From Cupriavidus sp. (GTDB lineage: Bacteria; Pseudomonadota; Gammaproteobacteria; Burkholderiales; Burkholderiaceae), in the NCBI GenBank assembly GCA_031180665.1, contig JAPSLP010000007.1, positions 62,001-126,000 on the forward strand: a stretch of 64,000 nucleotides of DNA. Reading direction: 5' to 3'. This document shows, one piece after another, positions 1-64,000 of the stretch. The position numbers and the translations under genes are program-made. Below the pieces are notes generated by a model. It ran no database searches and was not told where the DNA came from. It worked only from the letters and a program-made list of their open reading frames with translations. The stretch's first letter is position 1, and each line of letters begins with the position of its first letter.

Positions 1-1349
1 GCCGGCACGGGCCGCTGCATCGCCGCGGTCAGGCTGATCATGCCGGCGCGCTGGGCCAGATAGCTCTTGTTGAGCATCGTGTCCGGGCTGCCGCCGGGCA
101 GCGGCACAAAGTCGGTGTCGGCCACGTACTGGTTGCGATCGGCATAGGCCAGGTTGCCGGCTTCGCCAACCAGATGCACGCCGGTGACGCTGGGCTTGCC
201 GCCGTTCTGGTCCATGCTGGTGGGCGCATGGCTGGCCATGTCGAAGTTCTCCAGGATGCCGAGAATCTGGCCGACCGCGATGCCGCCCGAGGACGGCGGC
301 GGCATGCCGCAGATCTCGTATTGCCGGTAGGTGGTGCAGACCGGCTCGCGCTTCTTGGCCTGGTAGTTGGCCAGGTCGTCGAGCGTGGTCACGCCCGGCG
401 TGGTGTTGCCGTCGTAGGTCGTGCGGATCTTGTCGACGATGCCGCGCGCGATCGGTCCGTCCTTGTAGAAGGCATCGGCACCGCCCTCGGCCACCGCGGT
501 GAAGGTCTGCGCCAGCGCCGGGTTCTTCAGGATCGTGTTGACCGCGCGGGGTGTGCCGTCGGGATTCAGGAAGTAGGCAGCCATCTCCGGATCGCGCTGG
601 ATGTTCTGCACGGTGGTGGCGCTCGAGATCGACGCGGCCATGCGCGGCGGAATGGCGAAGCCGTCGGTGGCCAGCCGGATCGCCGGCGAGAACAGCTCCT
701 TCCAGGTCTTCTTGCCGTAGTCGCGATGGGCGAGTTCCAGCACGCGCAGCGTGCCGGGCGTGCCGATCGAGCGGCCGCTGCGCACCGCGTTGGGCAGCGG
801 CGGGGTCTGGTCGGTCGAGGACTTCCAGCGCAGATAGTTCTCGTCGGCCCCGGCCGGCGCGGTCTCGCGGCCATCGTAGGCGATGACCTTCTTCGTCTGC
901 GCGTCGTAATGCATGATGAAGGCGCCGCCGCCGATGCCGGACGACTGCGGCTCGACCAGGTTCAGCACCATCTGCGCGGCCACTGCCGCATCGACCGCGG
1001 TGCCGCCGTCCTTCAGGATGTCGCAGGCGACCTTCGTGGAGACCGGGTTGTTGGTCACCGCCATATACGTCTTCGCATAGACCGTGCGCTTCGGCGCGTA
1101 GCCCGTGGCGACCTCGGGGGCGCCGGGCTCGCCGGGCAATACGATCACTTCGCCGCCGGTCGTGCCGTTCAGCTCGCAACCCGCCACCGGCTGCGGGGGC
1201 GGCGGCTTGTGGCCATGGTGGTCGTCGTCATCGTCGCCGCCGCACGCGGCCAGCAACAGCGCGGCGGTGGCCGTCATCAGCCAGCCGCGGGGGCGTCTGC
1301 GCGGTGGGGATGCGGGAAAGGCGGGATCGAAGGTCGTGCGCTGTCGCAT
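1..1349 (-). CDS. ggt: gamma-glutamyltransferase, lipoprotein type (3' end outside the window)
   Basis: Gamma-glutamyltransferase transfers or hydrolyses the gamma-glutamyl group of glutathione and related peptides outside the cytoplasm. About 449 codons are visible on the minus strand; the frame is open at base 1. Residues 23-35 read as a hydrophobic segment ending in a lipobox (LLAAC) followed by GGDDDDDHHGH, so the protein is probably lipid-anchored. Family hallmarks seen include KVACDILKDGGTAVDAA, NLVEPQSSGIGGG, YDGRETAP and PPPSSGGI, then ADRNQYVADTDFVPLP. The conserved catalytic Thr that starts the small subunit lies further C-terminal in this family and so falls outside the window. The ATG at 1349 is preceded by GGAGACAGCC. 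The next gene upstream, on the same strand, is 196 bases away, so it may have its own promoter. Confidence 0.93.
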   Translation of the reverse strand, partial: MRQRTTFDPAFPASPPRRRPRGWLMTATAALLLAACGGDDDDDHHGHKPPPPQPVAGCELNGTTGGEVIVLPGEPGAPEVATGYAPKRTVYAKTYMAVTNNPVSTKVACDILKDGGTAVDAAVAAQMVLNLVEPQSSGIGGGAFIMHYDAQTKKVIAYDGRETAPAGADENYLRWKSSTDQTPPLPNAVRSGRSIGTPGTLRVLELAHRDYGKKTWKELFSPAIRLATDGFAIPPRMAASISSATTVQNIQRDPEMAAYFLNPDGTPRAVNTILKNPALAQTFTAVAEGGADAFYKDGPIARGIVDKIRTTYDGNTTPGVTTLDDLANYQAKKREPVCTTYRQYEICGMPPPSSGGIAVGQILGILENFDMASHAPTSMDQNGGKPSVTGVHLVGEAGNLAYADRNQYVADTDFVPLPGGSPDTMLNKSYLAQRAGMISLTAAMQRPVP

Positions 1350-1545
1350 GGCTGTCTCCTTGTTGTCGGGCATCAGCTGGCAGGGCTGGCTCGGTGCCCG
1401 GGATGCGAACGCGTCCGCCGGCGCGCATCGCGCGCCGGATCGGCGGCGGTGGGGAACGACGACTACGACGCTAGTACGCGCCGGGCCGCTATGCAATGGT
1501 CCATAACGACGATCTGGCGCGCGGCGAGCTTGGGCTTTGGCGGAT

Positions 1546-2337
1546 TCACCGCTCCATGCCGCCTCCTGGCTCGGCCATGCGGCGGTGCTGCTCGGCCAGC
1601 AGATCGGCCGGTGTCACGTTCGAAATCGCGGCGCGCAGCTTGTTCTGCCAGCCCGTGACGACATCGCCTTCGCCGCGCAGCATCGCCTCGAAGCCCTCGC
1701 GCGCTACCTCGGCGGGATCGTCCTTCTTCTGCTGGCCCAGGCGCGTGTCGAGCATGTCGGCGCGCTCGAAGAAGTCGGTCTCGGTCGCGCCCGGCATCAG
1801 GCAGGTCACCGTGACACCGCAATCGCGCATTTCGTGCCGCAGCGCAAACGAGAAGGAATCGAGAAAGGCCTTGGTCGCGTTGTAGACGGCCTGATAGGTG
1901 CCCGGCATGAAGCCGGCGATCGAGCCGGTGATCAGGATCCGCCCGGTGCGGCGGTCGCGCATGTCGCGGCCGATGCGATGCAGCAAGTCCAGCGTGCCGG
2001 TGACATTGGTCTCGACCACCCGCTGGATGTCGCGGAATTCCTGATCGAGAAAGGCTCGGCCCAGCCCCCGGCCCGCGTTGGCGCACAGCACGTCGACCGG
2101 GCGCCCGCCCGTGGCCCGATACAGCGCCTGCACGCCGGCCGGATCGGCCAGGTCCACACATAGGGCGTCGACGGCCATGCCGGTATCGCGCAGCGCCACC
2201 GCCGCGGTATCGATGGCAGGCTCGTCGGCTGCAATCAGCAAATCGTAACCTTGCATCGCACAACAGCGCGCAAGCTCGAAGCCGATGCCGGACGAGGCAC
2301 CGGTGACGACGGCAAAGGGACGGGCGGCTTGGTTCAC
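1546..2337 (-). CDS. SDR-family short-chain dehydrogenase/reductase
   Basis: Classical short-chain dehydrogenase of 263 residues, NAD(P)-dependent, cytoplasmic. The nucleotide-binding motif TGASSGIG lies near residue 12, followed by the CANAG motif and the catalytic set (ITGSIAG serine, then YNATK with Tyr and Lys). The substrate cannot be told from sequence. The frame is open further upstream, but a GTG at 2337 is preceded by AGGAGACCGCC at good spacing and the family core starts a few residues later, so I use that start. It sits between ggt and a secreted unknown, all on the minus strand, with 175 bases to the gene on its 5' side downstream of 2513. No operon link is evident. Confidence 0.88.
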   Translation of the reverse strand: MNQAARPFAVVTGASSGIGFELARCCAMQGYDLLIAADEPAIDTAAVALRDTGMAVDALCVDLADPAGVQALYRATGGRPVDVLCANAGRGLGRAFLDQEFRDIQRVVETNVTGTLDLLHRIGRDMRDRRTGRILITGSIAGFMPGTYQAVYNATKAFLDSFSFALRHEMRDCGVTVTCLMPGATETDFFERADMLDTRLGQQKKDDPAEVAREGFEAMLRGEGDVVTGWQNKLRAAISNVTPADLLAEQHRRMAEPGGGMER

Positions 2338-2512
2338 GGCGGTCTCCTGATGGCGGCTCGGTTCGTATCGCCCGGCGCAACGCTGCGCGGGGCGGTACGG
2401 CCAACCCATCCCTCAAGCAAACTTCGTTCCGCGGGTTGCGATGCCGTCGCGCGCCCGCCGTGCCGTTCTCCCGTTGGCCGGAATTACAAAGCCGGCAGGC
2501 CGTGCCGGCATG

Positions 2513-3514
2513 TCAGCGGAAATCGCTGAAGCGGATGTCCGGTGCGCTGGTGTTGTGCCGCGACGGGACAGTACGCCCGAAGCGGACATCGCTCGCCTGC
2601 CAGTTCGATACCTCGGCCACCGTGGCGTCGCGCCCCTGGCCGGCCGGGTCCCGCCAGCGGACGCGGCTCATGTCGGCGTTGTCCTCGGTCACGTACATCG
2701 AGCGCAGCATCGCGAACGGCGCCTGCGCGCGATACGGCGGGCTGAAGGCGACATCGAGCGCGGTGCGCGTGCGGCTGATTTCGCGGATCGCGACCTGGGC
2801 CTCGCCGCCGGCGGTAAAGCGCAGGCCGATCGTGCGCTGGCGCGGGTCGATGTCGATGTGGGCGATATCGACGATCGGCCGCAGGTCCTGCTGCACCGGC
2901 CCCATCAGGAACGACGAACCATAGGCGTTGTCGGGCAGGTGCGCGGCGGGCAGCGGCTTGGCGCGCCAGTAGCCGTCCGACGGATAGAGCACCAGCACTT
3001 CGGTCTCGACGACCTTGCCCTTGGCGCCCTTGCGCTTGTCGAAGAACTGGATCAGATGAAAACCGCCGTCCTGGCGTCCGCCGACGGTGACCGGCACGCG
3101 CTGGGGCCGCCAGAAGCTGTCGAACGTGATGCCGACGATGGCGAGGTCCTTGCCGTCATGGAGACGGACCTTGCGCGGCTTGAAGGTGTGGCGCGGATCG
3201 GTGGGATGCGGGGTATCGCCGAAATTGCAGCCCGAGAAGTCCGGCGCGGAGCTGTCCTTGCGGATCTTGCCGATGTAGGCGGGATGCAGCGCCTCGACGC
3301 GGAAGCGCTGGATCGACGGGGCCGACAGCGCGAAAGAAACGTTGTCCTCTTCCGCGCAGGTGGTCGGCGTGGTCAGGTTACGGACCTCGACCGCCGCCGG
3401 GACCGGATCGGTCGATGCGGGCGGCGCGGGCGATTGCGCGAGGGCTGGGGCAGTCAGCAGGCTGAACAGCAGGGCCGGGATCAGTCGGCGCGGGCGAATC
3501 TGGCGGCGTGGCAT
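2513..3514 (-). CDS. secreted protein of unknown function
   Basis: Predicted protein of 333 residues. It begins MPRRQIRPRRLIPALLF and continues to an ALAQS-like signal peptidase site near residue 27, so it is probably exported to the periplasm. The mature part has scattered Cys, a charged FDKRKGAKGKVVETEVLVLYP segment and a beta-rich appearance; I do not recognise a family. The same frame stays open upstream through a heptanucleotide repeat, but the ATG at 3514 follows AAGGAACCCACCCACGC and directly precedes the signal peptide, so the upstream stretch is very likely non-coding. The GntR gene lies 184 bases upstream on the same strand. No catalytic motif was identified. Confidence 0.75.
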   Translation of the reverse strand: MPRRQIRPRRLIPALLFSLLTAPALAQSPAPPASTDPVPAAVEVRNLTTPTTCAEEDNVSFALSAPSIQRFRVEALHPAYIGKIRKDSSAPDFSGCNFGDTPHPTDPRHTFKPRKVRLHDGKDLAIVGITFDSFWRPQRVPVTVGGRQDGGFHLIQFFDKRKGAKGKVVETEVLVLYPSDGYWRAKPLPAAHLPDNAYGSSFLMGPVQQDLRPIVDIAHIDIDPRQRTIGLRFTAGGEAQVAIREISRTRTALDVAFSPPYRAQAPFAMLRSMYVTEDNADMSRVRWRDPAGQGRDATVAEVSNWQASDVRFGRTVPSRHNTSAPDIRFSDFR

Positions 3515-3594
3515 GCGTGGGTGGGTTCCTTGTTGGCAAACCCGCGTCGTGCCGGCAAAAGGCCTTGGGCATGCCGTGGCCTTGGCCGAACCGA

Positions 3595-3629
3595 GGCCTT
3601 GGGCCTTGGGCCTTGGGCCTTGGGCCTTG
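3595..3629. repeat. heptanucleotide tandem repeat, five units of GGCCTTG
   Basis: Five exact tandem copies of GGCCTTG lie between the GntR gene and the start of the secreted-protein gene, and two isolated copies occur just before them at 3561 and 3579. The surrounding 184 bases are otherwise GC-rich non-coding DNA with further CCTTG/CCTGG variants. The repeat falls in the 5' region of the secreted-protein gene, 80-115 bases upstream of its ATG. Confidence 0.9.
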
Positions 3630-3698
3630 GGGCCGCGGGCCTTGCCCGTCGGCTTGCCTGGCCACGACCTGGCCTCGCCTTGCCTGGTCTGGCAACCC

Positions 3699-4439
3699 CT
3701 AGCGGCGGTCGCCCAGCACGGTGGCGCGGGTGAAGTCCTCGATATTGTCCAGCAGCGCGTCGAGCGCGGCGCCCGCGCCTTCGACATCGCCCTCGGCGAT
3801 GGCTGCGGCGACACGGGCGTGCAGGCGCGCCATCTCCGGAAGATCGGCGGCCTGCTTGTAGTGAAAATACCAGAAGCGGCGCGACAGCCCATGCATCAGC
3901 CGCATCGCGCCCTCGGCAAACTCGTTGCGGGCGGCCTGCAGGCACAGCTCGTTGAAGCCCGCATCGGCGCGCACGAACGCGACTTCGTCGCTCTTCTTGA
4001 CCGAGCGCTCGAACTCCGCGGCCAGCCGCCGGAAGCCCTGCCGTTCCTCGACGGTGGCGCGGCGCGCCGCACTGCGGCAGATCAACCGCTCGACCTCGCG
4101 GCGCGTCTCCAGCAGCCGCAGTTGCTTGGCCACGTCCATCGGCGGAATCAGCAGGCCGCGCTGCGGCAGCACCACGATCAGATGCTCGCGCGCCAGCCGC
4201 TGAATCGCCTCGCGGATCGGCGTGCGGCCGATACCGGTCATCTCGCTCAACTGGAATTCGGAGACCGACGAACCGGGCGCGAGCTGCAAGGTGACGATCG
4301 CTTCCTCGATCCACCGATAGGCCTGATCCGTCAGCCGCCCGCGCGGCCCCGCCCCGTTCTCGCTACCTTCGTCTTCGACATGGGTCGCTGCCGCCCGCCT
4401 GACTGTCGCCGCTTTCTTGACCATTGACGTCGTTTGCAT
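3699..4439 (-). CDS. GntR-family transcriptional regulator, FCD type
   Basis: DNA-binding regulator of 246 residues. An N-terminal winged helix-turn-helix (about residues 30-95) carries the GntR signature GIGRTPIREAIQRLAREHL and is followed by an all-helical FCD ligand domain (about 105-230). FCD regulators usually repress catabolic operons and release DNA when an organic acid or similar ligand binds. The first ATG is at 4439; ATG 4424 is an alternative, and neither has a clear ribosome-binding site. A TACAAT -10-like box at 4460-4455 would put the start of transcription very close to the first ATG, so the mRNA may be nearly leaderless. It is the nearest regulator to the operators at 6112, 8358 and 9966 and is my inferred candidate to bind them, but its own promoter has no exact copy. 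Confidence 0.9.
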   Translation of the reverse strand: MQTTSMVKKAATVRRAAATHVEDEGSENGAGPRGRLTDQAYRWIEEAIVTLQLAPGSSVSEFQLSEMTGIGRTPIREAIQRLAREHLIVVLPQRGLLIPPMDVAKQLRLLETRREVERLICRSAARRATVEERQGFRRLAAEFERSVKKSDEVAFVRADAGFNELCLQAARNEFAEGAMRLMHGLSRRFWYFHYKQAADLPEMARLHARVAAAIAEGDVEGAGAALDALLDNIEDFTRATVLGDRR

Positions 4440-4460
4440 GTTTGACGAATGCAAATTGTA
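4433..4460 (-). promoter_or_regulatory. inverted repeat and -10 box at the GntR gene start
   Basis: TTTGCAT (4433-4439) and ATGCAAA (4449-4455) form a 7-base inverted repeat with a 9-base spacer. It overlaps the TACAAT box (4460-4455, minus strand) and the proposed start codon. Such placement is typical of an autoregulatory operator; this is inference. Confidence 0.4.
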
Positions 4461-4514
4461 TATGAGTCATTTTGGGCAGGCGCGGCAAGTTGGGATGCGG
4501 CATGGCTTCACCGT

Positions 4515-4865
4515 TCAGCCACGCAAACCAAGACTGCGCAGCCAGGCATCGACCTGCCCGAACGCATCCTGCTGCCACTGTTCCGGCGTCCGGTCGCGCA
4601 GCACATCGGTGTCCTCGACGAATCGGCGCACGCAGGTCGGCCCGAAGCCTTCCACCGAATCGAATTTGCGCCCGACGTCCATGGTGCCGACATGCGGCAT
4701 ATCGTCGGTCTTGCCCAGCAGCAGCCAGGGCACCGCGCCGCCAACGATGGCGAATTTCCCCTTGAAGCTCCCAAGAATCTGACCGATCTCGATCAGTACC
4801 GTCTGGACCGCCGCTGTCGTGCGATCGTCGTAATCCACCGCGGATTGCGGTTCACCAGGTGTCAT
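4515..4865 (-). CDS. AbiEii-like nucleotidyltransferase with internal deletion
   Basis: Open frame of only 116 residues. The N-terminal half looks like the catalytic start of AbiEii-type nucleotidyltransferases (AIVGGAVPWLLLGK, then HVGTMDVG, where the family usually has a [ST]xDxD pair). It then runs straight into a C-terminal-looking segment, FVEDTDVLRDRTPEQ through LRSLGL. Family members are usually well over 200 residues, so the middle appears to be missing in frame. The second Asp of the usual DxD pair is not seen (DVG). The start ATG overlaps the stop of the upstream AbiEi-like gene as ATGA, the usual antitoxin-toxin translational coupling. It is probably inactive; family placement is from motif memory and has not been searched. 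Confidence 0.65.
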   Translation of the reverse strand: MTPGEPQSAVDYDDRTTAAVQTVLIEIGQILGSFKGKFAIVGGAVPWLLLGKTDDMPHVGTMDVGRKFDSVEGFGPTCVRRFVEDTDVLRDRTPEQWQQDAFGQVDAWLRSLGLRG

Positions 4866-5932
4866 GTCTGCCAATTGAGCTGATGTCGTCGCAAGTGATC
4901 GGCCGCTTCCCTGCCCCGCTCGCCGGCAACCGCGAGGTCGAGGTAGGTCTGAACGGGGCTCGTGCAGACGACACCGGGGGCCGGCTCGACCGTGTCGCGG
5001 AATGGACCCGGATCCTCCAGCGTCATCACCACGGCATTCTCGCCTTTCAATGCCGGTGACAATTTCAACGCCGAACGCAGTTGTTCGAGTCCCGGCTCGT
5101 CGGCATAGAAATATTGCGTCGCCGTGCGGGCGTAAGGGGCAAGCCATTGCGCCGCCGAAAAGGAGGCGAGCGTCAACAGGCCGCTCCGCGCCCGCAGCGC
5201 ATCTCGTACGGCATGCGCGAGGGCACTGCCATGCAGGGGCGTATAGAAGCCGTGACGCTTGCCGGCCGGCGCCTCGTAGGCGTCGCGCCAGGCATCGAGC
5301 AGTGCATCGGGATCGGAAAGCGACAAACCGTCTCGCGACACCTTCGCCCACTCGCGATCGAGCAAGCCAGCACGGACGTTGCTGGCGTGGCCGAGGCTGA
5401 TCCCGGCAGCCTCGGCAAGTGCTGCCACGCGCCAAGGCCGCCCCGGATCGCGCAGCATGATCCGCAGCATCCGGGCGGACTTCGGCTTGAACAGGGAGCG
5501 TAGATCGCGGCGCTCGGCGGCAGGCTTGCTTGCCACCGTCCGTTCGATGAAGACGCCGCCGAAGAGGAGGTGAACATTTCCCTCGAGGTCCAGGAAACCC
5601 GCATCGTGCTCCCGGCACAGGGCCTGCGCCGCGGCAGACAGATACGGCGCGATCAGCACGGGCGTCGCGTTCTCTCCGTGATACGCCACGCGGTGCCGAA
5701 GCTGAAGCAGCGCGGTTCGTACATGGCGGGGCTGGCCGCTCGTACTGACCAGGCAGACCAGGGTATGCCGCCTGCCTTGGACACAAACGTCCGCGACAAC
5801 GTCCGCGCCCCTCTCACTCGAAGGCGTCGCGGCGAATTCCAGGTGTTCGATCACCGGCACCCGCTGCAAAAGCGCATGCAACGCGCTCGCCTCGCGTTGA
5901 AGTGGCTTAATCGTTTCTTCAATACGCATCAT
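4862..5932 (-). CDS. AbiEi-like antitoxin/transcriptional regulator of a type IV toxin-antitoxin pair
   Basis: Protein of 356 residues. Residues 1-130 form an alpha/beta domain (HTLVCLVSTSGQPRHV, then LIAPYLSAAAQALCREHDAGFLDLEGN). A winged-helix segment follows around residues 150-210 (WRVAALAEAAGISLGHASNV), then a C-terminal domain ending in YLDLAVAGERGREAADHLR. This layout matches the long AbiEi-family antitoxins, which both repress their own promoter and neutralise a nucleotidyltransferase toxin. It overlaps the downstream nucleotidyltransferase remnant by 4 bases. Two consecutive ATGs (5932, 5929) could start it and neither has an obvious ribosome-binding site. The repeated TTTCACTGAAA elements 40-95 bases upstream are likely its operator. 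The gene is intact although the partner is truncated, so it may now serve only as a regulator. Confidence 0.72.
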   Translation of the reverse strand: MMRIEETIKPLQREASALHALLQRVPVIEHLEFAATPSSERGADVVADVCVQGRRHTLVCLVSTSGQPRHVRTALLQLRHRVAYHGENATPVLIAPYLSAAAQALCREHDAGFLDLEGNVHLLFGGVFIERTVASKPAAERRDLRSLFKPKSARMLRIMLRDPGRPWRVAALAEAAGISLGHASNVRAGLLDREWAKVSRDGLSLSDPDALLDAWRDAYEAPAGKRHGFYTPLHGSALAHAVRDALRARSGLLTLASFSAAQWLAPYARTATQYFYADEPGLEQLRSALKLSPALKGENAVVMTLEDPGPFRDTVEPAPGVVCTSPVQTYLDLAVAGERGREAADHLRRHQLNWQT

Positions 5933-5973
5933 TTAGCGGCAGGCGGCATTTTCATTCGGAACGTCCGACCCAT

Positions 5974-6027
5974 TTTCACTGAAAGACCCGCTTTCAGCAA
6001 ACGCTGAAAATCGCTGTTTCACTGAAA
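5974..6027 (-). promoter_or_regulatory. operator-like cluster TTTCA(N)CTGAAA upstream of the AbiEi-like gene
   Basis: Three inverted elements are seen: TTTCACTGAAA at 5974-5984, TTTCAGC-AAAC-GCTGAAA at 5992-6009 and a second TTTCACTGAAA at 6017-6027. All six half sites are exact TTTCA/TGAAA. AbiEi antitoxins are known to bind inverted repeats in their own promoters, which fits this position. AT content rises sharply here compared with the surroundings. Confidence 0.6.
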
Positions 6028-6111
6028 ATTCTCGTGGGCGCGTACGCCACGGGCCTCCTTTCCGTCTCCAGTTCCCCTTGCCTTCCTGCCGTTTCGTCCA
6101 CTACTATGATC

Positions 6112-6129
6112 CATCTAATATATTAGATG
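6112..6129 (+). promoter_or_regulatory. palindromic operator, site 1 of 3 (hydrolase/dehydrogenase operon)
   Basis: CATCTAATATATTAGATG is a perfect 18-base palindrome ending 13 bases before the hydrolase ATG. Its core, CTAATATATTAG, is shared with the sites at 8358 and 9966. The TAATAT at 6116-6121 can serve as a -10 box, but the corresponding -35 region is weak here. A bound protein would cover the promoter and the start of the message. Confidence 0.8.
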
Positions 6130-6142
6130 TACAGGAGACTCC

Positions 6143-6925
6143 ATGGCAGCGGACTCCATGGACGTGATCGAAGTCGGCAGCGGGCCGTTGTGCGTCGTGG
6201 CGCTGCATGGCATCCAGGGGACACGGGCGGCGTGGTTGGCAGTGGCGCGGCACCTCAGCCCGCTCTGCACCTTTGTGCTGCCGAATCTGCAGGGACGCGG
6301 GGCGGCGCCGCGGCCCGGCACCATCGACGGATACACCCTGGAGCGCTATGCGGCCGCGGTACGCGAGGTCGTGCAGCGGCATGCGCAGGCGCGGCCCTTT
6401 GTGCTGGCGGGATGGAGCATGGGGGTGTCGGTGGCGCTCGAGTATGCGGACCGCTATCGCGATGCGCGCGCCCCGCTCGCGCTGCTGTTGCTGTCGGGAT
6501 CTCCTGCCCTGTGCGAGACGCGCTGGTTCTGCGCTGACGAGGGCGCAGCGCTGATGGACGAGATCGCCGCGCGCGAGCGTCGCCTGGGATTGAGCGAGGC
6601 AGCCGACCACGCCGCCGTCGCGCGGACGTGGCAGGCGATTCGACAAACCGATCAACGTTCGCGCTTGCCCACGCTGCCGATGCCGGCCCTGGTCATCCAT
6701 GGCCGCGACGACGGCGATTGCCCGCGGGCGCACGCGCAAGCGCTGGCCAATGGACTGCCCGCCGGCCGGCTGGCCACCATCGAACGGGCGGGGCACGGCC
6801 TGCTGAACGGTCATGCCGATGCGGTAGCCGAACTCGCGCTGCCCTGGTTGCGGCAGCTCGCCGATTCGATGCGCACTGCCGGCGCAACCGCCCCTGACTC
6901 TTCCATCCCCCTGGAGCTGCCATGA
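6143..6925 (+). CDS. alpha/beta hydrolase
   Basis: Alpha/beta-fold hydrolase of 260 residues. The nucleophile elbow GWSMG (Ser near residue 95) is present, with an oxyanion-side HGIQGTRAAW near residue 28, a late acid in VIHGRDDGDCP and a final His in ERAGHGLLNGH. That completes a Ser-Asp-His triad. It would cleave an ester or a carbon-carbon bond in a cytoplasmic catabolic step; the substrate is unknown. The ATG at 6143 follows ACAGGAGACTCC. It is the first gene of an operon with the iron alcohol dehydrogenase, which it overlaps by 4 bases (ATGA). A CTAATATATTAG operator sits immediately upstream. Confidence 0.88.
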   Translation: MAADSMDVIEVGSGPLCVVALHGIQGTRAAWLAVARHLSPLCTFVLPNLQGRGAAPRPGTIDGYTLERYAAAVREVVQRHAQARPFVLAGWSMGVSVALEYADRYRDARAPLALLLLSGSPALCETRWFCADEGAALMDEIAARERRLGLSEAADHAAVARTWQAIRQTDQRSRLPTLPMPALVIHGRDDGDCPRAHAQALANGLPAGRLATIERAGHGLLNGHADAVAELALPWLRQLADSMRTAGATAPDSSIPLELP

Positions 6926-8232
6926 GAATTGAAGACCTCGTCCATTTCTGCGCGCCGGCGCGTCTGATCGTCGGCCCCGGTACGCGCGCGCAATTGCCGG
7001 CGCTGTTGCAGCGCCTCGGCCATCGTCACGGTGTGCTGATTACCGATACCTTCTTCACCGAGCGCACGCCGTGGGTCGCCGAATACCTCGAGGCCGCGCG
7101 CGCCGCCGGCATCGACACGGTGGTCTACGACGGCGGCCTGCCGGATCCGAGCACGACGCTGTGCGACGAGGCCACGCTCGCGCTGCGCAAGCAGTTGGGC
7201 GGCCGTATTCCGGACCATCTGGTGGCGCTCGGCGGCGGCAGCAATATCGACCTCGCCAAGGCACTGAGCCTGACGCTGCTGGAAGGCCGGCCGGTGCGCG
7301 ACTTCGCGGGTACGTTGCCCGCGGGTACGCGGCCGATCCCGCTGGTGGCGCTGCCCACTACCTCGGGCACGGGCTCGGAAGCGACGCCGGGCGCGATCCT
7401 GGTCGACCCTGACAACGCGACCAAGATCGCGGTGATGGACAACGCGCTGCGTCCGCAGATTGCGCTGATCGATCCCGAATTCACCTACACCTGCCCGCCG
7501 CGCGTGACCGCGGATGCGGGCATCGATGCGTTGACGCACGCGATCGAGTCGTACCTGACCGTCGACAGCGCGGCTTATCCGCGCCAGGGCAATGCCGATC
7601 CCGGCTATAGCGGCCGCTCGGCGCTGACCATGCTGTTCGCTCGCGAGGCAATCGCACTGTGCAGCCGCTATCTGCTGCGGGCCTACCGCGACAGCGGCAA
7701 GGGGGACGACAACGGCAGCAGTGCAGCCGGCGGCCGCGATATCGAGGCACGCATCGGCATGTCCTATGCGAGCCTGTACGCCGCGCTGTCCTACGGCAGC
7801 GCCGGCCTGAACGCGGTGCATGGCATCGCCTACGCCGTCGCGGGCCTGACCCACCGCTCGCATGGCAGCACCAATGCCGTGATGCTGCCCTATGTACTGG
7901 ACGCGCTGGGCACGACGCGCGGCGCCGATCTGCTGGCGCTGGCGCCGCTGGTCGGCCTCGACGAGGGCAGCGATGAAGCCCGCATCGCCGGCGTGCCGCT
8001 GGCTGTGCGCGATCTGATCGATGCGCTCGACATCCCCTCGAATCTGCAGGCCTTCGGCGTCCCGCGCGACGCGCTGCCGGCGCTGACGCGGGACGCACTG
8101 GGCGTCACGCGGCTGGCGCAGGCGTTTCCCGTCGACGACGTGCCGCGCACCTATGCGCGCGTGATCGAGCGCGCCTGGCGCGGCGAACTCGCCGCCCATG
8201 GCGGCCCCGGAGCGGTCCGCCGGGCGGCCTAG
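6922..8232 (+). CDS. iron-containing alcohol dehydrogenase family protein
   Basis: Group III (iron-dependent) alcohol dehydrogenase of 436 residues, in the family that includes maleylacetate reductases and lactaldehyde reductases. The NAD(P) loop GGGSNIDLAKA is near residue 105 and TTSGTGSE near 150. The metal ligands appear as Asp and His of DALTHAIE, His of AVHGIAYA and His of THRSHGSTNAVM. A 40-residue insertion (GYSGRSALTM through SAAGGRD) precedes the last metal ligands and makes it longer than the usual 350-400 residues. Reaction: reversible NAD(P)H-linked reduction of an aldehyde, ketone or enoate; substrate not determinable. It is translationally coupled to the hydrolase upstream. 183 bases separate it from the transporter unit. 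Confidence 0.9.
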   Translation: MRIEDLVHFCAPARLIVGPGTRAQLPALLQRLGHRHGVLITDTFFTERTPWVAEYLEAARAAGIDTVVYDGGLPDPSTTLCDEATLALRKQLGGRIPDHLVALGGGSNIDLAKALSLTLLEGRPVRDFAGTLPAGTRPIPLVALPTTSGTGSEATPGAILVDPDNATKIAVMDNALRPQIALIDPEFTYTCPPRVTADAGIDALTHAIESYLTVDSAAYPRQGNADPGYSGRSALTMLFAREAIALCSRYLLRAYRDSGKGDDNGSSAAGGRDIEARIGMSYASLYAALSYGSAGLNAVHGIAYAVAGLTHRSHGSTNAVMLPYVLDALGTTRGADLLALAPLVGLDEGSDEARIAGVPLAVRDLIDALDIPSNLQAFGVPRDALPALTRDALGVTRLAQAFPVDDVPRTYARVIERAWRGELAAHGGPGAVRRAA

Positions 8233-8337
8233 GGCAAATCCCGAGCTTCGCCCGCCAAGCCGCGTCGAATAACGCTCTCCGGGCGAGAACACGGCGCCCC
8301 CAAACGCCAGCGAGGTCCGCGTTCGGCGGCACGCAGC

Positions 8338-8371
8338 TTGCATACCCATCGCATCCATCTAATATATTAGA
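8338..8371 (+). promoter_or_regulatory. promoter with palindromic operator, site 2 of 3 (MFS transporter)
   Basis: TTGCAT (8338-8343) and TAATAT (8360-8365) are 16 bases apart and look like -35/-10 boxes. The -10 lies inside the perfect 14-base palindrome TCTAATATATTAGA (8358-8371). The same box-to-operator geometry occurs at 9946-9979. This arrangement fits repression by a protein that occludes RNA polymerase. Confidence 0.75.
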
Positions 8372-8415
8372 CAGACCGCCGACAGGCGGCCCCACGACAA
8401 AGACAGGAGACAACC

Positions 8416-9795
8416 ATGGACATGTCGGCAGGCAGTGTGGCGCTGACCCCCGGAGTCGCGGCGCGGCTCGAGCGCCTACCCATGACCCGCTATCAGCGCA
8501 CCTTGTTCGGCATCATTGCCACCGCCTGGTTCTTCGATTCGATGGATCTCGGCATGATGACCTTCGTGCTCGGCTCGATCAAAGCCGAGTTCGGCCTGAG
8601 CGCGGCGCAGACCGGCCTGCTGGCCAGTTCGAGCTTTCTGGGCATGTTTGCCGGCGCGGCGGTGGCCGGCATGCTGGCCGATCGCTTCGGCCGCAAGCCG
8701 GTGTTCCAGGTCAGCATGATCTTCTGGGGCGTGGGCAGCCTGATGTGCGGGCTGGCCGATAGCGTGACCGCGCTGATGCTGTACCGGGTGCTGCTTGGCT
8801 TCGGCATGGGCATGGAATTTCCGATCGGTCTGTCGATGGTGTCGGAGATCGTGCCGGCCAAGAGCCGCGGCAAGTATGTCGCGATCCTCGAGGGCTTCTG
8901 GCCGATCGGCTTTATCGCGGCCGGATTGCTGGCGTATCTGACCTTGCCGGTGATCGGCTGGCGCGGCATCTTCATCGCGATGGCGCTGCCGGCAGCGTTC
9001 GTGTTCGTGGTGCGCCGGATGGTGCCGGAATCCCCGCGCTGGCTCGAAGGCGCGGGACGGCAACGCGAAGCCGAGGCGGTGATGGCCGGCATCGAGGCAC
9101 GCGTCGAGCGCGCCAGCGGCAAGCCGCTGCCCGCCGTGCAGCAGGGCTTCGCGCCCGCCGCCGTGCACGGTCGCAAGGCCATGTTCGGTGAACTGTGGAA
9201 AGGCCCATACGCGAAGCGCACCGTGATGCTGTGGGGCGTGTGGTTCTTCGCGCTGCTCGGCTACTACGGCCTGACCACCTGGCTCGGCGCGCTGCTGCAG
9301 CAGGCCGGCTACGCGGTGACCAAGTCGGTGCTGTACACCGTCTATATCTCGCTGGCCGGCATTCCGGGCTTCATCTTCTCGGCCTGGCTGCTGGAGAAAT
9401 GGGGGCGCAAGCCGACCTGCGCACTGATGTTGCTCGGCAGCGCCGCGTCCGCCTATCTGTACGGGCAGGCCGCCGTGCTCAAGCTGCCGGTCGAACAGCT
9501 GATCGCCGCCGGCCTGTGCATGCAGTTCTTCCTGTTCGGCATGTGGTCGGTGCTGTATGCCTACACGCCGGAGCTGTATCCGACGCGCTCGCGTGCAACC
9601 GGATCGGGCTTCGCCTCGTCGATCGGCCGCATCGGCTCGCTGGTCGGTCCGTATCTGGTCGGCGTGCTGCTGCCCATTACGGGCCAGGGCGGCATCTTCA
9701 CGCTGGGCGCGCTGTCGTTCGCGATCGCCGCGATCACCGTGCTGTGGCTGGGCATCGAGACCAAAGGCCGGTGCCTGGAGGAAGTGTCGAGCTGA
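8416..9795 (+). CDS. MFS transporter, sugar/aromatic-acid porter type
   Basis: Major facilitator superfamily permease of 459 residues with about 12 hydrophobic segments. Loop motif A GMLADRFGRKP follows helix 2. MGMEFPIGLSMVSEIVP in helix 4 and the PESPRWL stretch before the central loop are typical of the sugar-porter/AAHS side of the family (niacin- and aromatic-acid-type carriers). It is expected in the inner membrane as a proton symporter for an organic acid or related compound. The ATG follows GACAGGAGACAACC, a leader nearly identical to that of the hydroxylase gene at 10015. It has its own promoter and operator and a good terminator, so it is monocistronic. The shared operator suggests that it imports the substrate or inducer of the neighbouring enzymes. 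Confidence 0.9.
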   Translation: MDMSAGSVALTPGVAARLERLPMTRYQRTLFGIIATAWFFDSMDLGMMTFVLGSIKAEFGLSAAQTGLLASSSFLGMFAGAAVAGMLADRFGRKPVFQVSMIFWGVGSLMCGLADSVTALMLYRVLLGFGMGMEFPIGLSMVSEIVPAKSRGKYVAILEGFWPIGFIAAGLLAYLTLPVIGWRGIFIAMALPAAFVFVVRRMVPESPRWLEGAGRQREAEAVMAGIEARVERASGKPLPAVQQGFAPAAVHGRKAMFGELWKGPYAKRTVMLWGVWFFALLGYYGLTTWLGALLQQAGYAVTKSVLYTVYISLAGIPGFIFSAWLLEKWGRKPTCALMLLGSAASAYLYGQAAVLKLPVEQLIAAGLCMQFFLFGMWSVLYAYTPELYPTRSRATGSGFASSIGRIGSLVGPYLVGVLLPITGQGGIFTLGALSFAIAAITVLWLGIETKGRCLEEVSS

Positions 9796-9810
9796 ACGAA
9801 CATTCCCGTC

Positions 9811-9874
9811 TTTCCCGCGGACGCGGGAAACCCAGCGTCTTCGAACGTCACTGGGTCCCCGCCTTCGCGGGGAC
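9811..9874. repeat. REP-like intergenic hairpins
   Basis: Two perfect hairpins lie in tandem. The first is TTTCCCGCG-GA-CGCGGGAAA (9811-9830). The second is GTCCCCGC-CTTC-GCGGGGAC (9855-9874). The second recurs with a different loop at 58628-58647. Short palindromes of this kind are dispersed extragenic elements in many Burkholderiales genomes. Confidence 0.65.
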
Positions 9875-9887
9875 GGCGGAGCTCCTG

Positions 9888-9916
9888 CGGCCCTCGCTTG
9901 CGAGGGCCGTTTTCTT
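9888..9916 (+). terminator. rho-independent terminator after the MFS gene
   Basis: CGGCCCTCG-CTTG-CGAGGGCCG forms a perfect 9-base stem with a 4-base loop, followed directly by TTTTCTT. It sits between the transporter stop and the next promoter. Confidence 0.9.
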
Positions 9917-9945
9917 GCAGCGGCAGGGCCGCGAAAACAATCCTA

Positions 9946-9979
9946 TTGACACGGCACCATATACCACTAATATATTAGT
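9946..9979 (+). promoter_or_regulatory. promoter with palindromic operator, site 3 of 3 (hydroxylase gene)
   Basis: A consensus -35 TTGACA (9946-9951) lies 16 bases before TAATAT (9968-9973). The -10 box is embedded in the 14-base palindrome ACTAATATATTAGT (9966-9979). Spacing is identical to that at the transporter promoter. Confidence 0.82.
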
Positions 9980-10014
9980 ACGATGTCAGTACGGCACGGA
10001 CAGGAGACAACATC

Positions 10015-10821
10015 ATGATAAGCGAACGCCAACGCAAATTCCGCGAGCAATACAAGGCCGATATCAGCCCGTTGTACAACGGCCTGCTGCATATCGGCGT
10101 GATCTTCGCCGCCGGCATCGCGGCGCTTTACTACTGCGCCACCCGGCTGGAGAACGCGACCTGGGAGTGGCTGCTGGTACTGCCGGTGTTTCTCGCCGGC
10201 AATCTGGTCGAATGGTTCATGCACAAGTACGTGATGCACCGGCGCATCGACGTGTTCGCGCTGCGCGCCATCTACGAGCGGCACACCCGCCAGCACCATC
10301 AGTACTTCACCGACATCGAACCCACCATCGACACCACGCGCGAATTCCGCATCGTGTTCTTCCCGTGGCGCGTGCTGATCACCCTTGGCGTCGGTGGCGG
10401 CCTGCTTGGCTATCTGGCCTATCTGATGATCAATGCCAACGCGGCGTATATCGTCTTCATGACGATGGTCGGGCACTACCTGGTCTACGAGGTCTTCCAC
10501 TACTGCTGCCATGTCCATGACAACTGGTTCGTGCGCAACATGCCGTTCATCAACACCATCCGCCGGCACCATACGGCGCACCACAACCAGGGAATCATGA
10601 TGCACTACAACATGAACCTGACCTTCCCGATCGCCGACTGGCTGATGGGCACCAGCGATCTGCGCCGCGGCCTGCTTGGCCACCTGTTCAACGGCTACAG
10701 CGAGGACCATATCAAGGAGGAACTCAAACCCATCATCCGCAAGTTCCGTCACGACGATTCCCGCGTGACGCTCGACGGCCCGCAGCTGACCGAAGACGAA
10801 CGGCGCGCGATGGCGGCCTGA
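10015..10821 (+). CDS. membrane di-iron fatty acid hydroxylase/sterol desaturase family protein
   Basis: Integral membrane di-iron oxygenase of 268 residues. Clustered histidine boxes are visible: WFMHKYVMHRR near residue 72, HTRQHHQYF near 93, HYCCHVHDN near 165 and RRHHTAHHNQ near 183. Four or so hydrophobic segments alternate with these boxes. The family inserts oxygen into, or desaturates, lipids, carotenoids and sterol-like substrates using O2 and electrons from a separate donor; no ferredoxin or reductase is encoded nearby. The ATG follows ACAGGAGACAACATC. It is a single-gene unit with its own promoter/operator, and a terminator-like hairpin follows. The shared operator suggests it acts in the same pathway as the hydrolase, dehydrogenase and transporter. 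Confidence 0.9.
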   Translation: MISERQRKFREQYKADISPLYNGLLHIGVIFAAGIAALYYCATRLENATWEWLLVLPVFLAGNLVEWFMHKYVMHRRIDVFALRAIYERHTRQHHQYFTDIEPTIDTTREFRIVFFPWRVLITLGVGGGLLGYLAYLMINANAAYIVFMTMVGHYLVYEVFHYCCHVHDNWFVRNMPFINTIRRHHTAHHNQGIMMHYNMNLTFPIADWLMGTSDLRRGLLGHLFNGYSEDHIKEELKPIIRKFRHDDSRVTLDGPQLTEDERRAMAA

Positions 10822-10845
10822 CAGCGGACCCGACGCAGCGACACG

Positions 10846-10880
10846 GATGGCCGTGACTACAGTCCCGGCCATCGTTCTTT
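10846..10880 (+). terminator. rho-independent terminator-like hairpin after the hydroxylase gene
   Basis: GATGGCCG (10846-10853) and CGGCCATC (10866-10873) form an 8-base stem with a 12-base loop. GTTCTTT follows directly. Confidence 0.6.
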
Positions 10881-10938
10881 CCGACCGGCCGCGGCGGCTC
10901 TTCGCCCACGCGGCTTCTCCTGGCGGCTACCTCATGGC

Positions 10939-10968
10939 TTGACACTTCGGCCCCGCAGCGGCAATCAT
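10939..10968 (+). promoter_or_regulatory. candidate sigma70 promoter of the efflux operon
   Basis: TTGACA at 10939-10944 is an exact -35 box. AATCAT at 10963-10968 is a moderate -10 match at 18-base spacing. The first gene starts at 11007. Confidence 0.5.
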
Positions 10969-11006
10969 CGAACCCGCTGGACCTTCGCTGAACCCGCTTC
11001 CCCGTC

Positions 11007-12680
11007 ATGCCAATGGGCGCTGCCACGGCCGAATACCAGTTCAAGCCGCACGAGCGGCCCACCATTCCGGGCTCCCCGGCGACGCCCGATCATCCGATGC
11101 CACGGCGTGTCGGGTATTTCTGTGTCGGCGTGCTGATCGGCCTGACTGCCGGCTTCGGCAACGCGCTGGTGATCGCCAACCTGAACAATATCCAGGGCGT
11201 CTTCGGCCTCTACAGCGATCAGGCGGCGTGGCTGTCGACGGTCTACGTGATGACCAACGTCTGCGCCAGCATGCTGCTGATCAAGTTCCGGCAGCAATAC
11301 GGCCTGCAGCATTTCGCGCGGCTGTTCCTGCTCGGCTACGTCGTCATCACGCTCGCCCATATCTTCGTCCATACCTTCGAGACCGCGCTGCTGGTGCGCG
11401 CGGCCAATGGCATCGCGGCCAGCGGGCTGAGCACGCTGGCGCTGTACTACATGATCCAGTCGATGCCGGCGGCGCACCGGCTCAAGGCGATCGTGCTCGG
11501 CATCGGCGTGCCGCAGTTGGCCACGCCGCTGGCCCGCGTCTTCACCTCCGGCATGCTCGAGGCCGGCAACTGGAAGGCCCTGTATCTGTTCGAACTGGGC
11601 ATGGCGCTGCTGTCGCTGGTCGCGGTGGCGCTGCTGCGGCTGCCGCCCAGCGAGCGCATCCGCGCCTTCGAGAAGCTCGATTTCGTGACCTTCGCGCTGT
11701 TCGCGCCGGGCATGGCGCTGCTGTGCGCGGTGCTGAGCCAGGGCCGCATCCTGTGGTGGACCGAGGCCGCGTGGCTCGGCTACGCGCTGTGCGGGGCGGT
11801 CGCGCTGATCACCGCCGCGCTGTGGATCGAACACAACCGCGCCAACCCGCTGCTCAATACGCGCTGGCTGGGCAGCCGCGCGATGCTGCGCTTCGCGCTG
11901 GTGGCGATCGCCGTGCGCGTGCTGCTGTCCGAGCAGGCCTACGGCGCGGTCGGCCTGCTGACCGCGCTCGGCATGGGCAACGATCAGCTGGTTCCGCTCT
12001 ACGTCGTGGTCTCGCTGGCGACCATCGCCGGTCTGGCCTCGAGCGCGCTGACGGTCAACCCGCTGAACCTGGAACGGCCGATCCGCATTTCGCTGCTGCT
12101 GATCGCGATCGGCGCCTTCATGGACGCGCATTCGAACAACCTGACGCGGCCGGCCAACATGTACTTGAGCCAGGCGCTGATCGCCTTCGCCGCGGTCTAT
12201 TTCATGGGGCCGACGCTGCTGATCGGCATGCTGCGCGCGCTGTCCAAGGGCATGAGCCATATCGTCAGCTTCTCGGCGCTGTTCGGCATCACGCAATCGC
12301 TGGGCGGTCTTGCCGGCTCCGCGCTGCTGGGCACCTTCCAGATCTATCGCGAAAAATTTCATTCGCATTCGCTGGTGCAGTCCATCACGCTGGCCGACCC
12401 GCTCGATGCGGCGCGCATCCAGGCGCTGGGCGGTGCCTACGGACGCGTGCTGGCCGATCCCGTACTGCGGCAGGCCGAAGGCTCCGCGCTGCTGGCGCAG
12501 CAGGTCACGCGCGAGGCCAACGTACTGGCCTTCAACGACGTATTCCTGACGATCGGCATCATCGCGTCCGCGACGTTCGTCTGGCTGCTGGCGCTCTACA
12601 TCCGCGATCGCATCCGCGGCCACAATCCGATGGCCGAGCCGCTCGAAGCGATGGCCCGGATGCGGCAACGCCAGCAATAA
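11007..12680 (+). CDS. EmrB-like MFS drug efflux permease (DHA2 type)
   Basis: Inner-membrane permease of 557 residues with about 14 hydrophobic segments, as in the EmrB/QacA group. Recognisable features are the helix-1 start (VGYFCVGVLIGLTAGFGNALV), NIQGVFGLYSDQAAWLSTVYVMTN, and a large late periplasmic loop (residues about 440-510, IYREKFHSHSLVQS to VTREANVLAFNDVF) before the last helix. It works with a periplasmic adaptor and an outer membrane channel, both encoded directly downstream, to form a tripartite pump. The ATG at 11007 has no strong ribosome-binding site; ATG 11013 is an alternative. Substrates cannot be predicted. The adaptor gene starts 20 bases after its stop. Confidence 0.9.
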   Translation: MPMGAATAEYQFKPHERPTIPGSPATPDHPMPRRVGYFCVGVLIGLTAGFGNALVIANLNNIQGVFGLYSDQAAWLSTVYVMTNVCASMLLIKFRQQYGLQHFARLFLLGYVVITLAHIFVHTFETALLVRAANGIAASGLSTLALYYMIQSMPAAHRLKAIVLGIGVPQLATPLARVFTSGMLEAGNWKALYLFELGMALLSLVAVALLRLPPSERIRAFEKLDFVTFALFAPGMALLCAVLSQGRILWWTEAAWLGYALCGAVALITAALWIEHNRANPLLNTRWLGSRAMLRFALVAIAVRVLLSEQAYGAVGLLTALGMGNDQLVPLYVVVSLATIAGLASSALTVNPLNLERPIRISLLLIAIGAFMDAHSNNLTRPANMYLSQALIAFAAVYFMGPTLLIGMLRALSKGMSHIVSFSALFGITQSLGGLAGSALLGTFQIYREKFHSHSLVQSITLADPLDAARIQALGGAYGRVLADPVLRQAEGSALLAQQVTREANVLAFNDVFLTIGIIASATFVWLLALYIRDRIRGHNPMAEPLEAMARMRQRQQ

Positions 12681-12700
12681 GAACAACACTGGAGTCACCA

Positions 12701-13891
12701 TTGACCGACCATACGCCGGGCCGCGAACCCGGCCCCACGTCTTCCGCGCAGAAGCACGAACAGAGCGATTCACGCGAGCGTCTGCAGGATCCCGTCGAGG
12801 TACCGCAGCAGGCGGCGGCCCCGCCGACCGGCTGGTCGCCGCCCAAGGGCACGCGGCGGGCCACCCTCATCGTGGTGGCGATCGCGCTCGCCAGCATCCT
12901 GATCATCCTGTACGCGTGGGGGCTGCCGCCCTTCACGCGCGTGATCCAGGGCACGGACAACGCCTATGTCCGCGGGCAGACCACGGTGATCAGCCCGCAG
13001 GTCAGCGGCTACGTGACCGACGTGCCCGTGCGCGATTTCCAGCAGGTCAAGGCCGGACAGGTGCTGCTGAAGATCGACGACCGCATCTATCGCCAGCGCG
13101 TCGAGCAAGCCCGCGCGAACCTCGACTCGCAGATCGCCAACCTGAACAACACCGACCAGACACGCCGCTCGCGCGAAGCCACGGTGCTGGCCCAGCAGGC
13201 GAGCCTGGCCAACGCGCAGGCGCAACTGCTGCGGGCGCAGGCCGATATGCGGCGGGTCGACGAGCTGGTGGCCGACGGTTCGGTATCGCTGCGGGAGCGC
13301 GACCAGACCCGCGCCGCGCTGCGGCAGGCCGAGGCCGCCGTGCGCCAGGCCCGCGCCGCGGCCGAGATTGCCCGCCAGGACGTGCAGGCCGTCGCGGTCA
13401 GCCGCGAGGGGCTGCAAGCGGCGGTCGAAGCGGCGCGCGCGGCGGTGAAGCTCGCCGAGATCGATCTGGCCAATACCGTGCTGCGCGCCCCGCAGGACGG
13501 GCAGCTGAGCCAGATCGGCGCGCGCCTGGGCCAGTACGTGACGGCCGGCACGCAGGCAATGTTCCTGGTGCCGCCGACGCTGTGGGTGATCGCCAACTAC
13601 AAGGAAGCGCAGACGTCGCACATGGCGCCCGGCCAGCCGGCGAGCTTTCGCGTCGACGGGCTCGACGATGCGCGGCTGACCGGCCATGTCGAACAGCTGG
13701 CGCCGGCGGCGGGATCGGAATTCGCGGTGATCCAGCCGGACAACGCCACCGGCAACTTCGTCAAGGTCGCGCAGCGCATCCCGGTGCGCATCGCCATCGA
13801 TCCGGACCAGCCTCTCGCGGCGCGGCTGCGGCCCGGCATGTCGGTGCGGGTCGAGGTCGATACACGGCAAGCGGAGTCCCGCACGCGATGA
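12701..13891 (+). CDS. HlyD/EmrA-type membrane fusion protein
   Basis: Periplasmic adaptor of 396 residues. It has a cytoplasmic N-terminus, a single membrane anchor (about residues 52-72, TLIVVAIALASILIILYAW), a barrel-sandwich lipoyl half-motif (NAYVRGQTTVISPQVSGYV), a long helical hairpin rich in Ala/Gln/Arg (about 120-250) and the returning lipoyl half (NTVLRAPQDGQLSQIGA). It links the EmrB-like permease to the outer membrane factor. The start is TTG at 12701, chosen because CTGGAGTCACCA lies just before it and the open frame upstream only overlaps the permease gene. Its stop overlaps the next start as ATGA. Confidence 0.9.
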   Translation: MTDHTPGREPGPTSSAQKHEQSDSRERLQDPVEVPQQAAAPPTGWSPPKGTRRATLIVVAIALASILIILYAWGLPPFTRVIQGTDNAYVRGQTTVISPQVSGYVTDVPVRDFQQVKAGQVLLKIDDRIYRQRVEQARANLDSQIANLNNTDQTRRSREATVLAQQASLANAQAQLLRAQADMRRVDELVADGSVSLRERDQTRAALRQAEAAVRQARAAAEIARQDVQAVAVSREGLQAAVEAARAAVKLAEIDLANTVLRAPQDGQLSQIGARLGQYVTAGTQAMFLVPPTLWVIANYKEAQTSHMAPGQPASFRVDGLDDARLTGHVEQLAPAAGSEFAVIQPDNATGNFVKVAQRIPVRIAIDPDQPLAARLRPGMSVRVEVDTRQAESRTR

Positions 13892-15297
13892 CGGCCGGCG
13901 CTCGCATTCCGCGTATATGGGCGGCGTTGCGCATCGCGTTGTGCGCGGCCGCGTTGCCGCTGCTGTTCGGCTGCATGGGCCCGCGGCCCGAACCGCCCGC
14001 CGGCGCCGCGCTGACGCCGCCACCGGCATGGCGCGTCGAACCGGGCCCCAGCGCGCCGCTCGAGCGCAACTGGTGGCATCGCTATGGCGATCCCGTGCTG
14101 GCGCAGCTGGTCGAACGCGCGCTGGCCAACAACACCGATCTCGGCATTGCCGCGGCCCGGGTCGCCGAAGCGCGCGCGCAGCAGCGGCTGGCACAGGCCC
14201 AATTGCTGCCGACGCTTGACGCCACCGCGACCGGCGGACGCTCCCGCAGCCTGAATGCGCTGGGACGGGAATCGATCTCGAATTCGTTCGAGCCGCAGTT
14301 CCAGGCCGCTTATGAGGTCGATCTGTTCGGCCGCCTGGCCGACCTGTCGGAGGCCGCGCGCGCCGGTACGCTGGCGAGCGAAGCGGCGCACGACGCCGGG
14401 CTGCTGTCGGTCGCCGCGACCACCGCGCGCGCCTACTTGACGCTGCGCGCGCTCGACGCCCAGCTTGCCGTGGTACGCCAGACACTTGCTGCCCGCGAGG
14501 ACGCCCTGCGCCTAGCGCGGCGCCGCGCCGACGCGGGCTATACCTCGCAACTGGAGTTCGCGCAGGCGCGCGCCGAGTACGAGTCCACCGCGCAGGCGGT
14601 GCCGCAGGCCGAGCTGGCGGTCGCACGCCAGGAGAACGCCTTGCTGCTGCTGATCGGCGATCCGTCGTCGGGCGCGCTCGCGCGCGGCGCCGCGCTGTCT
14701 GCCTTGCGGCCCCCGCCGGTGCCGGACGGCCTGCCCGCCGACCTGCTGCGGCGCCGCCCGGATATCGCGCAGGCCGAATTCCAGCTTGCGGCGACCGATG
14801 CCAATCTGAGCGCGGCGCGCAAGGCCTTTCTGCCACAGCTGCATCTGTCGGGTTCCGCGGGTCTGCTGTACGCCAGCGGCGTCGCCAGCCCCGTCCGTAT
14901 CTGGTCGCTCGGTGGAAGCATCCTGGCACCGCTGTTCGAGGGCGGCCGCATCGAGGCCGGCGCCCAGGTCGCGACGGCACAGCGCGATCAGGCCGCCTTC
15001 GCCTACCGCCGTGCCGCGCTGACCGCCTTCCGGGAGGTCAACGACAATCTGGCGGCCCTGCGCCAGCTCGAAGCGCAGGTCCTGCATCTGGGCCAACAGC
15101 GCGATGCGCTGGCCGCCGCGCTGCGCCACGCGACCAACCGCTATCGCGCCGGCTATTCGCCGTATCTGGAGCAGCTCGATGCGCAGCGCGGACTGCTGAG
15201 CGCGGAATTGAACCTGATCCAGGCGCATGCGGACTGGCTCAATGCGAGCGTGGCCCTGTACCAGGCGATGGGCGGGGGCTGGACGTGGCCCCGGTGA
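13888..15297 (+). CDS. outer membrane factor, NodT/OprM-type lipoprotein
   Basis: TolC-family outer membrane channel of 469 residues. The signal peptide ends in a lipobox (PLLFGC, Cys near residue 31), so it is a lipid-anchored NodT-type factor. Two OEP repeats follow: residues about 55-255 (NWWHRYGDPVLAQLVERAL, AYEVDLFGRL) and about 265-465 (LPADLLRRRPDIAQAEFQL, APLFEGGRI, REVNDNLAALR, NRYRAGYSPYLEQLDAQ). It completes the efflux pump with the two genes upstream and overlaps the adaptor gene by 4 bases. It is convergent with the pdeM gene; about 30 bases separate them, with no obvious terminator hairpin. Confidence 0.92.
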   Translation: MTAGARIPRIWAALRIALCAAALPLLFGCMGPRPEPPAGAALTPPPAWRVEPGPSAPLERNWWHRYGDPVLAQLVERALANNTDLGIAAARVAEARAQQRLAQAQLLPTLDATATGGRSRSLNALGRESISNSFEPQFQAAYEVDLFGRLADLSEAARAGTLASEAAHDAGLLSVAATTARAYLTLRALDAQLAVVRQTLAAREDALRLARRRADAGYTSQLEFAQARAEYESTAQAVPQAELAVARQENALLLLIGDPSSGALARGAALSALRPPPVPDGLPADLLRRRPDIAQAEFQLAATDANLSAARKAFLPQLHLSGSAGLLYASGVASPVRIWSLGGSILAPLFEGGRIEAGAQVATAQRDQAAFAYRRAALTAFREVNDNLAALRQLEAQVLHLGQQRDALAAALRHATNRYRAGYSPYLEQLDAQRGLLSAELNLIQAHADWLNASVALYQAMGGGWTWPR

Positions 15298-15328
15298 GCG
15301 CTTCCGTGCGAGGGCATGCTCACCAACG

Positions 15329-16051
15329 CTAACGCGCCGGCACCGCCCACACCCGGCCGTCGCCAATCACATAGACGCGCCGGTCCGGCGCCCGCCTGAC
15401 CGGCGCGTGACCGGTAAAGGCCCCGAACGCCGGCAGGATGCCGGCATGCGCATCGAACACGAAGCAAGGCAGCCGGACCGAATCCGACCCGGCGCGCAGC
15501 GTATAGGCCGGATGCAGATGCCCGGCCAGTTCGTAGCCACCATCCGCGGCGCCGGGCAGATGGCACAGCGCGAACGGTCCGCGCCGCCACGGCTCGGACA
15601 CCACGGCGATATCGAGCGAGGGCGGCGGGTCGCCGGCGCGCGCATCGTGATTGCCGCGCACCAGCGTGCATCGCAGCGCGGACGGCAGGCCGGCGCGCCA
15701 GTCGGCCAGGGCCGCCAGCACTGCCGGCGTGCGGCTCGCGCGGGCATGCAGGAAGTCCCCAAGGAAGACCAGTTCTTGCGCCGGGTAACGTGCCGCCAGC
15801 TCCGACAGCCGCGCGAGGTTGTCGCGCGTGGTGCCGGCGGGTACCGGCTGGCCCAGTGCGCGATAGGCGGCGGCCTTGCCGAAATGCACGTCGGCGACCA
15901 GCAGCATCGACGCCGCCGGCCACCAGAGCGCGCGCTCCGGCAGCAGCCACAGCGTCTGGCCGGCGACTTCGACCGGCCGCGCAGAGGAGGACGCGGACGA
16001 GGGCATGGACGACGGCATGGACGAACGAGCGGACGACATCGGCACGCTCAT
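15329..16051 (-). CDS. pdeM: ligase-associated metallophosphoesterase PdeM
   Basis: Calcineurin-like metallophosphoesterase of 240 residues. Metal-binding motifs are VADVHFGK (near residue 52), GDFLHAR (near 97), GNHDAR (near 131) and the terminal GHLHP (near 178). An N-terminal Ser-rich stretch of about 25 residues precedes the domain and is poorly conserved in character. This subfamily is encoded next to ATP-dependent DNA ligases and is thought to act as a nuclease or phosphodiesterase in DNA end processing. It is the last gene of a four-gene operon; its ATG overlaps the helicase stop (ATGA), so translation is probably coupled. Confidence 0.9.
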
Positions 16052-18741
16052 AGCGGCGGCAACGGCTTCGAGATCTTGCGCGGGCGCCGACGACGCGAAG
16101 ACGAAGACGAAGACCCCGGCGACGGCCGGCCGGCATGATCGGCCATGCCGAAGCGCGCGATCTGCGCGACACGATCGGCCGGCGGCTCCTCCACCGACAC
16201 GGACACAACGTCGCCCTCGCCCTCCGGCCCCGCCGCCCGTTCGAGTTCGGCCAGCATCCGCGCGATGCGGTTGGCCAGCTTCTCGGTGCTCAACTTCTCG
16301 CGCAGGAATTCGACGATCAGCGGAAACGACAGCGGGGTCGGCCGCTTCAGCACACGCAGGTCCAGCCGCAGCCCTGCCAGCCGGTCCAGCGTGCGCGACA
16401 GCCGCACGGCATCGAGCTCCTGGTTCAGGACCTCGCGCTCGGCCTGGCCCAGCAGCAGATTGCCGGGATCGTGCTTGCGGAACACCTCGTAGAACAGGCT
16501 CGACGAGGCCTGCAACTGGCGGGCACTCTTGTGCGCCCCGGGGTAGCCCTGGAACACCAGTCCCGACACCCGTGCGATCTCACGAAAGCGCCGCAGCGAC
16601 AGCTCGCCCGCGTTGAGGCTGGCCAGCACGTCGGCGACCAGATCGCGCTGCCGCTCCTGCGCCAGCACCAGCGGCAGCCAGTGCGCCCAGTCGAGCGGCG
16701 CGGCCGACAGCAATTCCAGCCCGTAGTCGTTGACCGCGACCGAGATCGTGGTCGGCAACTGCGAGCCGAGCCGCCACGCCAGCAGGCTGCCCAGGCCAAG
16801 ATGCACGGAACGGCCGGCAAACGGATACAGGAACAGATGCGAGCCCTCGCGCGAGCTCAACGTCTCGGCCAGCAGCGTGGTGCGCGTCGGCAGCGCCGAC
16901 CAGCGCTGCTGCAGCTCGACCAGAGGCCGGATCAGCGGCAGCTCCGGCGTATCGGCGGGATCGAGCTTGCCGGCGGCGGCGTCCTCGAGCGTGGCGACGA
17001 CCGCGTCGGCCAGTTCCGTCGACAAGGGCATGCGCCCGCCGTTCCAGCGCGGCACCACGGGGCGTCCCTTGTCGGCGCGGCGCACGTACGCGGTCATCTC
17101 CTGCACGCGCACCAGTTCCAGCAGCCGGCCGCCGAACAGGAAGCAGTCGCCCGGCGACAGGCGCGCGATAAAGCCTTCCTCGACCGTGCCGAGCGACGCG
17201 CCGCCGCGTCCCGCGCGGCTCCAGTAGCGCACCTGCATGGTCGCATCGCTGACGATGGTGCCGACGCTCATCCGATGACGGCGCGCGAGGCGAACGTCCG
17301 GCACGCGCCAGACGCCTTGCTCGTCGGGCTGCACGCGCCGGTAGTCCGGATAGGCCGACAGGCTGCTGCCGCCCTGCCGCACGAAATCCAGGCACCACTG
17401 CCACTCGGCGTCGGTCAGCGTGCGATAGGCATAGGCGCCGCGCACTTCGTCGAGCAGCGCAGCGGGAACGAAGCCGCCGCCCAGCGCCACCGTGACCAGA
17501 TGCTGTACCAGCACGTCGAGCGGCTTGTCGGGCGACTCGCGCGCTTCGATGCGCCCGGCCATGACCGCGTGGCGAGCCGCCACCGCTTCCACCAGTTCGA
17601 GGCTGTGGGTCGGCACGATGGTCACGCGCGAGGGCCGACCCGGCGCATGGCCCGAGCGCCCCGCACGCTGCAGCAGCCGCGCCACGCCCTTGGGAGAGCC
17701 GACCTGCAGCACGCGTTCGACCGGCAGGAAATCGACGCCCAGATCGAGGGTGGAGGTGCAGACCACCGCCTTCAGCGCGCCTGTCTTCAGGCCCACCTCG
17801 ACCCATTCGCGCACGTCGCGGTCAAGCGAGCCGTGATGCAGCGCGAGCCGGCCCGCCCAGTCGGGCCGCGCCTCGAGCAGCGCCAGGTACCAGCGCTCGG
17901 CCTGCGAGCGGGTATTCAGGAAGACCAGCGTCGTGCTGCTGCCGTCGATCTCGCGCACCACATGCGGCAGCATCGACAGGCCCAGATGCCCGGCCCACGG
18001 AAAGCGCCCCGCGGCATCGGGCAGCAGCGTATCGACGATCAGCTGCTTCGGGATCTTGCCCCGCACCAGCTCGCGCCGATCGCGCGGCGTGCCCGACAGC
18101 AACACCTCGCTGGCATGGTCCAGATTGCCCAGCGTGGCCGACAAACCCCAGACCACCAGATCGGGACACCAGCGCCGCAGGCGCGCCAGCGCCAGTTGCA
18201 CCTGCACGCCGCGCTTGTTGCCGATCAGCTCGTGCCATTCGTCGACCACCACCATGCGCACGCGGCCGAGCGCCTCCTTGGCGTCGGCCCGCGTCAGCAG
18301 CAGCGACAGGCTCTCGGGCGTGGTGACCAGCGCGGTCGGCAGCCGCCGCGCCTGCGCGGCACGCTCGCTGCTGCCGGTGTCGCCGGTGCGCAGGCCGACG
18401 GTCCAGTTCAGGCCCAGGTCGGCCAGCGGCGCCTGCAGGGCCCGCGCGGTGTCCGCCGCCAGAGCGCGCATCGGCGTCAGCCACAGCACGGTCAACGGCG
18501 GCGCGATGCAAGCCTGCGCCGCCGGCTCGCCATGGCGCAGCAGCGCGCCGAGCCAGGCCGCGTAGGTCTTGCCGGTGCCGGTGGTGGCATGCACGAGGCC
18601 GCTGCGGCCTTCGCCGATCGCCTGCCACACCTGGCGCTGGAACGGGAACGGCTGCCAGCCGCGCTGCGCGAACCATTGCGGCAGCGCCTGCGCCAGCGGC
18701 GCGGCGGGCAAGGCCGGCGCATCGGCCGCGCGCGCGCTCAT
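16048..18741 (-). CDS. ligase-associated Lhr-like DEAD/DEAH-box DNA helicase
   Basis: Superfamily 2 helicase of 897 residues with the Lhr-core arrangement. Motif I is TTGTGKT near residue 54, Ia TPMRALA, II DEWHE (a DExH variant), [21 protein letters not shown] and [14 protein letters not shown] winged-helix plus Lhr C-terminal region extends to residue 870, followed by a Ser/Arg-rich tail. It unwinds or remodels DNA with ATP hydrolysis and is inferred to act with the ligase and exonuclease in repair. I start it at ATG 18741 because that codon overlaps the ligase stop and MSARAAD precedes the conserved fold; the open frame further upstream lies inside the ligase gene. Confidence 0.92.
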
Positions 18742-20431
18742 GCCGCCTCCCCGCGCTGGCCGGGCGGCAGCATGCCCTGCAGCGTCTGCAGCGTGTCGGC
18801 CTCCTCGATGGTCTTGTCGGTACGCCAGCGCAGCATGCGGGGGAAGCGCACCGCGATGCCGCTCTTGTGCCGGCTGCTGCGGGCGATGCCCTCGAAGCCC
18901 AGCTCGAACACCTGGGTCGGCTCGACGCTGCGCACCGGCCCGAAGGTCTCGATGGTGGTCCGCCGCACGATCGCGTCGACCTGCCGCATCTCCTGGTCGG
19001 TCAGCCCGGAGTAGGCCTTGGCGAACGGCACCAGCACCCTGTCCTCGGTGCCCGCCGGCGCGCTCCATACCGCGAAGGTGAAGTCGGTGTACAGGCTGGC
19101 GCGGCGGCCGTGGCCGCGCTGCGCGTAGATCAGCACTGCGTCGACCGCGTACGGATCGATCTTCCATTTCCACCAGACGCCGACATCCTTGGTCCGGCCC
19201 GCGCCATAGGCGGCATCGAGCGCCTTGAGCATGAAGCCCTCGACGCCGAGCTCGCGCGACGATTCGCGCAGCACCGCGTACCCCGGCCAGTCGTCGGCCT
19301 GCACCAGCGGACTCGCCCGCAGCGCCGGATGCCGATGCACGGCGAGCACGCTCTCAAGCGCGATACGGCGCTCGCCCTGCGCGCGCCGGCGCCAGTCCTC
19401 GCCCTGCCATTCGAGCAGGTCGTAGGCCAGCAGCACGGCCGGCGCGTCGCGCAGCAGCTTCGCGCCGAGGTTCTTGCGGCCGATGCGCTGCTGCAGCAAG
19501 GCGAACGGCTGCACCTGCCCGTCGCGCCAGACCACGATCTCGCCGTCGATCACGGTGCCGTCCGGCAACGGCGCGGCCGCCTCGGCCAGTTCGGGGAAAC
19601 GCTCGGTGATCAGGTCCTCGCCACGCGACCAGATCCAGGTCTGCCCATCGCGCCGCACGATCTGCGCGCGGATGCCGTCCCATTTCCATTCGACCTGCCA
19701 TTGCGACACCGGGCCCAGCACCGCGTCGAACTGTTCGAGCGGCGCCTGCAGCGGATGCGCCAGGAAGAAGGGATAGGGCTGGCCGCCGCGGCTGCGCGGC
19801 ACGCTCGTACCGTCAGCGACGTCCTCGCCGTGCTGGCCGGCGCCGTCCGGCGCGATCAGCGCCAGATAGTGCTCGGCATCGGGCCGCGCCGAAATATCGG
19901 TATAGCCGACCATCCGCTCGGCCACCCGCTTCGGGTCGATGCCGGCCACATCGCCCAGCGCGCGTGTGACCAGCAGCCGCGAGACGCCGACGCGAAAGGC
20001 CCCGGTGATCAGCTTGAACAGCACCAGCCGCGCCTGCGCATCGAGCGGTCGCCATAGCGCGTCCAGCCTGGGCAGCAGCACGTCCGGCGGCAGGCCTCGC
20101 AGCGGCAGCAGCCGCTGTTCGACCCATTCGGCCAGGCCTGCATCGTCGGTATGCTCGGACTCGGGCAGCAGCAAGGCGATGGTCTCCGCCAGGTCGCCGA
20201 CAGCCTGGTAGCTCTCCTCGAACAGCCAGGTCGGCAGGCGCGCCGCCTGCTCGGCCAGCGTGCGCAGCATCGCCACCGGTACCATCTGGCGCGGCTTGCC
20301 GCCGGCGAGGAAATAGACGGCCCACGCGGCATCGGCCGGCGGCGCGGCCTGCAGATAGGTGCGCAGCGCCGCGAGCTTCGCGTTGTTCGAGGTGGTCGCG
20401 TCGAGCGCGGCGTAGAGCTCGGCGAAGGCCT

Positions 20432-20435
<4 letters not shown>
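18738..20435 (-). CDS. ATP-dependent DNA ligase (helicase/exonuclease-associated type)
   Basis: DNA ligase of 565 residues. An N-terminal helical DNA-binding domain (1-200) is followed by the adenylation domain with the nucleophile motif [10 protein letters not shown] (Lys near residue 250), motif III-like [14 protein letters not shown], motif IV EGFMLK and motif V WWKWK. The OB-fold carries [20 protein letters not shown] near the C-terminus. It seals nicks through a lysyl-AMP intermediate. It is an accessory ligase in addition to the expected NAD-dependent LigA, which is not in this window. The start at 20435 overlaps the exonuclease stop by 4 bases, and the stop overlaps the helicase start in the same way. 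Together with its neighbours it forms the known ligase-associated repair cassette. Confidence 0.94.
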
Positions 20436-21619
<1,184 letters not shown>

Positions 21620-21749
21620 GGATGCGGACTCCGGCTGCGATGGCCGTGCCGATGAGTCCATCGACAGGCACATCGATTAAACGATGTTATGCCAGCGGCC
21701 GCCGCGAGCCCATCGGACTGAGGCCGACGTGGCCCGGCGCCCCGCACCG

Positions 21750-21765
21750 GGGCACGCTTCTTGCC
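21750..21765 (+). promoter_or_regulatory. sigma54-type -24/-12 element upstream of the PfpI gene
   Basis: GGGCACGcttcTTGCC matches TGGCACG-N4-TTGCW except at the first and last position, with GG and GC exactly 10 bases apart. It precedes the pfpI-like gene by about 155 bases. The 300-base gap between the repair operon and the pfpI gene holds this element and no other gene I can support. Confidence 0.5.
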
Positions 21766-21919
21766 GCTCCAGACCGAAGAGGACACGGACGCCGCCTTCC
21801 CGCAAGACCTGGGGCGCGGCGGCGAGCGCTTTTTTACCGCCGGCCGCAAAAGCTACAAGGTCGGGCCGGTCCGCGTCCGTATCGATGGATCGACTTCCCT
21901 GTGCAACGAGGACCTCAAG

Positions 21920-22531
21920 ATGAACCGGAACACGTCCCCCGACGCCAATCACCCCTTGACGGGCAAGCGCATCGCCTTCCTCGTCACCGACCTGTTCGAG
22001 CAGGTCGAACTGACCGGACCGCGCCAGGCCCTGCAGCAGGCCGGCGCCGAAACCGTGATCGTTGCCCCGCACGATGGCGAGGTGCAGGGCGTCCAGCACG
22101 ACAAGAAGGCCGACCGCTTCGGCGTGCAGGCGACGCTCGCACAGGCCCATCCCGACGATTTCGACGGCGTGGTGCTGCCCGGCGGCACCATGAACGCCGA
22201 CGCCCTGCGGCTGGACCAGGCCGCGCAGCGCTTCGTCAGGAAGATGCAGGACGACGGCAAGCCGATCGCGGTGATCTGCCATGGTCCGTGGCTGCTGGTC
22301 TCCGCGGGCCTGGTCAAGGGCCGCATGCTGACCAGCTGGCCGTCGCTGGCCGACGATATCCGCAACGCGGGCGGCGAATGGGTCGACCGCGAAGTCGTAC
22401 GCGACGGCAACTGGGTCAGCAGCCGCAAGCCGGACGATATCCCCGCGTTCAACCAGGAGATCGTCACGCTGTTCGGCGAACTGGGCAAACGTACGGGCCA
22501 GGGCAGCGAAGCGCGCGCCGGCCAGGCCTGA
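21920..22531 (+). CDS. PfpI/DJ-1 family type 1 glutamine amidotransferase-like protein
   Basis: Protein of 203 residues with the DJ-1/PfpI fold. It has a core start GKRIAFLVTDLFEQVELTGP, an acidic residue in the elbow region (LPGGTMNAD) and the nucleophile Cys in VICHGPWLL near residue 117. Members act as stress-induced chaperones, deglycases or peptidases; which activity applies here is unknown. The ATG at 21920 is preceded by ACGAGGACCTCAAG; the open frame upstream of it has no family similarity. It is followed 18 bases later by the RsbT-RsbX-like gene, suggesting one operon. A sigma54-type element lies upstream. The position at the edge of the glycogen/trehalose island fits a stress role. 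Confidence 0.88.
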   Translation: MNRNTSPDANHPLTGKRIAFLVTDLFEQVELTGPRQALQQAGAETVIVAPHDGEVQGVQHDKKADRFGVQATLAQAHPDDFDGVVLPGGTMNADALRLDQAAQRFVRKMQDDGKPIAVICHGPWLLVSAGLVKGRMLTSWPSLADDIRNAGGEWVDREVVRDGNWVSSRKPDDIPAFNQEIVTLFGELGKRTGQGSEARAGQA

Positions 22532-22549
22532 TGACCCCGGCACGCAGCC

Positions 22550-23734
22550 ATGCAGACTCGTATCGCCATCGACGCGACCGACGATCTCGCGAACGCGCAT
22601 GACGCGGCCACGGAACTGGCGGTGCGCTGCGGCTTCGGCGAAATCGCCACCGAACGGCTTGGCCGCGCAGCGGTCGCTGCGGCCACCGGCATGCTCGACC
22701 ACGCCGGTGGCGGCGTGCTGCACCTGCGGCCGCTACAGGAGGAGGTGACCGGGGCCGCCGCCCCGCAGGTCGAAATCCTGGCCGTCGACCGGCCGGGCCC
22801 GCGAGATGGCTCGCCCGGTGCCGACGGCAGGCAGGCGGGCGCCCGCGCGGGCGGCAGGCTCGCCGCGCTGTACGAACTGGTTACCGCGCTCGACCGCTAC
22901 GACAGCCCCGCCGGCTCGGTGATTCGCATGACGCTGTCCCCGGCGGATCGACCCGGCCCGGTGTCGCTGCCCGCCGTGGCGGTGGGCGTGGTGTGGGCGC
23001 CCGCCGACGGCGATGCCGCGCCGGGCGGGCTCAATATCCATTCGGCACGCGGGCTGTCGACCGTAGTGCTGGGCCTGGGACGCGGCGCGGAAGCGGCGCG
23101 ACGAGTCGCGGCGCTGCAGGGTTTCGGCGCACAGATGCAGCAGATCGACCGCGTCCGCGCCACGCTGCCCGGCGGCGGCGACATGGCGCTGGCGGCGGCC
23201 CAGATCGAAGCGCAGGCGGGCCATGTGCGCGTGGCCGGCGCCGGCCGCTTCTGCGCCTGCGTGATCGAAGCGGGCAGCGATGGCGCCGCCCCGCTCGCGG
23301 TACAGCCGTTGCTGCGTCAGCGCGAGACCCTGGTCGACGGCGGTGCGACGGTGCGCGGACCGCTGGCCCAGGCCCAGGCGGGCTGGCCATCGTACGCGCT
23401 GCTGGTGCTGCATGACGACGGCCTGTCCTGGCCGTGGACGCTGGAGGCCTATCCCGGCCTGCTGGCTTGCCATCCGGCCATCGTCGCCGCGGTGCTGCAC
23501 CGCGATTACTGCCGGCAGCCCGGCCACGGCTGCGTGCTGGTGTGCCGCCGCAGCGAGGAATGCAGCAAGCCCTCGCCCGCCCGCGCCCCCCTGCCCGCCG
23601 CCGCGGCGACGGGCGGCACGGTGGGGGTGAGCGCTGCCGAAGGAGACGGCAGCCGCCCCGTCGCGTCCGCACGGGGCCCGGGCGGCACCACCCGGCGCCG
23701 CCGCAGTCCCGGTGCGGGACGTCCGACTGCCTGA
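22550..23734 (+). CDS. degenerate RsbT-RsbX-like fusion (anti-sigma kinase plus PP2C-like phosphatase)
   Basis: Protein of 394 residues. Residues 1-70 resemble an RsbT/RsbW-type GHKL ATPase (VRCGFGEIATERLGRAAVAA, then GMLDHAGGGVLHL), but the N-box Glu and Asn that bind Mg-ATP are absent. Residues about 150-325 resemble the RsbX/SpoIIE PP2C-like phosphatase (STVVLGLGRGAEAARR, AGHVRVAGAGRFCACVIEAG, LLVLHDDGLSWPW, YPGLLACHPAIVAAVLHRDY). There the usual DGLGHG metal Asp is replaced by LGLGRG. The last 60 residues are Pro/Ala/Arg-rich. Both catalytic centres therefore look lost. Such proteins normally belong to partner-switching stress signalling with an STAS protein; none is encoded here. It is probably co-transcribed with the PfpI gene. 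Confidence 0.65.
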   Translation: MQTRIAIDATDDLANAHDAATELAVRCGFGEIATERLGRAAVAAATGMLDHAGGGVLHLRPLQEEVTGAAAPQVEILAVDRPGPRDGSPGADGRQAGARAGGRLAALYELVTALDRYDSPAGSVIRMTLSPADRPGPVSLPAVAVGVVWAPADGDAAPGGLNIHSARGLSTVVLGLGRGAEAARRVAALQGFGAQMQQIDRVRATLPGGGDMALAAAQIEAQAGHVRVAGAGRFCACVIEAGSDGAAPLAVQPLLRQRETLVDGGATVRGPLAQAQAGWPSYALLVLHDDGLSWPWTLEAYPGLLACHPAIVAAVLHRDYCRQPGHGCVLVCRRSEECSKPSPARAPLPAAAATGGTVGVSAAEGDGSRPVASARGPGGTTRRRRSPGAGRPTA

Positions 23735-23781
23735 GCCGGATCGCGCGGCACCGCTTCGGATACTTTCTGCCAGCGCGGCAC

Positions 23782-23794
23782 TGTAGTTTTTACA
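23782..23794 (+). promoter_or_regulatory. TGTAGTTTTTACA upstream element of the glgE promoter
   Basis: Inverted repeat TGTA-N5-TACA located about 125 bases upstream of the -24 element. It differs by one base from the element at 42112-42124 upstream of glgA. The distance suits an enhancer-binding protein; the binding protein is unknown. Confidence 0.5.
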
Positions 23795-23915
23795 GGCCAC
23801 ATTTCGGTGCTTGTCATTTCGGCAAGCGGCGCTCCTGCCGCAATCTCGCGCCATCCCTTGCGGGGCAAGGCAGGCTCCGTGGGCGCGTCGGTGCTTGTCC
23901 GACGCGGCGGTATAT

Positions 23916-23931
23916 TGGCACGCGCTTCGCA
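23916..23931 (+). promoter_or_regulatory. sigma54-type -24/-12 promoter of the glgE operon
   Basis: TGGCACGcgctTCGCA matches the consensus TGGCACG-N4-TTGCW at all but one position, with correct GG-N10-GC spacing. It ends 41 bases before the GTG start of glgE, so the mRNA leader would be about 30 bases. The 237 bases between the upstream gene and glgE hold this promoter and the TGTAGTTTTTACA element. Confidence 0.65.
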
Positions 23932-23971
23932 TCAGTGCCCGGACTGTCCTTCGCTTCCAGCGAGCCTATCC

Positions 23972-26900
23972 GTGCGCATCTGCCAGATCGACCCGAATTT
24001 CGTCCACCAGGCCAATGACGGCACCCTCGGGGCCTTGGCCCGGGCCAAGGCGCTCGGCTTCGATCATGTGCTGCTGGCAGGCGCCTCTCCCCTGCATACC
24101 CCGCCCGAGACGCTGGCCGCGATGGCCGCCCACTGCCGCGCGCAAGGGCTGGCCTGCCTGCTGGAGCTGGCGCTGGACCGCTATCCCGACGGCGCCGCGC
24201 CGATCGATCCGGGCTGGCGGCACGACGGTGCGATGCCCGATCCGCGCGACACCGACAACCATCTGCCGGGGGCCCGCCTTCGCTGGCACGACGAAGGCGC
24301 CGCCGGGGCGCTGGTGTCGTGGTGGACCGAACGGCTGCAGGGCCTGGCCGAACTCGATATTGCCGGCTATGTGTGCCGCGCGCCGGCCCGCGTGGCGGGG
24401 CGGCACTGGGCCAGGCTGATCGCGGCTTTGAAGGGCGCGGGCGCAGGCGCAGGCGGCAAGTCCAGCGGCGCGCGCCGCCCGCCGCTGATGCTGGCCTGGA
24501 CGCCCGGCACCAGCCCGGCGCAACTGGCCGACCTGGCCGGCGGCGGCTCGGGTAGCGGCTCGGGTAGCGGCTCAGGTACCGGCTCGGGTAGCGGCTTCGA
24601 TGGCGCCTTCTGCTCGCTGCCGTGGTGGGACTACCGCAGCCCCTGGCTGACCGAGGAAATCGCCCGGCTACGGCCGTTCGGCGCGGTACTGGCCGCGCCC
24701 GCGATGCAGGCCCGGGGCCTGGACGCGCTGGCGGCGCGGCGCGCCTTGTGGACCGCAGCAGCGGTGGGCGACGGCATCCTGGTGCCCGCCGACTTCGAAT
24801 GCGGTGGCGGCGATTGCGAGGAAGACCCGCCGCGCGGCGATGGCGATGCGGATGCGGGGCTCAGCTACGACCTGTCGCACGAGCTGATCCATGCCAATGC
24901 CTGGATCGCCGCGCGCGGTCCGGCCCCGGCGCTGGCCGTGCGGCAGCTCAGCGGCGCCGATGGCGCCCTGATCGCGCTGGCCCGGCTGCCGCTGCCCGCG
25001 GCCGGCGCGCCGCTGCCGCTGGCCATCGTCATCAATCCCGATACCCAGCAGCCGGCCAGCCTCGGCGCGGACCGCATCCTGAGCGCGCTGCCGCATGGCG
25101 CCGGCACGCTGCTGGCCGCCGACGGCGGCCCCGGCGGCGGCATCGAACCCGGCACGCTGCTCGATGCGCTGGACAACATCACGCTGGCCCCGGCCGGCGT
25201 GCAGCTGTTCCATGCCGCCCCGTCCGCGGCGCTGGCAGAGCCGGCCCGGCGCGAGGGCAAGCGCTTCGGCGCCTCGGTGCGCGCCGCCCTCGAGCGCAGC
25301 GTCGCCGCGGCGGTGCAGGCGCCGCGCATCGCCATCGAGAACGTCGCGCCGGCCTGCGACAACGGCCGCTTCGCGGTGCGCCGCGTGACCGGCGAGCGCG
25401 TCGAGGTCAGCGCGGATATCTGGATGGACGGCCACGACAAGCTCGCCGCCGTGGTGCTGTGGCGCGGTCCCGGCGAGGAGAGCTGGCACGAAGCGCCGAT
25501 GGTGCCGACCGTCAACGACCGCTGGGTCGGCAGCTTTGCGCTGACCGCGCTGGGCCGGCACGAATTCACCGTCGAGGCGTGGCACGATGCCTTCGCCACC
25601 TGGTGCGACGAGGTCACCAAGAAGAAGCAGGCCGGCGTCGACGTGACGCTGGAGATCGAGGAAGGCGCGCGCCTGGTCGCCAATACGCTGCGGCACGGCC
25701 GCGCCGGGGAGCGCGAGGCATCGCGCGCGCTGCGCGAGGTCGTCGCCGAACTGGAGGCCGCCGCCAAGGACGACCTGCGCCGGCTCGAGATCCTGCTGTC
25801 GCCGCACACCCGCACGCTGATGCAGGCCGCCGATCCGCGCCACTTCTCCACGCGCCATCCGGTCGCGATGCCGGTCGAGGCCGACCGGCTGGCGGCGCGC
25901 TTCGCCAGCTGGTACGAGCTCTTTCCGCGCTCGCAGAGCGGCGACGCGGAGCGCCACGGCACCTTCGACGACGTGATCCAGCGCCTGCCGGCGATCCGCG
26001 CGATGGGCTTCGACGTGCTGTACTTCCCGCCGATCCACCCGATCGGGCGCGCCAACCGCAAGGGCCGCAACAACAGCCTGCGCGCCGCGCCCGACGATCC
26101 GGGCAGCCCGTATGCGATCGGCTCGACCGAGGGCGGTCACGACGCGATCCATCCGCAGCTGGGAACCATCGAGGACTTCCGCCGCCTGCGCGCGGCCAGC
26201 GCCGCGGCGGGGCTGGAGCTGGCGCTGGACTTCGCGATCCAGTGTTCGCCCGACCATCCGTGGCTGCGCGAGCACCCCGAATGGTTCGCGCACCGGCCCG
26301 ACGGCTCGCTGCGCTACGCGGAGAATCCGCCGAAGAAATACGAGGACATCGTCAACGTCGACTTCTATGCCAAGGGCGGCGCCGCGCCCGCGCTGTGGAT
26401 CGCGCTGCGCGACGTGGTGATGTTCTGGGTCAGCGAGGGCGTGCGCATCTTCCGCGTCGACAACCCGCACACCAAGCCGCTGCCGTTCTGGGAATGGATG
26501 ATCGCCAACGTGCGCGAGCGCCATCCCGACACCATCTTCCTGGCCGAGGCCTTCACGCGGCCCAAGATGATGGCGCGGCTGGCCAAACTCGGCTTCAGCC
26601 AGTCGTACACCTACTTCACCTGGCGCAACCACAAGCGCGAGCTGATCGAGTACATGACGGAGCTGACGCGCACGCCGCTGCGCGAATACTTCCGCCCGCA
26701 CTTCTTCGTCAACACGCCGGATATCAACCCCTACTTCCTGCACGACTCGGGCCGGCCGGGCTTTCTGATCCGCGCCGCGCTGGCGACGCTGCTGTCCGGA
26801 CTCTGGGGCATGTACAACGGCTTCGAGCTGTGCGAAGGCACGCCGCTGGTGGTGGGAGGGGTGACCAAGGAGGAGTATCTCGATTCGGAGAAGTACCAGC

Positions 26901-27318
26901 TGCGCGCCTGGGACTGGCACCGGCCCGGCAATATCGTCGCCGAGATCACGCGGCTGAACCAGATTCGCGCCAGCCATCCGGCGCTGCAGAACCACCTCGG
27001 CCTGCGCTTCCTGCATGCGAGCGACGATGCGGTGCTGTACTTCGCCCGCTATGTGCCCACCTCGCACGAGCCGGACGCGGGCTTCGGCGACGACGTGCTG
27101 CTGGTCGCGATCAACCTGGACCCGCGCACCGTGCGCGAGGCCGATATCGAACTGCCGCTATGGGAGTGGGGCCTGCCCGATCACGGCGCGCTGGCTGCCG
27201 AGGAGCTGATGCATGGCCACCGCTTCCAGTGGCAAGGCAAGCATCAGCGCATCCGCCTCGATCCGCATGCGCTGCCGTTCGCCCTGTGGCATGTCAAGCC
27301 AAGACGCGAGGAGTCTGC

Positions 27319-27322
<4 letters not shown>
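23972..27322 (+). CDS. glgE: alpha-1,4-glucan:maltose-1-phosphate maltosyltransferase with an extra N-terminal barrel-like domain
   Basis: GlgE adds maltose from maltose 1-phosphate to the end of an alpha-1,4-glucan. Residues about 450-1116 are a complete GlgE: an N-terminal domain from [14 protein letters not shown], then a GH13 barrel with nucleophile Asp in [10 protein letters not shown], general acid Glu in FLAEAFTRP and third acid in NTPDINPYF. Residues 1-445 are an addition that resembles another GH13-type barrel ([31 protein letters not shown]) but lacks its catalytic acids and contains a Gly-Ser linker near residues 191-208. The usual enzyme has about 660-700 residues. The GTG at 23972 is chosen as the start of the first conserved-looking stretch ([10 protein letters not shown]). 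The stop overlaps treS as ATGA. The substrate is made by the maltokinase encoded next. Confidence 0.9.
24544..24595. repeat. 12-base tandem repeat encoding a Gly-Ser linker inside glgE
   Basis: GGCTCGGGTAGC and a variant recur four times in tandem and encode [15 protein letters not shown]. The repeat interrupts the degenerate N-terminal domain of the GlgE fusion and keeps the frame. Confidence 0.88.
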
Positions 27323-30744
<3,422 letters not shown>

Positions 30745-30753
30745 GACGCAATC

Positions 30754-33030
30754 ATGGCCACGATGACTTCCTCCGGCCCCGCGTCGACGCGGGGCCAGCA
30801 CGGGCACTCCGGACACGCCGAGCACGCCGCCGTGCAATACGAGGCGCTGCTCGATGCGCGCCATGCCGATCCGTTCTCGCTGCTCGGGCCGCACCGCGAG
30901 GGCGAGCGCACGGTCGTGCGCGCCTGCCTGCCCGGCGCGCAGGCGGTCGCGCTGGCCGACAAGCTCGGCAACGCGATCGGACCGATGCAATGCATCCACG
31001 CCGGCGGCATCTTCGCCGGCACGCTGCCGGACAAGCTCGGCCGGCGCGACTACCGGCTCGATATCACCTGGCCGGACGGTACCCGGCAGCTCAGCGCCGA
31101 CCCCTATTCCTTCGACCTGCTGCTGGGCGAACTGGACCTGCACCTGATCGGCGAGGGCCGGCATTTCGAACTGGGCCGCTGCCTGGGCGCCCAATGGATG
31201 ACGGTCGACGGCATCGAGGGCGTGCGCTTCGCGGTATGGGCGCCCAATGCGAGCCGCGTCTCGGTGATCGGCGACTTCAACGGCTGGCATCCGGCGCGCC
31301 ATCCGATGCGGCTGCGCTACGGCGTCGGCGTGTGGGAGCTGTTCGTGCCGGCCGGGCTCGGCGTGCAGCCGGGCAGCCGCTACAAGTACGATCTGAGCGA
31401 CGCGCACGGCCACCCGCTGCCCGACAAGGCCGATCCGCTGGCGCTCGCCACCGAGCTGCCGCCGGGCACCGCGTCGGTGGTGACGCAGGCGGGCGTATCG
31501 GCGCCGCCGTTCGGCTGGACCGACCAGGCGTGGATGAGCCGCCGTTCCAGCCAGGACCCGTATTCGACGCCGATGTCCATCTACGAGGTGCATGCCGGCT
31601 CGTGGCTGCGCGAAGTCAACGATCCCGCGCGCGGTTGGGAGATCCTGGGCGAGCGCCTGATCCCGTATGTGCGCGACCTGGGCTTTACCCATATCGAACT
31701 GCTGCCGATCACCGAGCATCCGTTCGGCGGCTCCTGGGGCTACCAGCCGCTGTCGCTGTTCGCGCCGACCGCGCGCTTCGGCCCGCCGCAGGCCTTCGCG
31801 GCCTTCGTCGACCGCTGCCACGAGGCCGGCATCGGCGTGATCCTCGACTGGGTGCCGGCCCACTTCCCGACCGATCCCCACGGCCTGGCCGAGTTCGACG
31901 GCACCGCGCTGTACGAACACCAGGACCCGCGCGAAGGCTTCCACCAGGACTGGAACACGCTGATCTACAACCTCGGACGCAACGAGGTGCGCGGCTTCCT
32001 GCTGGCGAGCGCCCTGCACTGGCTGCGCGAGTTCCATATCGACGGGCTGCGCGTCGACGCGGTCGCCTCGATGCTGTACCGCGACTACAGCCGCAAGGCC
32101 GGACAATGGGTGCCGAACCGCTTCGGCGGCAGGGAGAACCTCGAGGCGGTGTCCTTCCTGCGCGAGCTGAACACGGTGGTGCGCGAGCGCTGCCATGGCG
32201 CGATGATGATCGCCGAGGAATCGACCGCGTGGCCGGGCGTGACCGCGCCCGTCGACAGCGGCGGCCTGGGCTTCACGTTCAAATGGAACATGGGGTGGAT
32301 GCACGACACGCTGCGCTACCTGTCGCACGATCCGGTGCACCGCGCCTGGCACCACCAGGACATGACCTTCGGCATGGTGTACGCCTGGTCCGAGGCCTTC
32401 GTGCTGCCGCTGTCGCACGACGAGGTCGTCCACGGCAAGGGCTCGCTGATCGGCAAGGCGCCGGGCGACCACTGGCAGAAGCTGGCGAACCTGCGCGCGT
32501 ATTTCGGCTTCATGTGGACCCACCCGGGCAAGAAGCTGCTGTTCATGGGCGGCGAGCTTGCGCAATGGCACGAATGGAATCACGAGAGCGAACTCGACTG
32601 GGCGCTGCTCGACCATCCGAACCATCGCGGCATGCAGATGCTGATCCGCGACCTGAACCGCGCCTATCGCGAACTGCCCGCGCTGCACGCCTGCGACCAT
32701 CATCCGGGGGGCTTCAGCTGGGTGATCGGCGACGACAGCCATAACAGCGTGTTCGCCTACCTGCGACGCGCCGCGCCGGACAGCGACGACGTGGTGCTCG
32801 TCGTGGTCAACATGACGCCTTTGCCCCGGCCGGGCTACCGCCTGGGCGTGCCGCACGCCGGGCGCTGGCAGGAGATCGTCAATACCGATGCCGCCTGCTA
32901 TGGCGGCAGCAACGTCGGCAACGGCGGCGAGCTCTTCGCCGAAGCGGCGCCCTCGCACGGGCTGCCCGCCTCGCTGTCGCTGACGCTGCCGCCGCTGGCG
33001 ATGCTGCTGCTGCGCCATCTGCCCGACTAG
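30754..33030 (+). CDS. glgB: 1,4-alpha-glucan branching enzyme
   Basis: GlgB of 758 residues cuts alpha-1,4 chains and rejoins them as alpha-1,6 branches. It carries the long N-terminal N1 domain (25-130) and a CBM48 domain (about 140-230, [20 protein letters not shown]). The GH13 barrel has [17 protein letters not shown], nucleophile Asp in [14 protein letters not shown], Glu in [10 protein letters not shown] and Asp in [10 protein letters not shown], followed by the C-terminal beta domain. About 25 extra residues rich in Gly/His precede N1. It sits between treS-mak and glgX (11-base gap to the latter) in the glg operon and supplies branch points to the glucan made by GlgE or GlgA. Confidence 0.96.
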
Positions 33031-33041
33031 GAGGGTCCTGC

Positions 33042-35171
<2,130 letters not shown>

Positions 35172-35241
35172 CGGCCCGTTCGTCGGCCATCGTCCGCCAT
35201 CGTCCGCCATCCCGACCAGTCAGCCACAAAGGAGCCCCACC

Positions 35242-37578
35242 ATGCCGCGTCAAGCCAATCCCGATGCCGCGCTAGCATCGCTGCACCTGCTCGCCGAGCG
35301 CGCCGGCCTGCTGGTGCATTGGCAGGATGCCGAGGGGCGCGATCGCGTGGTCCCGGAGGAGTCGCTGCGCACCGTGCTCGAACGGCTGGGCCTGCCGTGC
35401 AAGACCATCGGCCAGTGCGAGGCCTCGCGCGCCCGCATGCTGGCCGACGATGCCGCCACCGCGCTGGCGCCGCTGCTGACGGCCGACCAGGGCAAGCCGA
35501 TCCGCGTGCCGCTCGCGCACACCCGGCAGGAGCAGCCATTCCGGCTCGAGCTGGAAGACGGCAGCGTGCAGACCGGCGTGGCCCGGCGCGACGCGCGCGG
35601 CGCGCTGATCGTGCCGGCGGTGCAGAGCGCTGGCTACCATCGCCTGCTGCTGGGCGATGTCGAGGTGAAAGTGGCGGTCGCGCCGTCGCGCTGTTTCGGC
35701 GTGCAGGACGCGCTGCGCGGCATCGGCCTGTCCGAGCAGGAGCGTATGCGGCGCAAGCCCTGGGGTCCGTCGGTGCAGGTCTACGGCCTGCGCCGCGGCG
35801 CGCCGGCCGGCATGGGCGACTTGAGCGCGCTGGCGATGTTCGCCGAGGCGGCCGCGCGCGAAGGCGCCGACGCGGTGGCGATCAGCCCGCTGCACGCCGG
35901 CTTTGCTGCCTTTCCCGAACGTTACAGTCCCTACTCGCCGTCCAGCCGGCTGTTCCTGAACGTGCTTTATGCCGACCCGGCGCCGGTGTTCGGCCACGCC
36001 GCGGTGGCGCGCGCCATCTCGGCGCTGCAACTGGGCGGCGTCCTGCAGACGCTGGAGTCCAGGGCCGAGATCGACTGGCCGGCGGTGGCGCGGGCGCGGT
36101 TGAAGCTGACGCGCTGGCTGTGGGATCACCGGGACCAGATGCTGCCCGCGGACGCCGCCGAGGATCTGGCGACCTTCCGCAGCAAGGGCGGCACGCCGCT
36201 GCTGGCGCACGCCGCCTTCGAGGCCCTGCAGGCCCAGCACGTGGCCGAGGCGGGCACTCGCGCCGAGATACAGGTGGCCGGGGACTGGCGCCGCTGGCCC
36301 GTCACGCACCGCTCCCCGCAAGACGCCGCGCTGTCGGCGTTCGCCAGTGCCTTCCCCGACGAGATCGGCTATCACGTGTTCCTGCAGTGGCTGGCCGAGG
36401 ACGGCCTGCGCGCAGCGCAGCGCAGCGCCCGCGATGCCGGCATGGCGATCGGGCTGATCGGCGACCTGGCGGTCGGCACCGACCCCACCGGCAGCCATGC
36501 CTGGACCCGGCAGAACGAGATGCTGCAGGGATTTTCGGCCGGCGCCCCGCCCGATGTGTACAACGCGTTGGGGCAGAGCTGGGGCATCACGGTGTTCTCG
36601 CCGCGCGGCATGCGCCGGCACGGCTACACGGCCTTCATCGAGATGCTGCGGGCGAACCTCGCGCATGTCGGCGGGCTGCGCATCGACCATGCGCTCGGGC
36701 TGGCGCGCGTCTGGCTGGTGCCCGAAGGCGCGCCGCCGCAATCGGGCGCCTATCTGCGCTACCCGATGGACGATCTGCTGCGGTTGATCGCACTCGAATC
36801 GTGGCGCCATCGCGCCATCATCATCGGCGAGAACCTCGGCACGGTGCCGGCCGCCTTCAACACCACGCTGGCCGAGCGCGGCATGCTGGGCATCGATGTG
36901 CTGTGGTTCGAGCGGGCGCAGCCGGACAGCGAAGACAAGGACCAGACGGCCGGGAGCTCGGGCGGAAAAAAAAGACGCTCGACCAGCGAAGAGACCGGGG
37001 CGAAGAACAGCAATGCGAGCGGCCATGCGCCCGGCAACACGGACGGCCGGCCCGCACCGCAGCCGGGGGAAGACACCGCTACGCCCGGGCCGGAAGCGCC
37101 TGCGGCGTTCGTTGGGCCCGAGCGTTGGCCGCCCAATGCGATCGCAACCTCGACCACGCACGATCTGCCCACCATCGCCGGCTGGTGGGCTGGGCAGGAC
37201 ATCACCTGGCGCGCACGTCTGGACCAGCTGGGTCCCGATGTCACCGAGGCCGCCGCCCGCGCCGAGCGGGCGCGCGACCGCCAGGCGCTGTGGCAGGCGC
37301 TGTGCGAAGCGGGGCTGGCCAAGGGCGAGGCGCCCGACCCGGACCGCGCGCCGGTGGCCACGATCCTTGCCTGGCTCGCGCGCGCCCGCACCCCGCTGCG
37401 GCTGGTACCGGTGGAGGATCTGCTGGCCGATGTCGAGCAGCCCAATCTGCCGGGTACCACCAGCGGCCATCCGAACTGGCAGCGCCGGCTGCGCTTCGAT
37501 GTGCAGACGCTGTTCAGCCAGCCGGGGGTCCAGCGCCGTATCGAGGCGCTGCGCTCGGGACACGCGCCCAGGAGTTGA
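35242..37578 (+). CDS. malQ: 4-alpha-glucanotransferase (amylomaltase) with an internal disordered insertion
   Basis: MalQ of 778 residues moves 4-alpha-glucan segments between oligosaccharides (GH77). Seen in order: an N-terminal helical region, GMGDLSALAMFAEAAAREG, AISPLHAGF, nucleophile Asp in GLRIDHALGLARVW, Glu in IIIGENLGTVP and Asp in TTHDLPTIAGWW. Between the last two, residues about 558-623 form a hydrophilic, low-complexity insertion (QPDSEDKDQTAGSSGGKK onward), with a run of eight A bases at 36966-36973. Reading stays in frame through it. The ATG follows ACAAAGGAGCCCCACC. The 70-base gap after glgX contains short CGTCCGCCAT repeats and no terminator, so it may belong to the same operon. 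Confidence 0.93.
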   Translation: MPRQANPDAALASLHLLAERAGLLVHWQDAEGRDRVVPEESLRTVLERLGLPCKTIGQCEASRARMLADDAATALAPLLTADQGKPIRVPLAHTRQEQPFRLELEDGSVQTGVARRDARGALIVPAVQSAGYHRLLLGDVEVKVAVAPSRCFGVQDALRGIGLSEQERMRRKPWGPSVQVYGLRRGAPAGMGDLSALAMFAEAAAREGADAVAISPLHAGFAAFPERYSPYSPSSRLFLNVLYADPAPVFGHAAVARAISALQLGGVLQTLESRAEIDWPAVARARLKLTRWLWDHRDQMLPADAAEDLATFRSKGGTPLLAHAAFEALQAQHVAEAGTRAEIQVAGDWRRWPVTHRSPQDAALSAFASAFPDEIGYHVFLQWLAEDGLRAAQRSARDAGMAIGLIGDLAVGTDPTGSHAWTRQNEMLQGFSAGAPPDVYNALGQSWGITVFSPRGMRRHGYTAFIEMLRANLAHVGGLRIDHALGLARVWLVPEGAPPQSGAYLRYPMDDLLRLIALESWRHRAIIIGENLGTVPAAFNTTLAERGMLGIDVLWFERAQPDSEDKDQTAGSSGGKKRRSTSEETGAKNSNASGHAPGNTDGRPAPQPGEDTATPGPEAPAAFVGPERWPPNAIATSTTHDLPTIAGWWAGQDITWRARLDQLGPDVTEAAARAERARDRQALWQALCEAGLAKGEAPDPDRAPVATILAWLARARTPLRLVPVEDLLADVEQPNLPGTTSGHPNWQRRLRFDVQTLFSQPGVQRRIEALRSGHAPRS

Positions 37579-37612
37579 GGCGTCGAGCGGCGCCGCCATA
37601 CCGTCACGGCGT

Positions 37613-37635
37613 CATAGCGACATAGCGTCATCGCG
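37613..37635 (+). repeat. 8-base tandem repeat CATAGCGN upstream of the response regulator
   Basis: CATAGCGA, CATAGCGT and CATCGCGT lie in tandem at 37613-37636, about 25 bases upstream of the sigma54-type element at 37660. Their role is unknown. Confidence 0.5.
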
Positions 37636-37659
37636 TGCGGTTCGGCGAGCGGCGGCCCC

Positions 37660-37675
37660 TGGCGCGCCGCTTGCA
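37660..37675 (+). promoter_or_regulatory. sigma54-type -24/-12 promoter of the response regulator gene
   Basis: TGGCGCGccgcTTGCA differs from TGGCACG-N4-TTGCW at one position, with correct GG-N10-GC spacing. It ends 40 bases before the GTG start at 37715. Confidence 0.6.
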
Positions 37676-37714
37676 TGGCAAGGTCGAAACGATTTGCCAA
37701 CACAAGGTATCTCC

Positions 37715-38071
37715 GTGCGAACCGTACTCGTCGTCGATGACGATCCCGACGTGGGCCATGCGATGGCCAGTGCCCTGCGCCGAGCGGGATTTGCCGTCGA
37801 GTTGGCCGATGATGGGCTGGCCGGCTTCGATGCCGCGCAGCGGCTGCACCCCTCGGTGGTCGTGACCGACTGGGTGATGCCGCGCGGCGACGGCGCCCTG
37901 CTTTGCCATCTGCTGCTCGGCGATGCGTCGCTAAGTCGTACACCGATTGTCGTTTTCACCAGCATCGAGACGCTGCCGGAGGTGCCCAATCCCAACGTGC
38001 GCTACTGCCGCAAGCCCTGCGCGCCCGAAGCGCTGATCCGCACCATCGACGAACTGCTGGAACACAGCTGA
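37715..38071 (+). CDS. single-domain (CheY-like) response regulator
   Basis: Receiver domain of 118 residues without an output domain. It contains the acidic pocket (VVDDDPDVG), the phosphorylated Asp in VVVTDWVMP near residue 52, the switch Thr in VVFTS and the conserved Lys in YCRKPC. It would relay phosphate to or from a kinase or bind a partner protein. The start is GTG at 37715 with AAGGTATCTCC upstream. No kinase adjoins it; the hybrid histidine kinase at 48995 is the nearest possible partner, which is inference only. It has its own sigma54-type promoter, unlike a simple continuation of the glgE-malQ operon. It is convergent with the topoisomerase gene, 16 bases away. Confidence 0.9.
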   Translation: MRTVLVVDDDPDVGHAMASALRRAGFAVELADDGLAGFDAAQRLHPSVVVTDWVMPRGDGALLCHLLLGDASLSRTPIVVFTSIETLPEVPNPNVRYCRKPCAPEALIRTIDELLEHS

Positions 38072-38087
38072 ATCCCGGCACGGCAAA

Positions 38088-39200
38088 CTAGCCGCGTCCG
38101 CCGGCCGCCGTGCCCTGCGCTTCGAGCAGCGCCAGCAGCCTGGTCTCGTCCATGCTCAACGCCGCGACCGCGCGACGGCACTGCGCGCAGGCGGCCATGC
38201 TGTCGTTCATATAGGCGTCGACCACCGTCGGGTGGACATAGCACTGCCGGCATACCGCCACCGTATTGCGCAGGCGCCGGGCCACGATCTTGATGGTGGC
38301 CGCCACCGCGCGCTTGCGGGCGGCCTCGCTCTGCGCCGCCGGCGCCTTGCGCAGTTCGGCCAGCGCATGCACGCTGCCGGCCCAGGTGCGGAAGTCCTTG
38401 GCGGTGAAATCCTCGCCGGCCAGTTCGCGCAGGTACGCGTTGACATCGTCCGAGCCGACCTCGCGGATCTCGCCGTCCTCGTCGCGGTACTTGAACAGAT
38501 GCTGGCCCGGCAGGTCCGCGCAGGTACGCACCAGCCCCGCGAGTTGGCGGTCCTGCAGCGTTACGTCGTGCTCGACCCCGCTCTTGCCGGTAAACAGGAA
38601 GCGCAGCCGGCTGCCGCGCACCTGTACATGGCGCCGGCGCAGCGTGGTCAGGCCATAGGTGCGATTCTGGCGCGCGTAGCGCCGGCTGCCGACCCGCACC
38701 AGTGTGGCGTCGAGCAGCAGCAGTACGGCGGCCAGCACCTTCTCGCGCGGAATGCCGTTGCGCTGCAGGTCGCGCCGGGCGCGTCGCCGCAGTCGCGGCA
38801 ACGCGCGCCCGAACGCGAGCAGGCGGTCGTACTTGTTCTCGTCGCGCAGCGCGATCCATGCGGGGTGGTAGCGATACTGCTTGCGACCGCGGGCGTCGCG
38901 GCCGGTGGCCTGGATATGTCCGCGGGGGTCGGGACAGATCCAGACGTCCTGGTAGGCCGGGGGAATCGCCAGCGCGTCGATTCGGGCGATGGTGTCGCGA
39001 TCGCGGATGCGGCTGCCGTCCGGGGCGAAGTAGGCGAAGCGGCCGCGCACCAGGCGCCGCGTGATGCCGGGCCTGGTGTCGTTGACATAGCGCACGCCGG
39101 GCGGCAACGCCTCACGCGCCGGCGCTGCCGCGGTCGCTCCCGTGGTTCCTGCTGTCGTTCCGGCTGTCACGCTCTCAGCGGCTGGCGTCGACGCGCGCAT
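38088..39200 (-). CDS. DNA topoisomerase IB (bacterial/poxvirus type)
   Basis: Type IB topoisomerase of 370 residues that relaxes supercoils through a 3'-phosphotyrosine. Its N-terminal beta domain includes GVRYVNDTRPGITRR and WICPDPRGHIQATGRDARGR. The catalytic domain has Arg in LVRVGSRRYARQN, GLTTLRRRHV, Lys in FTGKSGVEHDV, Arg/His in DFTAKDFRTWAG and Tyr in CRQCYVHPTVVDAY near residue 320. The C-terminal 40 residues contain paired Cys (CYVHP, CAQC). The ATG at 39200 is preceded by GGGAGCCACG; an Ala/Thr-rich 30-residue leader precedes the fold. It is transcribed opposite to the glycogen genes and divergently from glgP, with a 354-base gap. Topoisomerase IB genes are often found among stress and repair genes. 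Confidence 0.93.
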   Translation of the reverse strand: MRASTPAAESVTAGTTAGTTGATAAAPAREALPPGVRYVNDTRPGITRRLVRGRFAYFAPDGSRIRDRDTIARIDALAIPPAYQDVWICPDPRGHIQATGRDARGRKQYRYHPAWIALRDENKYDRLLAFGRALPRLRRRARRDLQRNGIPREKVLAAVLLLLDATLVRVGSRRYARQNRTYGLTTLRRRHVQVRGSRLRFLFTGKSGVEHDVTLQDRQLAGLVRTCADLPGQHLFKYRDEDGEIREVGSDDVNAYLRELAGEDFTAKDFRTWAGSVHALAELRKAPAAQSEAARKRAVAATIKIVARRLRNTVAVCRQCYVHPTVVDAYMNDSMAACAQCRRAVAALSMDETRLLALLEAQGTAAGGRG

Positions 39201-39336
39201 CGTGGCTCCCGTCTCCACCCTTCCCGATCGGCGCCGCGCCGGCCGCTCGTCGCCCGCTCGTCGCGCCGTTTGTCGTGGATGGCAATCCGACATTAGTCCG
39301 GGGCGACGCCCGCTGCATCCCGCCGCGCGCGCAATC

Positions 39337-39435
39337 GTTTGTAGGAAAGGGACGACATCGGCGCCACTGGTGTTCCCGCTCCCCCATGCGCCGGAGCGGG
39401 AAGCCAACCGCAGGTCCTAACCGTTTTCTACAAAC
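39337..39435. promoter_or_regulatory. inverted pair GTTTGTAGRAAA upstream of glgP
   Basis: GTTTGTAGGAAA (39337-39348) and TTTTCTACAAAC (39424-39435, the reverse complement of GTTTGTAGAAAA) are inverted copies 75 bases apart. They lie 160 and 73 bases upstream of the -24 element of glgP, in the topoisomerase-glgP divergent region. They share TGTAG with the elements upstream of glgE and glgA. The rest of this 354-base region is GC-rich and holds no gene that I can support. Confidence 0.45.
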
Positions 39436-39506
39436 TCACCAATAATTGGCAAGAACTGCCCGGCGCCCTGCCCGCCCGGCCGAGCGCAACACGCTTACCT
39501 TGGGCA

Positions 39507-39522
39507 AGGTACGTCTCTTGCA
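39507..39522 (+). promoter_or_regulatory. sigma54-type -24/-12 promoter of glgP
   Basis: AGGTACGtctcTTGCA has GG-N10-GC spacing and matches TGGCACG-N4-TTGCW at 10 of 12 positions, with a perfect -12 half. It ends 32 bases before the glgP ATG, leaving room for a short leader that contains the ribosome-binding site CGGAGG. Confidence 0.6.
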
Positions 39523-39554
39523 ACTCCCTTCGGTTTTCCAACCGGAGGACCGCC

Positions 39555-42111
<2,557 letters not shown>

Positions 42112-42116
<5 letters not shown>

Positions 42117-42124
42117 TTCTTACA
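42112..42124 (+). promoter_or_regulatory. TGTAGTTCTTACA upstream element of the glgA promoter
   Basis: Inverted repeat TGTA-N5-TACA that overlaps the glgP stop codon and lies about 100 bases upstream of the -24 element of glgA. It is identical to the element before glgE except for one central base. Confidence 0.5.
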
Positions 42125-42161
42125 CCGACCGCAGGAGGCTTTACGCAGCGCTTGTTTCAAT

Positions 42162-42179
42162 AGTTACGAACGAGTTACG
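42162..42179 (+). promoter_or_regulatory. 11-base direct repeat AGTTACG upstream of glgA
   Basis: AGTTACG occurs at 42162-42168 and again at 42173-42179, exactly 11 bases apart, with a related TTTACGC at 42140. Direct repeats at one helical turn are typical of OmpR/PhoB-type regulator sites; this assignment is inference. Apart from this and the flanking elements, the 226-base glgP-glgA gap has no gene. Confidence 0.4.
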
Positions 42180-42221
42180 CAAACCGTTGAACGCAAAGCC
42201 TTTGCGAAATTCGCGCCGCGC

Positions 42222-42237
42222 TGGCATGCCATTCGCA
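42222..42237 (+). promoter_or_regulatory. sigma54-type -24/-12 promoter of glgA-treZ-treY
   Basis: TGGCATGccatTCGCA has GG-N10-GC spacing and matches TGGCACG-N4-TTGCW at 10 of 12 positions. It shares the TTCGCAT -12 variant with the glgE promoter. The leader to the glgA start would be about 95-110 bases. Confidence 0.55.
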
Positions 42238-42342
42238 TGGCAGACCAACGCTTCACGCGCCGGCCAGCCGACAACGCTGTGCGAGTGAAGTGCAACAGCG
42301 GCGGTGCAGCCCGGCCGCCGCCCCACCACCAGCGCACTCAGA

Positions 42343-44115
42343 ATGGCGGAGATCAACTTGAACACGAACGTGCTATTCGTGGCGGCCGAGGCCATGCCCT
42401 TGGCCAAGACAGGCGGCTTGGGAGATGTCGTCAGCGGGCTGGCCCGCGCCCTGCAGCAGCGGGGCCTCGATGTCACGATCTTGATGCCGGGCTATCCGCA
42501 GGCCCTGGCCGGCGCCGTAGGGCTACGCAGCCTCGGGGCGTTGAAACTTGCCGAGAGCGCGCCCGGGCTGGCGCTGCCTCCCGGACACAGTGCGATGCGG
42601 CTGATGCTGGGCCGCATGCCGGGAAGCCATGTGCAGGTCGCCCTGCTCGATTGCCCCTCGTTCTACGACCGCGCGGGCACGCCGTACACCGACCCGACCG
42701 GACGCGACTTTGCCGACAACCCGCAGCGTTTCGCCGCGCTGGCACACGCCGCCACCGCGATCGCCGCAGGCCGCACGCCGCTGCCCATACCCGCCGCCGT
42801 GCATGCGCACGACTGGCATGCCGGGCTGACGCCGCTGCTGATGCGCGCCGCCGGCCTCGATACGCCGAGCATCGTCACGATCCACAACCTTGCCTTCCAG
42901 GGCGTCTTCCCGCTGTGCCTGGCGCGGCAACTGGGCCTGCCGGAAGACTGCCTGACGCCGGACGGCGTCGAGTTCTGGGGCAAGCTCAATTTCCTGAAGG
43001 CCGGCATCCGCTATGCGGACCGCATTACCACCGTCAGCCATCACTATGCGCAGGAGATCCTGACGCCGCAGTTCGGCCACGGGCTGGAAGGTGTGCTGCA
43101 GGCGCGGCGCGATGTGCTGGGCGCGATCCCGAACGGCATCGACATCGAGGACTGGGATCCCGCCAGCGACGATCTGCTGCCGCACTGCTATACGCCGAAC
43201 GCGATGGCCGGCAAGCGCGCCTGCAAGGCGGCGCTGCAGAACCGCTTCGGGCTCCCGAGCGATCCGGCCGCGCCGCTGGTCGCGATGGGCAGCCGCCTGA
43301 CGCATCAGAAGATGGCCGATGTCGCGCTGGGCGCCATCGAGCGCGCGCTGCAGGCCGATGACCGCGTGCAATTCGCCGTGCTCGGCTGCGGCGAGGCCGC
43401 CATCGAACGAAGCTTCGAGGCCCTGGCGGCGCGCTATCCGGAGCGCGTCGGCGTGTCGATCGGCTATCGCGAGGAAACCGCGCACCTGCTGCATGCGGGC
43501 GCCGACGTGCTGCTGCACGGCAGCCGCTTCGAGCCGTTCGGACTGACCCCGGTCTATGCGATGCGCTACGGCACGGTGCCGGTCGCCTCGCGCGTCGGCG
43601 GCCTGGTCGACACGGTGCGCGATGCGGGCCATGGGTCGACACCGCAACCTGGCGCAACCGGCTTCCTGTTCGACGGCGAAACCGCCGAGGCGATGAGCGC
43701 GGCGATCGAGCGCGCGCTGCAATGGCTGCAGCGGCCGCGCGCATGGAAGGTGCTGCAGCGCGCCGGCATGCAGGCGCCGTTCTGCTGGACCCGACCGGCC
43801 GAGCAATACCTGTCGCTGTACAGCGCCCTGTCGCCCGCGCTGGCGTCCGCAATGGCGATGCAGCGGGCCGCGCAACGGCCGGCGGAAGTGGCGCAGGTCG
43901 AAGCCGCGCCCCAGCCGCAGCGCGTGCCACGCTCCACGCCGGCCATCGCCGCCGCCATGGCGGCCGAGCCGGCAACCGAACTCGCGATCCGGGCCTCGCC
44001 GTCGCGGCGGCGCAGCCGCAGCGCACGGGTCGACCGCGGCGCGGTTCCCGCGCAGGCCAGCGCGGCCACCAACAACGGCGGGTTCGGCGATGCGCTGCCG
44101 ACAGCGGCAGCCTGA
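42343..44115 (+). CDS. glgA: glycogen synthase (ADP-glucose type)
   Basis: GlgA (GT5) of 590 residues transfers glucose from ADP-glucose to an alpha-1,4-glucan. The N-terminal KTGGLGDVVSGL binds the nucleotide sugar; VHAHDWHAGL, IHNLAFQG and the C-terminal Rossmann domain with IPNGIDIEDWDP, SRLTHQKM, GYREETAHLLHAGADVLLHGSRFEPFGLTPVYAM are all present. Residues from about 505 on are a low-complexity Ala/Arg/Pro tail that ordinary GlgA lacks. The ATG at 42343 has no ribosome-binding site; TTG 42358, with GGAG six bases before it and closer to the family start NVLFVAAEA, is a strong alternative. No glgC for ADP-glucose supply is in the window. First gene of glgA-treZ-treY. Confidence 0.93.
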   Translation: MAEINLNTNVLFVAAEAMPLAKTGGLGDVVSGLARALQQRGLDVTILMPGYPQALAGAVGLRSLGALKLAESAPGLALPPGHSAMRLMLGRMPGSHVQVALLDCPSFYDRAGTPYTDPTGRDFADNPQRFAALAHAATAIAAGRTPLPIPAAVHAHDWHAGLTPLLMRAAGLDTPSIVTIHNLAFQGVFPLCLARQLGLPEDCLTPDGVEFWGKLNFLKAGIRYADRITTVSHHYAQEILTPQFGHGLEGVLQARRDVLGAIPNGIDIEDWDPASDDLLPHCYTPNAMAGKRACKAALQNRFGLPSDPAAPLVAMGSRLTHQKMADVALGAIERALQADDRVQFAVLGCGEAAIERSFEALAARYPERVGVSIGYREETAHLLHAGADVLLHGSRFEPFGLTPVYAMRYGTVPVASRVGGLVDTVRDAGHGSTPQPGATGFLFDGETAEAMSAAIERALQWLQRPRAWKVLQRAGMQAPFCWTRPAEQYLSLYSALSPALASAMAMQRAAQRPAEVAQVEAAPQPQRVPRSTPAIAAAMAAEPATELAIRASPSRRRSRSARVDRGAVPAQASAATNNGGFGDALPTAAA

Positions 44116-44202
44116 TGCCGCAAGCCGGCGGAACGGCCAGGTGCGCGGGGCCGGCGCCATGGCCGGTTCCCCCGCGTGCTTTCAATCGATACGGAAATCA
44201 TC

Positions 44203-46263
44203 ATGAGCGTAGAGCCGAATCCCGCTGCCGCGGCGGCCGCGGCCCAGCCGCGCGGGGGCTGGGAAACGTTGGGCACCGCGCCGGCGGCCGCGCCGCTGGG
44301 CAGCGAGTCTGAAGCGGCGCCGGCACACCAGCCGCGCTTCGGACCCTTGCGACTGGCAGACGGCCGCACCTGCTTCCGGCTGTGGGCGCCGGACCTCGCC
44401 GCTCAGGGCGAGATTCCCCGGCTCGAGATCCACGACGCCGGCCCGGTGCTGATGACGCCGGCCGCCGACGGCTGGTTCGAAGCCACCGCGGCCTGTTGCG
44501 AAGGCGCGCGCTACTGGTTCCGCCTCGCCGATGGCACCATCGTGCCGGACCCGGCCTCGCGGGCCCAGGCGGGCGACGTGCACGGCGCCAGCGTGGTGGT
44601 CAATCCGGCCACCTACCAGTGGTGCCATCCCTACTGGCAGGGCCGGCCCTGGCATGAGGCCATCATTTACGAGATGCACGTCGGCCTGTGCGGCGGCTAC
44701 GCCGGCGCGGCGCGCGAACTGCCGCGGCTTGCGGCACTCGGCTTTACCGCGGTCGAGCTGATGCCGCTGGCCGAGTTTCCCGGCAGCCGCAATTGGGGCT
44801 ATGACGGCGTGCTGCCGTTCGCACCGGAATCGAGCTACGGCACGCCCGACCAGCTGCGCGCGCTGATCGATGCGGCGCACGGCCTGGGCATGATGGTGCT
44901 GCTCGACGTGGTCTACAACCACTTCGGCCCCGAGGGCAACTATCTGCCGCGCTACGCGAGCGCCTTCTTCCGCGAGGACGTGCGCACGCCATGGGGTCCG
45001 GCCATCGACTTCCGCCGGCAAGAGGTGCGCGACTTCTTCACCGAGAACGCCAGCTACTGGCTGCAGGACTTCCGCTTCGACGGGCTGCGGCTCGATGCCG
45101 TGCATGCCATCGCCGACGAGGGCTGGCTGGCCGAACTGGCGCCGGCGCTGCGGCAGCGCTGCGCCGGCCGCCAGATCCATCTGGTGCTGGAGAACGACCA
45201 CAACGACGCCGCGCTGCTCGCCGGCGGCTACGACGCGCAGTGGAACGACGACGCGCACCACGTGCTGCACGTGCTGCTGACCGGCGAACACGACGGCTAT
45301 TACGCCGACTATGGCGCGGTGGTCGCGCCCGAATTCGGCGCCGGTGCCGACGCCGCTCACCGGGCCGACTCGGGCAGCCATCCCGGCCCCGACTATGGCC
45401 GCGCCTACGACCAGGACGCGGCGCCGCGCGGCGATCATCAGCCGCTCGGTCCCACCACCCGCTATCTGGCACGCGTGCTGGCGGAGGGCTTTGCCTATCA
45501 GGGCGAGGCATCGCCGCATCGCACGCGGGAAGCGGGCGGCGACAAGCCCGTCCATCGCGGACAGCGCAGCGCGCATCTGCCGCCGACCGCCTTCATCAGC
45601 TTCCTGCAGAACCACGACCAGATCGGCAACCGCGCGTTCGGCGAGCGCATCACCGCACTGGCCCAGCCGCGCCCGCTGCGCGCCGCGATCGCACTGCAGA
45701 TGCTGTGCCCGCAGATCCCGATGGTGTTCATGGGGGAGGAAGGCGGCACGCGCACGCCGTTCCTCTATTTCACCAGCCATCCGCCCGAGCTGGCCGAGGC
45801 CGTGCGCGAGGGTCGCCGCCGCGAGTTCGGCTCGATGGCCGGCTTTACCGACGGCGCGCGCGCGGACAGCATTCCGGACCCCAATGCGCCGACCACGTTC
45901 GAGGCGTCACGTCCGCAGTTCGATCCGGACGGCGAATACACGCAGTACTACCGGTCGCTGATCACGCTGCGGCGGCGCGAACTGCTGCCGCGGCTGCCCG
46001 GCACGCGCTGCGAAGGCGTCGCCGTGCTCGGCGACGCAGCGGTACGGGCCAGCTGGCGCATGGGCGACGGCGCGCTGCTGACGCTGTGGGCCAATCTGGG
46101 CGACGCCGTCGTCTCGTGCGGCGACGCGCCGCAAGGCGAGCTGCTGGCCGAGAGCGAGTCCGGCGCCGCGCGGGAGCTCAAGCACGGCACGCTGTCCGCC
46201 GGCGTCACGGTCGCCTATCTGCAATCCGGGCAGCAAACGCCGTCCGAAGACACCGCCGGCTGA
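44203..46263 (+). CDS. treZ: malto-oligosyltrehalose trehalohydrolase
   Basis: TreZ of 686 residues releases trehalose from the malto-oligosyltrehalose made by TreY. A 45-residue Ala-rich leader is followed by a CBM48-like domain (GPLRLADGRTCFRLWAPDL). The GH13 barrel has YEMHVGLCGGY, LLDVVYNHFGPEGNYL, nucleophile Asp in DGLRLDAVHAI, Glu in HLVLENDHND and Asp in FLQNHDQIGNRA. An insertion of about 60 residues (APEFGAGADAAHRADS onward) lies before the last catalytic Asp. The ATG at 44203 is preferred; the open frame can begin 27 bases earlier at a GTG. treY follows 19 bases after its stop, so the two are co-transcribed. The trehalose produced can be returned to glucan through TreS-Mak and GlgE. 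Confidence 0.94.
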   Translation: MSVEPNPAAAAAAAQPRGGWETLGTAPAAAPLGSESEAAPAHQPRFGPLRLADGRTCFRLWAPDLAAQGEIPRLEIHDAGPVLMTPAADGWFEATAACCEGARYWFRLADGTIVPDPASRAQAGDVHGASVVVNPATYQWCHPYWQGRPWHEAIIYEMHVGLCGGYAGAARELPRLAALGFTAVELMPLAEFPGSRNWGYDGVLPFAPESSYGTPDQLRALIDAAHGLGMMVLLDVVYNHFGPEGNYLPRYASAFFREDVRTPWGPAIDFRRQEVRDFFTENASYWLQDFRFDGLRLDAVHAIADEGWLAELAPALRQRCAGRQIHLVLENDHNDAALLAGGYDAQWNDDAHHVLHVLLTGEHDGYYADYGAVVAPEFGAGADAAHRADSGSHPGPDYGRAYDQDAAPRGDHQPLGPTTRYLARVLAEGFAYQGEASPHRTREAGGDKPVHRGQRSAHLPPTAFISFLQNHDQIGNRAFGERITALAQPRPLRAAIALQMLCPQIPMVFMGEEGGTRTPFLYFTSHPPELAEAVREGRRREFGSMAGFTDGARADSIPDPNAPTTFEASRPQFDPDGEYTQYYRSLITLRRRELLPRLPGTRCEGVAVLGDAAVRASWRMGDGALLTLWANLGDAVVSCGDAPQGELLAESESGAARELKHGTLSAGVTVAYLQSGQQTPSEDTAG

Positions 46264-46282
46264 ACGCCGCACGCTTGCCACC

Positions 46283-48964
46283 ATGTCGTCAGCCCCAGCC
46301 AACGCGTCTCATCCCGCCGCCGCTCACCCGGCCCCCCACGCCGGCGATCACGCCACCGACCGCGGCAACACCATCGTGCCGCGCGCCACGGCCCGCCTGC
46401 AGTTGCATGCCGGCTTCACCTTCGCCGACGCCGAGCGCCAGGTCGACTATCTCGCCTCGCTCGGCGTCAGCCACCTTTACCTGTCGCCGATCTTCGCGGC
46501 CAAGCCAGGCTCGACGCACGGCTACGACGTCATCGACTTCCAGCGCATCAACCCCGAGCTGGGCGGCGAGGCTGGCTTCCAGGCGCTGGCCGGACGCGCG
46601 CGCGCCACGGGGCTGGGCGTGATCATCGACATCGTGCCGAACCATATGGCGGCCAGCTCGACCCACAACCGCTGGTGGTCCGACGTGCTGGCGCGCGGCG
46701 CGGAGAGTCCCTACGCCGGGCACTTCGATATCGACTGGCATTCGCCCGATCCCGAGCTGCATGGCAAGGTGCTGCTGCCGATCCTGGGTCGCCCGTATTG
46801 GGAAACGCTGCAGGCGGGCGAGATTGCGGTGCGCAGCGACGGCCAGCACCATTGGCTGCAATACGGCGAACACGACGTGCCGTTGTCCGAGGAATCGATC
46901 GCGTCGCTCGATGCGGGCAGCGGCGGCGCCGGCTTCGATGCGGCGGCGCCGGGCGGGCTGGAGCGGCTGCATGCGCTGCTGGAGCAGCAGAACTATCGCC
47001 TTGCCTGGTGGCGCACCGCGGCGGACGAACTGAACTGGCGGCGCTTCTTCGAGGTCAGCGAGCTGGTGGGGGTGCGCGTCGAGCAGCCGCAGGTATTCGA
47101 CGACGTGCATGCGCTGGTGCTGCGGCTTGCGCGCGATGGCCTGATCGACGGCGTGCGCGTCGATCATGTCGATGGCCTGGCCGACCCGGGCGGCTATTGC
47201 CAGCAACTGCGCGGGCATCTGAACGCCGCGATGGCGGCGCGCGGCGCGCGGCCCTGGATCGTGATCGAGAAGATCCTGGCCGAGAGCGAAACGCTGCGCA
47301 CCGAATGGCAGATCGACGGCACCACCGGCTACGACTTCATGGACGAGGTCGGCGCGGTGCTGCACGACGGCGCCGGCGAAACGACGCTGACGACGCTGTG
47401 GCAGCAGGTCAGCGGCGACAGCCAGGAGTATGGCGAGCAGGTGCGCCAGGCGCGCCGCCATCTGCTGGCGCGTTTTCTCGTCACCGAATTCGAAGGCGCC
47501 TGCCGCCGCCTGCATGCCTGCGCGCGCGCCGAGCCCGCCACGCGTGACCTGACGCTGGCAAGCTGGCGCCGGGCGCTGGCCGCGCTGCTCGAGCCGCTGG
47601 AGGTCTACCGCACCTATCTGGGCGAACACGCGTGGTCGCGCGAGGATCGCCTGCGGCTGGAAACCGCCGCCGAGCTGGCCCGCCGCGCGGTGCGGCCCGA
47701 CGACACCGCTACCGTCGATCGGCTGCTGGCCTGGCTGTGCGCCGGCCCGCATGCCAGCGGCGCGCTGCGCGAGGCGCGCGCCCGCGTTCAGCAGTTGATG
47801 CCGCCGCTGGCCGCCAAGGCCGCCGAAGATACGATGTTCTACCGCTACGGGCGGCTGCTGTCGCGCAACGAGGTCGGCAGCCACCCGGCCACGCTGGCGA
47901 TGCCGCCCGATCGCTTCCATGCCCGCATGGCGGTGCGTGCGCAGGTCTGGCCGCATGCGATGCTGGCGACCGCCACGCACGACCACAAGCGCGGCGAGGA
48001 CATGCGGATGCGGCTCGCGGTGCTGAGCGAACTCGCGCCGGAATGGCAGGCAGCGGTCGGCCAGTGGGAAGCGCGGGCGTTGCGGCTGGCAGGTTCCGCC
48101 GAGCGCGCCGCGGGTCCCGATGGCGCCGATCGGCTGATGCTGTATCAAACCCTGGTGGGCGCCTGGCCGCCCGAACTGCCCGCCGACCGCGATGCCGGCG
48201 ACCGGGACGTGCAGACCCTGCTCGAGCGCGTGGGCGCGTGGCAGACCAAGGCGGTGCGCGAGGCGAAGCGGCACGGCCACTGGACCCGGCCGGACGAGGC
48301 CTACGAACAGGCCTACGCGGGGTTGCTGCAGGCGATGGCGCAAAGCGATCTGCTGGGCAGCATGGCCCGCTTCGCGCAGCGCATCGCGCCGGCCGGCGCG
48401 CTCAACAGCCTGGCGCAGACGCTGCTGCAACTGACCGCGCCCGGCGTGCCGGACCGCTATCAGGGCACCGAGGGCTGGGACTTCAGCCTGGTCGACCCAG
48501 ACAACCGGCGCCCGGTCGATTACGATGCGCTGCGCGCGGCGCTGGCGTGCACGGCGGGCTGGCAGAACTGGCTGGAGCAATGGCGCGACGGCCGCATCAA
48601 GGTGCAATTGGTACGCGCGCTGCTGGCTGCGCGCCAGGAACAACCGGCACTGTTCCGCGATGGCGGCTACCGGCAACTGCACGGCGAGGGACCGGCGGCC
48701 TCGCATGTGCTGGCATTCGAGCGGCGCCACGGCGACGAGCGCGCCATCGCGGTCACCGCGCGGCTCGCCGCAAGACTGGTGCAGGATCGGCCGGCGGTGG
48801 CGCAGGCGGCATGGGGCGACACGCTGCTGTGCGTCGGCGAACCGGGCGCGAGCCGCTGGACCGATGCGCTGACTGGCCGCACGCTGTCCGCGCCGAACGG
48901 CCGACTGCGTGTTGCCGAGGTGCTGGAGCCGCTGCCGGTCGCGCTGCTGCGCCGTACGGGCTGA
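46283..48964 (+). CDS. treY: malto-oligosyltrehalose synthase
   Basis: TreY of 893 residues converts the reducing-end bond of a maltodextrin from alpha-1,4 to alpha,alpha-1,1. The family start RATARLQLHAGFTFADAERQ is followed by YLSPIFAAKPGSTHGYDV and DIVPNHMA. Nucleophile Asp is in DGVRVDHVDGLADP, Glu in WIVIEKILAESE and Asp in ATATHDHKRGEDMR; LLQLTAPGVPDRYQGTE and the C-terminal domain complete it. About 33 extra N-terminal residues rich in His/Pro/Ala precede the core. Last gene of glgA-treZ-treY. It converges with the histidine kinase gene, 30 bases apart, with no clear terminator hairpin between. Confidence 0.95.
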   Translation: MSSAPANASHPAAAHPAPHAGDHATDRGNTIVPRATARLQLHAGFTFADAERQVDYLASLGVSHLYLSPIFAAKPGSTHGYDVIDFQRINPELGGEAGFQALAGRARATGLGVIIDIVPNHMAASSTHNRWWSDVLARGAESPYAGHFDIDWHSPDPELHGKVLLPILGRPYWETLQAGEIAVRSDGQHHWLQYGEHDVPLSEESIASLDAGSGGAGFDAAAPGGLERLHALLEQQNYRLAWWRTAADELNWRRFFEVSELVGVRVEQPQVFDDVHALVLRLARDGLIDGVRVDHVDGLADPGGYCQQLRGHLNAAMAARGARPWIVIEKILAESETLRTEWQIDGTTGYDFMDEVGAVLHDGAGETTLTTLWQQVSGDSQEYGEQVRQARRHLLARFLVTEFEGACRRLHACARAEPATRDLTLASWRRALAALLEPLEVYRTYLGEHAWSREDRLRLETAAELARRAVRPDDTATVDRLLAWLCAGPHASGALREARARVQQLMPPLAAKAAEDTMFYRYGRLLSRNEVGSHPATLAMPPDRFHARMAVRAQVWPHAMLATATHDHKRGEDMRMRLAVLSELAPEWQAAVGQWEARALRLAGSAERAAGPDGADRLMLYQTLVGAWPPELPADRDAGDRDVQTLLERVGAWQTKAVREAKRHGHWTRPDEAYEQAYAGLLQAMAQSDLLGSMARFAQRIAPAGALNSLAQTLLQLTAPGVPDRYQGTEGWDFSLVDPDNRRPVDYDALRAALACTAGWQNWLEQWRDGRIKVQLVRALLAARQEQPALFRDGGYRQLHGEGPAASHVLAFERRHGDERAIAVTARLAARLVQDRPAVAQAAWGDTLLCVGEPGASRWTDALTGRTLSAPNGRLRVAEVLEPLPVALLRRTG

Positions 48965-48994
48965 GGGTATCTGCCGATCGGTACCGGCTGAGCG

Positions 48995-51142
48995 CTACGG
49001 CCGCGACGGACTCGACTGTCCGTTCACCGCCCGCGCGGGCGCGAGGATGCCGGCCTTGACCAGCGTCTGCGCGTTCCAGGGCTTGAGCAGGAACGGCAGC
49101 CCCGACACCGACGCCAGCGCCATCATGTCGGCATCGTCGGTCATCAGGATCACCGGCAGGAACGGAAAGCTGCGCGTCAAGCGATCGCGCAGCGCCAGTC
49201 CGCCGAGCGCCGGACCCAGGCGCGCATCGGCAATCACCAGATCGAAACCGTAGCGATCGGTCGCCGCTATCGCCTCGGCCTCGTCGCGCACCAGCGTCAC
49301 CCGGTGGCCGGTCGACTGCAGCGATTCGACCGCGCTCTGCACGGTGCGCGGCTGGTCGGCGACGATCAGCACCGCGCTGGCGTTCGCTCCCGTGCGCGCC
49401 CGTGCGTGGCTGTCGCGATGCTGCCAGGCCGGCAGATAGAGCCGCACGGTGGTGCCCTTGGCGACTTCGGATTCGATCACCGCCACGCCATCGACTTCAC
49501 GGCAGAAGTCGTGCACCTGCGCCAGTCCCAGGCCGCTGCCCAGGCCCGCCGTCTTGGTCGTGAACAGCGGCTCGAAGACCCGCTCCACCACGTCGGGCGG
49601 CATGCCCTTGCCGTTGTCGCGCGCCGACAAGCAGACATAATTGCCGCGCATGCCGCCCGGACGGCTGCCATCGAGCGTCACGTTGGACGCCGACACCACG
49701 AATTGGCCGCCGCCGGGCATCGCATCGCGCGCGTTCGAGGCCAGGTTCATCATCGCCAGTTCCAGCTCGTTCTTGTCGGCGCAGACCGGCCAGCAGGCCG
49801 GGTCGACCTCGTAGCGCAACTGCACGCGCGGACCGAGCGCGGAGCGGATCAGCGGCGTCCAGCCCTCGGCCTCCTGCGGCAGCAGCAGCACCTCCTTGCG
49901 GTGCTGGCGCTTGCGGGCCATGCCGATCAGCTGGTTGCTCAGCGCGACCCCGCTCGCCACGCTGCGCTTGATGCCGGCCAGCGCCTTCTCGCGCGCGACA
50001 TCGGGCCGCGTGATCATCAAGTCGGTGTTGAACGAGATCACCGACAGCACGTTGCGGAAGTCGTGCGCGACCGACGTGATCAGATGCCCCACCGCCTCGA
50101 GCTTGCGCGACTGGCGATAGCGCTCCTCGACCTCCTGCCGGCGCGTGACCTCCTCCTGCCAGCGCAAATACGACTGCTCTTCGCGCTTGAGCCGGCGCAG
50201 GCTCATCCAGGCCAGCGCCCACAGCGCGAAGGCGGGAATCGCCGCGACGGTCGCGCCGATATAAAGGCGGTGCCGCCACTGTGCGTGGATCACGCGCATC
50301 GGAATGCCGACCACCGCGTGCAGCAGCCCGCTGCCGATCGACCAGTGGGCGACGATGCTGTCCTCGCCCCCCGGGCCCGCCATCCGGGCGACGCTGTCGC
50401 CGGACCCTTCCGACACCCGCTGCAGCCCCTCGCGCACCGCATCGGGCACCTGTTCCGGCACGCTGTCCGGATACGCTGCCAGCACCACGCCATCGCTGCG
50501 GACCAGCGCGGCTTCGGCGCCGGGCTCCTGGCTCAGCACGTCGCGATAGAAGTCGGCGAAATACGAGGGGCGCAATGCCACCGACACCAGCCCGGCGACA
50601 TTCGCATCGGCCCCGAGCCGCGGCATGCTGACGTTGATCACCCGTTCGGGTACCACCTTGTCGGTGACCACGCCGGTCACGTCGAACGGACGCAGCCCGC
50701 CGACGATGGCGCGGAAATCCTCGCGCTCGCGGATCGATACGCGCGGCACCGGATAGAAGCGGCTGCTGGCCACCAGCACGCCGTGCTCGTCGTAGACCGC
50801 CAGCGACGACGCCTGCGGCAGGCCACCGACGATATCGGCAAGGCGGGTATGGACGTCATCCTCGTGCTGCCGCAGCTGCGCGTTGCTCCAGCCCGCAGTG
50901 GCATCGCGGATGCGGCTGTTGATCTGGTGGTTGCTCTCGAAAACCTTGCTGGCATGCTCCTGAATCACGCGCGCCAGCCGCGCGGAGCGTTGCTCGGCTT
51001 CGGCGACGTCGGCACGCAGCGACAGCCAGGCCCAGGTGGCCAGCACCGCCGCGGGAAACAGGATCGCGCCGAACAGCAGCGCGACCAGGGTGCGGCGCTG
51101 CGTGGCGAAGTAGTGGCGCGTGCCGAGATAGCTGTGGGGCAT
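48995..51142 (-). CDS. hybrid sensor histidine kinase with periplasmic sensor and degenerate receiver
   Basis: Inner-membrane sensor of 715 residues. Two membrane segments (about 17-41 and 291-313) flank a periplasmic PDC/Cache-like sensor. A dimerisation domain with the phospho-acceptor His in SVAHDFRNVLS (near residue 358) follows, then an ATP-binding domain with N-box LASNARDAMPGGG, G1 DNGKGMPP and G2 GLGSGLGLAQVHDF. The C-terminal receiver (about 590-705) keeps the phosphorylatable Asp in LVIADARLGP and the Lys in PFLLKPW. Its usual acidic pair is reduced to VADQPR, so phosphotransfer there may be impaired. No response regulator adjoins it. It follows the SDR gene (178-base gap) on the minus strand. 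Confidence 0.9.
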   Translation of the reverse strand: MPHSYLGTRHYFATQRRTLVALLFGAILFPAAVLATWAWLSLRADVAEAEQRSARLARVIQEHASKVFESNHQINSRIRDATAGWSNAQLRQHEDDVHTRLADIVGGLPQASSLAVYDEHGVLVASSRFYPVPRVSIREREDFRAIVGGLRPFDVTGVVTDKVVPERVINVSMPRLGADANVAGLVSVALRPSYFADFYRDVLSQEPGAEAALVRSDGVVLAAYPDSVPEQVPDAVREGLQRVSEGSGDSVARMAGPGGEDSIVAHWSIGSGLLHAVVGIPMRVIHAQWRHRLYIGATVAAIPAFALWALAWMSLRRLKREEQSYLRWQEEVTRRQEVEERYRQSRKLEAVGHLITSVAHDFRNVLSVISFNTDLMITRPDVAREKALAGIKRSVASGVALSNQLIGMARKRQHRKEVLLLPQEAEGWTPLIRSALGPRVQLRYEVDPACWPVCADKNELELAMMNLASNARDAMPGGGQFVVSASNVTLDGSRPGGMRGNYVCLSARDNGKGMPPDVVERVFEPLFTTKTAGLGSGLGLAQVHDFCREVDGVAVIESEVAKGTTVRLYLPAWQHRDSHARARTGANASAVLIVADQPRTVQSAVESLQSTGHRVTLVRDEAEAIAATDRYGFDLVIADARLGPALGGLALRDRLTRSFPFLPVILMTDDADMMALASVSGLPFLLKPWNAQTLVKAGILAPARAVNGQSSPSRP

Positions 51143-51320
51143 GGTGGCAAGGGGCTGGACCGGGCAACCGCGATGGCGGCCACTGCACGAATGCGCAGCT
51201 TACCCCAGCAAGCATTCAGGTTAGACGCCGAGCCCCGAACGTCAAGCGCGAACGCCACCCCGACGGGCGGCGCTCGCGCGCCGCCGTCCTTCCCCTGCCA
51301 TGCGAACGGCCGGCGCGCCG

Positions 51321-52178
51321 CTAGCCGTTGATCACCTCGCCACCGTTGATATGCAGCACCTGCCCGGTGATATAGCTGGCGGCGCGCGAGGCCAGGAAGA
51401 CGAAGCCGGCGGCCACCTCGAACGGCTGGCCGGGGCGGCCCATCGGCGTCTCCTTGCCGAACTTCTCGACCTGCTCCGGCGGGAAGGTAGACGGGATCAA
51501 CGGGGTCCAGATCGGCCCAGGCGCCACGCCGTTGACGCGGATGCCGCGCTTGACCACCTGCAGCGCCAGCGAGCGCGTGAACGAGACGATCGCGCCCTTG
51601 GTCGACGAATAGTCGAGCAGGTGCGCGCTGCCGCGATAGGCAGTGACCGAGGTGGTATTGACGATGGCCGAGCCCGGCTGCAGATGCGGCAGCGCGGCGC
51701 GCGTCAGGTGGAACATGGCGAAGACGTTGGTGCGGAAGGTCGCCTCGACCTGGCCCTCCTCGATCTGCTCGGGCTCCTGCTTCGGATGCTGCTCGGCCGC
51801 GTTGTTGACCAGGATGTCGAGCTTGCCGAGCTCCTTGACGGTCCGCTCGACGACCTGCTCGGCATGGGCGCTGTCGCCCAGATCGCCGTCCATCAGCAGG
51901 CAGCGGCGGCCAGCCTCCTGGACCAGGCGCGCGGTCTCCTTGGCGTCCTCGTGCTCGTTCAGGTAGGCCACCGCGACATCGGCACCCTCGCGCGCGAAGG
52001 CCACCGCGACGGCGCGGCCGATGCCGCTGTCGCCCCCGCTGATCAGTGCGACCTTGCCGGTCAGCTGACCGCTGCCGACATAGTCGTCGGCGCCGCTGTC
52101 GGGCTTCGGATGCATCTCGCTTTCCAGTCCGGGCTGCCGGTCCTGATGCTGCGGCGGGAGTTGCTCGGGTGTGGCCAT
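51321..52178 (-). CDS. SDR-family oxidoreductase, general-stress (YdaD/YghA-like) type
   Basis: Short-chain dehydrogenase of 285 residues with the extended N-terminus found in the general-stress SDR subgroup ([18 protein letters not shown]). Cofactor motif [30 protein letters not shown], catalytic Ser in TTSVTAYRG and YSSTKGA with Tyr/Lys are present; the C-terminus ends in [11 protein letters not shown]. Substrate unknown. The ATG at 52178 is chosen for AGGAGAAAGCCC just upstream. A weaker GGCATG-N4-TTGC sequence on the minus strand at 52261-52248 could be a sigma54-type element, but its match is not strong enough for a separate entry. A GCCACGCC-TGT-GGCGTGGC hairpin (52212-52230) lies in its upstream region. 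Confidence 0.9.
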
Positions 52179-52419
52179 GGGCTTTCTCCTGTCTGGCAAA
52201 CGTTGGCGAACGCCACGCCTGTGGCGTGGCACCTGGCCGATGGGGCCGCAACTTTCATGCCGCCGCCGCCATATGCCGTCCGTGGCTGCCCGAGCCGGCG
52301 TGCTCCCCGCTGGGCCGTCCGGGCCGCCTCGTCCCGCCGATGCGTCCTTACAACCGCACCGGCAAACCTTACCGGCAAGCCGTGCCTTTCTTGCGAGTAA
52401 ACCATGACCTTGCCCGGCC

Positions 52420-52446
52420 TAAGGTCCGGCCCGGATCTGCCGATAT
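52420..52446 (+). promoter_or_regulatory. sigma28 (FliA)-type promoter of the chemoreceptor gene
   Basis: TAAG (52420-52423), 15 bases, then GCCGATAT (52439-52446) matches the flagellar consensus TAAA-N15-GCCGATAA with one change in each half and exact spacing. The gene start is 85 bases downstream. Otherwise the 353-base gap between the SDR and chemoreceptor genes contains only the hairpin at 52212-52230. Confidence 0.75.
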
Positions 52447-52531
52447 CGTCGGTGCGGCGGCATGCCGTCGTGCGGCCGCGATAACAACATCCACAAACGA
52501 AAGCGAATCGATTGCGAGACAGGGGGATCGA

Positions 52532-54031
52532 ATGGGTAGCAGCACGCTGGCTTTGCGCGCCGACGCGGATCGCACCGCAACGCGGCCGGATGAACCTTTG
52601 CCGCAGGCGCAGGCCGCCGGCACGCTGCTGGACGCGGTCCACCGGCGCGCCGACCGCCTGCTGGTCGGCGCGGTCTGGCTGCTATGGGCCGCCTCGCTGC
52701 TGGCCGGCTGGCGCTACGGCACGATCGGCCCGAGCCTGGCGGTCGGACTGCCGCTGTCGGTGGCGGCCAGCCTGTGGGCTGCGGCGCTGCCGGGCCGGCT
52801 CGGCACGCGATTGGCGACCGCCGCGATCTCGATGGCGATGGTCGGGCTGCTGATCCACCAGGCGCGCGGACAGGCCGAGTACCACTTCGCGGTGTTCGTG
52901 CTGCTGTCGGTACTGCTGGCCTATCGCGACTTCCGGCCGATCCTGCTGGCCGCGGCGCTGATCGCCGTGCACCACCTGAGCTTCAACTACTTCCAGACCT
53001 GGGGCTGGGGGGTGATCTGCTTCACCGAGCCAGGCCTGGGCATCGTGCTGCTGCATGCGGCCTTCGTCGTGGTGCAGACCGCGGTGCTGGTGGTGCTGGC
53101 CCATCGGATGGAGGCCGACGCCCGCTCCGCCGGCGAACTGGCGGCGCTGGCCGCGCGCATCGGCCGCGATCCCGGCTATCTGACGCTGACGCCGGCGCGC
53201 GCCGGCGAGCCGCGGCCGGTCAGCGCGCTGGCGCGCTCGTTCCAGGCCACGCTGGACGCGGTGCGCGGCACGCTGGTGCAGGTGCGTGACAGCGCGGCGG
53301 AGGCGGCGGCAGCCTGCGGCGACATCCTGCAGCGCAATACGGTGCTGGCCGAGCGCACGCACAGCCAGCAGCGCGCGCTGGACGAAATCGTCACGGCGAT
53401 GAGCGAGCTGCGCCGCGGCGCCCATGAGAACGCCGACCATGCGCAGGCGGCCCACACGCTGGCGGGCACCTCGCGCGCAGTGGCGGCACAGGGCGGCGAG
53501 GTGATCGGCTCGGTCATCCGCACCATGGGCGAGATCCATGCGGCCAGCGAACGGATCGCCGACATCATCGGCGTGATCGACGGCATCGCGTTCCAGACCA
53601 ATATCCTCGCGCTGAACGCCTCGGTCGAGGCCGCGCGCGCGGGCGAGCAGGGCCGCGGCTTCGCGGTGGTGGCCGGCGAGGTGCGCACGCTGGCCCAGCG
53701 CAGCGCCGCGGCTGCCAAGGAGATCCGCGCGCTGATCGGCGAATCGGTCGACCGCGCACGCGCAGGTTCCGAGCTGGTCGGTACCGCGGGCAGCACGATG
53801 GGCGAGCTCGAGGCGAGCGTCGCGCAGCTCGCCGCCATCGTCGACCGGATGGCGCTCGCCATCGCTGGGCAGCGCGCCGGCATCGATCAGGTGGATGGAA
53901 ATATCGCCGGCATCGACGCGGCCTCGCGTCAGAACGTCGACCATGTCGACCAGACCGCGGAAGAGGTGGCGCGCCAGCAGCAACAACTGGCGCGGCTGAC
54001 CGGCGCGGTGGGACAGTTCAGGCTCGGCTAG
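52532..54031 (+). CDS. methyl-accepting chemotaxis protein with membrane-embedded sensor
   Basis: Chemoreceptor of 499 residues. The N-terminal half (about 45-200) has about six hydrophobic segments with hardly any periplasmic loop ([18 protein letters not shown] to [14 protein letters not shown]), so sensing is probably in or near the membrane. After a short linker the signalling domain spans about 250-490, with the highly conserved hairpin tip [30 protein letters not shown] as its core (seen around residues 350-380). It should couple to CheA/CheW, not encoded here. The ATG at 52532 follows AGGGGGATCGA; the longer open frame upstream is unlikely. A sigma28-type promoter places it in the flagellar regulon. 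Confidence 0.93.
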
Positions 54032-54083
54032 CCGGCAGCCCGATGGCCGGCCAGTCGATGCACCGCCCGGCCGGCGTGCGCGC

Positions 54084-54755
54084 TCAGCGCAGGCCCGGCA
54101 GCGTCGTCAGGTACTCGCTGATGCCGGTCATCATGATCTGCACACCGATGCACAGCAGCAGGAAGGCCGACAGGCGCGTGACGACGTTGGTGCCTTCCGG
54201 CCCCAGCACGCGAGCGAGCAGTTCCGCGCGGCTGTAGACCACATAGACGACGATGGCCACGGCCACGCTGACCGTCACTGACACCACCGCCGACTCGATC
54301 GCATCGCGCCATTCGCGGCTTCGGCTGGCGTTCAGCGCGATCGCGGTCGCGATCGAACCGGGGCCGGTGGTCAGCGGAATCGTCAGCGGGAAAAACGCCA
54401 TCTGCGTGACATCGCCGGTCGAGACCGACTCGATGCGCTTCTCGGCGGGCTGCGTCGGCGCGTTCAGCATGGTCCAGCCGCTGAACGCCACCACGAAGCC
54501 GCCGGCCAGGCGCAGCGCCTGCAGCGAGATGCCGAAGAAGCCGAGGATGGCGGTGCCGAGGAAGAAGGTCACCAGCAGCACGATCAGCGAATTGATCGCG
54601 ACCTGGCGACTCAGCTTGCGGCGCTCTTCGACGGTCAGGAAGCGCGTCCGGTCGAACAGCACGAAGGCCATGCCGAACGGGTTGATGATACTGAGCAGCG
54701 CGGAGAACGCGAGCAGGAACTCCGCCACCAGATTGCTCAAGCTCAGGATGCCCAT
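54084..54755 (-). CDS. MarC-family integral membrane protein
   Basis: Membrane protein of 223 residues with about six hydrophobic segments, typical of MarC (UPF0056). Recognisable stretches are LLSIINPFGMAFVLFDRTR, FGISLQALRLAGGFVVAFSGWTML and FFPLTIPLTTGPGSIATAIAL. The family was once linked to multiple antibiotic resistance, but its function is unsettled. It lies 66 bases downstream of the penicillin-binding protein gene on the same strand and converges with the chemoreceptor gene; no hairpin terminator is evident in the 52 bases between them. Confidence 0.92.
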   Translation of the reverse strand: MGILSLSNLVAEFLLAFSALLSIINPFGMAFVLFDRTRFLTVEERRKLSRQVAINSLIVLLVTFFLGTAILGFFGISLQALRLAGGFVVAFSGWTMLNAPTQPAEKRIESVSTGDVTQMAFFPLTIPLTTGPGSIATAIALNASRSREWRDAIESAVVSVTVSVAVAIVVYVVYSRAELLARVLGPEGTNVVTRLSAFLLLCIGVQIMMTGISEYLTTLPGLR

Positions 54756-54821
54756 TGTGCGCGCCTATCCTCACCAAATCGCGCAAGCATAGCGCATGGG
54801 GCACTGCGGCGACTACTGCGA

Positions 54822-57545
54822 TCAGCCGGGTGCATTGGGGCTCGCTGCGCCATTGGTGGCCGGCGGTGCCGGTGTTTGGGCCGGTGCCGGGGCCGGGGCC
54901 GGTGCGGATGGCGGTACCGACGGTACGGCGGGCGGCGCGGCCTGCGGCAGCGGCGCAGTTGACGGCGCAGTTGACGGCGCAGTTGACGGCGCGGGTGCGG
55001 CCGGCGTGGGCGACGTTGCCGATGGCGGCGCACCGGCCGACCCGTTCACCGCCCCGTTCGCCGCCCCCTGCGCGGCACCATTGCCTTGCACCGCTGGCGG
55101 CGAAACCGCTGGCGGCACGGTATTGACGCTGCCCGTGCCGGTACCGCTCCCCGGATAGGCCCCCGCATTCGGCCCCGCATTCGGCCCCACATACGGACCG
55201 CTGGCGCCGTTCGCCGCCCCGGGCGCCGGCACTGGTTCCCCGAACGGCGCCGATGCCTGCGGATCGGTCGGCAGCGGTACCGGCCCGGCTTCGTCGAGGA
55301 CCTCGGGCCCGGAGGCCATGCCGCTGTCCACGGCCGGCTCCTGCCGCCCGGCCGGCGCCGGCGCAACGTGGACCTCGGCTGCCGCCTCGGGCTCGGACGC
55401 GGGACCGAAGGTGCGCGCCCACCAGCCTTCCACCGACTTCAACCACGGGTCGAGCATGCCGGGCTGTTGCTGGTTCTCGAAGCGCACGCGCTGATCGATG
55501 GCGCGCGTCTGCAAGGCGCGGCGGAACACGTCGCCGACGATCGGCAGCGCGCTGTGCGCGCCCTGGCCCCAATAGTCGCTGCGCAGCGTCACCCGCGCGT
55601 CGTTGAAGCCGACCCAGGCACCAGCCACCAGTTGCGGATGCATCAGGATGAACCAGCCGTCGGCGTTGTCCTGCGTGGTGCCGGTCTTGCCGGCGACATC
55701 GGCATGGATGCCATAGCGGCTGCGGATACTCGCCCCGGTGCCTCGGTCGACCACATCGCGCATCACGTCGAGCAGCGTGTAGGTGACCGCGGGCGGCAAC
55801 ACACGCTCCGGCGACGCCGGCCGGAAGGACTCCAGCACATGGCCGTCGCGGTCCTCGATGCGAGTCACCATGGTCGGCTGCAGATAGGCGCCGCCGTTGG
55901 CGATGGTGCCGTAGGCCGCGACCATTTCCTTCAGCGTCACCGGACTGGTGCCCAGCGCCAGCGACGGTACCGTATCGAGCCGGCTCTGCCGCACGCCCAT
56001 GGCCCGCGCCAGGTTTGCCACGCGCACGGGCCCGACCTGCTGCATCAGCTGCGCGGTGATGGTGTTCTTCGAATAGACCAGTCCGTCGCGCAGCGTCAGA
56101 TCGCGTCCGCTCGGCGGGCCGCCATCGGTCGGTCGCCAGACCTCGCCGCCGGCCAGCCGGATCTCGACCGCCTCGTCGCGCAGCGTCGTGTCCGGACCGA
56201 TGCCCTGGGCGAAAGCCGCGCCGTAGACGAAGGGCTTGAAGGTCGAGCCCGGCTGGCGGCGCGCCTGTTGCACGTGATCGAAGGCATCGTCGGCGAAGTC
56301 GCGGCTGCCCACCCACGCGCGGATCTCGCCGCTGCGCGGATCGAGCGCGAGAAAGCCCGCCTGGATGCGCGTCTTCTGCTCGTGCAGCGCGCGCATCGCG
56401 TCGCCGTCCTTGCGCAGCTGCGCCAGCGCATCCGCATCGGTCATGCCCGCCTCGCGCGCGGCCCGGTACTGGGCGGTCTCGCGCATGAAGGCCTCGACCA
56501 GCGCCCGATTCGCGCTCCAGCCGCCGCGCGGGGACCAAGCGGCATCGGCGATGCCCTGCAGCCGCGCTCCCTGGCGCGCCACCGCCTGGTTGGCCATCGC
56601 CTGCAGCCGCGAATCGATGGTGGTATGGACCACCAGGCCGTCGGTGTAGATGTTGTAGTCGTTGCGGTCGGCCCAGTCGATCAGCCACTTGCGCAGCTGC
56701 TGCGCGAAATGCGGGGCCGGCCCCTCCTCCGGCGACTGCCGCTCGAAGTCGACCCGCAGCGGGCGCTTCTTCAGCGCCTCGAATTGCCCGGGCTTGAGCT
56801 TGCCGCGCTTGACCATCTGCGCCAGCACGGTATTGCGACGCTCGACCGCGCGCTCGGGGTTGAGCACCGGGTTGTAGTAGCTGGTGCCCTTGAGCATGCC
56901 GACCAGCGTGGCGCTCTCGAGCACGTCCAGCCGGTCGGCCGGCTTGTCGAAATAGGTGCGCGCCGCCATCTCGATGCCGGTCGCGTTGTACAGGAACGGC
57001 ACCGTATTCAGATAGGTCTCGAGAATCTCGTCCTTCGAATACAGCGCCTCGATCTTCAGCGCGGTGATCGCTTCCTTGATCTTGCGCGTCACGCTGGCGG
57101 CGCGGCCGATCTCCTCCGGATACAGATTGCGCGCCAGCTGCTGGGTCAGCGTGGAGCCGCCCTGCCGGTCGCCGGACAGCGTGTACCAGGCCGCCGCCGC
57201 GGTGCGCCGCCAGTCCAGGCCGAAATGCTCATAGAAGCGGTGGTCCTCGGTGGAGATCAATGCCGCCACCACGTTGGGCGAGATCTTGTCCAGCGGCACC
57301 CAGTCGCGGTTGGCGCGCTTAAACTCGGCCAGCACCTTGCCGTCGGCCGACAGCACCTGGGCCGGCCGCTCGGACTTGGCCTTGCGGATATCGCTGATGC
57401 CGGGCGTGAACGGCACCAGCGCCAGCGTATAGGCAAGAAACAGGACGGGCACCGCGGCCACGCCCCAGGCGATCTGGCGGCCGGTCGGCCGGCGCAGCCG
57501 GGCACGCCAGTCCGCGAGGGTGCTGCGCAGACGGTCGCGCATCAT
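54822..57545 (-). CDS. class A penicillin-binding protein (PBP1a family) with long Pro/Ala-rich tail
   Basis: Bifunctional peptidoglycan synthase of 907 residues, anchored by one N-terminal membrane segment (about 26-46). The GT51 glycosyltransferase domain has STEDHRFYEHFG, GGSTLTQQLARNLYPEE, RKIKEAITALKIE and ESATLVGMLKGTSYYNP. The transpeptidase domain has the nucleophile in PGSTFKPFVYG, YSKNTITAQ and AGKTGTTQDNADGW. Residues from about 715 onward (nearly 200) are low complexity, rich in Pro, Ala, Ser and Gly with PSTA and PAPA repeats, far beyond the catalytic fold. The start is one of two adjacent ATGs (57545/57542); the open frame continues upstream but without family similarity. The 297-base gap to the divergent GST gene shows no further gene. 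Confidence 0.92.
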   Translation of the reverse strand: MMRDRLRSTLADWRARLRRPTGRQIAWGVAAVPVLFLAYTLALVPFTPGISDIRKAKSERPAQVLSADGKVLAEFKRANRDWVPLDKISPNVVAALISTEDHRFYEHFGLDWRRTAAAAWYTLSGDRQGGSTLTQQLARNLYPEEIGRAASVTRKIKEAITALKIEALYSKDEILETYLNTVPFLYNATGIEMAARTYFDKPADRLDVLESATLVGMLKGTSYYNPVLNPERAVERRNTVLAQMVKRGKLKPGQFEALKKRPLRVDFERQSPEEGPAPHFAQQLRKWLIDWADRNDYNIYTDGLVVHTTIDSRLQAMANQAVARQGARLQGIADAAWSPRGGWSANRALVEAFMRETAQYRAAREAGMTDADALAQLRKDGDAMRALHEQKTRIQAGFLALDPRSGEIRAWVGSRDFADDAFDHVQQARRQPGSTFKPFVYGAAFAQGIGPDTTLRDEAVEIRLAGGEVWRPTDGGPPSGRDLTLRDGLVYSKNTITAQLMQQVGPVRVANLARAMGVRQSRLDTVPSLALGTSPVTLKEMVAAYGTIANGGAYLQPTMVTRIEDRDGHVLESFRPASPERVLPPAVTYTLLDVMRDVVDRGTGASIRSRYGIHADVAGKTGTTQDNADGWFILMHPQLVAGAWVGFNDARVTLRSDYWGQGAHSALPIVGDVFRRALQTRAIDQRVRFENQQQPGMLDPWLKSVEGWWARTFGPASEPEAAAEVHVAPAPAGRQEPAVDSGMASGPEVLDEAGPVPLPTDPQASAPFGEPVPAPGAANGASGPYVGPNAGPNAGAYPGSGTGTGSVNTVPPAVSPPAVQGNGAAQGAANGAVNGSAGAPPSATSPTPAAPAPSTAPSTAPSTAPLPQAAPPAVPSVPPSAPAPAPAPAQTPAPPATNGAASPNAPG

Positions 57546-57842
57546 GGCGCGCGCTCGCCGGCGTGGCCGGCGCTGAGTAGGAAAAGACGCTTCACACGGA
57601 GCACTGCGAATTCGGGAAGCGTGCATCGTACCAAAACGGCCGGTGACCTCCGCCGATGCCCGGCGCGGGCCCGTCCCTGGACCCTGCCCCGGCGCCTCGC
57701 CGGCAAAGCGCTTATGATCGCGTCTGCCCGCCGCGGCCGATCGCGCGATGCGCCCTCCGGCGCCACCCTGGGTGCCGACTTGCGGCGCCATCGCGACCCA
57801 CGCGCGGCGGCGATTGTCCCGTCCCGCCAAGACCAAGGAACC

Positions 57843-58547
57843 ATGCCCGATCTCTCCGCGTACCCGATCACCCGCAAATGGCCTGCCCGACATCCCGACC
57901 GGCTCCAGCTCTACTCGCTGCCGACGCCCAACGGCGTCAAGGCGTCGATCATGCTGGAAGAAATCGGGCTTCCCTATGAGCCGCACCTGGTCCGCTTCGA
58001 TGCCGACGAGCAGCTCTCGCCCGAATTCCTGTCGCTCAATCCGAACAACAAGATCCCGGCAATCCTCGATCCTGACGGCCCGGGCGGCAAGCCGCTGGCC
58101 CTGTTCGAATCCGGCGCGATCCTGCTGTACCTGGCCGAGAAGACCGGCAAGCTGCTCCCTACCGATCCGGCGGCGCGCTATCAGACCATCCAGTGGGTGA
58201 TGTTCCAGATGGGCGGCGTCGGCCCGATGTTCGGCCAGCTCGGCTTCTTCCACAAGTTCGCCGGCCGGCAGTACGAGGACAAGCGCCCGCGCGACCGCTA
58301 TGTCGCCGAATCGCGGCGGCTGCTCGGCGTGCTGGAGAAACATCTGGCCGGGCGCGACTGGATCATGGGCGACCAGTACACCATCGCCGATGTCGCGACC
58401 TTCCCGTGGATCCGCAACCTGATCGGCTTCTACGAGGCCGGCGAGCTGGTCGGCTTCGACGATTTTCCGCAGGTGCAGCGCGTGCTCGATGCCTTTGTCG
58501 CGCGGCCGGCGGTGATCCGGGGGCTGGAGATTCCGAAGCGCGGCTGA
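57843..58547 (+). CDS. glutathione S-transferase-like protein (Nu class, YfcG/YghU-like)
   Basis: Protein of 234 residues with a thioredoxin-like N-terminal domain (LQLYSLPTPNGVKASIMLEE, with Thr/Asn in the TPNG motif used by Nu-class enzymes to bind glutathione, then NPNNKIPAILD and FESGAILLYLA). An all-helical C-terminal domain follows (WVMFQMGGVGPMFGQLGFFHKFA, MGDQYTIADVATFPWI). Relatives reduce disulfides with glutathione and contribute to oxidant tolerance. The ATG at 57843 follows AAGGAACC; the long frame upstream is only the antisense of the penicillin-binding protein. It is monocistronic, with a strong terminator downstream. Confidence 0.92.
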   Translation: MPDLSAYPITRKWPARHPDRLQLYSLPTPNGVKASIMLEEIGLPYEPHLVRFDADEQLSPEFLSLNPNNKIPAILDPDGPGGKPLALFESGAILLYLAEKTGKLLPTDPAARYQTIQWVMFQMGGVGPMFGQLGFFHKFAGRQYEDKRPRDRYVAESRRLLGVLEKHLAGRDWIMGDQYTIADVATFPWIRNLIGFYEAGELVGFDDFPQVQRVLDAFVARPAVIRGLEIPKRG

Positions 58548-58581
58548 GCCGCCAGGCGCGCCTGCTGTCGTCCATGCGCAT

Positions 58582-58647
58582 GCGGGGACCCGGTGGCGTT
58601 GGCCCACGCGCCCGAACCAGCCGCCGGGTCCCCGCGTGCGCGGGGAC
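58582..58647. repeat. REP-like inverted elements
   Basis: GCGGGGAC at 58582-58589 faces a full hairpin GTCCCCGC-GTGC-GCGGGGAC at 58628-58647, the same palindrome as at 9855-9874. The pair lies in the 289-base gap after the GST gene. Confidence 0.65.
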
Positions 58648-58667
58648 GACGGGAATACTGGCCACCT

Positions 58668-58710
58668 CGCCCGGCATTTCGCAACGCGAAACGTCGGGCG
58701 GCTTTTCTTT
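58668..58710 (+). terminator. rho-independent terminator after the GST gene
   Basis: CGCCCG (58668-58673) pairs with CGGGCG (58695-58700), with an inner TTTCGC/GCGAAA stem, followed by GCTTTTCTTTTACTTTTT. Confidence 0.8.
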
Positions 58711-58836
58711 TACTTTTTGTCTCCCGTCTTTAGACTTCGTGCACGGTCGTTCGTTTTCGTGACGAAGCGATGTGGCAGTGCGGCATGAAGGCGAAGGCCT
58801 CCCCCGTATCCAAAACGAGATAAGCAGGAGACAACC

Positions 58837-60273
58837 ATGCAGCTCACCACGCGCGCCGCCCTGGCGCTGGCGTTAGCCGCCGCATGGCCGCTCGCTGCCT
58901 GCGGCGGCGACGACGACGATCCGCCGCGCCAGCCGGAAGAGACCCGCGCCCAGGACAGCCGCACGTTCGCCGTCAACGAAGCCGCCCTCGCCTTTGCCGC
59001 GCTGCCCGACGCCCCGGAGACCGACCGCTGGACCGGCACGCTGCAGGGCTCCGGCTATCGCATCGAGGTCCCGAAGCAGTGGAACGGCAAGCTCGTGATG
59101 TACGCGCACGGCTATGCCGGCACCGGCGCGGCGCTGGGCGTCACCACGCCGGGCATCCGCCGCCATCTGATCGAGGCAGGCTACGCGTGGGCGGCCTCGA
59201 GCTACAGCAAGAACTACTACGACGTGCGCGCCGGCGTCGAAGACACCAACGCGCTGGCGCTGGCCTTCGTGCCGATCGCCGCGCAAAACCGGCGTCCGCT
59301 TGCGCCGCCGAGCCGCGTCTATATCGTCGGCCATTCGATGGGCGGCCATATCGCCGCCGCGGCGGTCGACCAGGAGACGCTGGATACCGCCAACAACAAG
59401 GTCCGCTATCACGGCGCGGTGCCGATGTGCGGCGTGCTGGGCGACGCCGAGCTGTTCGACTACTTCGCGGCTTACCAGTTGGCGGCCCAGCAGGTGGCGG
59501 GCCGCCCGGCCACGGCCTGGCCGGTGAGCAATTGGGCCGAGATCGCGCCGGCGGTGCGCGAGGCGCTGTTCACCACGTTTCCGAGCGTGACCACCGCGCA
59601 GGGCGACAAGGTCAAGGCGATCGTGCAGAACCTGACTGGCGGCGCGCGGCCCATGTTCGATCAGGGCTTCGCCGGCCCGGTGCAGAACACGGTGTGGGGT
59701 ACCTTCGGCGGCGACGGCACCATCAACGGCATCCTGAACCGGAACGGCGTATCGACCACCAGCATCGTCTATCAGCTCGACGGCGATCCGGCAATGTCGG
59801 CGGAGGAAACCACGCTGAACGAGACCATCCTGCGGGCCAAGGCCGATCCCGAGGCCAACCGCCTTCGGCGCGACGGCCTGCGCTGGATCCCGAAGACCAA
59901 TGCGCGCATCAATGTGCCGGTGGTCACGCTGCATACGCTCGGCGACATGTACGTGCCGTTCAGCATGCAGCAGATCTACAAGCGGCGGGCCGATGCGCAG
60001 GGCACCGCGCAGTGGCTGGTGCAGCGCGCGATCCGTGGCGTCAGCCATTGCGATTTCACGGTGGCCGAGCAGAAGGCGGCGTTCGATGCGATGGCGCAGT
60101 GGGAACAGGGCGGGCCGAGACCCGCGGGCGACGACGTGCTCGACGCGGCCACCGTGGCGCGCCCCGATTACGGCTGCAGGTTCACCGACAACACGGTGAC
60201 GGCGGACGATTCGCCCGCGGTCGCGCAAGGGCGGCCGCGGATCGCCGCGGCGTTGCCGTGTCCGGCGTCGTAA
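58837..60273 (+). CDS. alpha/beta hydrolase lipoprotein
   Basis: Protein of 478 residues with a signal peptide ending in a lipobox (LAAC, Cys near residue 22) and the acidic linker GGDDDDPP, so it is probably anchored to a membrane on the periplasmic or outer side. The hydrolase core shows LVMYAHGYAGTGAALG, the nucleophile elbow GHSMGGH (Ser near residue 168), a late acid in THTLGDMYVP-like context (VVTLHTLGDMYV) and His in GVSHCDFT, completing a plausible Ser-Asp-His triad. Several Cys could form disulfides. The substrate is unknown; ester or polyester hydrolysis is possible. The ATG follows AGCAGGAGACAACC. It ends before REP-like hairpins and converges with the LysR gene. Confidence 0.82.
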   Translation: MQLTTRAALALALAAAWPLAACGGDDDDPPRQPEETRAQDSRTFAVNEAALAFAALPDAPETDRWTGTLQGSGYRIEVPKQWNGKLVMYAHGYAGTGAALGVTTPGIRRHLIEAGYAWAASSYSKNYYDVRAGVEDTNALALAFVPIAAQNRRPLAPPSRVYIVGHSMGGHIAAAAVDQETLDTANNKVRYHGAVPMCGVLGDAELFDYFAAYQLAAQQVAGRPATAWPVSNWAEIAPAVREALFTTFPSVTTAQGDKVKAIVQNLTGGARPMFDQGFAGPVQNTVWGTFGGDGTINGILNRNGVSTTSIVYQLDGDPAMSAEETTLNETILRAKADPEANRLRRDGLRWIPKTNARINVPVVTLHTLGDMYVPFSMQQIYKRRADAQGTAQWLVQRAIRGVSHCDFTVAEQKAAFDAMAQWEQGGPRPAGDDVLDAATVARPDYGCRFTDNTVTADDSPAVAQGRPRIAAALPCPAS

Positions 60274-60317
60274 GGCGAGCGATGTCGCGCTGATTGGCGC
60301 TTCTCCCTCTCCCCCAG

Positions 60318-60405
60318 CCCCTCTCCCGCACGCGGGAGAGGGGAGAAAAGCAGGCCGCGAAGGCACTGGCAAATCGCGATCCGGCTCCCCTCTCCCGCTC
60401 GCGGG
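60318..60405. terminator. bidirectional hairpin region (REP-like) between convergent genes
   Basis: CCCCTCTCCCGC-AC-GCGGGAGAGGGG (60318-60343) is a perfect 12-base stem followed by AGAAAAG. A partial second copy, CCCGC-TC-GCGGG with flanking CTCCCC, lies at 60386-60405. It sits between the convergent hydrolase and LysR genes and may end both transcripts, although the T-run is poor. The CCCTCTCCC motif is a common dispersed element in proteobacteria. Confidence 0.5.
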
Positions 60406-60451
60406 CCAGGGGGTCGGGGAAGAGGCCAAACAACGTTCGCGGACCGCAGCC

Positions 60452-61399
60452 TCATGCCCGTCGCTTGACTGGCCGTACCAGCTCCAGCGATACGCGTGCG
60501 AAGTCCGGATGCCCGGCGAGCGTCTCCACCAGAAAATCCGCCAGCAGCCGGTTGCGGCGCGGCACATGCGCGCGTGCCGGCATGTACAGGAACACCCCGT
60601 AGCGCTCGGTCGCATGCTGGGGCAGCACCGGCACCAGCCGCCCGGCCCGCAGGTGCTGCGCCACCGCGTACTGGAAGAACTGCCCGATCGCCGCGCCGCT
60701 GGCCACCGTCTCAACTTCGGCATCGACATCGTTGGTGGCGACGAACGGCGCAAAGGTGCGCGTCTCGATCGCGCCGTCGACGAGGAATTCCCACGGAAAC
60801 ACCTTGCCCGTGCGCGGATGCAGGAAGCTGGTGCAACGGTGCCGCTCCAGCTCGGCGATGCTTCGCGGCACGCCGTGCCGCTCCAGATAGGCCGGCGCTG
60901 CGCAGACGATCAGCTGCAGCGGCGCGATACGGCGCGCCACCAGCGAACTGTCGGGCAGGCTGCCGGTACGCAGGCCGATATCGATGCCCTGCTCGATCAC
61001 GTCGGTCAGCCGATCGCCAACCAGCAGCTCGACCGCGACGTCGGGATACGCCTGCACGAATTCGGCGATGGCCGGCGCGACATAGCGGTGCGCGAGCGAA
61101 TACGGCGCCGCGACCCGCACCACGCCGGCCACCTGCTCGCGGTCGCCATCGATATGGCGCAGCGCCACCTCCAGCGATTCGACCGGCCGCTGGCACTGCG
61201 CCAGCAACTGCTCGCCCTCGCGGGTCAGCCCGACCTTCTGGGTGGTACGGTGCAGCAGCCGCACGCCGAGCAGGCGTTCGAGCAGCATGACCTGCTTGCT
61301 CGCCGCCTGTGGCGTCATGCCTAGCTCGCGAGCGCCCTGGCTGAAGCTGCGGGCGCGGGCCACGCGTACGAATACCGTCAGCGCTCGCAAGCGGTCCAT
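60452..61399 (-). CDS. LysR-family transcriptional regulator
   Basis: Regulator of 315 residues. An N-terminal helix-turn-helix (1-62: DRLRALTVFVRVARARSFSQGARELG then PQAASKQVMLLERLLGVRLL) is followed by a periplasmic-binding-protein-like effector domain (about 90-300). It belongs to the CrgA-like side of the family. It is divergent from the aldehyde oxidoreductase operon and so is the probable controller of that operon, as is usual for LysR genes. The ATG at 61399 is preceded by AGGATGGCGCG; open sequence further upstream is antisense to the intergenic region. Six CTGAC-like elements at 11-base intervals lie between the two transcription units. Confidence 0.92.
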   Translation of the reverse strand: MDRLRALTVFVRVARARSFSQGARELGMTPQAASKQVMLLERLLGVRLLHRTTQKVGLTREGEQLLAQCQRPVESLEVALRHIDGDREQVAGVVRVAAPYSLAHRYVAPAIAEFVQAYPDVAVELLVGDRLTDVIEQGIDIGLRTGSLPDSSLVARRIAPLQLIVCAAPAYLERHGVPRSIAELERHRCTSFLHPRTGKVFPWEFLVDGAIETRTFAPFVATNDVDAEVETVASGAAIGQFFQYAVAQHLRAGRLVPVLPQHATERYGVFLYMPARAHVPRRNRLLADFLVETLAGHPDFARVSLELVRPVKRRA

Positions 61400-61511
61400 C
61401 GCGCCATCCTGTCGGTGGGATTCGGAAGTGGGGAAGGTGGGGTTGCCCGCCGGCCGCGGCATGCGGCGATCGCCCCGGCGCGCCCCTGGCTTGCAGTATC
61501 GCGGCAGTGCG

Positions 61512-61571
61512 CTGACAAGCCGCTGACCCGAAACTGTCACCACGCTGACAGCGTCGTGACGATGCACTGAC
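61512..61571. promoter_or_regulatory. 11-base phased array of CTGAC in the LysR-paoA divergent region
   Basis: CTGAC or a one-base variant begins at 61512, 61523, 61534 (CTGTC), 61545, 61556 (GTGAC) and 61567, exactly 11 bases apart each time. An inverted copy, GTCAG, lies at 61587-61591. The intervening six bases are not conserved. The array lies on one face of the helix in the 351-base divergent region, which otherwise contains no supported gene. Confidence 0.7.
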
Positions 61572-61750
61572 GGCGTCGCCGCCAAAGTCAGTCCCCGCCT
61601 CGTTCCTCGCCATTCGGTTGAAGAGGTTTCAACCGCGCCGAGGCTACCGCCCGAGCAAACGAATGCGCAAACTGCGCCCCATCGTGCTGCTGCCGCCTCG
61701 TCCGATCCATGGCAGCACCGCGCCCCGCCACCTCCACTCGGGAGCATTCC

Positions 61751-62452
61751 ATGGGCAATCGCCACGACGACACAGGCACGCCACGGCTGAGCCGGCGCGC
61801 GTTTCTCGGTACCACGGTGGCCGCCGGCGGCATCTCGGTGCTGCCCGCCGCTTCGGCCATCGCGCAAACACCGGGCGCTGCGGGCAGCGAGCCCATGCCG
61901 GCAGCCGCCAGCGCGCCGAACGCACCACACCCGCCGGTCACGCTGACCGTCAACGGCAAACGCCATCGGCTCGCGCTCGATGTCCGCACCTCGCTGCTCG
62001 ACGCACTGCGCGAGACGCTGCACCTGACCGGTACCAAGAAGGGCTGCGACCACGGGCAATGCGGTGCATGCACGGTGCTGCTGAACGGCCGACGCATCAA
62101 CTCGTGCCTGACGCTGGCGGTGATGCACCAGCAGGACGAGATCACCACGATCGAGGGGCTGGAGCGCGACGGGCAGCTGCATCCGGTGCAGGCCGCCTTC
62201 ATCGCGCACGACGGCTTCCAGTGCGGCTTTTGCACGCCCGGGCAGATCTGCTCCGCGGTGGGCATGCTGCGCGAGGTGGCCGACGGCGTGCCCAGCCATG
62301 CCAGCGCCGACCTGAGCGGCACCCGCACGGTGTCGCTGCAGGACTTGAGTGAGGCCGAGGTGCGCGAGCGCATGAGCGGCAACCTGTGCCGCTGCAGCGC
62401 CTATCCGAATATCGTCGCCGCGATCCGCAGCGCGGCCGGGAGCCAGCGATGA
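61751..62452 (+). CDS. paoA: aldehyde oxidoreductase 2Fe-2S subunit with Tat signal (PaoA-like)
   Basis: Iron-sulfur subunit of 233 residues of a molybdenum aldehyde oxidoreductase. The twin-arginine signal ([15 protein letters not shown], residues about 14-28) indicates export of the folded complex to the periplasm. Two 2Fe-2S clusters are predicted: the plant-type set in [18 protein letters not shown] with a later Cys (RINSCL), and the second in [13 protein letters not shown] and [12 protein letters not shown]. Electrons flow from the Mo subunit through these clusters to the FAD subunit. The ATG at 61751 follows GGGAGCATTCC. The stop overlaps the next gene as ATGA. The gene is divergent from the LysR regulator. 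Confidence 0.93.
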
Positions 62453-63447
62453 TCCCCTTCACCTACGAGCGCCCGACTGCGTTCAGGGACGCCACCGCGT
62501 CCGCGGCCCAGCCCGAGGCGCGCTTCATCGCGGGCGGCACCAATCTGCTGGACCTGATGAAGCTGCAGATCGAGCGGCCCACGCGGCTGGTCGACGTCAA
62601 CGCGCTGCCGCTGCAAGGCATCGAAGCGGGCGCCGACGGCACGCTGCGCATCGGCGCGACCGTGCGCAACAGCGACCTGGCGGCCCATCCGCTGGTGCGC
62701 GAGCGCTATCCGCTGCTGACGCGCGCGCTGCTGTCCGGCGCATCCGCGCAGATCCGCAACAAGGCCACCACTGCCGGCAATCTGCTGCAGCGTACGCGCT
62801 GCCCCTACTTCTACGACACGGCGATGCCGTGCAATAAGCGGGCGCCCGGTTCTGGCTGCGCGGCACTGCGCGGCGCCAACCGCATGCATGCGGTGGTTGG
62901 CCACAGCGAAGCCTGCATCGCGGTGCATCCGTCCGACATGGCGGTCGCGCTGAGCGCGCTCGACGCGCGGATCGAAACCGTGCAGGCCGATGGGCGCCTG
63001 CGCGTGATCCCGATCCGGCAGTTCTACCGCGCGCCCGGACAGACCCCGCATCTGGAAACCCTTCTGGCCCCGGGCGAGCTGATCGGCGCGGTGGTGCTGC
63101 CGCCGGCCCCGCCCGGCGTGCAGTCGTATCGCAAGGTGCGCGACCGCGCCTCGTTCGCGTTCGCGCTGGTATCGGTCGCGCTGATCGCGCAGGTGGAAGA
63201 CGGCCGCATGCAGAACGTGCGCGCGGCCTTCGGCGGCATCGCACACCAGCCTTGGCGCGTGCCCGAGGCGGAGGCCATGCTGACCGGCAAGGCGCCGTCG
63301 GCGCAGCTGTTCGCCCGGGCCGCCGACGCGGCGCTGGCCGGTGCGCGCGGCTTCGGCGGCAACGACTTCAAGATTCCGCTGGCCAGGCAGGTACTGCAGG
63401 CCAGCCTGACGCAGGCATCGCAAGGCGACGGAGCCCACCATGGATGA
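62449..63447 (+). CDS. paoB: aldehyde oxidoreductase FAD-binding subunit (PaoB-like)
   Basis: FAD subunit of 332 residues. [14 protein letters not shown] and [18 protein letters not shown] form the FAD site of the xanthine dehydrogenase family. Cysteines in [17 protein letters not shown] and the following SEACIA stretch match the extra 4Fe-4S cluster that distinguishes PaoB-type subunits. A C-terminal CO-dehydrogenase-type domain follows. The ATG at 62449 overlaps the paoA stop by 4 bases, and the last 8 bases overlap the next gene. It passes electrons from the Fe-S subunit to an external acceptor. Confidence 0.93.
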
Positions 63448-64000
63448 ACTTCAGCAGCGCCAGCGCACCGGTCAGCCATGGATCGGCGCGCCGGTCGATC
63501 GGGTCGAGGGGCGCCTCAAGGTTACGGGCCGCGCGGTCTACGCGTGCGATCACGTGCCGAACGGCGCGCTCGCCTACGGCTATCTGGTCGAAAGCACGAT
63601 CGCGCGCGGCCGCATCGCCGCGATCGATACCGAGGCCGCCGCGCAGATGCCCGGCGTGATCCTGATCGTCACCCATCGCAACGCGCCGGCGCAATCGCCC
63701 TACGGCCCGCCCAAGGTGGCGCGGCGCTTCGAACGGCCCAAGCCGATGCTCGACAGCGACCGCGTGCGCCACTACGGCCAGCCGGTCGCGCTGGTGATCG
63801 CCGAATCGTTCGAGGCCGCGCGCGACGCGGCGGCGCGCGTACGGGTCAGGTACACGCCGGAATGGGGTGCGAAGTTCGACATGACCGCCGAGCTGCGCAA
63901 CGCCTACGTGCCCGACGGCATCAACGCGGGCATGCCGCACGACACCGCGGTGGGCGACTTCGATGCGGCGTTTGCCGCCGCGCCGGTGCGGATCGACGCC
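63440..64000 (+). CDS. paoC: aldehyde oxidoreductase molybdenum-binding subunit (PaoC-like), 3' end outside the window
   Basis: The first 187 residues of the large molybdopterin subunit are visible. [22 protein letters not shown] and [20 protein letters not shown], then [23 protein letters not shown], are the usual N-terminal aldehyde oxidase/xanthine dehydrogenase domain. The molybdenum site and the catalytic Glu lie further on and are not in the window. The ATG at 63440 overlaps the paoB stop, consistent with a paoABC operon; a maturation gene often follows in related clusters. Confidence 0.92.

What the first reader, a model, noticed from the sequence alone, without database searches (positions are those of the whole stretch)
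21750..42237. Sigma54-type promoters in front of five transcription units of the glycogen/trehalose island
Sequences matching TGGCACG-N4-TTGCW at 10-11 of 12 positions, each with exact GG-N10-GC spacing, stand upstream of pfpI (21750), glgE (23916), the CheY-like gene (37660), glgP (39507) and glgA (42222). Four of the five end within about 30-110 bases of the start codon. The two best (glgE, response regulator) have a single mismatch. The bare GG-N10-GC core is common in GC-rich DNA, so the extended matches and the placement carry the argument. Glycogen and trehalose genes in other proteobacteria are usually tied to RpoS, AlgU or catabolite control; I know of no RpoN control of a GlgE/TreYZ island.
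Basis: partly seen in the sequence, partly recalled or inferred. Interest (0 to 1): 0.85.

Follow-up and report, generated by a model that had tools for sequence, protein, structure and literature searches.

The report
Sigma-54 promoters on glycogen-trehalose island
In Cupriavidus bacteria the genes that make storage glycogen and the protectant sugar trehalose carry conserved sigma-54-type promoters, the two main ones with a conserved upstream site, and a likely pair of activator proteins can be named, so the control circuit can be tested directly.

Summary
The five elements are present as described. Counts alone do not exceed chance: up to 3 mismatches, 125 in the window against 129 in shuffles; up to 1 mismatch genome-wide, 57 against 40 for the control. 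Comparison of genomes decides. Of 50 same-genus genomes whose glgE start could be placed, 48 have a -24/-12 element upstream together with an inverted repeat, TGTA-N5-TACA-like, 91-133 nt before it. The exact repeat occurs 6 times in the own genome; 2 of these lie before glgE and glgA in this window. The glgA pair recurs in 5 of 5 testable relatives. The RR, glgP and pfpI elements are conserved in the window's clade but lack a full repeat. In 14 genomes orthologues of two sigma-54 activators sit directly beside this glgE promoter. RpoN dependence of such genes is already published for Pseudomonas (PMC8202526); new here are the direct promoters, the upstream site and the activator pair. No experiment was done.

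The parts
21750..21765 (+). sigma-54-like element of pfpI, GGGCACGCTTCTTGCC, 154 nt before the start codon
   Evidence: GGGCAYGN3YTTGCC kept in 7 of 7 aligned clade members, own included; absent before pfpI of L193, outside the clade; no upstream repeat
21920..22531 (+). pfpI (DJ-1/PfpI family)
   Evidence: Pfam PF01965
23782..23794 (.). upstream site of glgE, TGTAGTTTTTACA (inverted repeat TGTA-N5-TACA)
   Evidence: conserved across Cupriavidus
23916..23931 (+). sigma-54 promoter of glgE, TGGCACGCGCTTCGCA, 40 nt before the start codon
23972..27322 (+). glgE (maltosyltransferase)
   Evidence: Pfam PF11896, PF21702
27340..30744 (+). treS-type gene (start approximate; frame ends 30744)
   Evidence: open frame; translated and matched in relatives; name by recall, no family scan of this frame was run
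30754..33030 (+). glgB
   Evidence: Pfam PF22019, PF02922
33042..35171 (+). glgX-type gene
   Evidence: Pfam PF02922, PF00128; name by recall
35242..37578 (+). malQ
   Evidence: Pfam PF02446
37660..37675 (+). sigma-54-like element of the response regulator gene, TGGCGCGCCGCTTGCA, 39 nt before the start codon
   Evidence: 6 of 6 relatives with the gene have an element at up to 2 mismatches
37715..38071 (+). single-domain response regulator
   Evidence: Pfam PF00072
39340..39357 (.). half-site-like block TGTAGGAAAGGGACGACA upstream of glgP
   Evidence: similar in 6 of 7 aligned clade members
39422..39434 (.). second half-site-like block CGTTTTCTACAAA upstream of glgP
   Evidence: similar in 6 of 7 aligned clade members
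39507..39522 (+). sigma-54-like element of glgP, AGGTACGTCTCTTGCA, 32 nt before the start codon
   Evidence: kept in 6 of 6 clade relatives at 2-3 mismatches
39555..42116 (+). glgP
   Evidence: Pfam PF00343
42112..42124 (.). upstream site of glgA, TGTAGTTCTTACA
   Evidence: conserved in 5 of 5 testable clade relatives
42222..42237 (+). sigma-54 promoter of glgA, TGGCATGCCATTCGCA, 105 nt before the start codon
42343..44115 (+). glgA
   Evidence: Pfam PF08323
44176..46263 (+). treZ-type gene, downstream of glgA
   Evidence: Pfam PF11941, PF00128; name by recall
46283..48964 (+). treY-type gene
   Evidence: Pfam PF00128; name by recall

Best explanation
The island is switched on through RpoN (sigma-54). 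An NtrC-type response regulator (here called EBP1: receiver, AAA+ and Fis-type helix-turn-helix domains) and/or a partner without a receiver domain (EBP2), which in the own genome share the recognition helix SLKTLYNRL, bind the inverted repeat TGTA-N5-TACA about 90-135 nt upstream of the -24 element. They remodel sigma-54 polymerase by ATP hydrolysis through a GAFTGA-type loop. This drives the glgE-treS-glgB-glgX-malQ unit and the glgA-treZ-treY unit and, through weaker or degenerate sites, probably the response regulator, glgP and pfpI. Shown here: the elements, the repeats, their conservation, the activator genes and their place beside glgE in 14 genomes. Inferred: that EBP1/EBP2 bind the repeat, that transcription depends on RpoN, and that a carbon/energy shift or related stress is signalled to the receiver of EBP1.
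For: Element plus repeat before glgE in 48 of 50 same-genus genomes, element 35-401 nt before the start codon. In 46 aligned best elements (own and C. lacunae twice included; GG and GC were required by the search) T at the first position, CA after GG and the T after the element are invariant while the spacer varies. Exact repeat 6 times in the own genome, 2 of them at glgE and glgA. Combination of element (up to 2 mismatches) and GTAN4TTACA (up to 1), 50-170 nt apart: exactly 2 in the window, both strands, glgE and glgA; 22 in the 51 fetched stretches outside the 520 nt before glgE, 17 of them at the treZ promoter. glgA pair: 5 of 5. EBP1 in 53 of 60 genomes at E 1e-120, one of these (G016) with 58% paralogues only; EBP1 and EBP2 beside the glgE promoter in 14. 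EBP1-bearing genomes: 47 of 47 have the site. Motifs GESGTGKE, GSFTGA/GGFTGA, GTLFLDE present. A T-rich repeat (1 mismatch) and an element (1 mismatch) stand before the gene that follows the EBP1 unit in the own genome. In G062, another genus, EBP1 and glgE are divergent neighbours with the combination between them. In C. necator H16 a set of genes that I take for the homologues is co-induced with sigma-54-driven hox genes and with aco genes (PMC4377017, passages and section 9).
Against: G015 has the site (element 1 mismatch, repeat 1) but no EBP1 orthologue (best 42%). RR, glgP and pfpI lack a full repeat. The number of repeats in the window with up to 1 mismatch, 2, is what shuffles give (mean 1.83); placement and conservation, not number, carry the argument. 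Among activator neighbourhoods of the own genome a combination with the same mismatch counts (1 and 1) also occurs near another activator (L248) and one in the window's contig flank (L253). Outside Cupriavidus only 1 of 20 glgE upstream stretches from 10 genera shows the combination at this strictness (L333), although EBP1 is in 145 of 220 family genomes. The 12-base repeat pattern also recurs without a sigma-54 element. No binding, transcript or mutant data.
Confidence: 0.78

Rival explanations
1. The sigma-54 promoters are real but the activator is another protein, for example NtrC (nitrogen) or NorR (its GT-N7-AC core, recalled, fits the repeat).
For: The repeat contains GT-N7-AC; the own genome has an NtrC (L002, 686.6 bits against cut-off 558.6) and 14 strong PF00158 genes in all. 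G015 has the promoter without an EBP1 orthologue. A combination of equal mismatch counts lies near another activator, in L248.
Against: One repeat per promoter, whereas NorR targets usually carry three (recalled); the NtrC consensus as I recall it does not fit. EBP1/EBP2 sit beside the promoter in 14 genomes, and of the combinations near activators in the own genome only theirs has the T-rich repeat seen at glgE and glgA.
Confidence: 0.15
2. Chance matches in GC-rich DNA; the island is driven by other promoters.
For: Motif counts in window and genome are near controls.
Against: Conservation against controls and the paired repeat. The sigma-70-type consensus scan of 23600-42400 (the pfpI upstream not included) found one site, on the minus strand inside glgP, as many as shuffles give.
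Confidence: 0.03
3. Only glgE and glgA have sigma-54 promoters; the RR, glgP and pfpI elements are conserved for another reason or are relics.
For: No full repeat at these three; glgP and pfpI match at 10 of 12 positions only, and glgP (outside the clade) and pfpI of L193 lack the element.
Against: Elements kept in all clade members examined, 32-39 nt before the start for RR and glgP in the window; glgP has half-site-like blocks.
Confidence: 0.3

Closest known systems
RpoN-dependent glg/tre genes of Pseudomonas fluorescens and P. aeruginosa (PMC8202526, passages seen; it cites Damron et al. 2012, which I did not read)
   Same: Homologous genes (glgA, glgX, glgB, glgE, malQ, treZ, treY, treS) are lower in an rpoN mutant.
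   Different: RNA-seq of a mutant; the passages that I saw name no promoter, upstream site or activator for these genes. In 6 Pseudomonas loci scanned the only element with up to 1 mismatch, in L032, stands before a 121-codon frame, not before an island gene.
NtrC-family two-component activators of sigma-54 (NtrC, DctD, AtoC type)
   Same: EBP1 has receiver, AAA+, GAFTGA-type loop and Fis-type HTH.
   Different: EBP1 is below the cut-offs of all 25 NCBIfam models shown, of 90 matched; it is paired with a divergent receiver-less partner with the same recognition helix.
CbrAB of Pseudomonas (PMC6296734, search listing with the start of the abstract)
   Same: A regulatory system that answers carbon limitation; by recall CbrB is an NtrC-type sigma-54 activator.
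   Different: Its abstract calls it exclusive to pseudomonads; by recall another binding site. No sequence comparison was made.

Membership tests
sigma-54-dependent promoter | -24 GG and -12 GC with 10 nt between, near TGGCACG-N4-TTGCW | tested here: met
sigma-54-dependent promoter | rpoN in the genome | tested here: met
   PF04552 at C73:10372, E 6.7e-69
sigma-54-dependent promoter | upstream activator site about 80-150 nt upstream (range by recall), glgE and glgA | tested here: met
   a conserved repeat is there; that an activator binds it is not shown
sigma-54-dependent promoter | the same for RR, glgP and pfpI | tested here: inconclusive
   no full repeat; half-site-like blocks at glgP
sigma-54-dependent promoter | transcription lost without RpoN, start about 12 nt after GC | not testable with these tools
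   needs 5' mapping and an rpoN mutant
NtrC-type activator (EBP1) | receiver, Sigma54_activat, HTH_8 domains | tested here: met
NtrC-type activator (EBP1, EBP2) | Walker A and B, GAFTGA-type loop | tested here: met
   (GSFTGA and GGFTGA)
NtrC-type activator (EBP1, EBP2) | binds TGTA-N5-TACA | not testable with these tools
   only adjacency and co-occurrence
NtrC orthologue | EBP1 over the NCBIfam ntrC cut-off | tested here: not met
   382.1 bits against 558.6

The most novel reading that the evidence does not exclude
Burkholderiaceae run a sigma-54-based storage and survival regulon (GlgE glycogen, trehalose, small stress-type proteins and perhaps end-joining repair genes) under a conserved pair of activators with the same recognition helix, one phosphorylatable and one without a receiver, in the place that RpoS, AlgU or EcfG hold elsewhere.
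Probability: 0.35. Interest if true: 0.75.

Novelty: new member of a known kind. Interest (0 to 1): 0.58.

Why it matters
It offers a mechanism for the RpoN dependence of GlgE/trehalose genes, which I found in print only as mutant RNA-seq in Pseudomonas: a promoter, an upstream site and two candidate activators, each removable in Cupriavidus necator H16. It would link carbon storage and trehalose protection to a dedicated two-component sigma-54 switch, in a genus used for polymer production (recalled). Searches that combined RpoN, sigma-54, enhancer-binding protein, Cupriavidus or Burkholderia with glycogen, trehalose or glgE (listings only, capped at 8 to 15 rows) showed no report of this in Cupriavidus or its family; the library lacks most subscription journals.

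Tried and rejected
Motif counts as proof: rejected, they equal chance. Sigma-70-type control: one match in 23600-42400, minus strand, as in shuffles. Rfam and tRNA scans: nothing. Named loci: all 80 scanned, a near-exact repeat with an element of up to 3 mismatches only in C. lacunae L021; a scan of 21 of the 80 for elements with up to 1 mismatch gave Caballeronia calidae L043 (repeat 1 mismatch, before glgA), Paraburkholderia L033 and L034 (about 215 nt before glgE, repeat 3 mismatches), and L029 and L032. Genus-wide 12-base repeat search as a regulon finder: of 20 stretches chosen from its hits and fetched, 8 show an element of up to 3 mismatches downstream of the repeat and 12 do not, so the repeat alone does not define a regulon.

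Rows dropped: of 54 same-genus genomes with glgE the own genome is the window, G043 and G046 were not fetched (no 5' end in the matches), 51 were fetched; L211 (G058) was left out of the table (no 5' end where expected), and for L187 (G038) the start was set by hand, which leaves 50. L321 (G049) ended at its contig end before glgA, so 5 of 6 fetched relatives could be tested for glgA. Limits (450 nt, 3 and 2 mismatches) were set after seeing the data; its Fisher value (0.0024) ignores relatedness.
Full report
What was checked. The window lies in a 5.47 Mb genome (94 contigs, about 92% complete). Its genus holds genome G014, whose contig C235 has the same length (179151) as the Cupriavidus lacunae contig of locus L021, so the genus is taken to be Cupriavidus. 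The island reads pfpI, an unnamed gene, glgE, treS, glgB, glgX, malQ, a single-domain response regulator (RR), a topoisomerase IB gene on the other strand, glgP, glgA, treZ and treY (some names by recall).

Observation. The five elements are where the finding says, with 2, 1, 1, 2 and 2 mismatches of 12 and the exact core spacing. Counts alone prove nothing: up to 3 mismatches, 125 in the window against a mean of 129 in shuffles; up to 1 mismatch, 57 in the genome against 40 for the reversed pattern. rpoN is present once. Of 19 PF00158 matches 14 are strong; none of the 19 is on the window's contig C89.

Conservation. GlgE was found in 54 of 60 same-genus genomes; 51 stretches of up to 20 kb around it were fetched. 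In the 200 nt before glgE (49 stretches) 33 have an element with up to 1 mismatch, 41 up to 2 and 44 up to 3; reverse strand 2, 2 and 5; mononucleotide shuffles 0.05, 0.55 and 2.7. Many genomes are close relatives, but between subclades the flanks differ and the distance to the start changes while the element stays. Three genomes with nothing in 200 nt (G005, G041, G003) have element and repeat 283-401 nt upstream. G016 and G037 lack them. The RR gene occurs in 6 of the fetched relatives, all with an element of up to 2 mismatches; glgP of the same 6 has it at 2-3 mismatches; pfpI keeps it in 7 of 7 aligned, own included. Against: only 4 of 46 glgP upstreams in the genus have it at up to 2 mismatches, all in the window's clade, and pfpI of L193 lacks it. 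Operon-internal genes treS, glgX and malQ give 0 of 148 at up to 1 mismatch; glgB gives 0 of 48 at up to 1, but 5 of 48 at up to 2 and 25 of 48 at up to 3.

The upstream site. The upstream regions showed an inverted repeat, TGTA-N5-TACA, roughly 100 nt before the element. The exact repeat occurs 6 times in the own genome, the control pattern 26 times; 2 of the 6 lie before glgE (23782) and glgA (42112). With 1 mismatch allowed the window has no further copy, though 2 copies are what shuffles give (mean 1.83), so it is place and conservation that count. The combination of element (up to 2 mismatches) and repeat (GTAN4TTACA, up to 1) occurs twice in the window, at glgE and glgA. In the 51 stretches (2.02 million positions on both strands) it occurs 22 times outside the 520 nt around the glgE promoter: 17 between glgP and treZ, one before a glgA (L211), three near position 490-615 of L165, L174 and L195 (gene not identified) and one on the reverse strand of L177. 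The glgA pair is kept in L316-L320, 5 of 5 testable relatives, spacing 109-111 nt. In other Cupriavidus a like pair stands before treZ: of 27 genomes with a scanned glgP-treZ gap (C. lacunae counted once) 22 have an element of up to 3 mismatches and a repeat of up to 1; L169, L177, L186, L202 and L209 do not, L186 and L209 being G016 and G037 and L202 being G015.

The activator. Thirteen stretches holding the 14 strong activator genes of the own genome were fetched with three others. Combinations with up to 1 mismatch in the repeat are three: L239 (element 1 mismatch, GTACTTTTTACG, 85 nt), L248 near another activator, and L253 in the flank of the window's contig, all with 1 and 1 mismatches; only that of L239 has the T-rich repeat. 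It stands before a small gene (SP1) that follows activator EBP1 (receiver, AAA+, HTH) and the gene after it; EBP1 is divergent from a second activator, EBP2, without receiver. Both carry the helix SLKTLYNRL; of the other activator C-termini printed none has it (L008 was not printed). EBP1 matches in 53 of 60 genomes at E 1e-120, in G016 only as 58% paralogues. In 14 genomes EBP1 and EBP2 lie directly upstream of glgE with the promoter between EBP2 and glgE (EBP2 in two matches in G005). The record of Cupriavidus sp. EM10 (apparently G047 itself, same length) and that of C. campinensis show the same order. Genomes with an EBP1 orthologue have the site in 47 of 47; of three without, G015 has it, G016 and G037 do not. 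G004 and G052 keep EBP1 without glgE, so EBP1 should have other targets.

Wider view. At E 1e-150 EBP1 is in 145 of 220 and GlgE in 131 of 220 family genomes. In G062, another genus, EBP1 and glgE are divergent neighbours with element (1 mismatch) and exact repeat between them, and a second pair stands before SP1; in G075, a third genus, element and repeat (1 mismatch each) precede glgA; likewise in Caballeronia calidae L043. But of 20 glgE upstream stretches from 10 further genera only L333 shows the combination. Possible other targets in Cupriavidus: SP1 (pair in L239, L309, L314 and L315; element without repeat in L312; nothing in L311), a gene at own C3:165112 and its counterparts L219 and L220 (element 3 mismatches), and a gene at the far end of the island in L221 and L222 (2 mismatches; 4 in L223).

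Literature. PMC8202526 (passages) reports lower glgA, glgX, glgB, glgE, malQ, treZ, treY and treS in an rpoN mutant of P. fluorescens and cites the like for P. aeruginosa. PMC4377017 (passages, section 9) lists H16_B1557 (glycosidase-like), H16_B1558 (trehalose synthase), glgB, pulA, treY, malQ and glgP of C. necator H16 among the top 50 changed genes, raised after the carbon source shift, with hox genes, whose promoters it says use sigma-54, and aco genes; that these are the homologues of this island is my reading of names and order. The review PMC11046441 has no RpoN, sigma54 or NtrC in the part held.

Mechanism. Shown: elements, repeats, conservation, presence and position of the activators. 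Inferred: binding of EBP1/EBP2 to the repeat, RpoN dependence, phosphorylation of EBP1 by a neighbouring kinase, and the carbon/energy signal. I put sigma-54 control of glgE and glgA at about 0.9, EBP1/EBP2 as activators at about 0.75 (lowered from 0.8 on account of L248), and sigma-54 control of the other three units at about 0.65.

Noticed in passing
window 8327-8342: A further 1-mismatch sigma-54-like element, CGGCACGCAGCTTGCA, 73 nt before an MFS transporter gene (8416-9795); no repeat upstream.
   Followed up: partly
window 21830-21860: A block with TTTTTTAC and GCAAAAGCTACAAG, well kept among most clade members, lies between the pfpI element and its start codon; it resembles two half repeats.
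   Followed up: no
window 48998-51142: A hybrid histidine kinase gene, with a Cache match below its cut-off, stands convergent to treY; it could be part of the signalling.
   Followed up: no
L239:10977-13259 and L239:13919-16993: A hybrid kinase gene and a LigD gene lie near EBP1 in the own genome, with two small genes without Pfam match.
   Followed up: partly
L224, L225, L227, L229: GTATTTTTTACA recurs in the same surroundings in four genomes without a sigma-54 element downstream.
   Followed up: no
L197:2216 (minus strand): The glgE repeat seems also to serve a divergent element, CGGTACGCTTCTTGCC.
   Followed up: no
L165:602, L174:494, L195:615: A further element and repeat pair recurs in three genomes upstream of an unidentified gene.
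   Followed up: no
genomes G038, G043, G047, G058: glgE is matched there in several pieces, so the gene looks broken in these genomes or assemblies.
   Followed up: no
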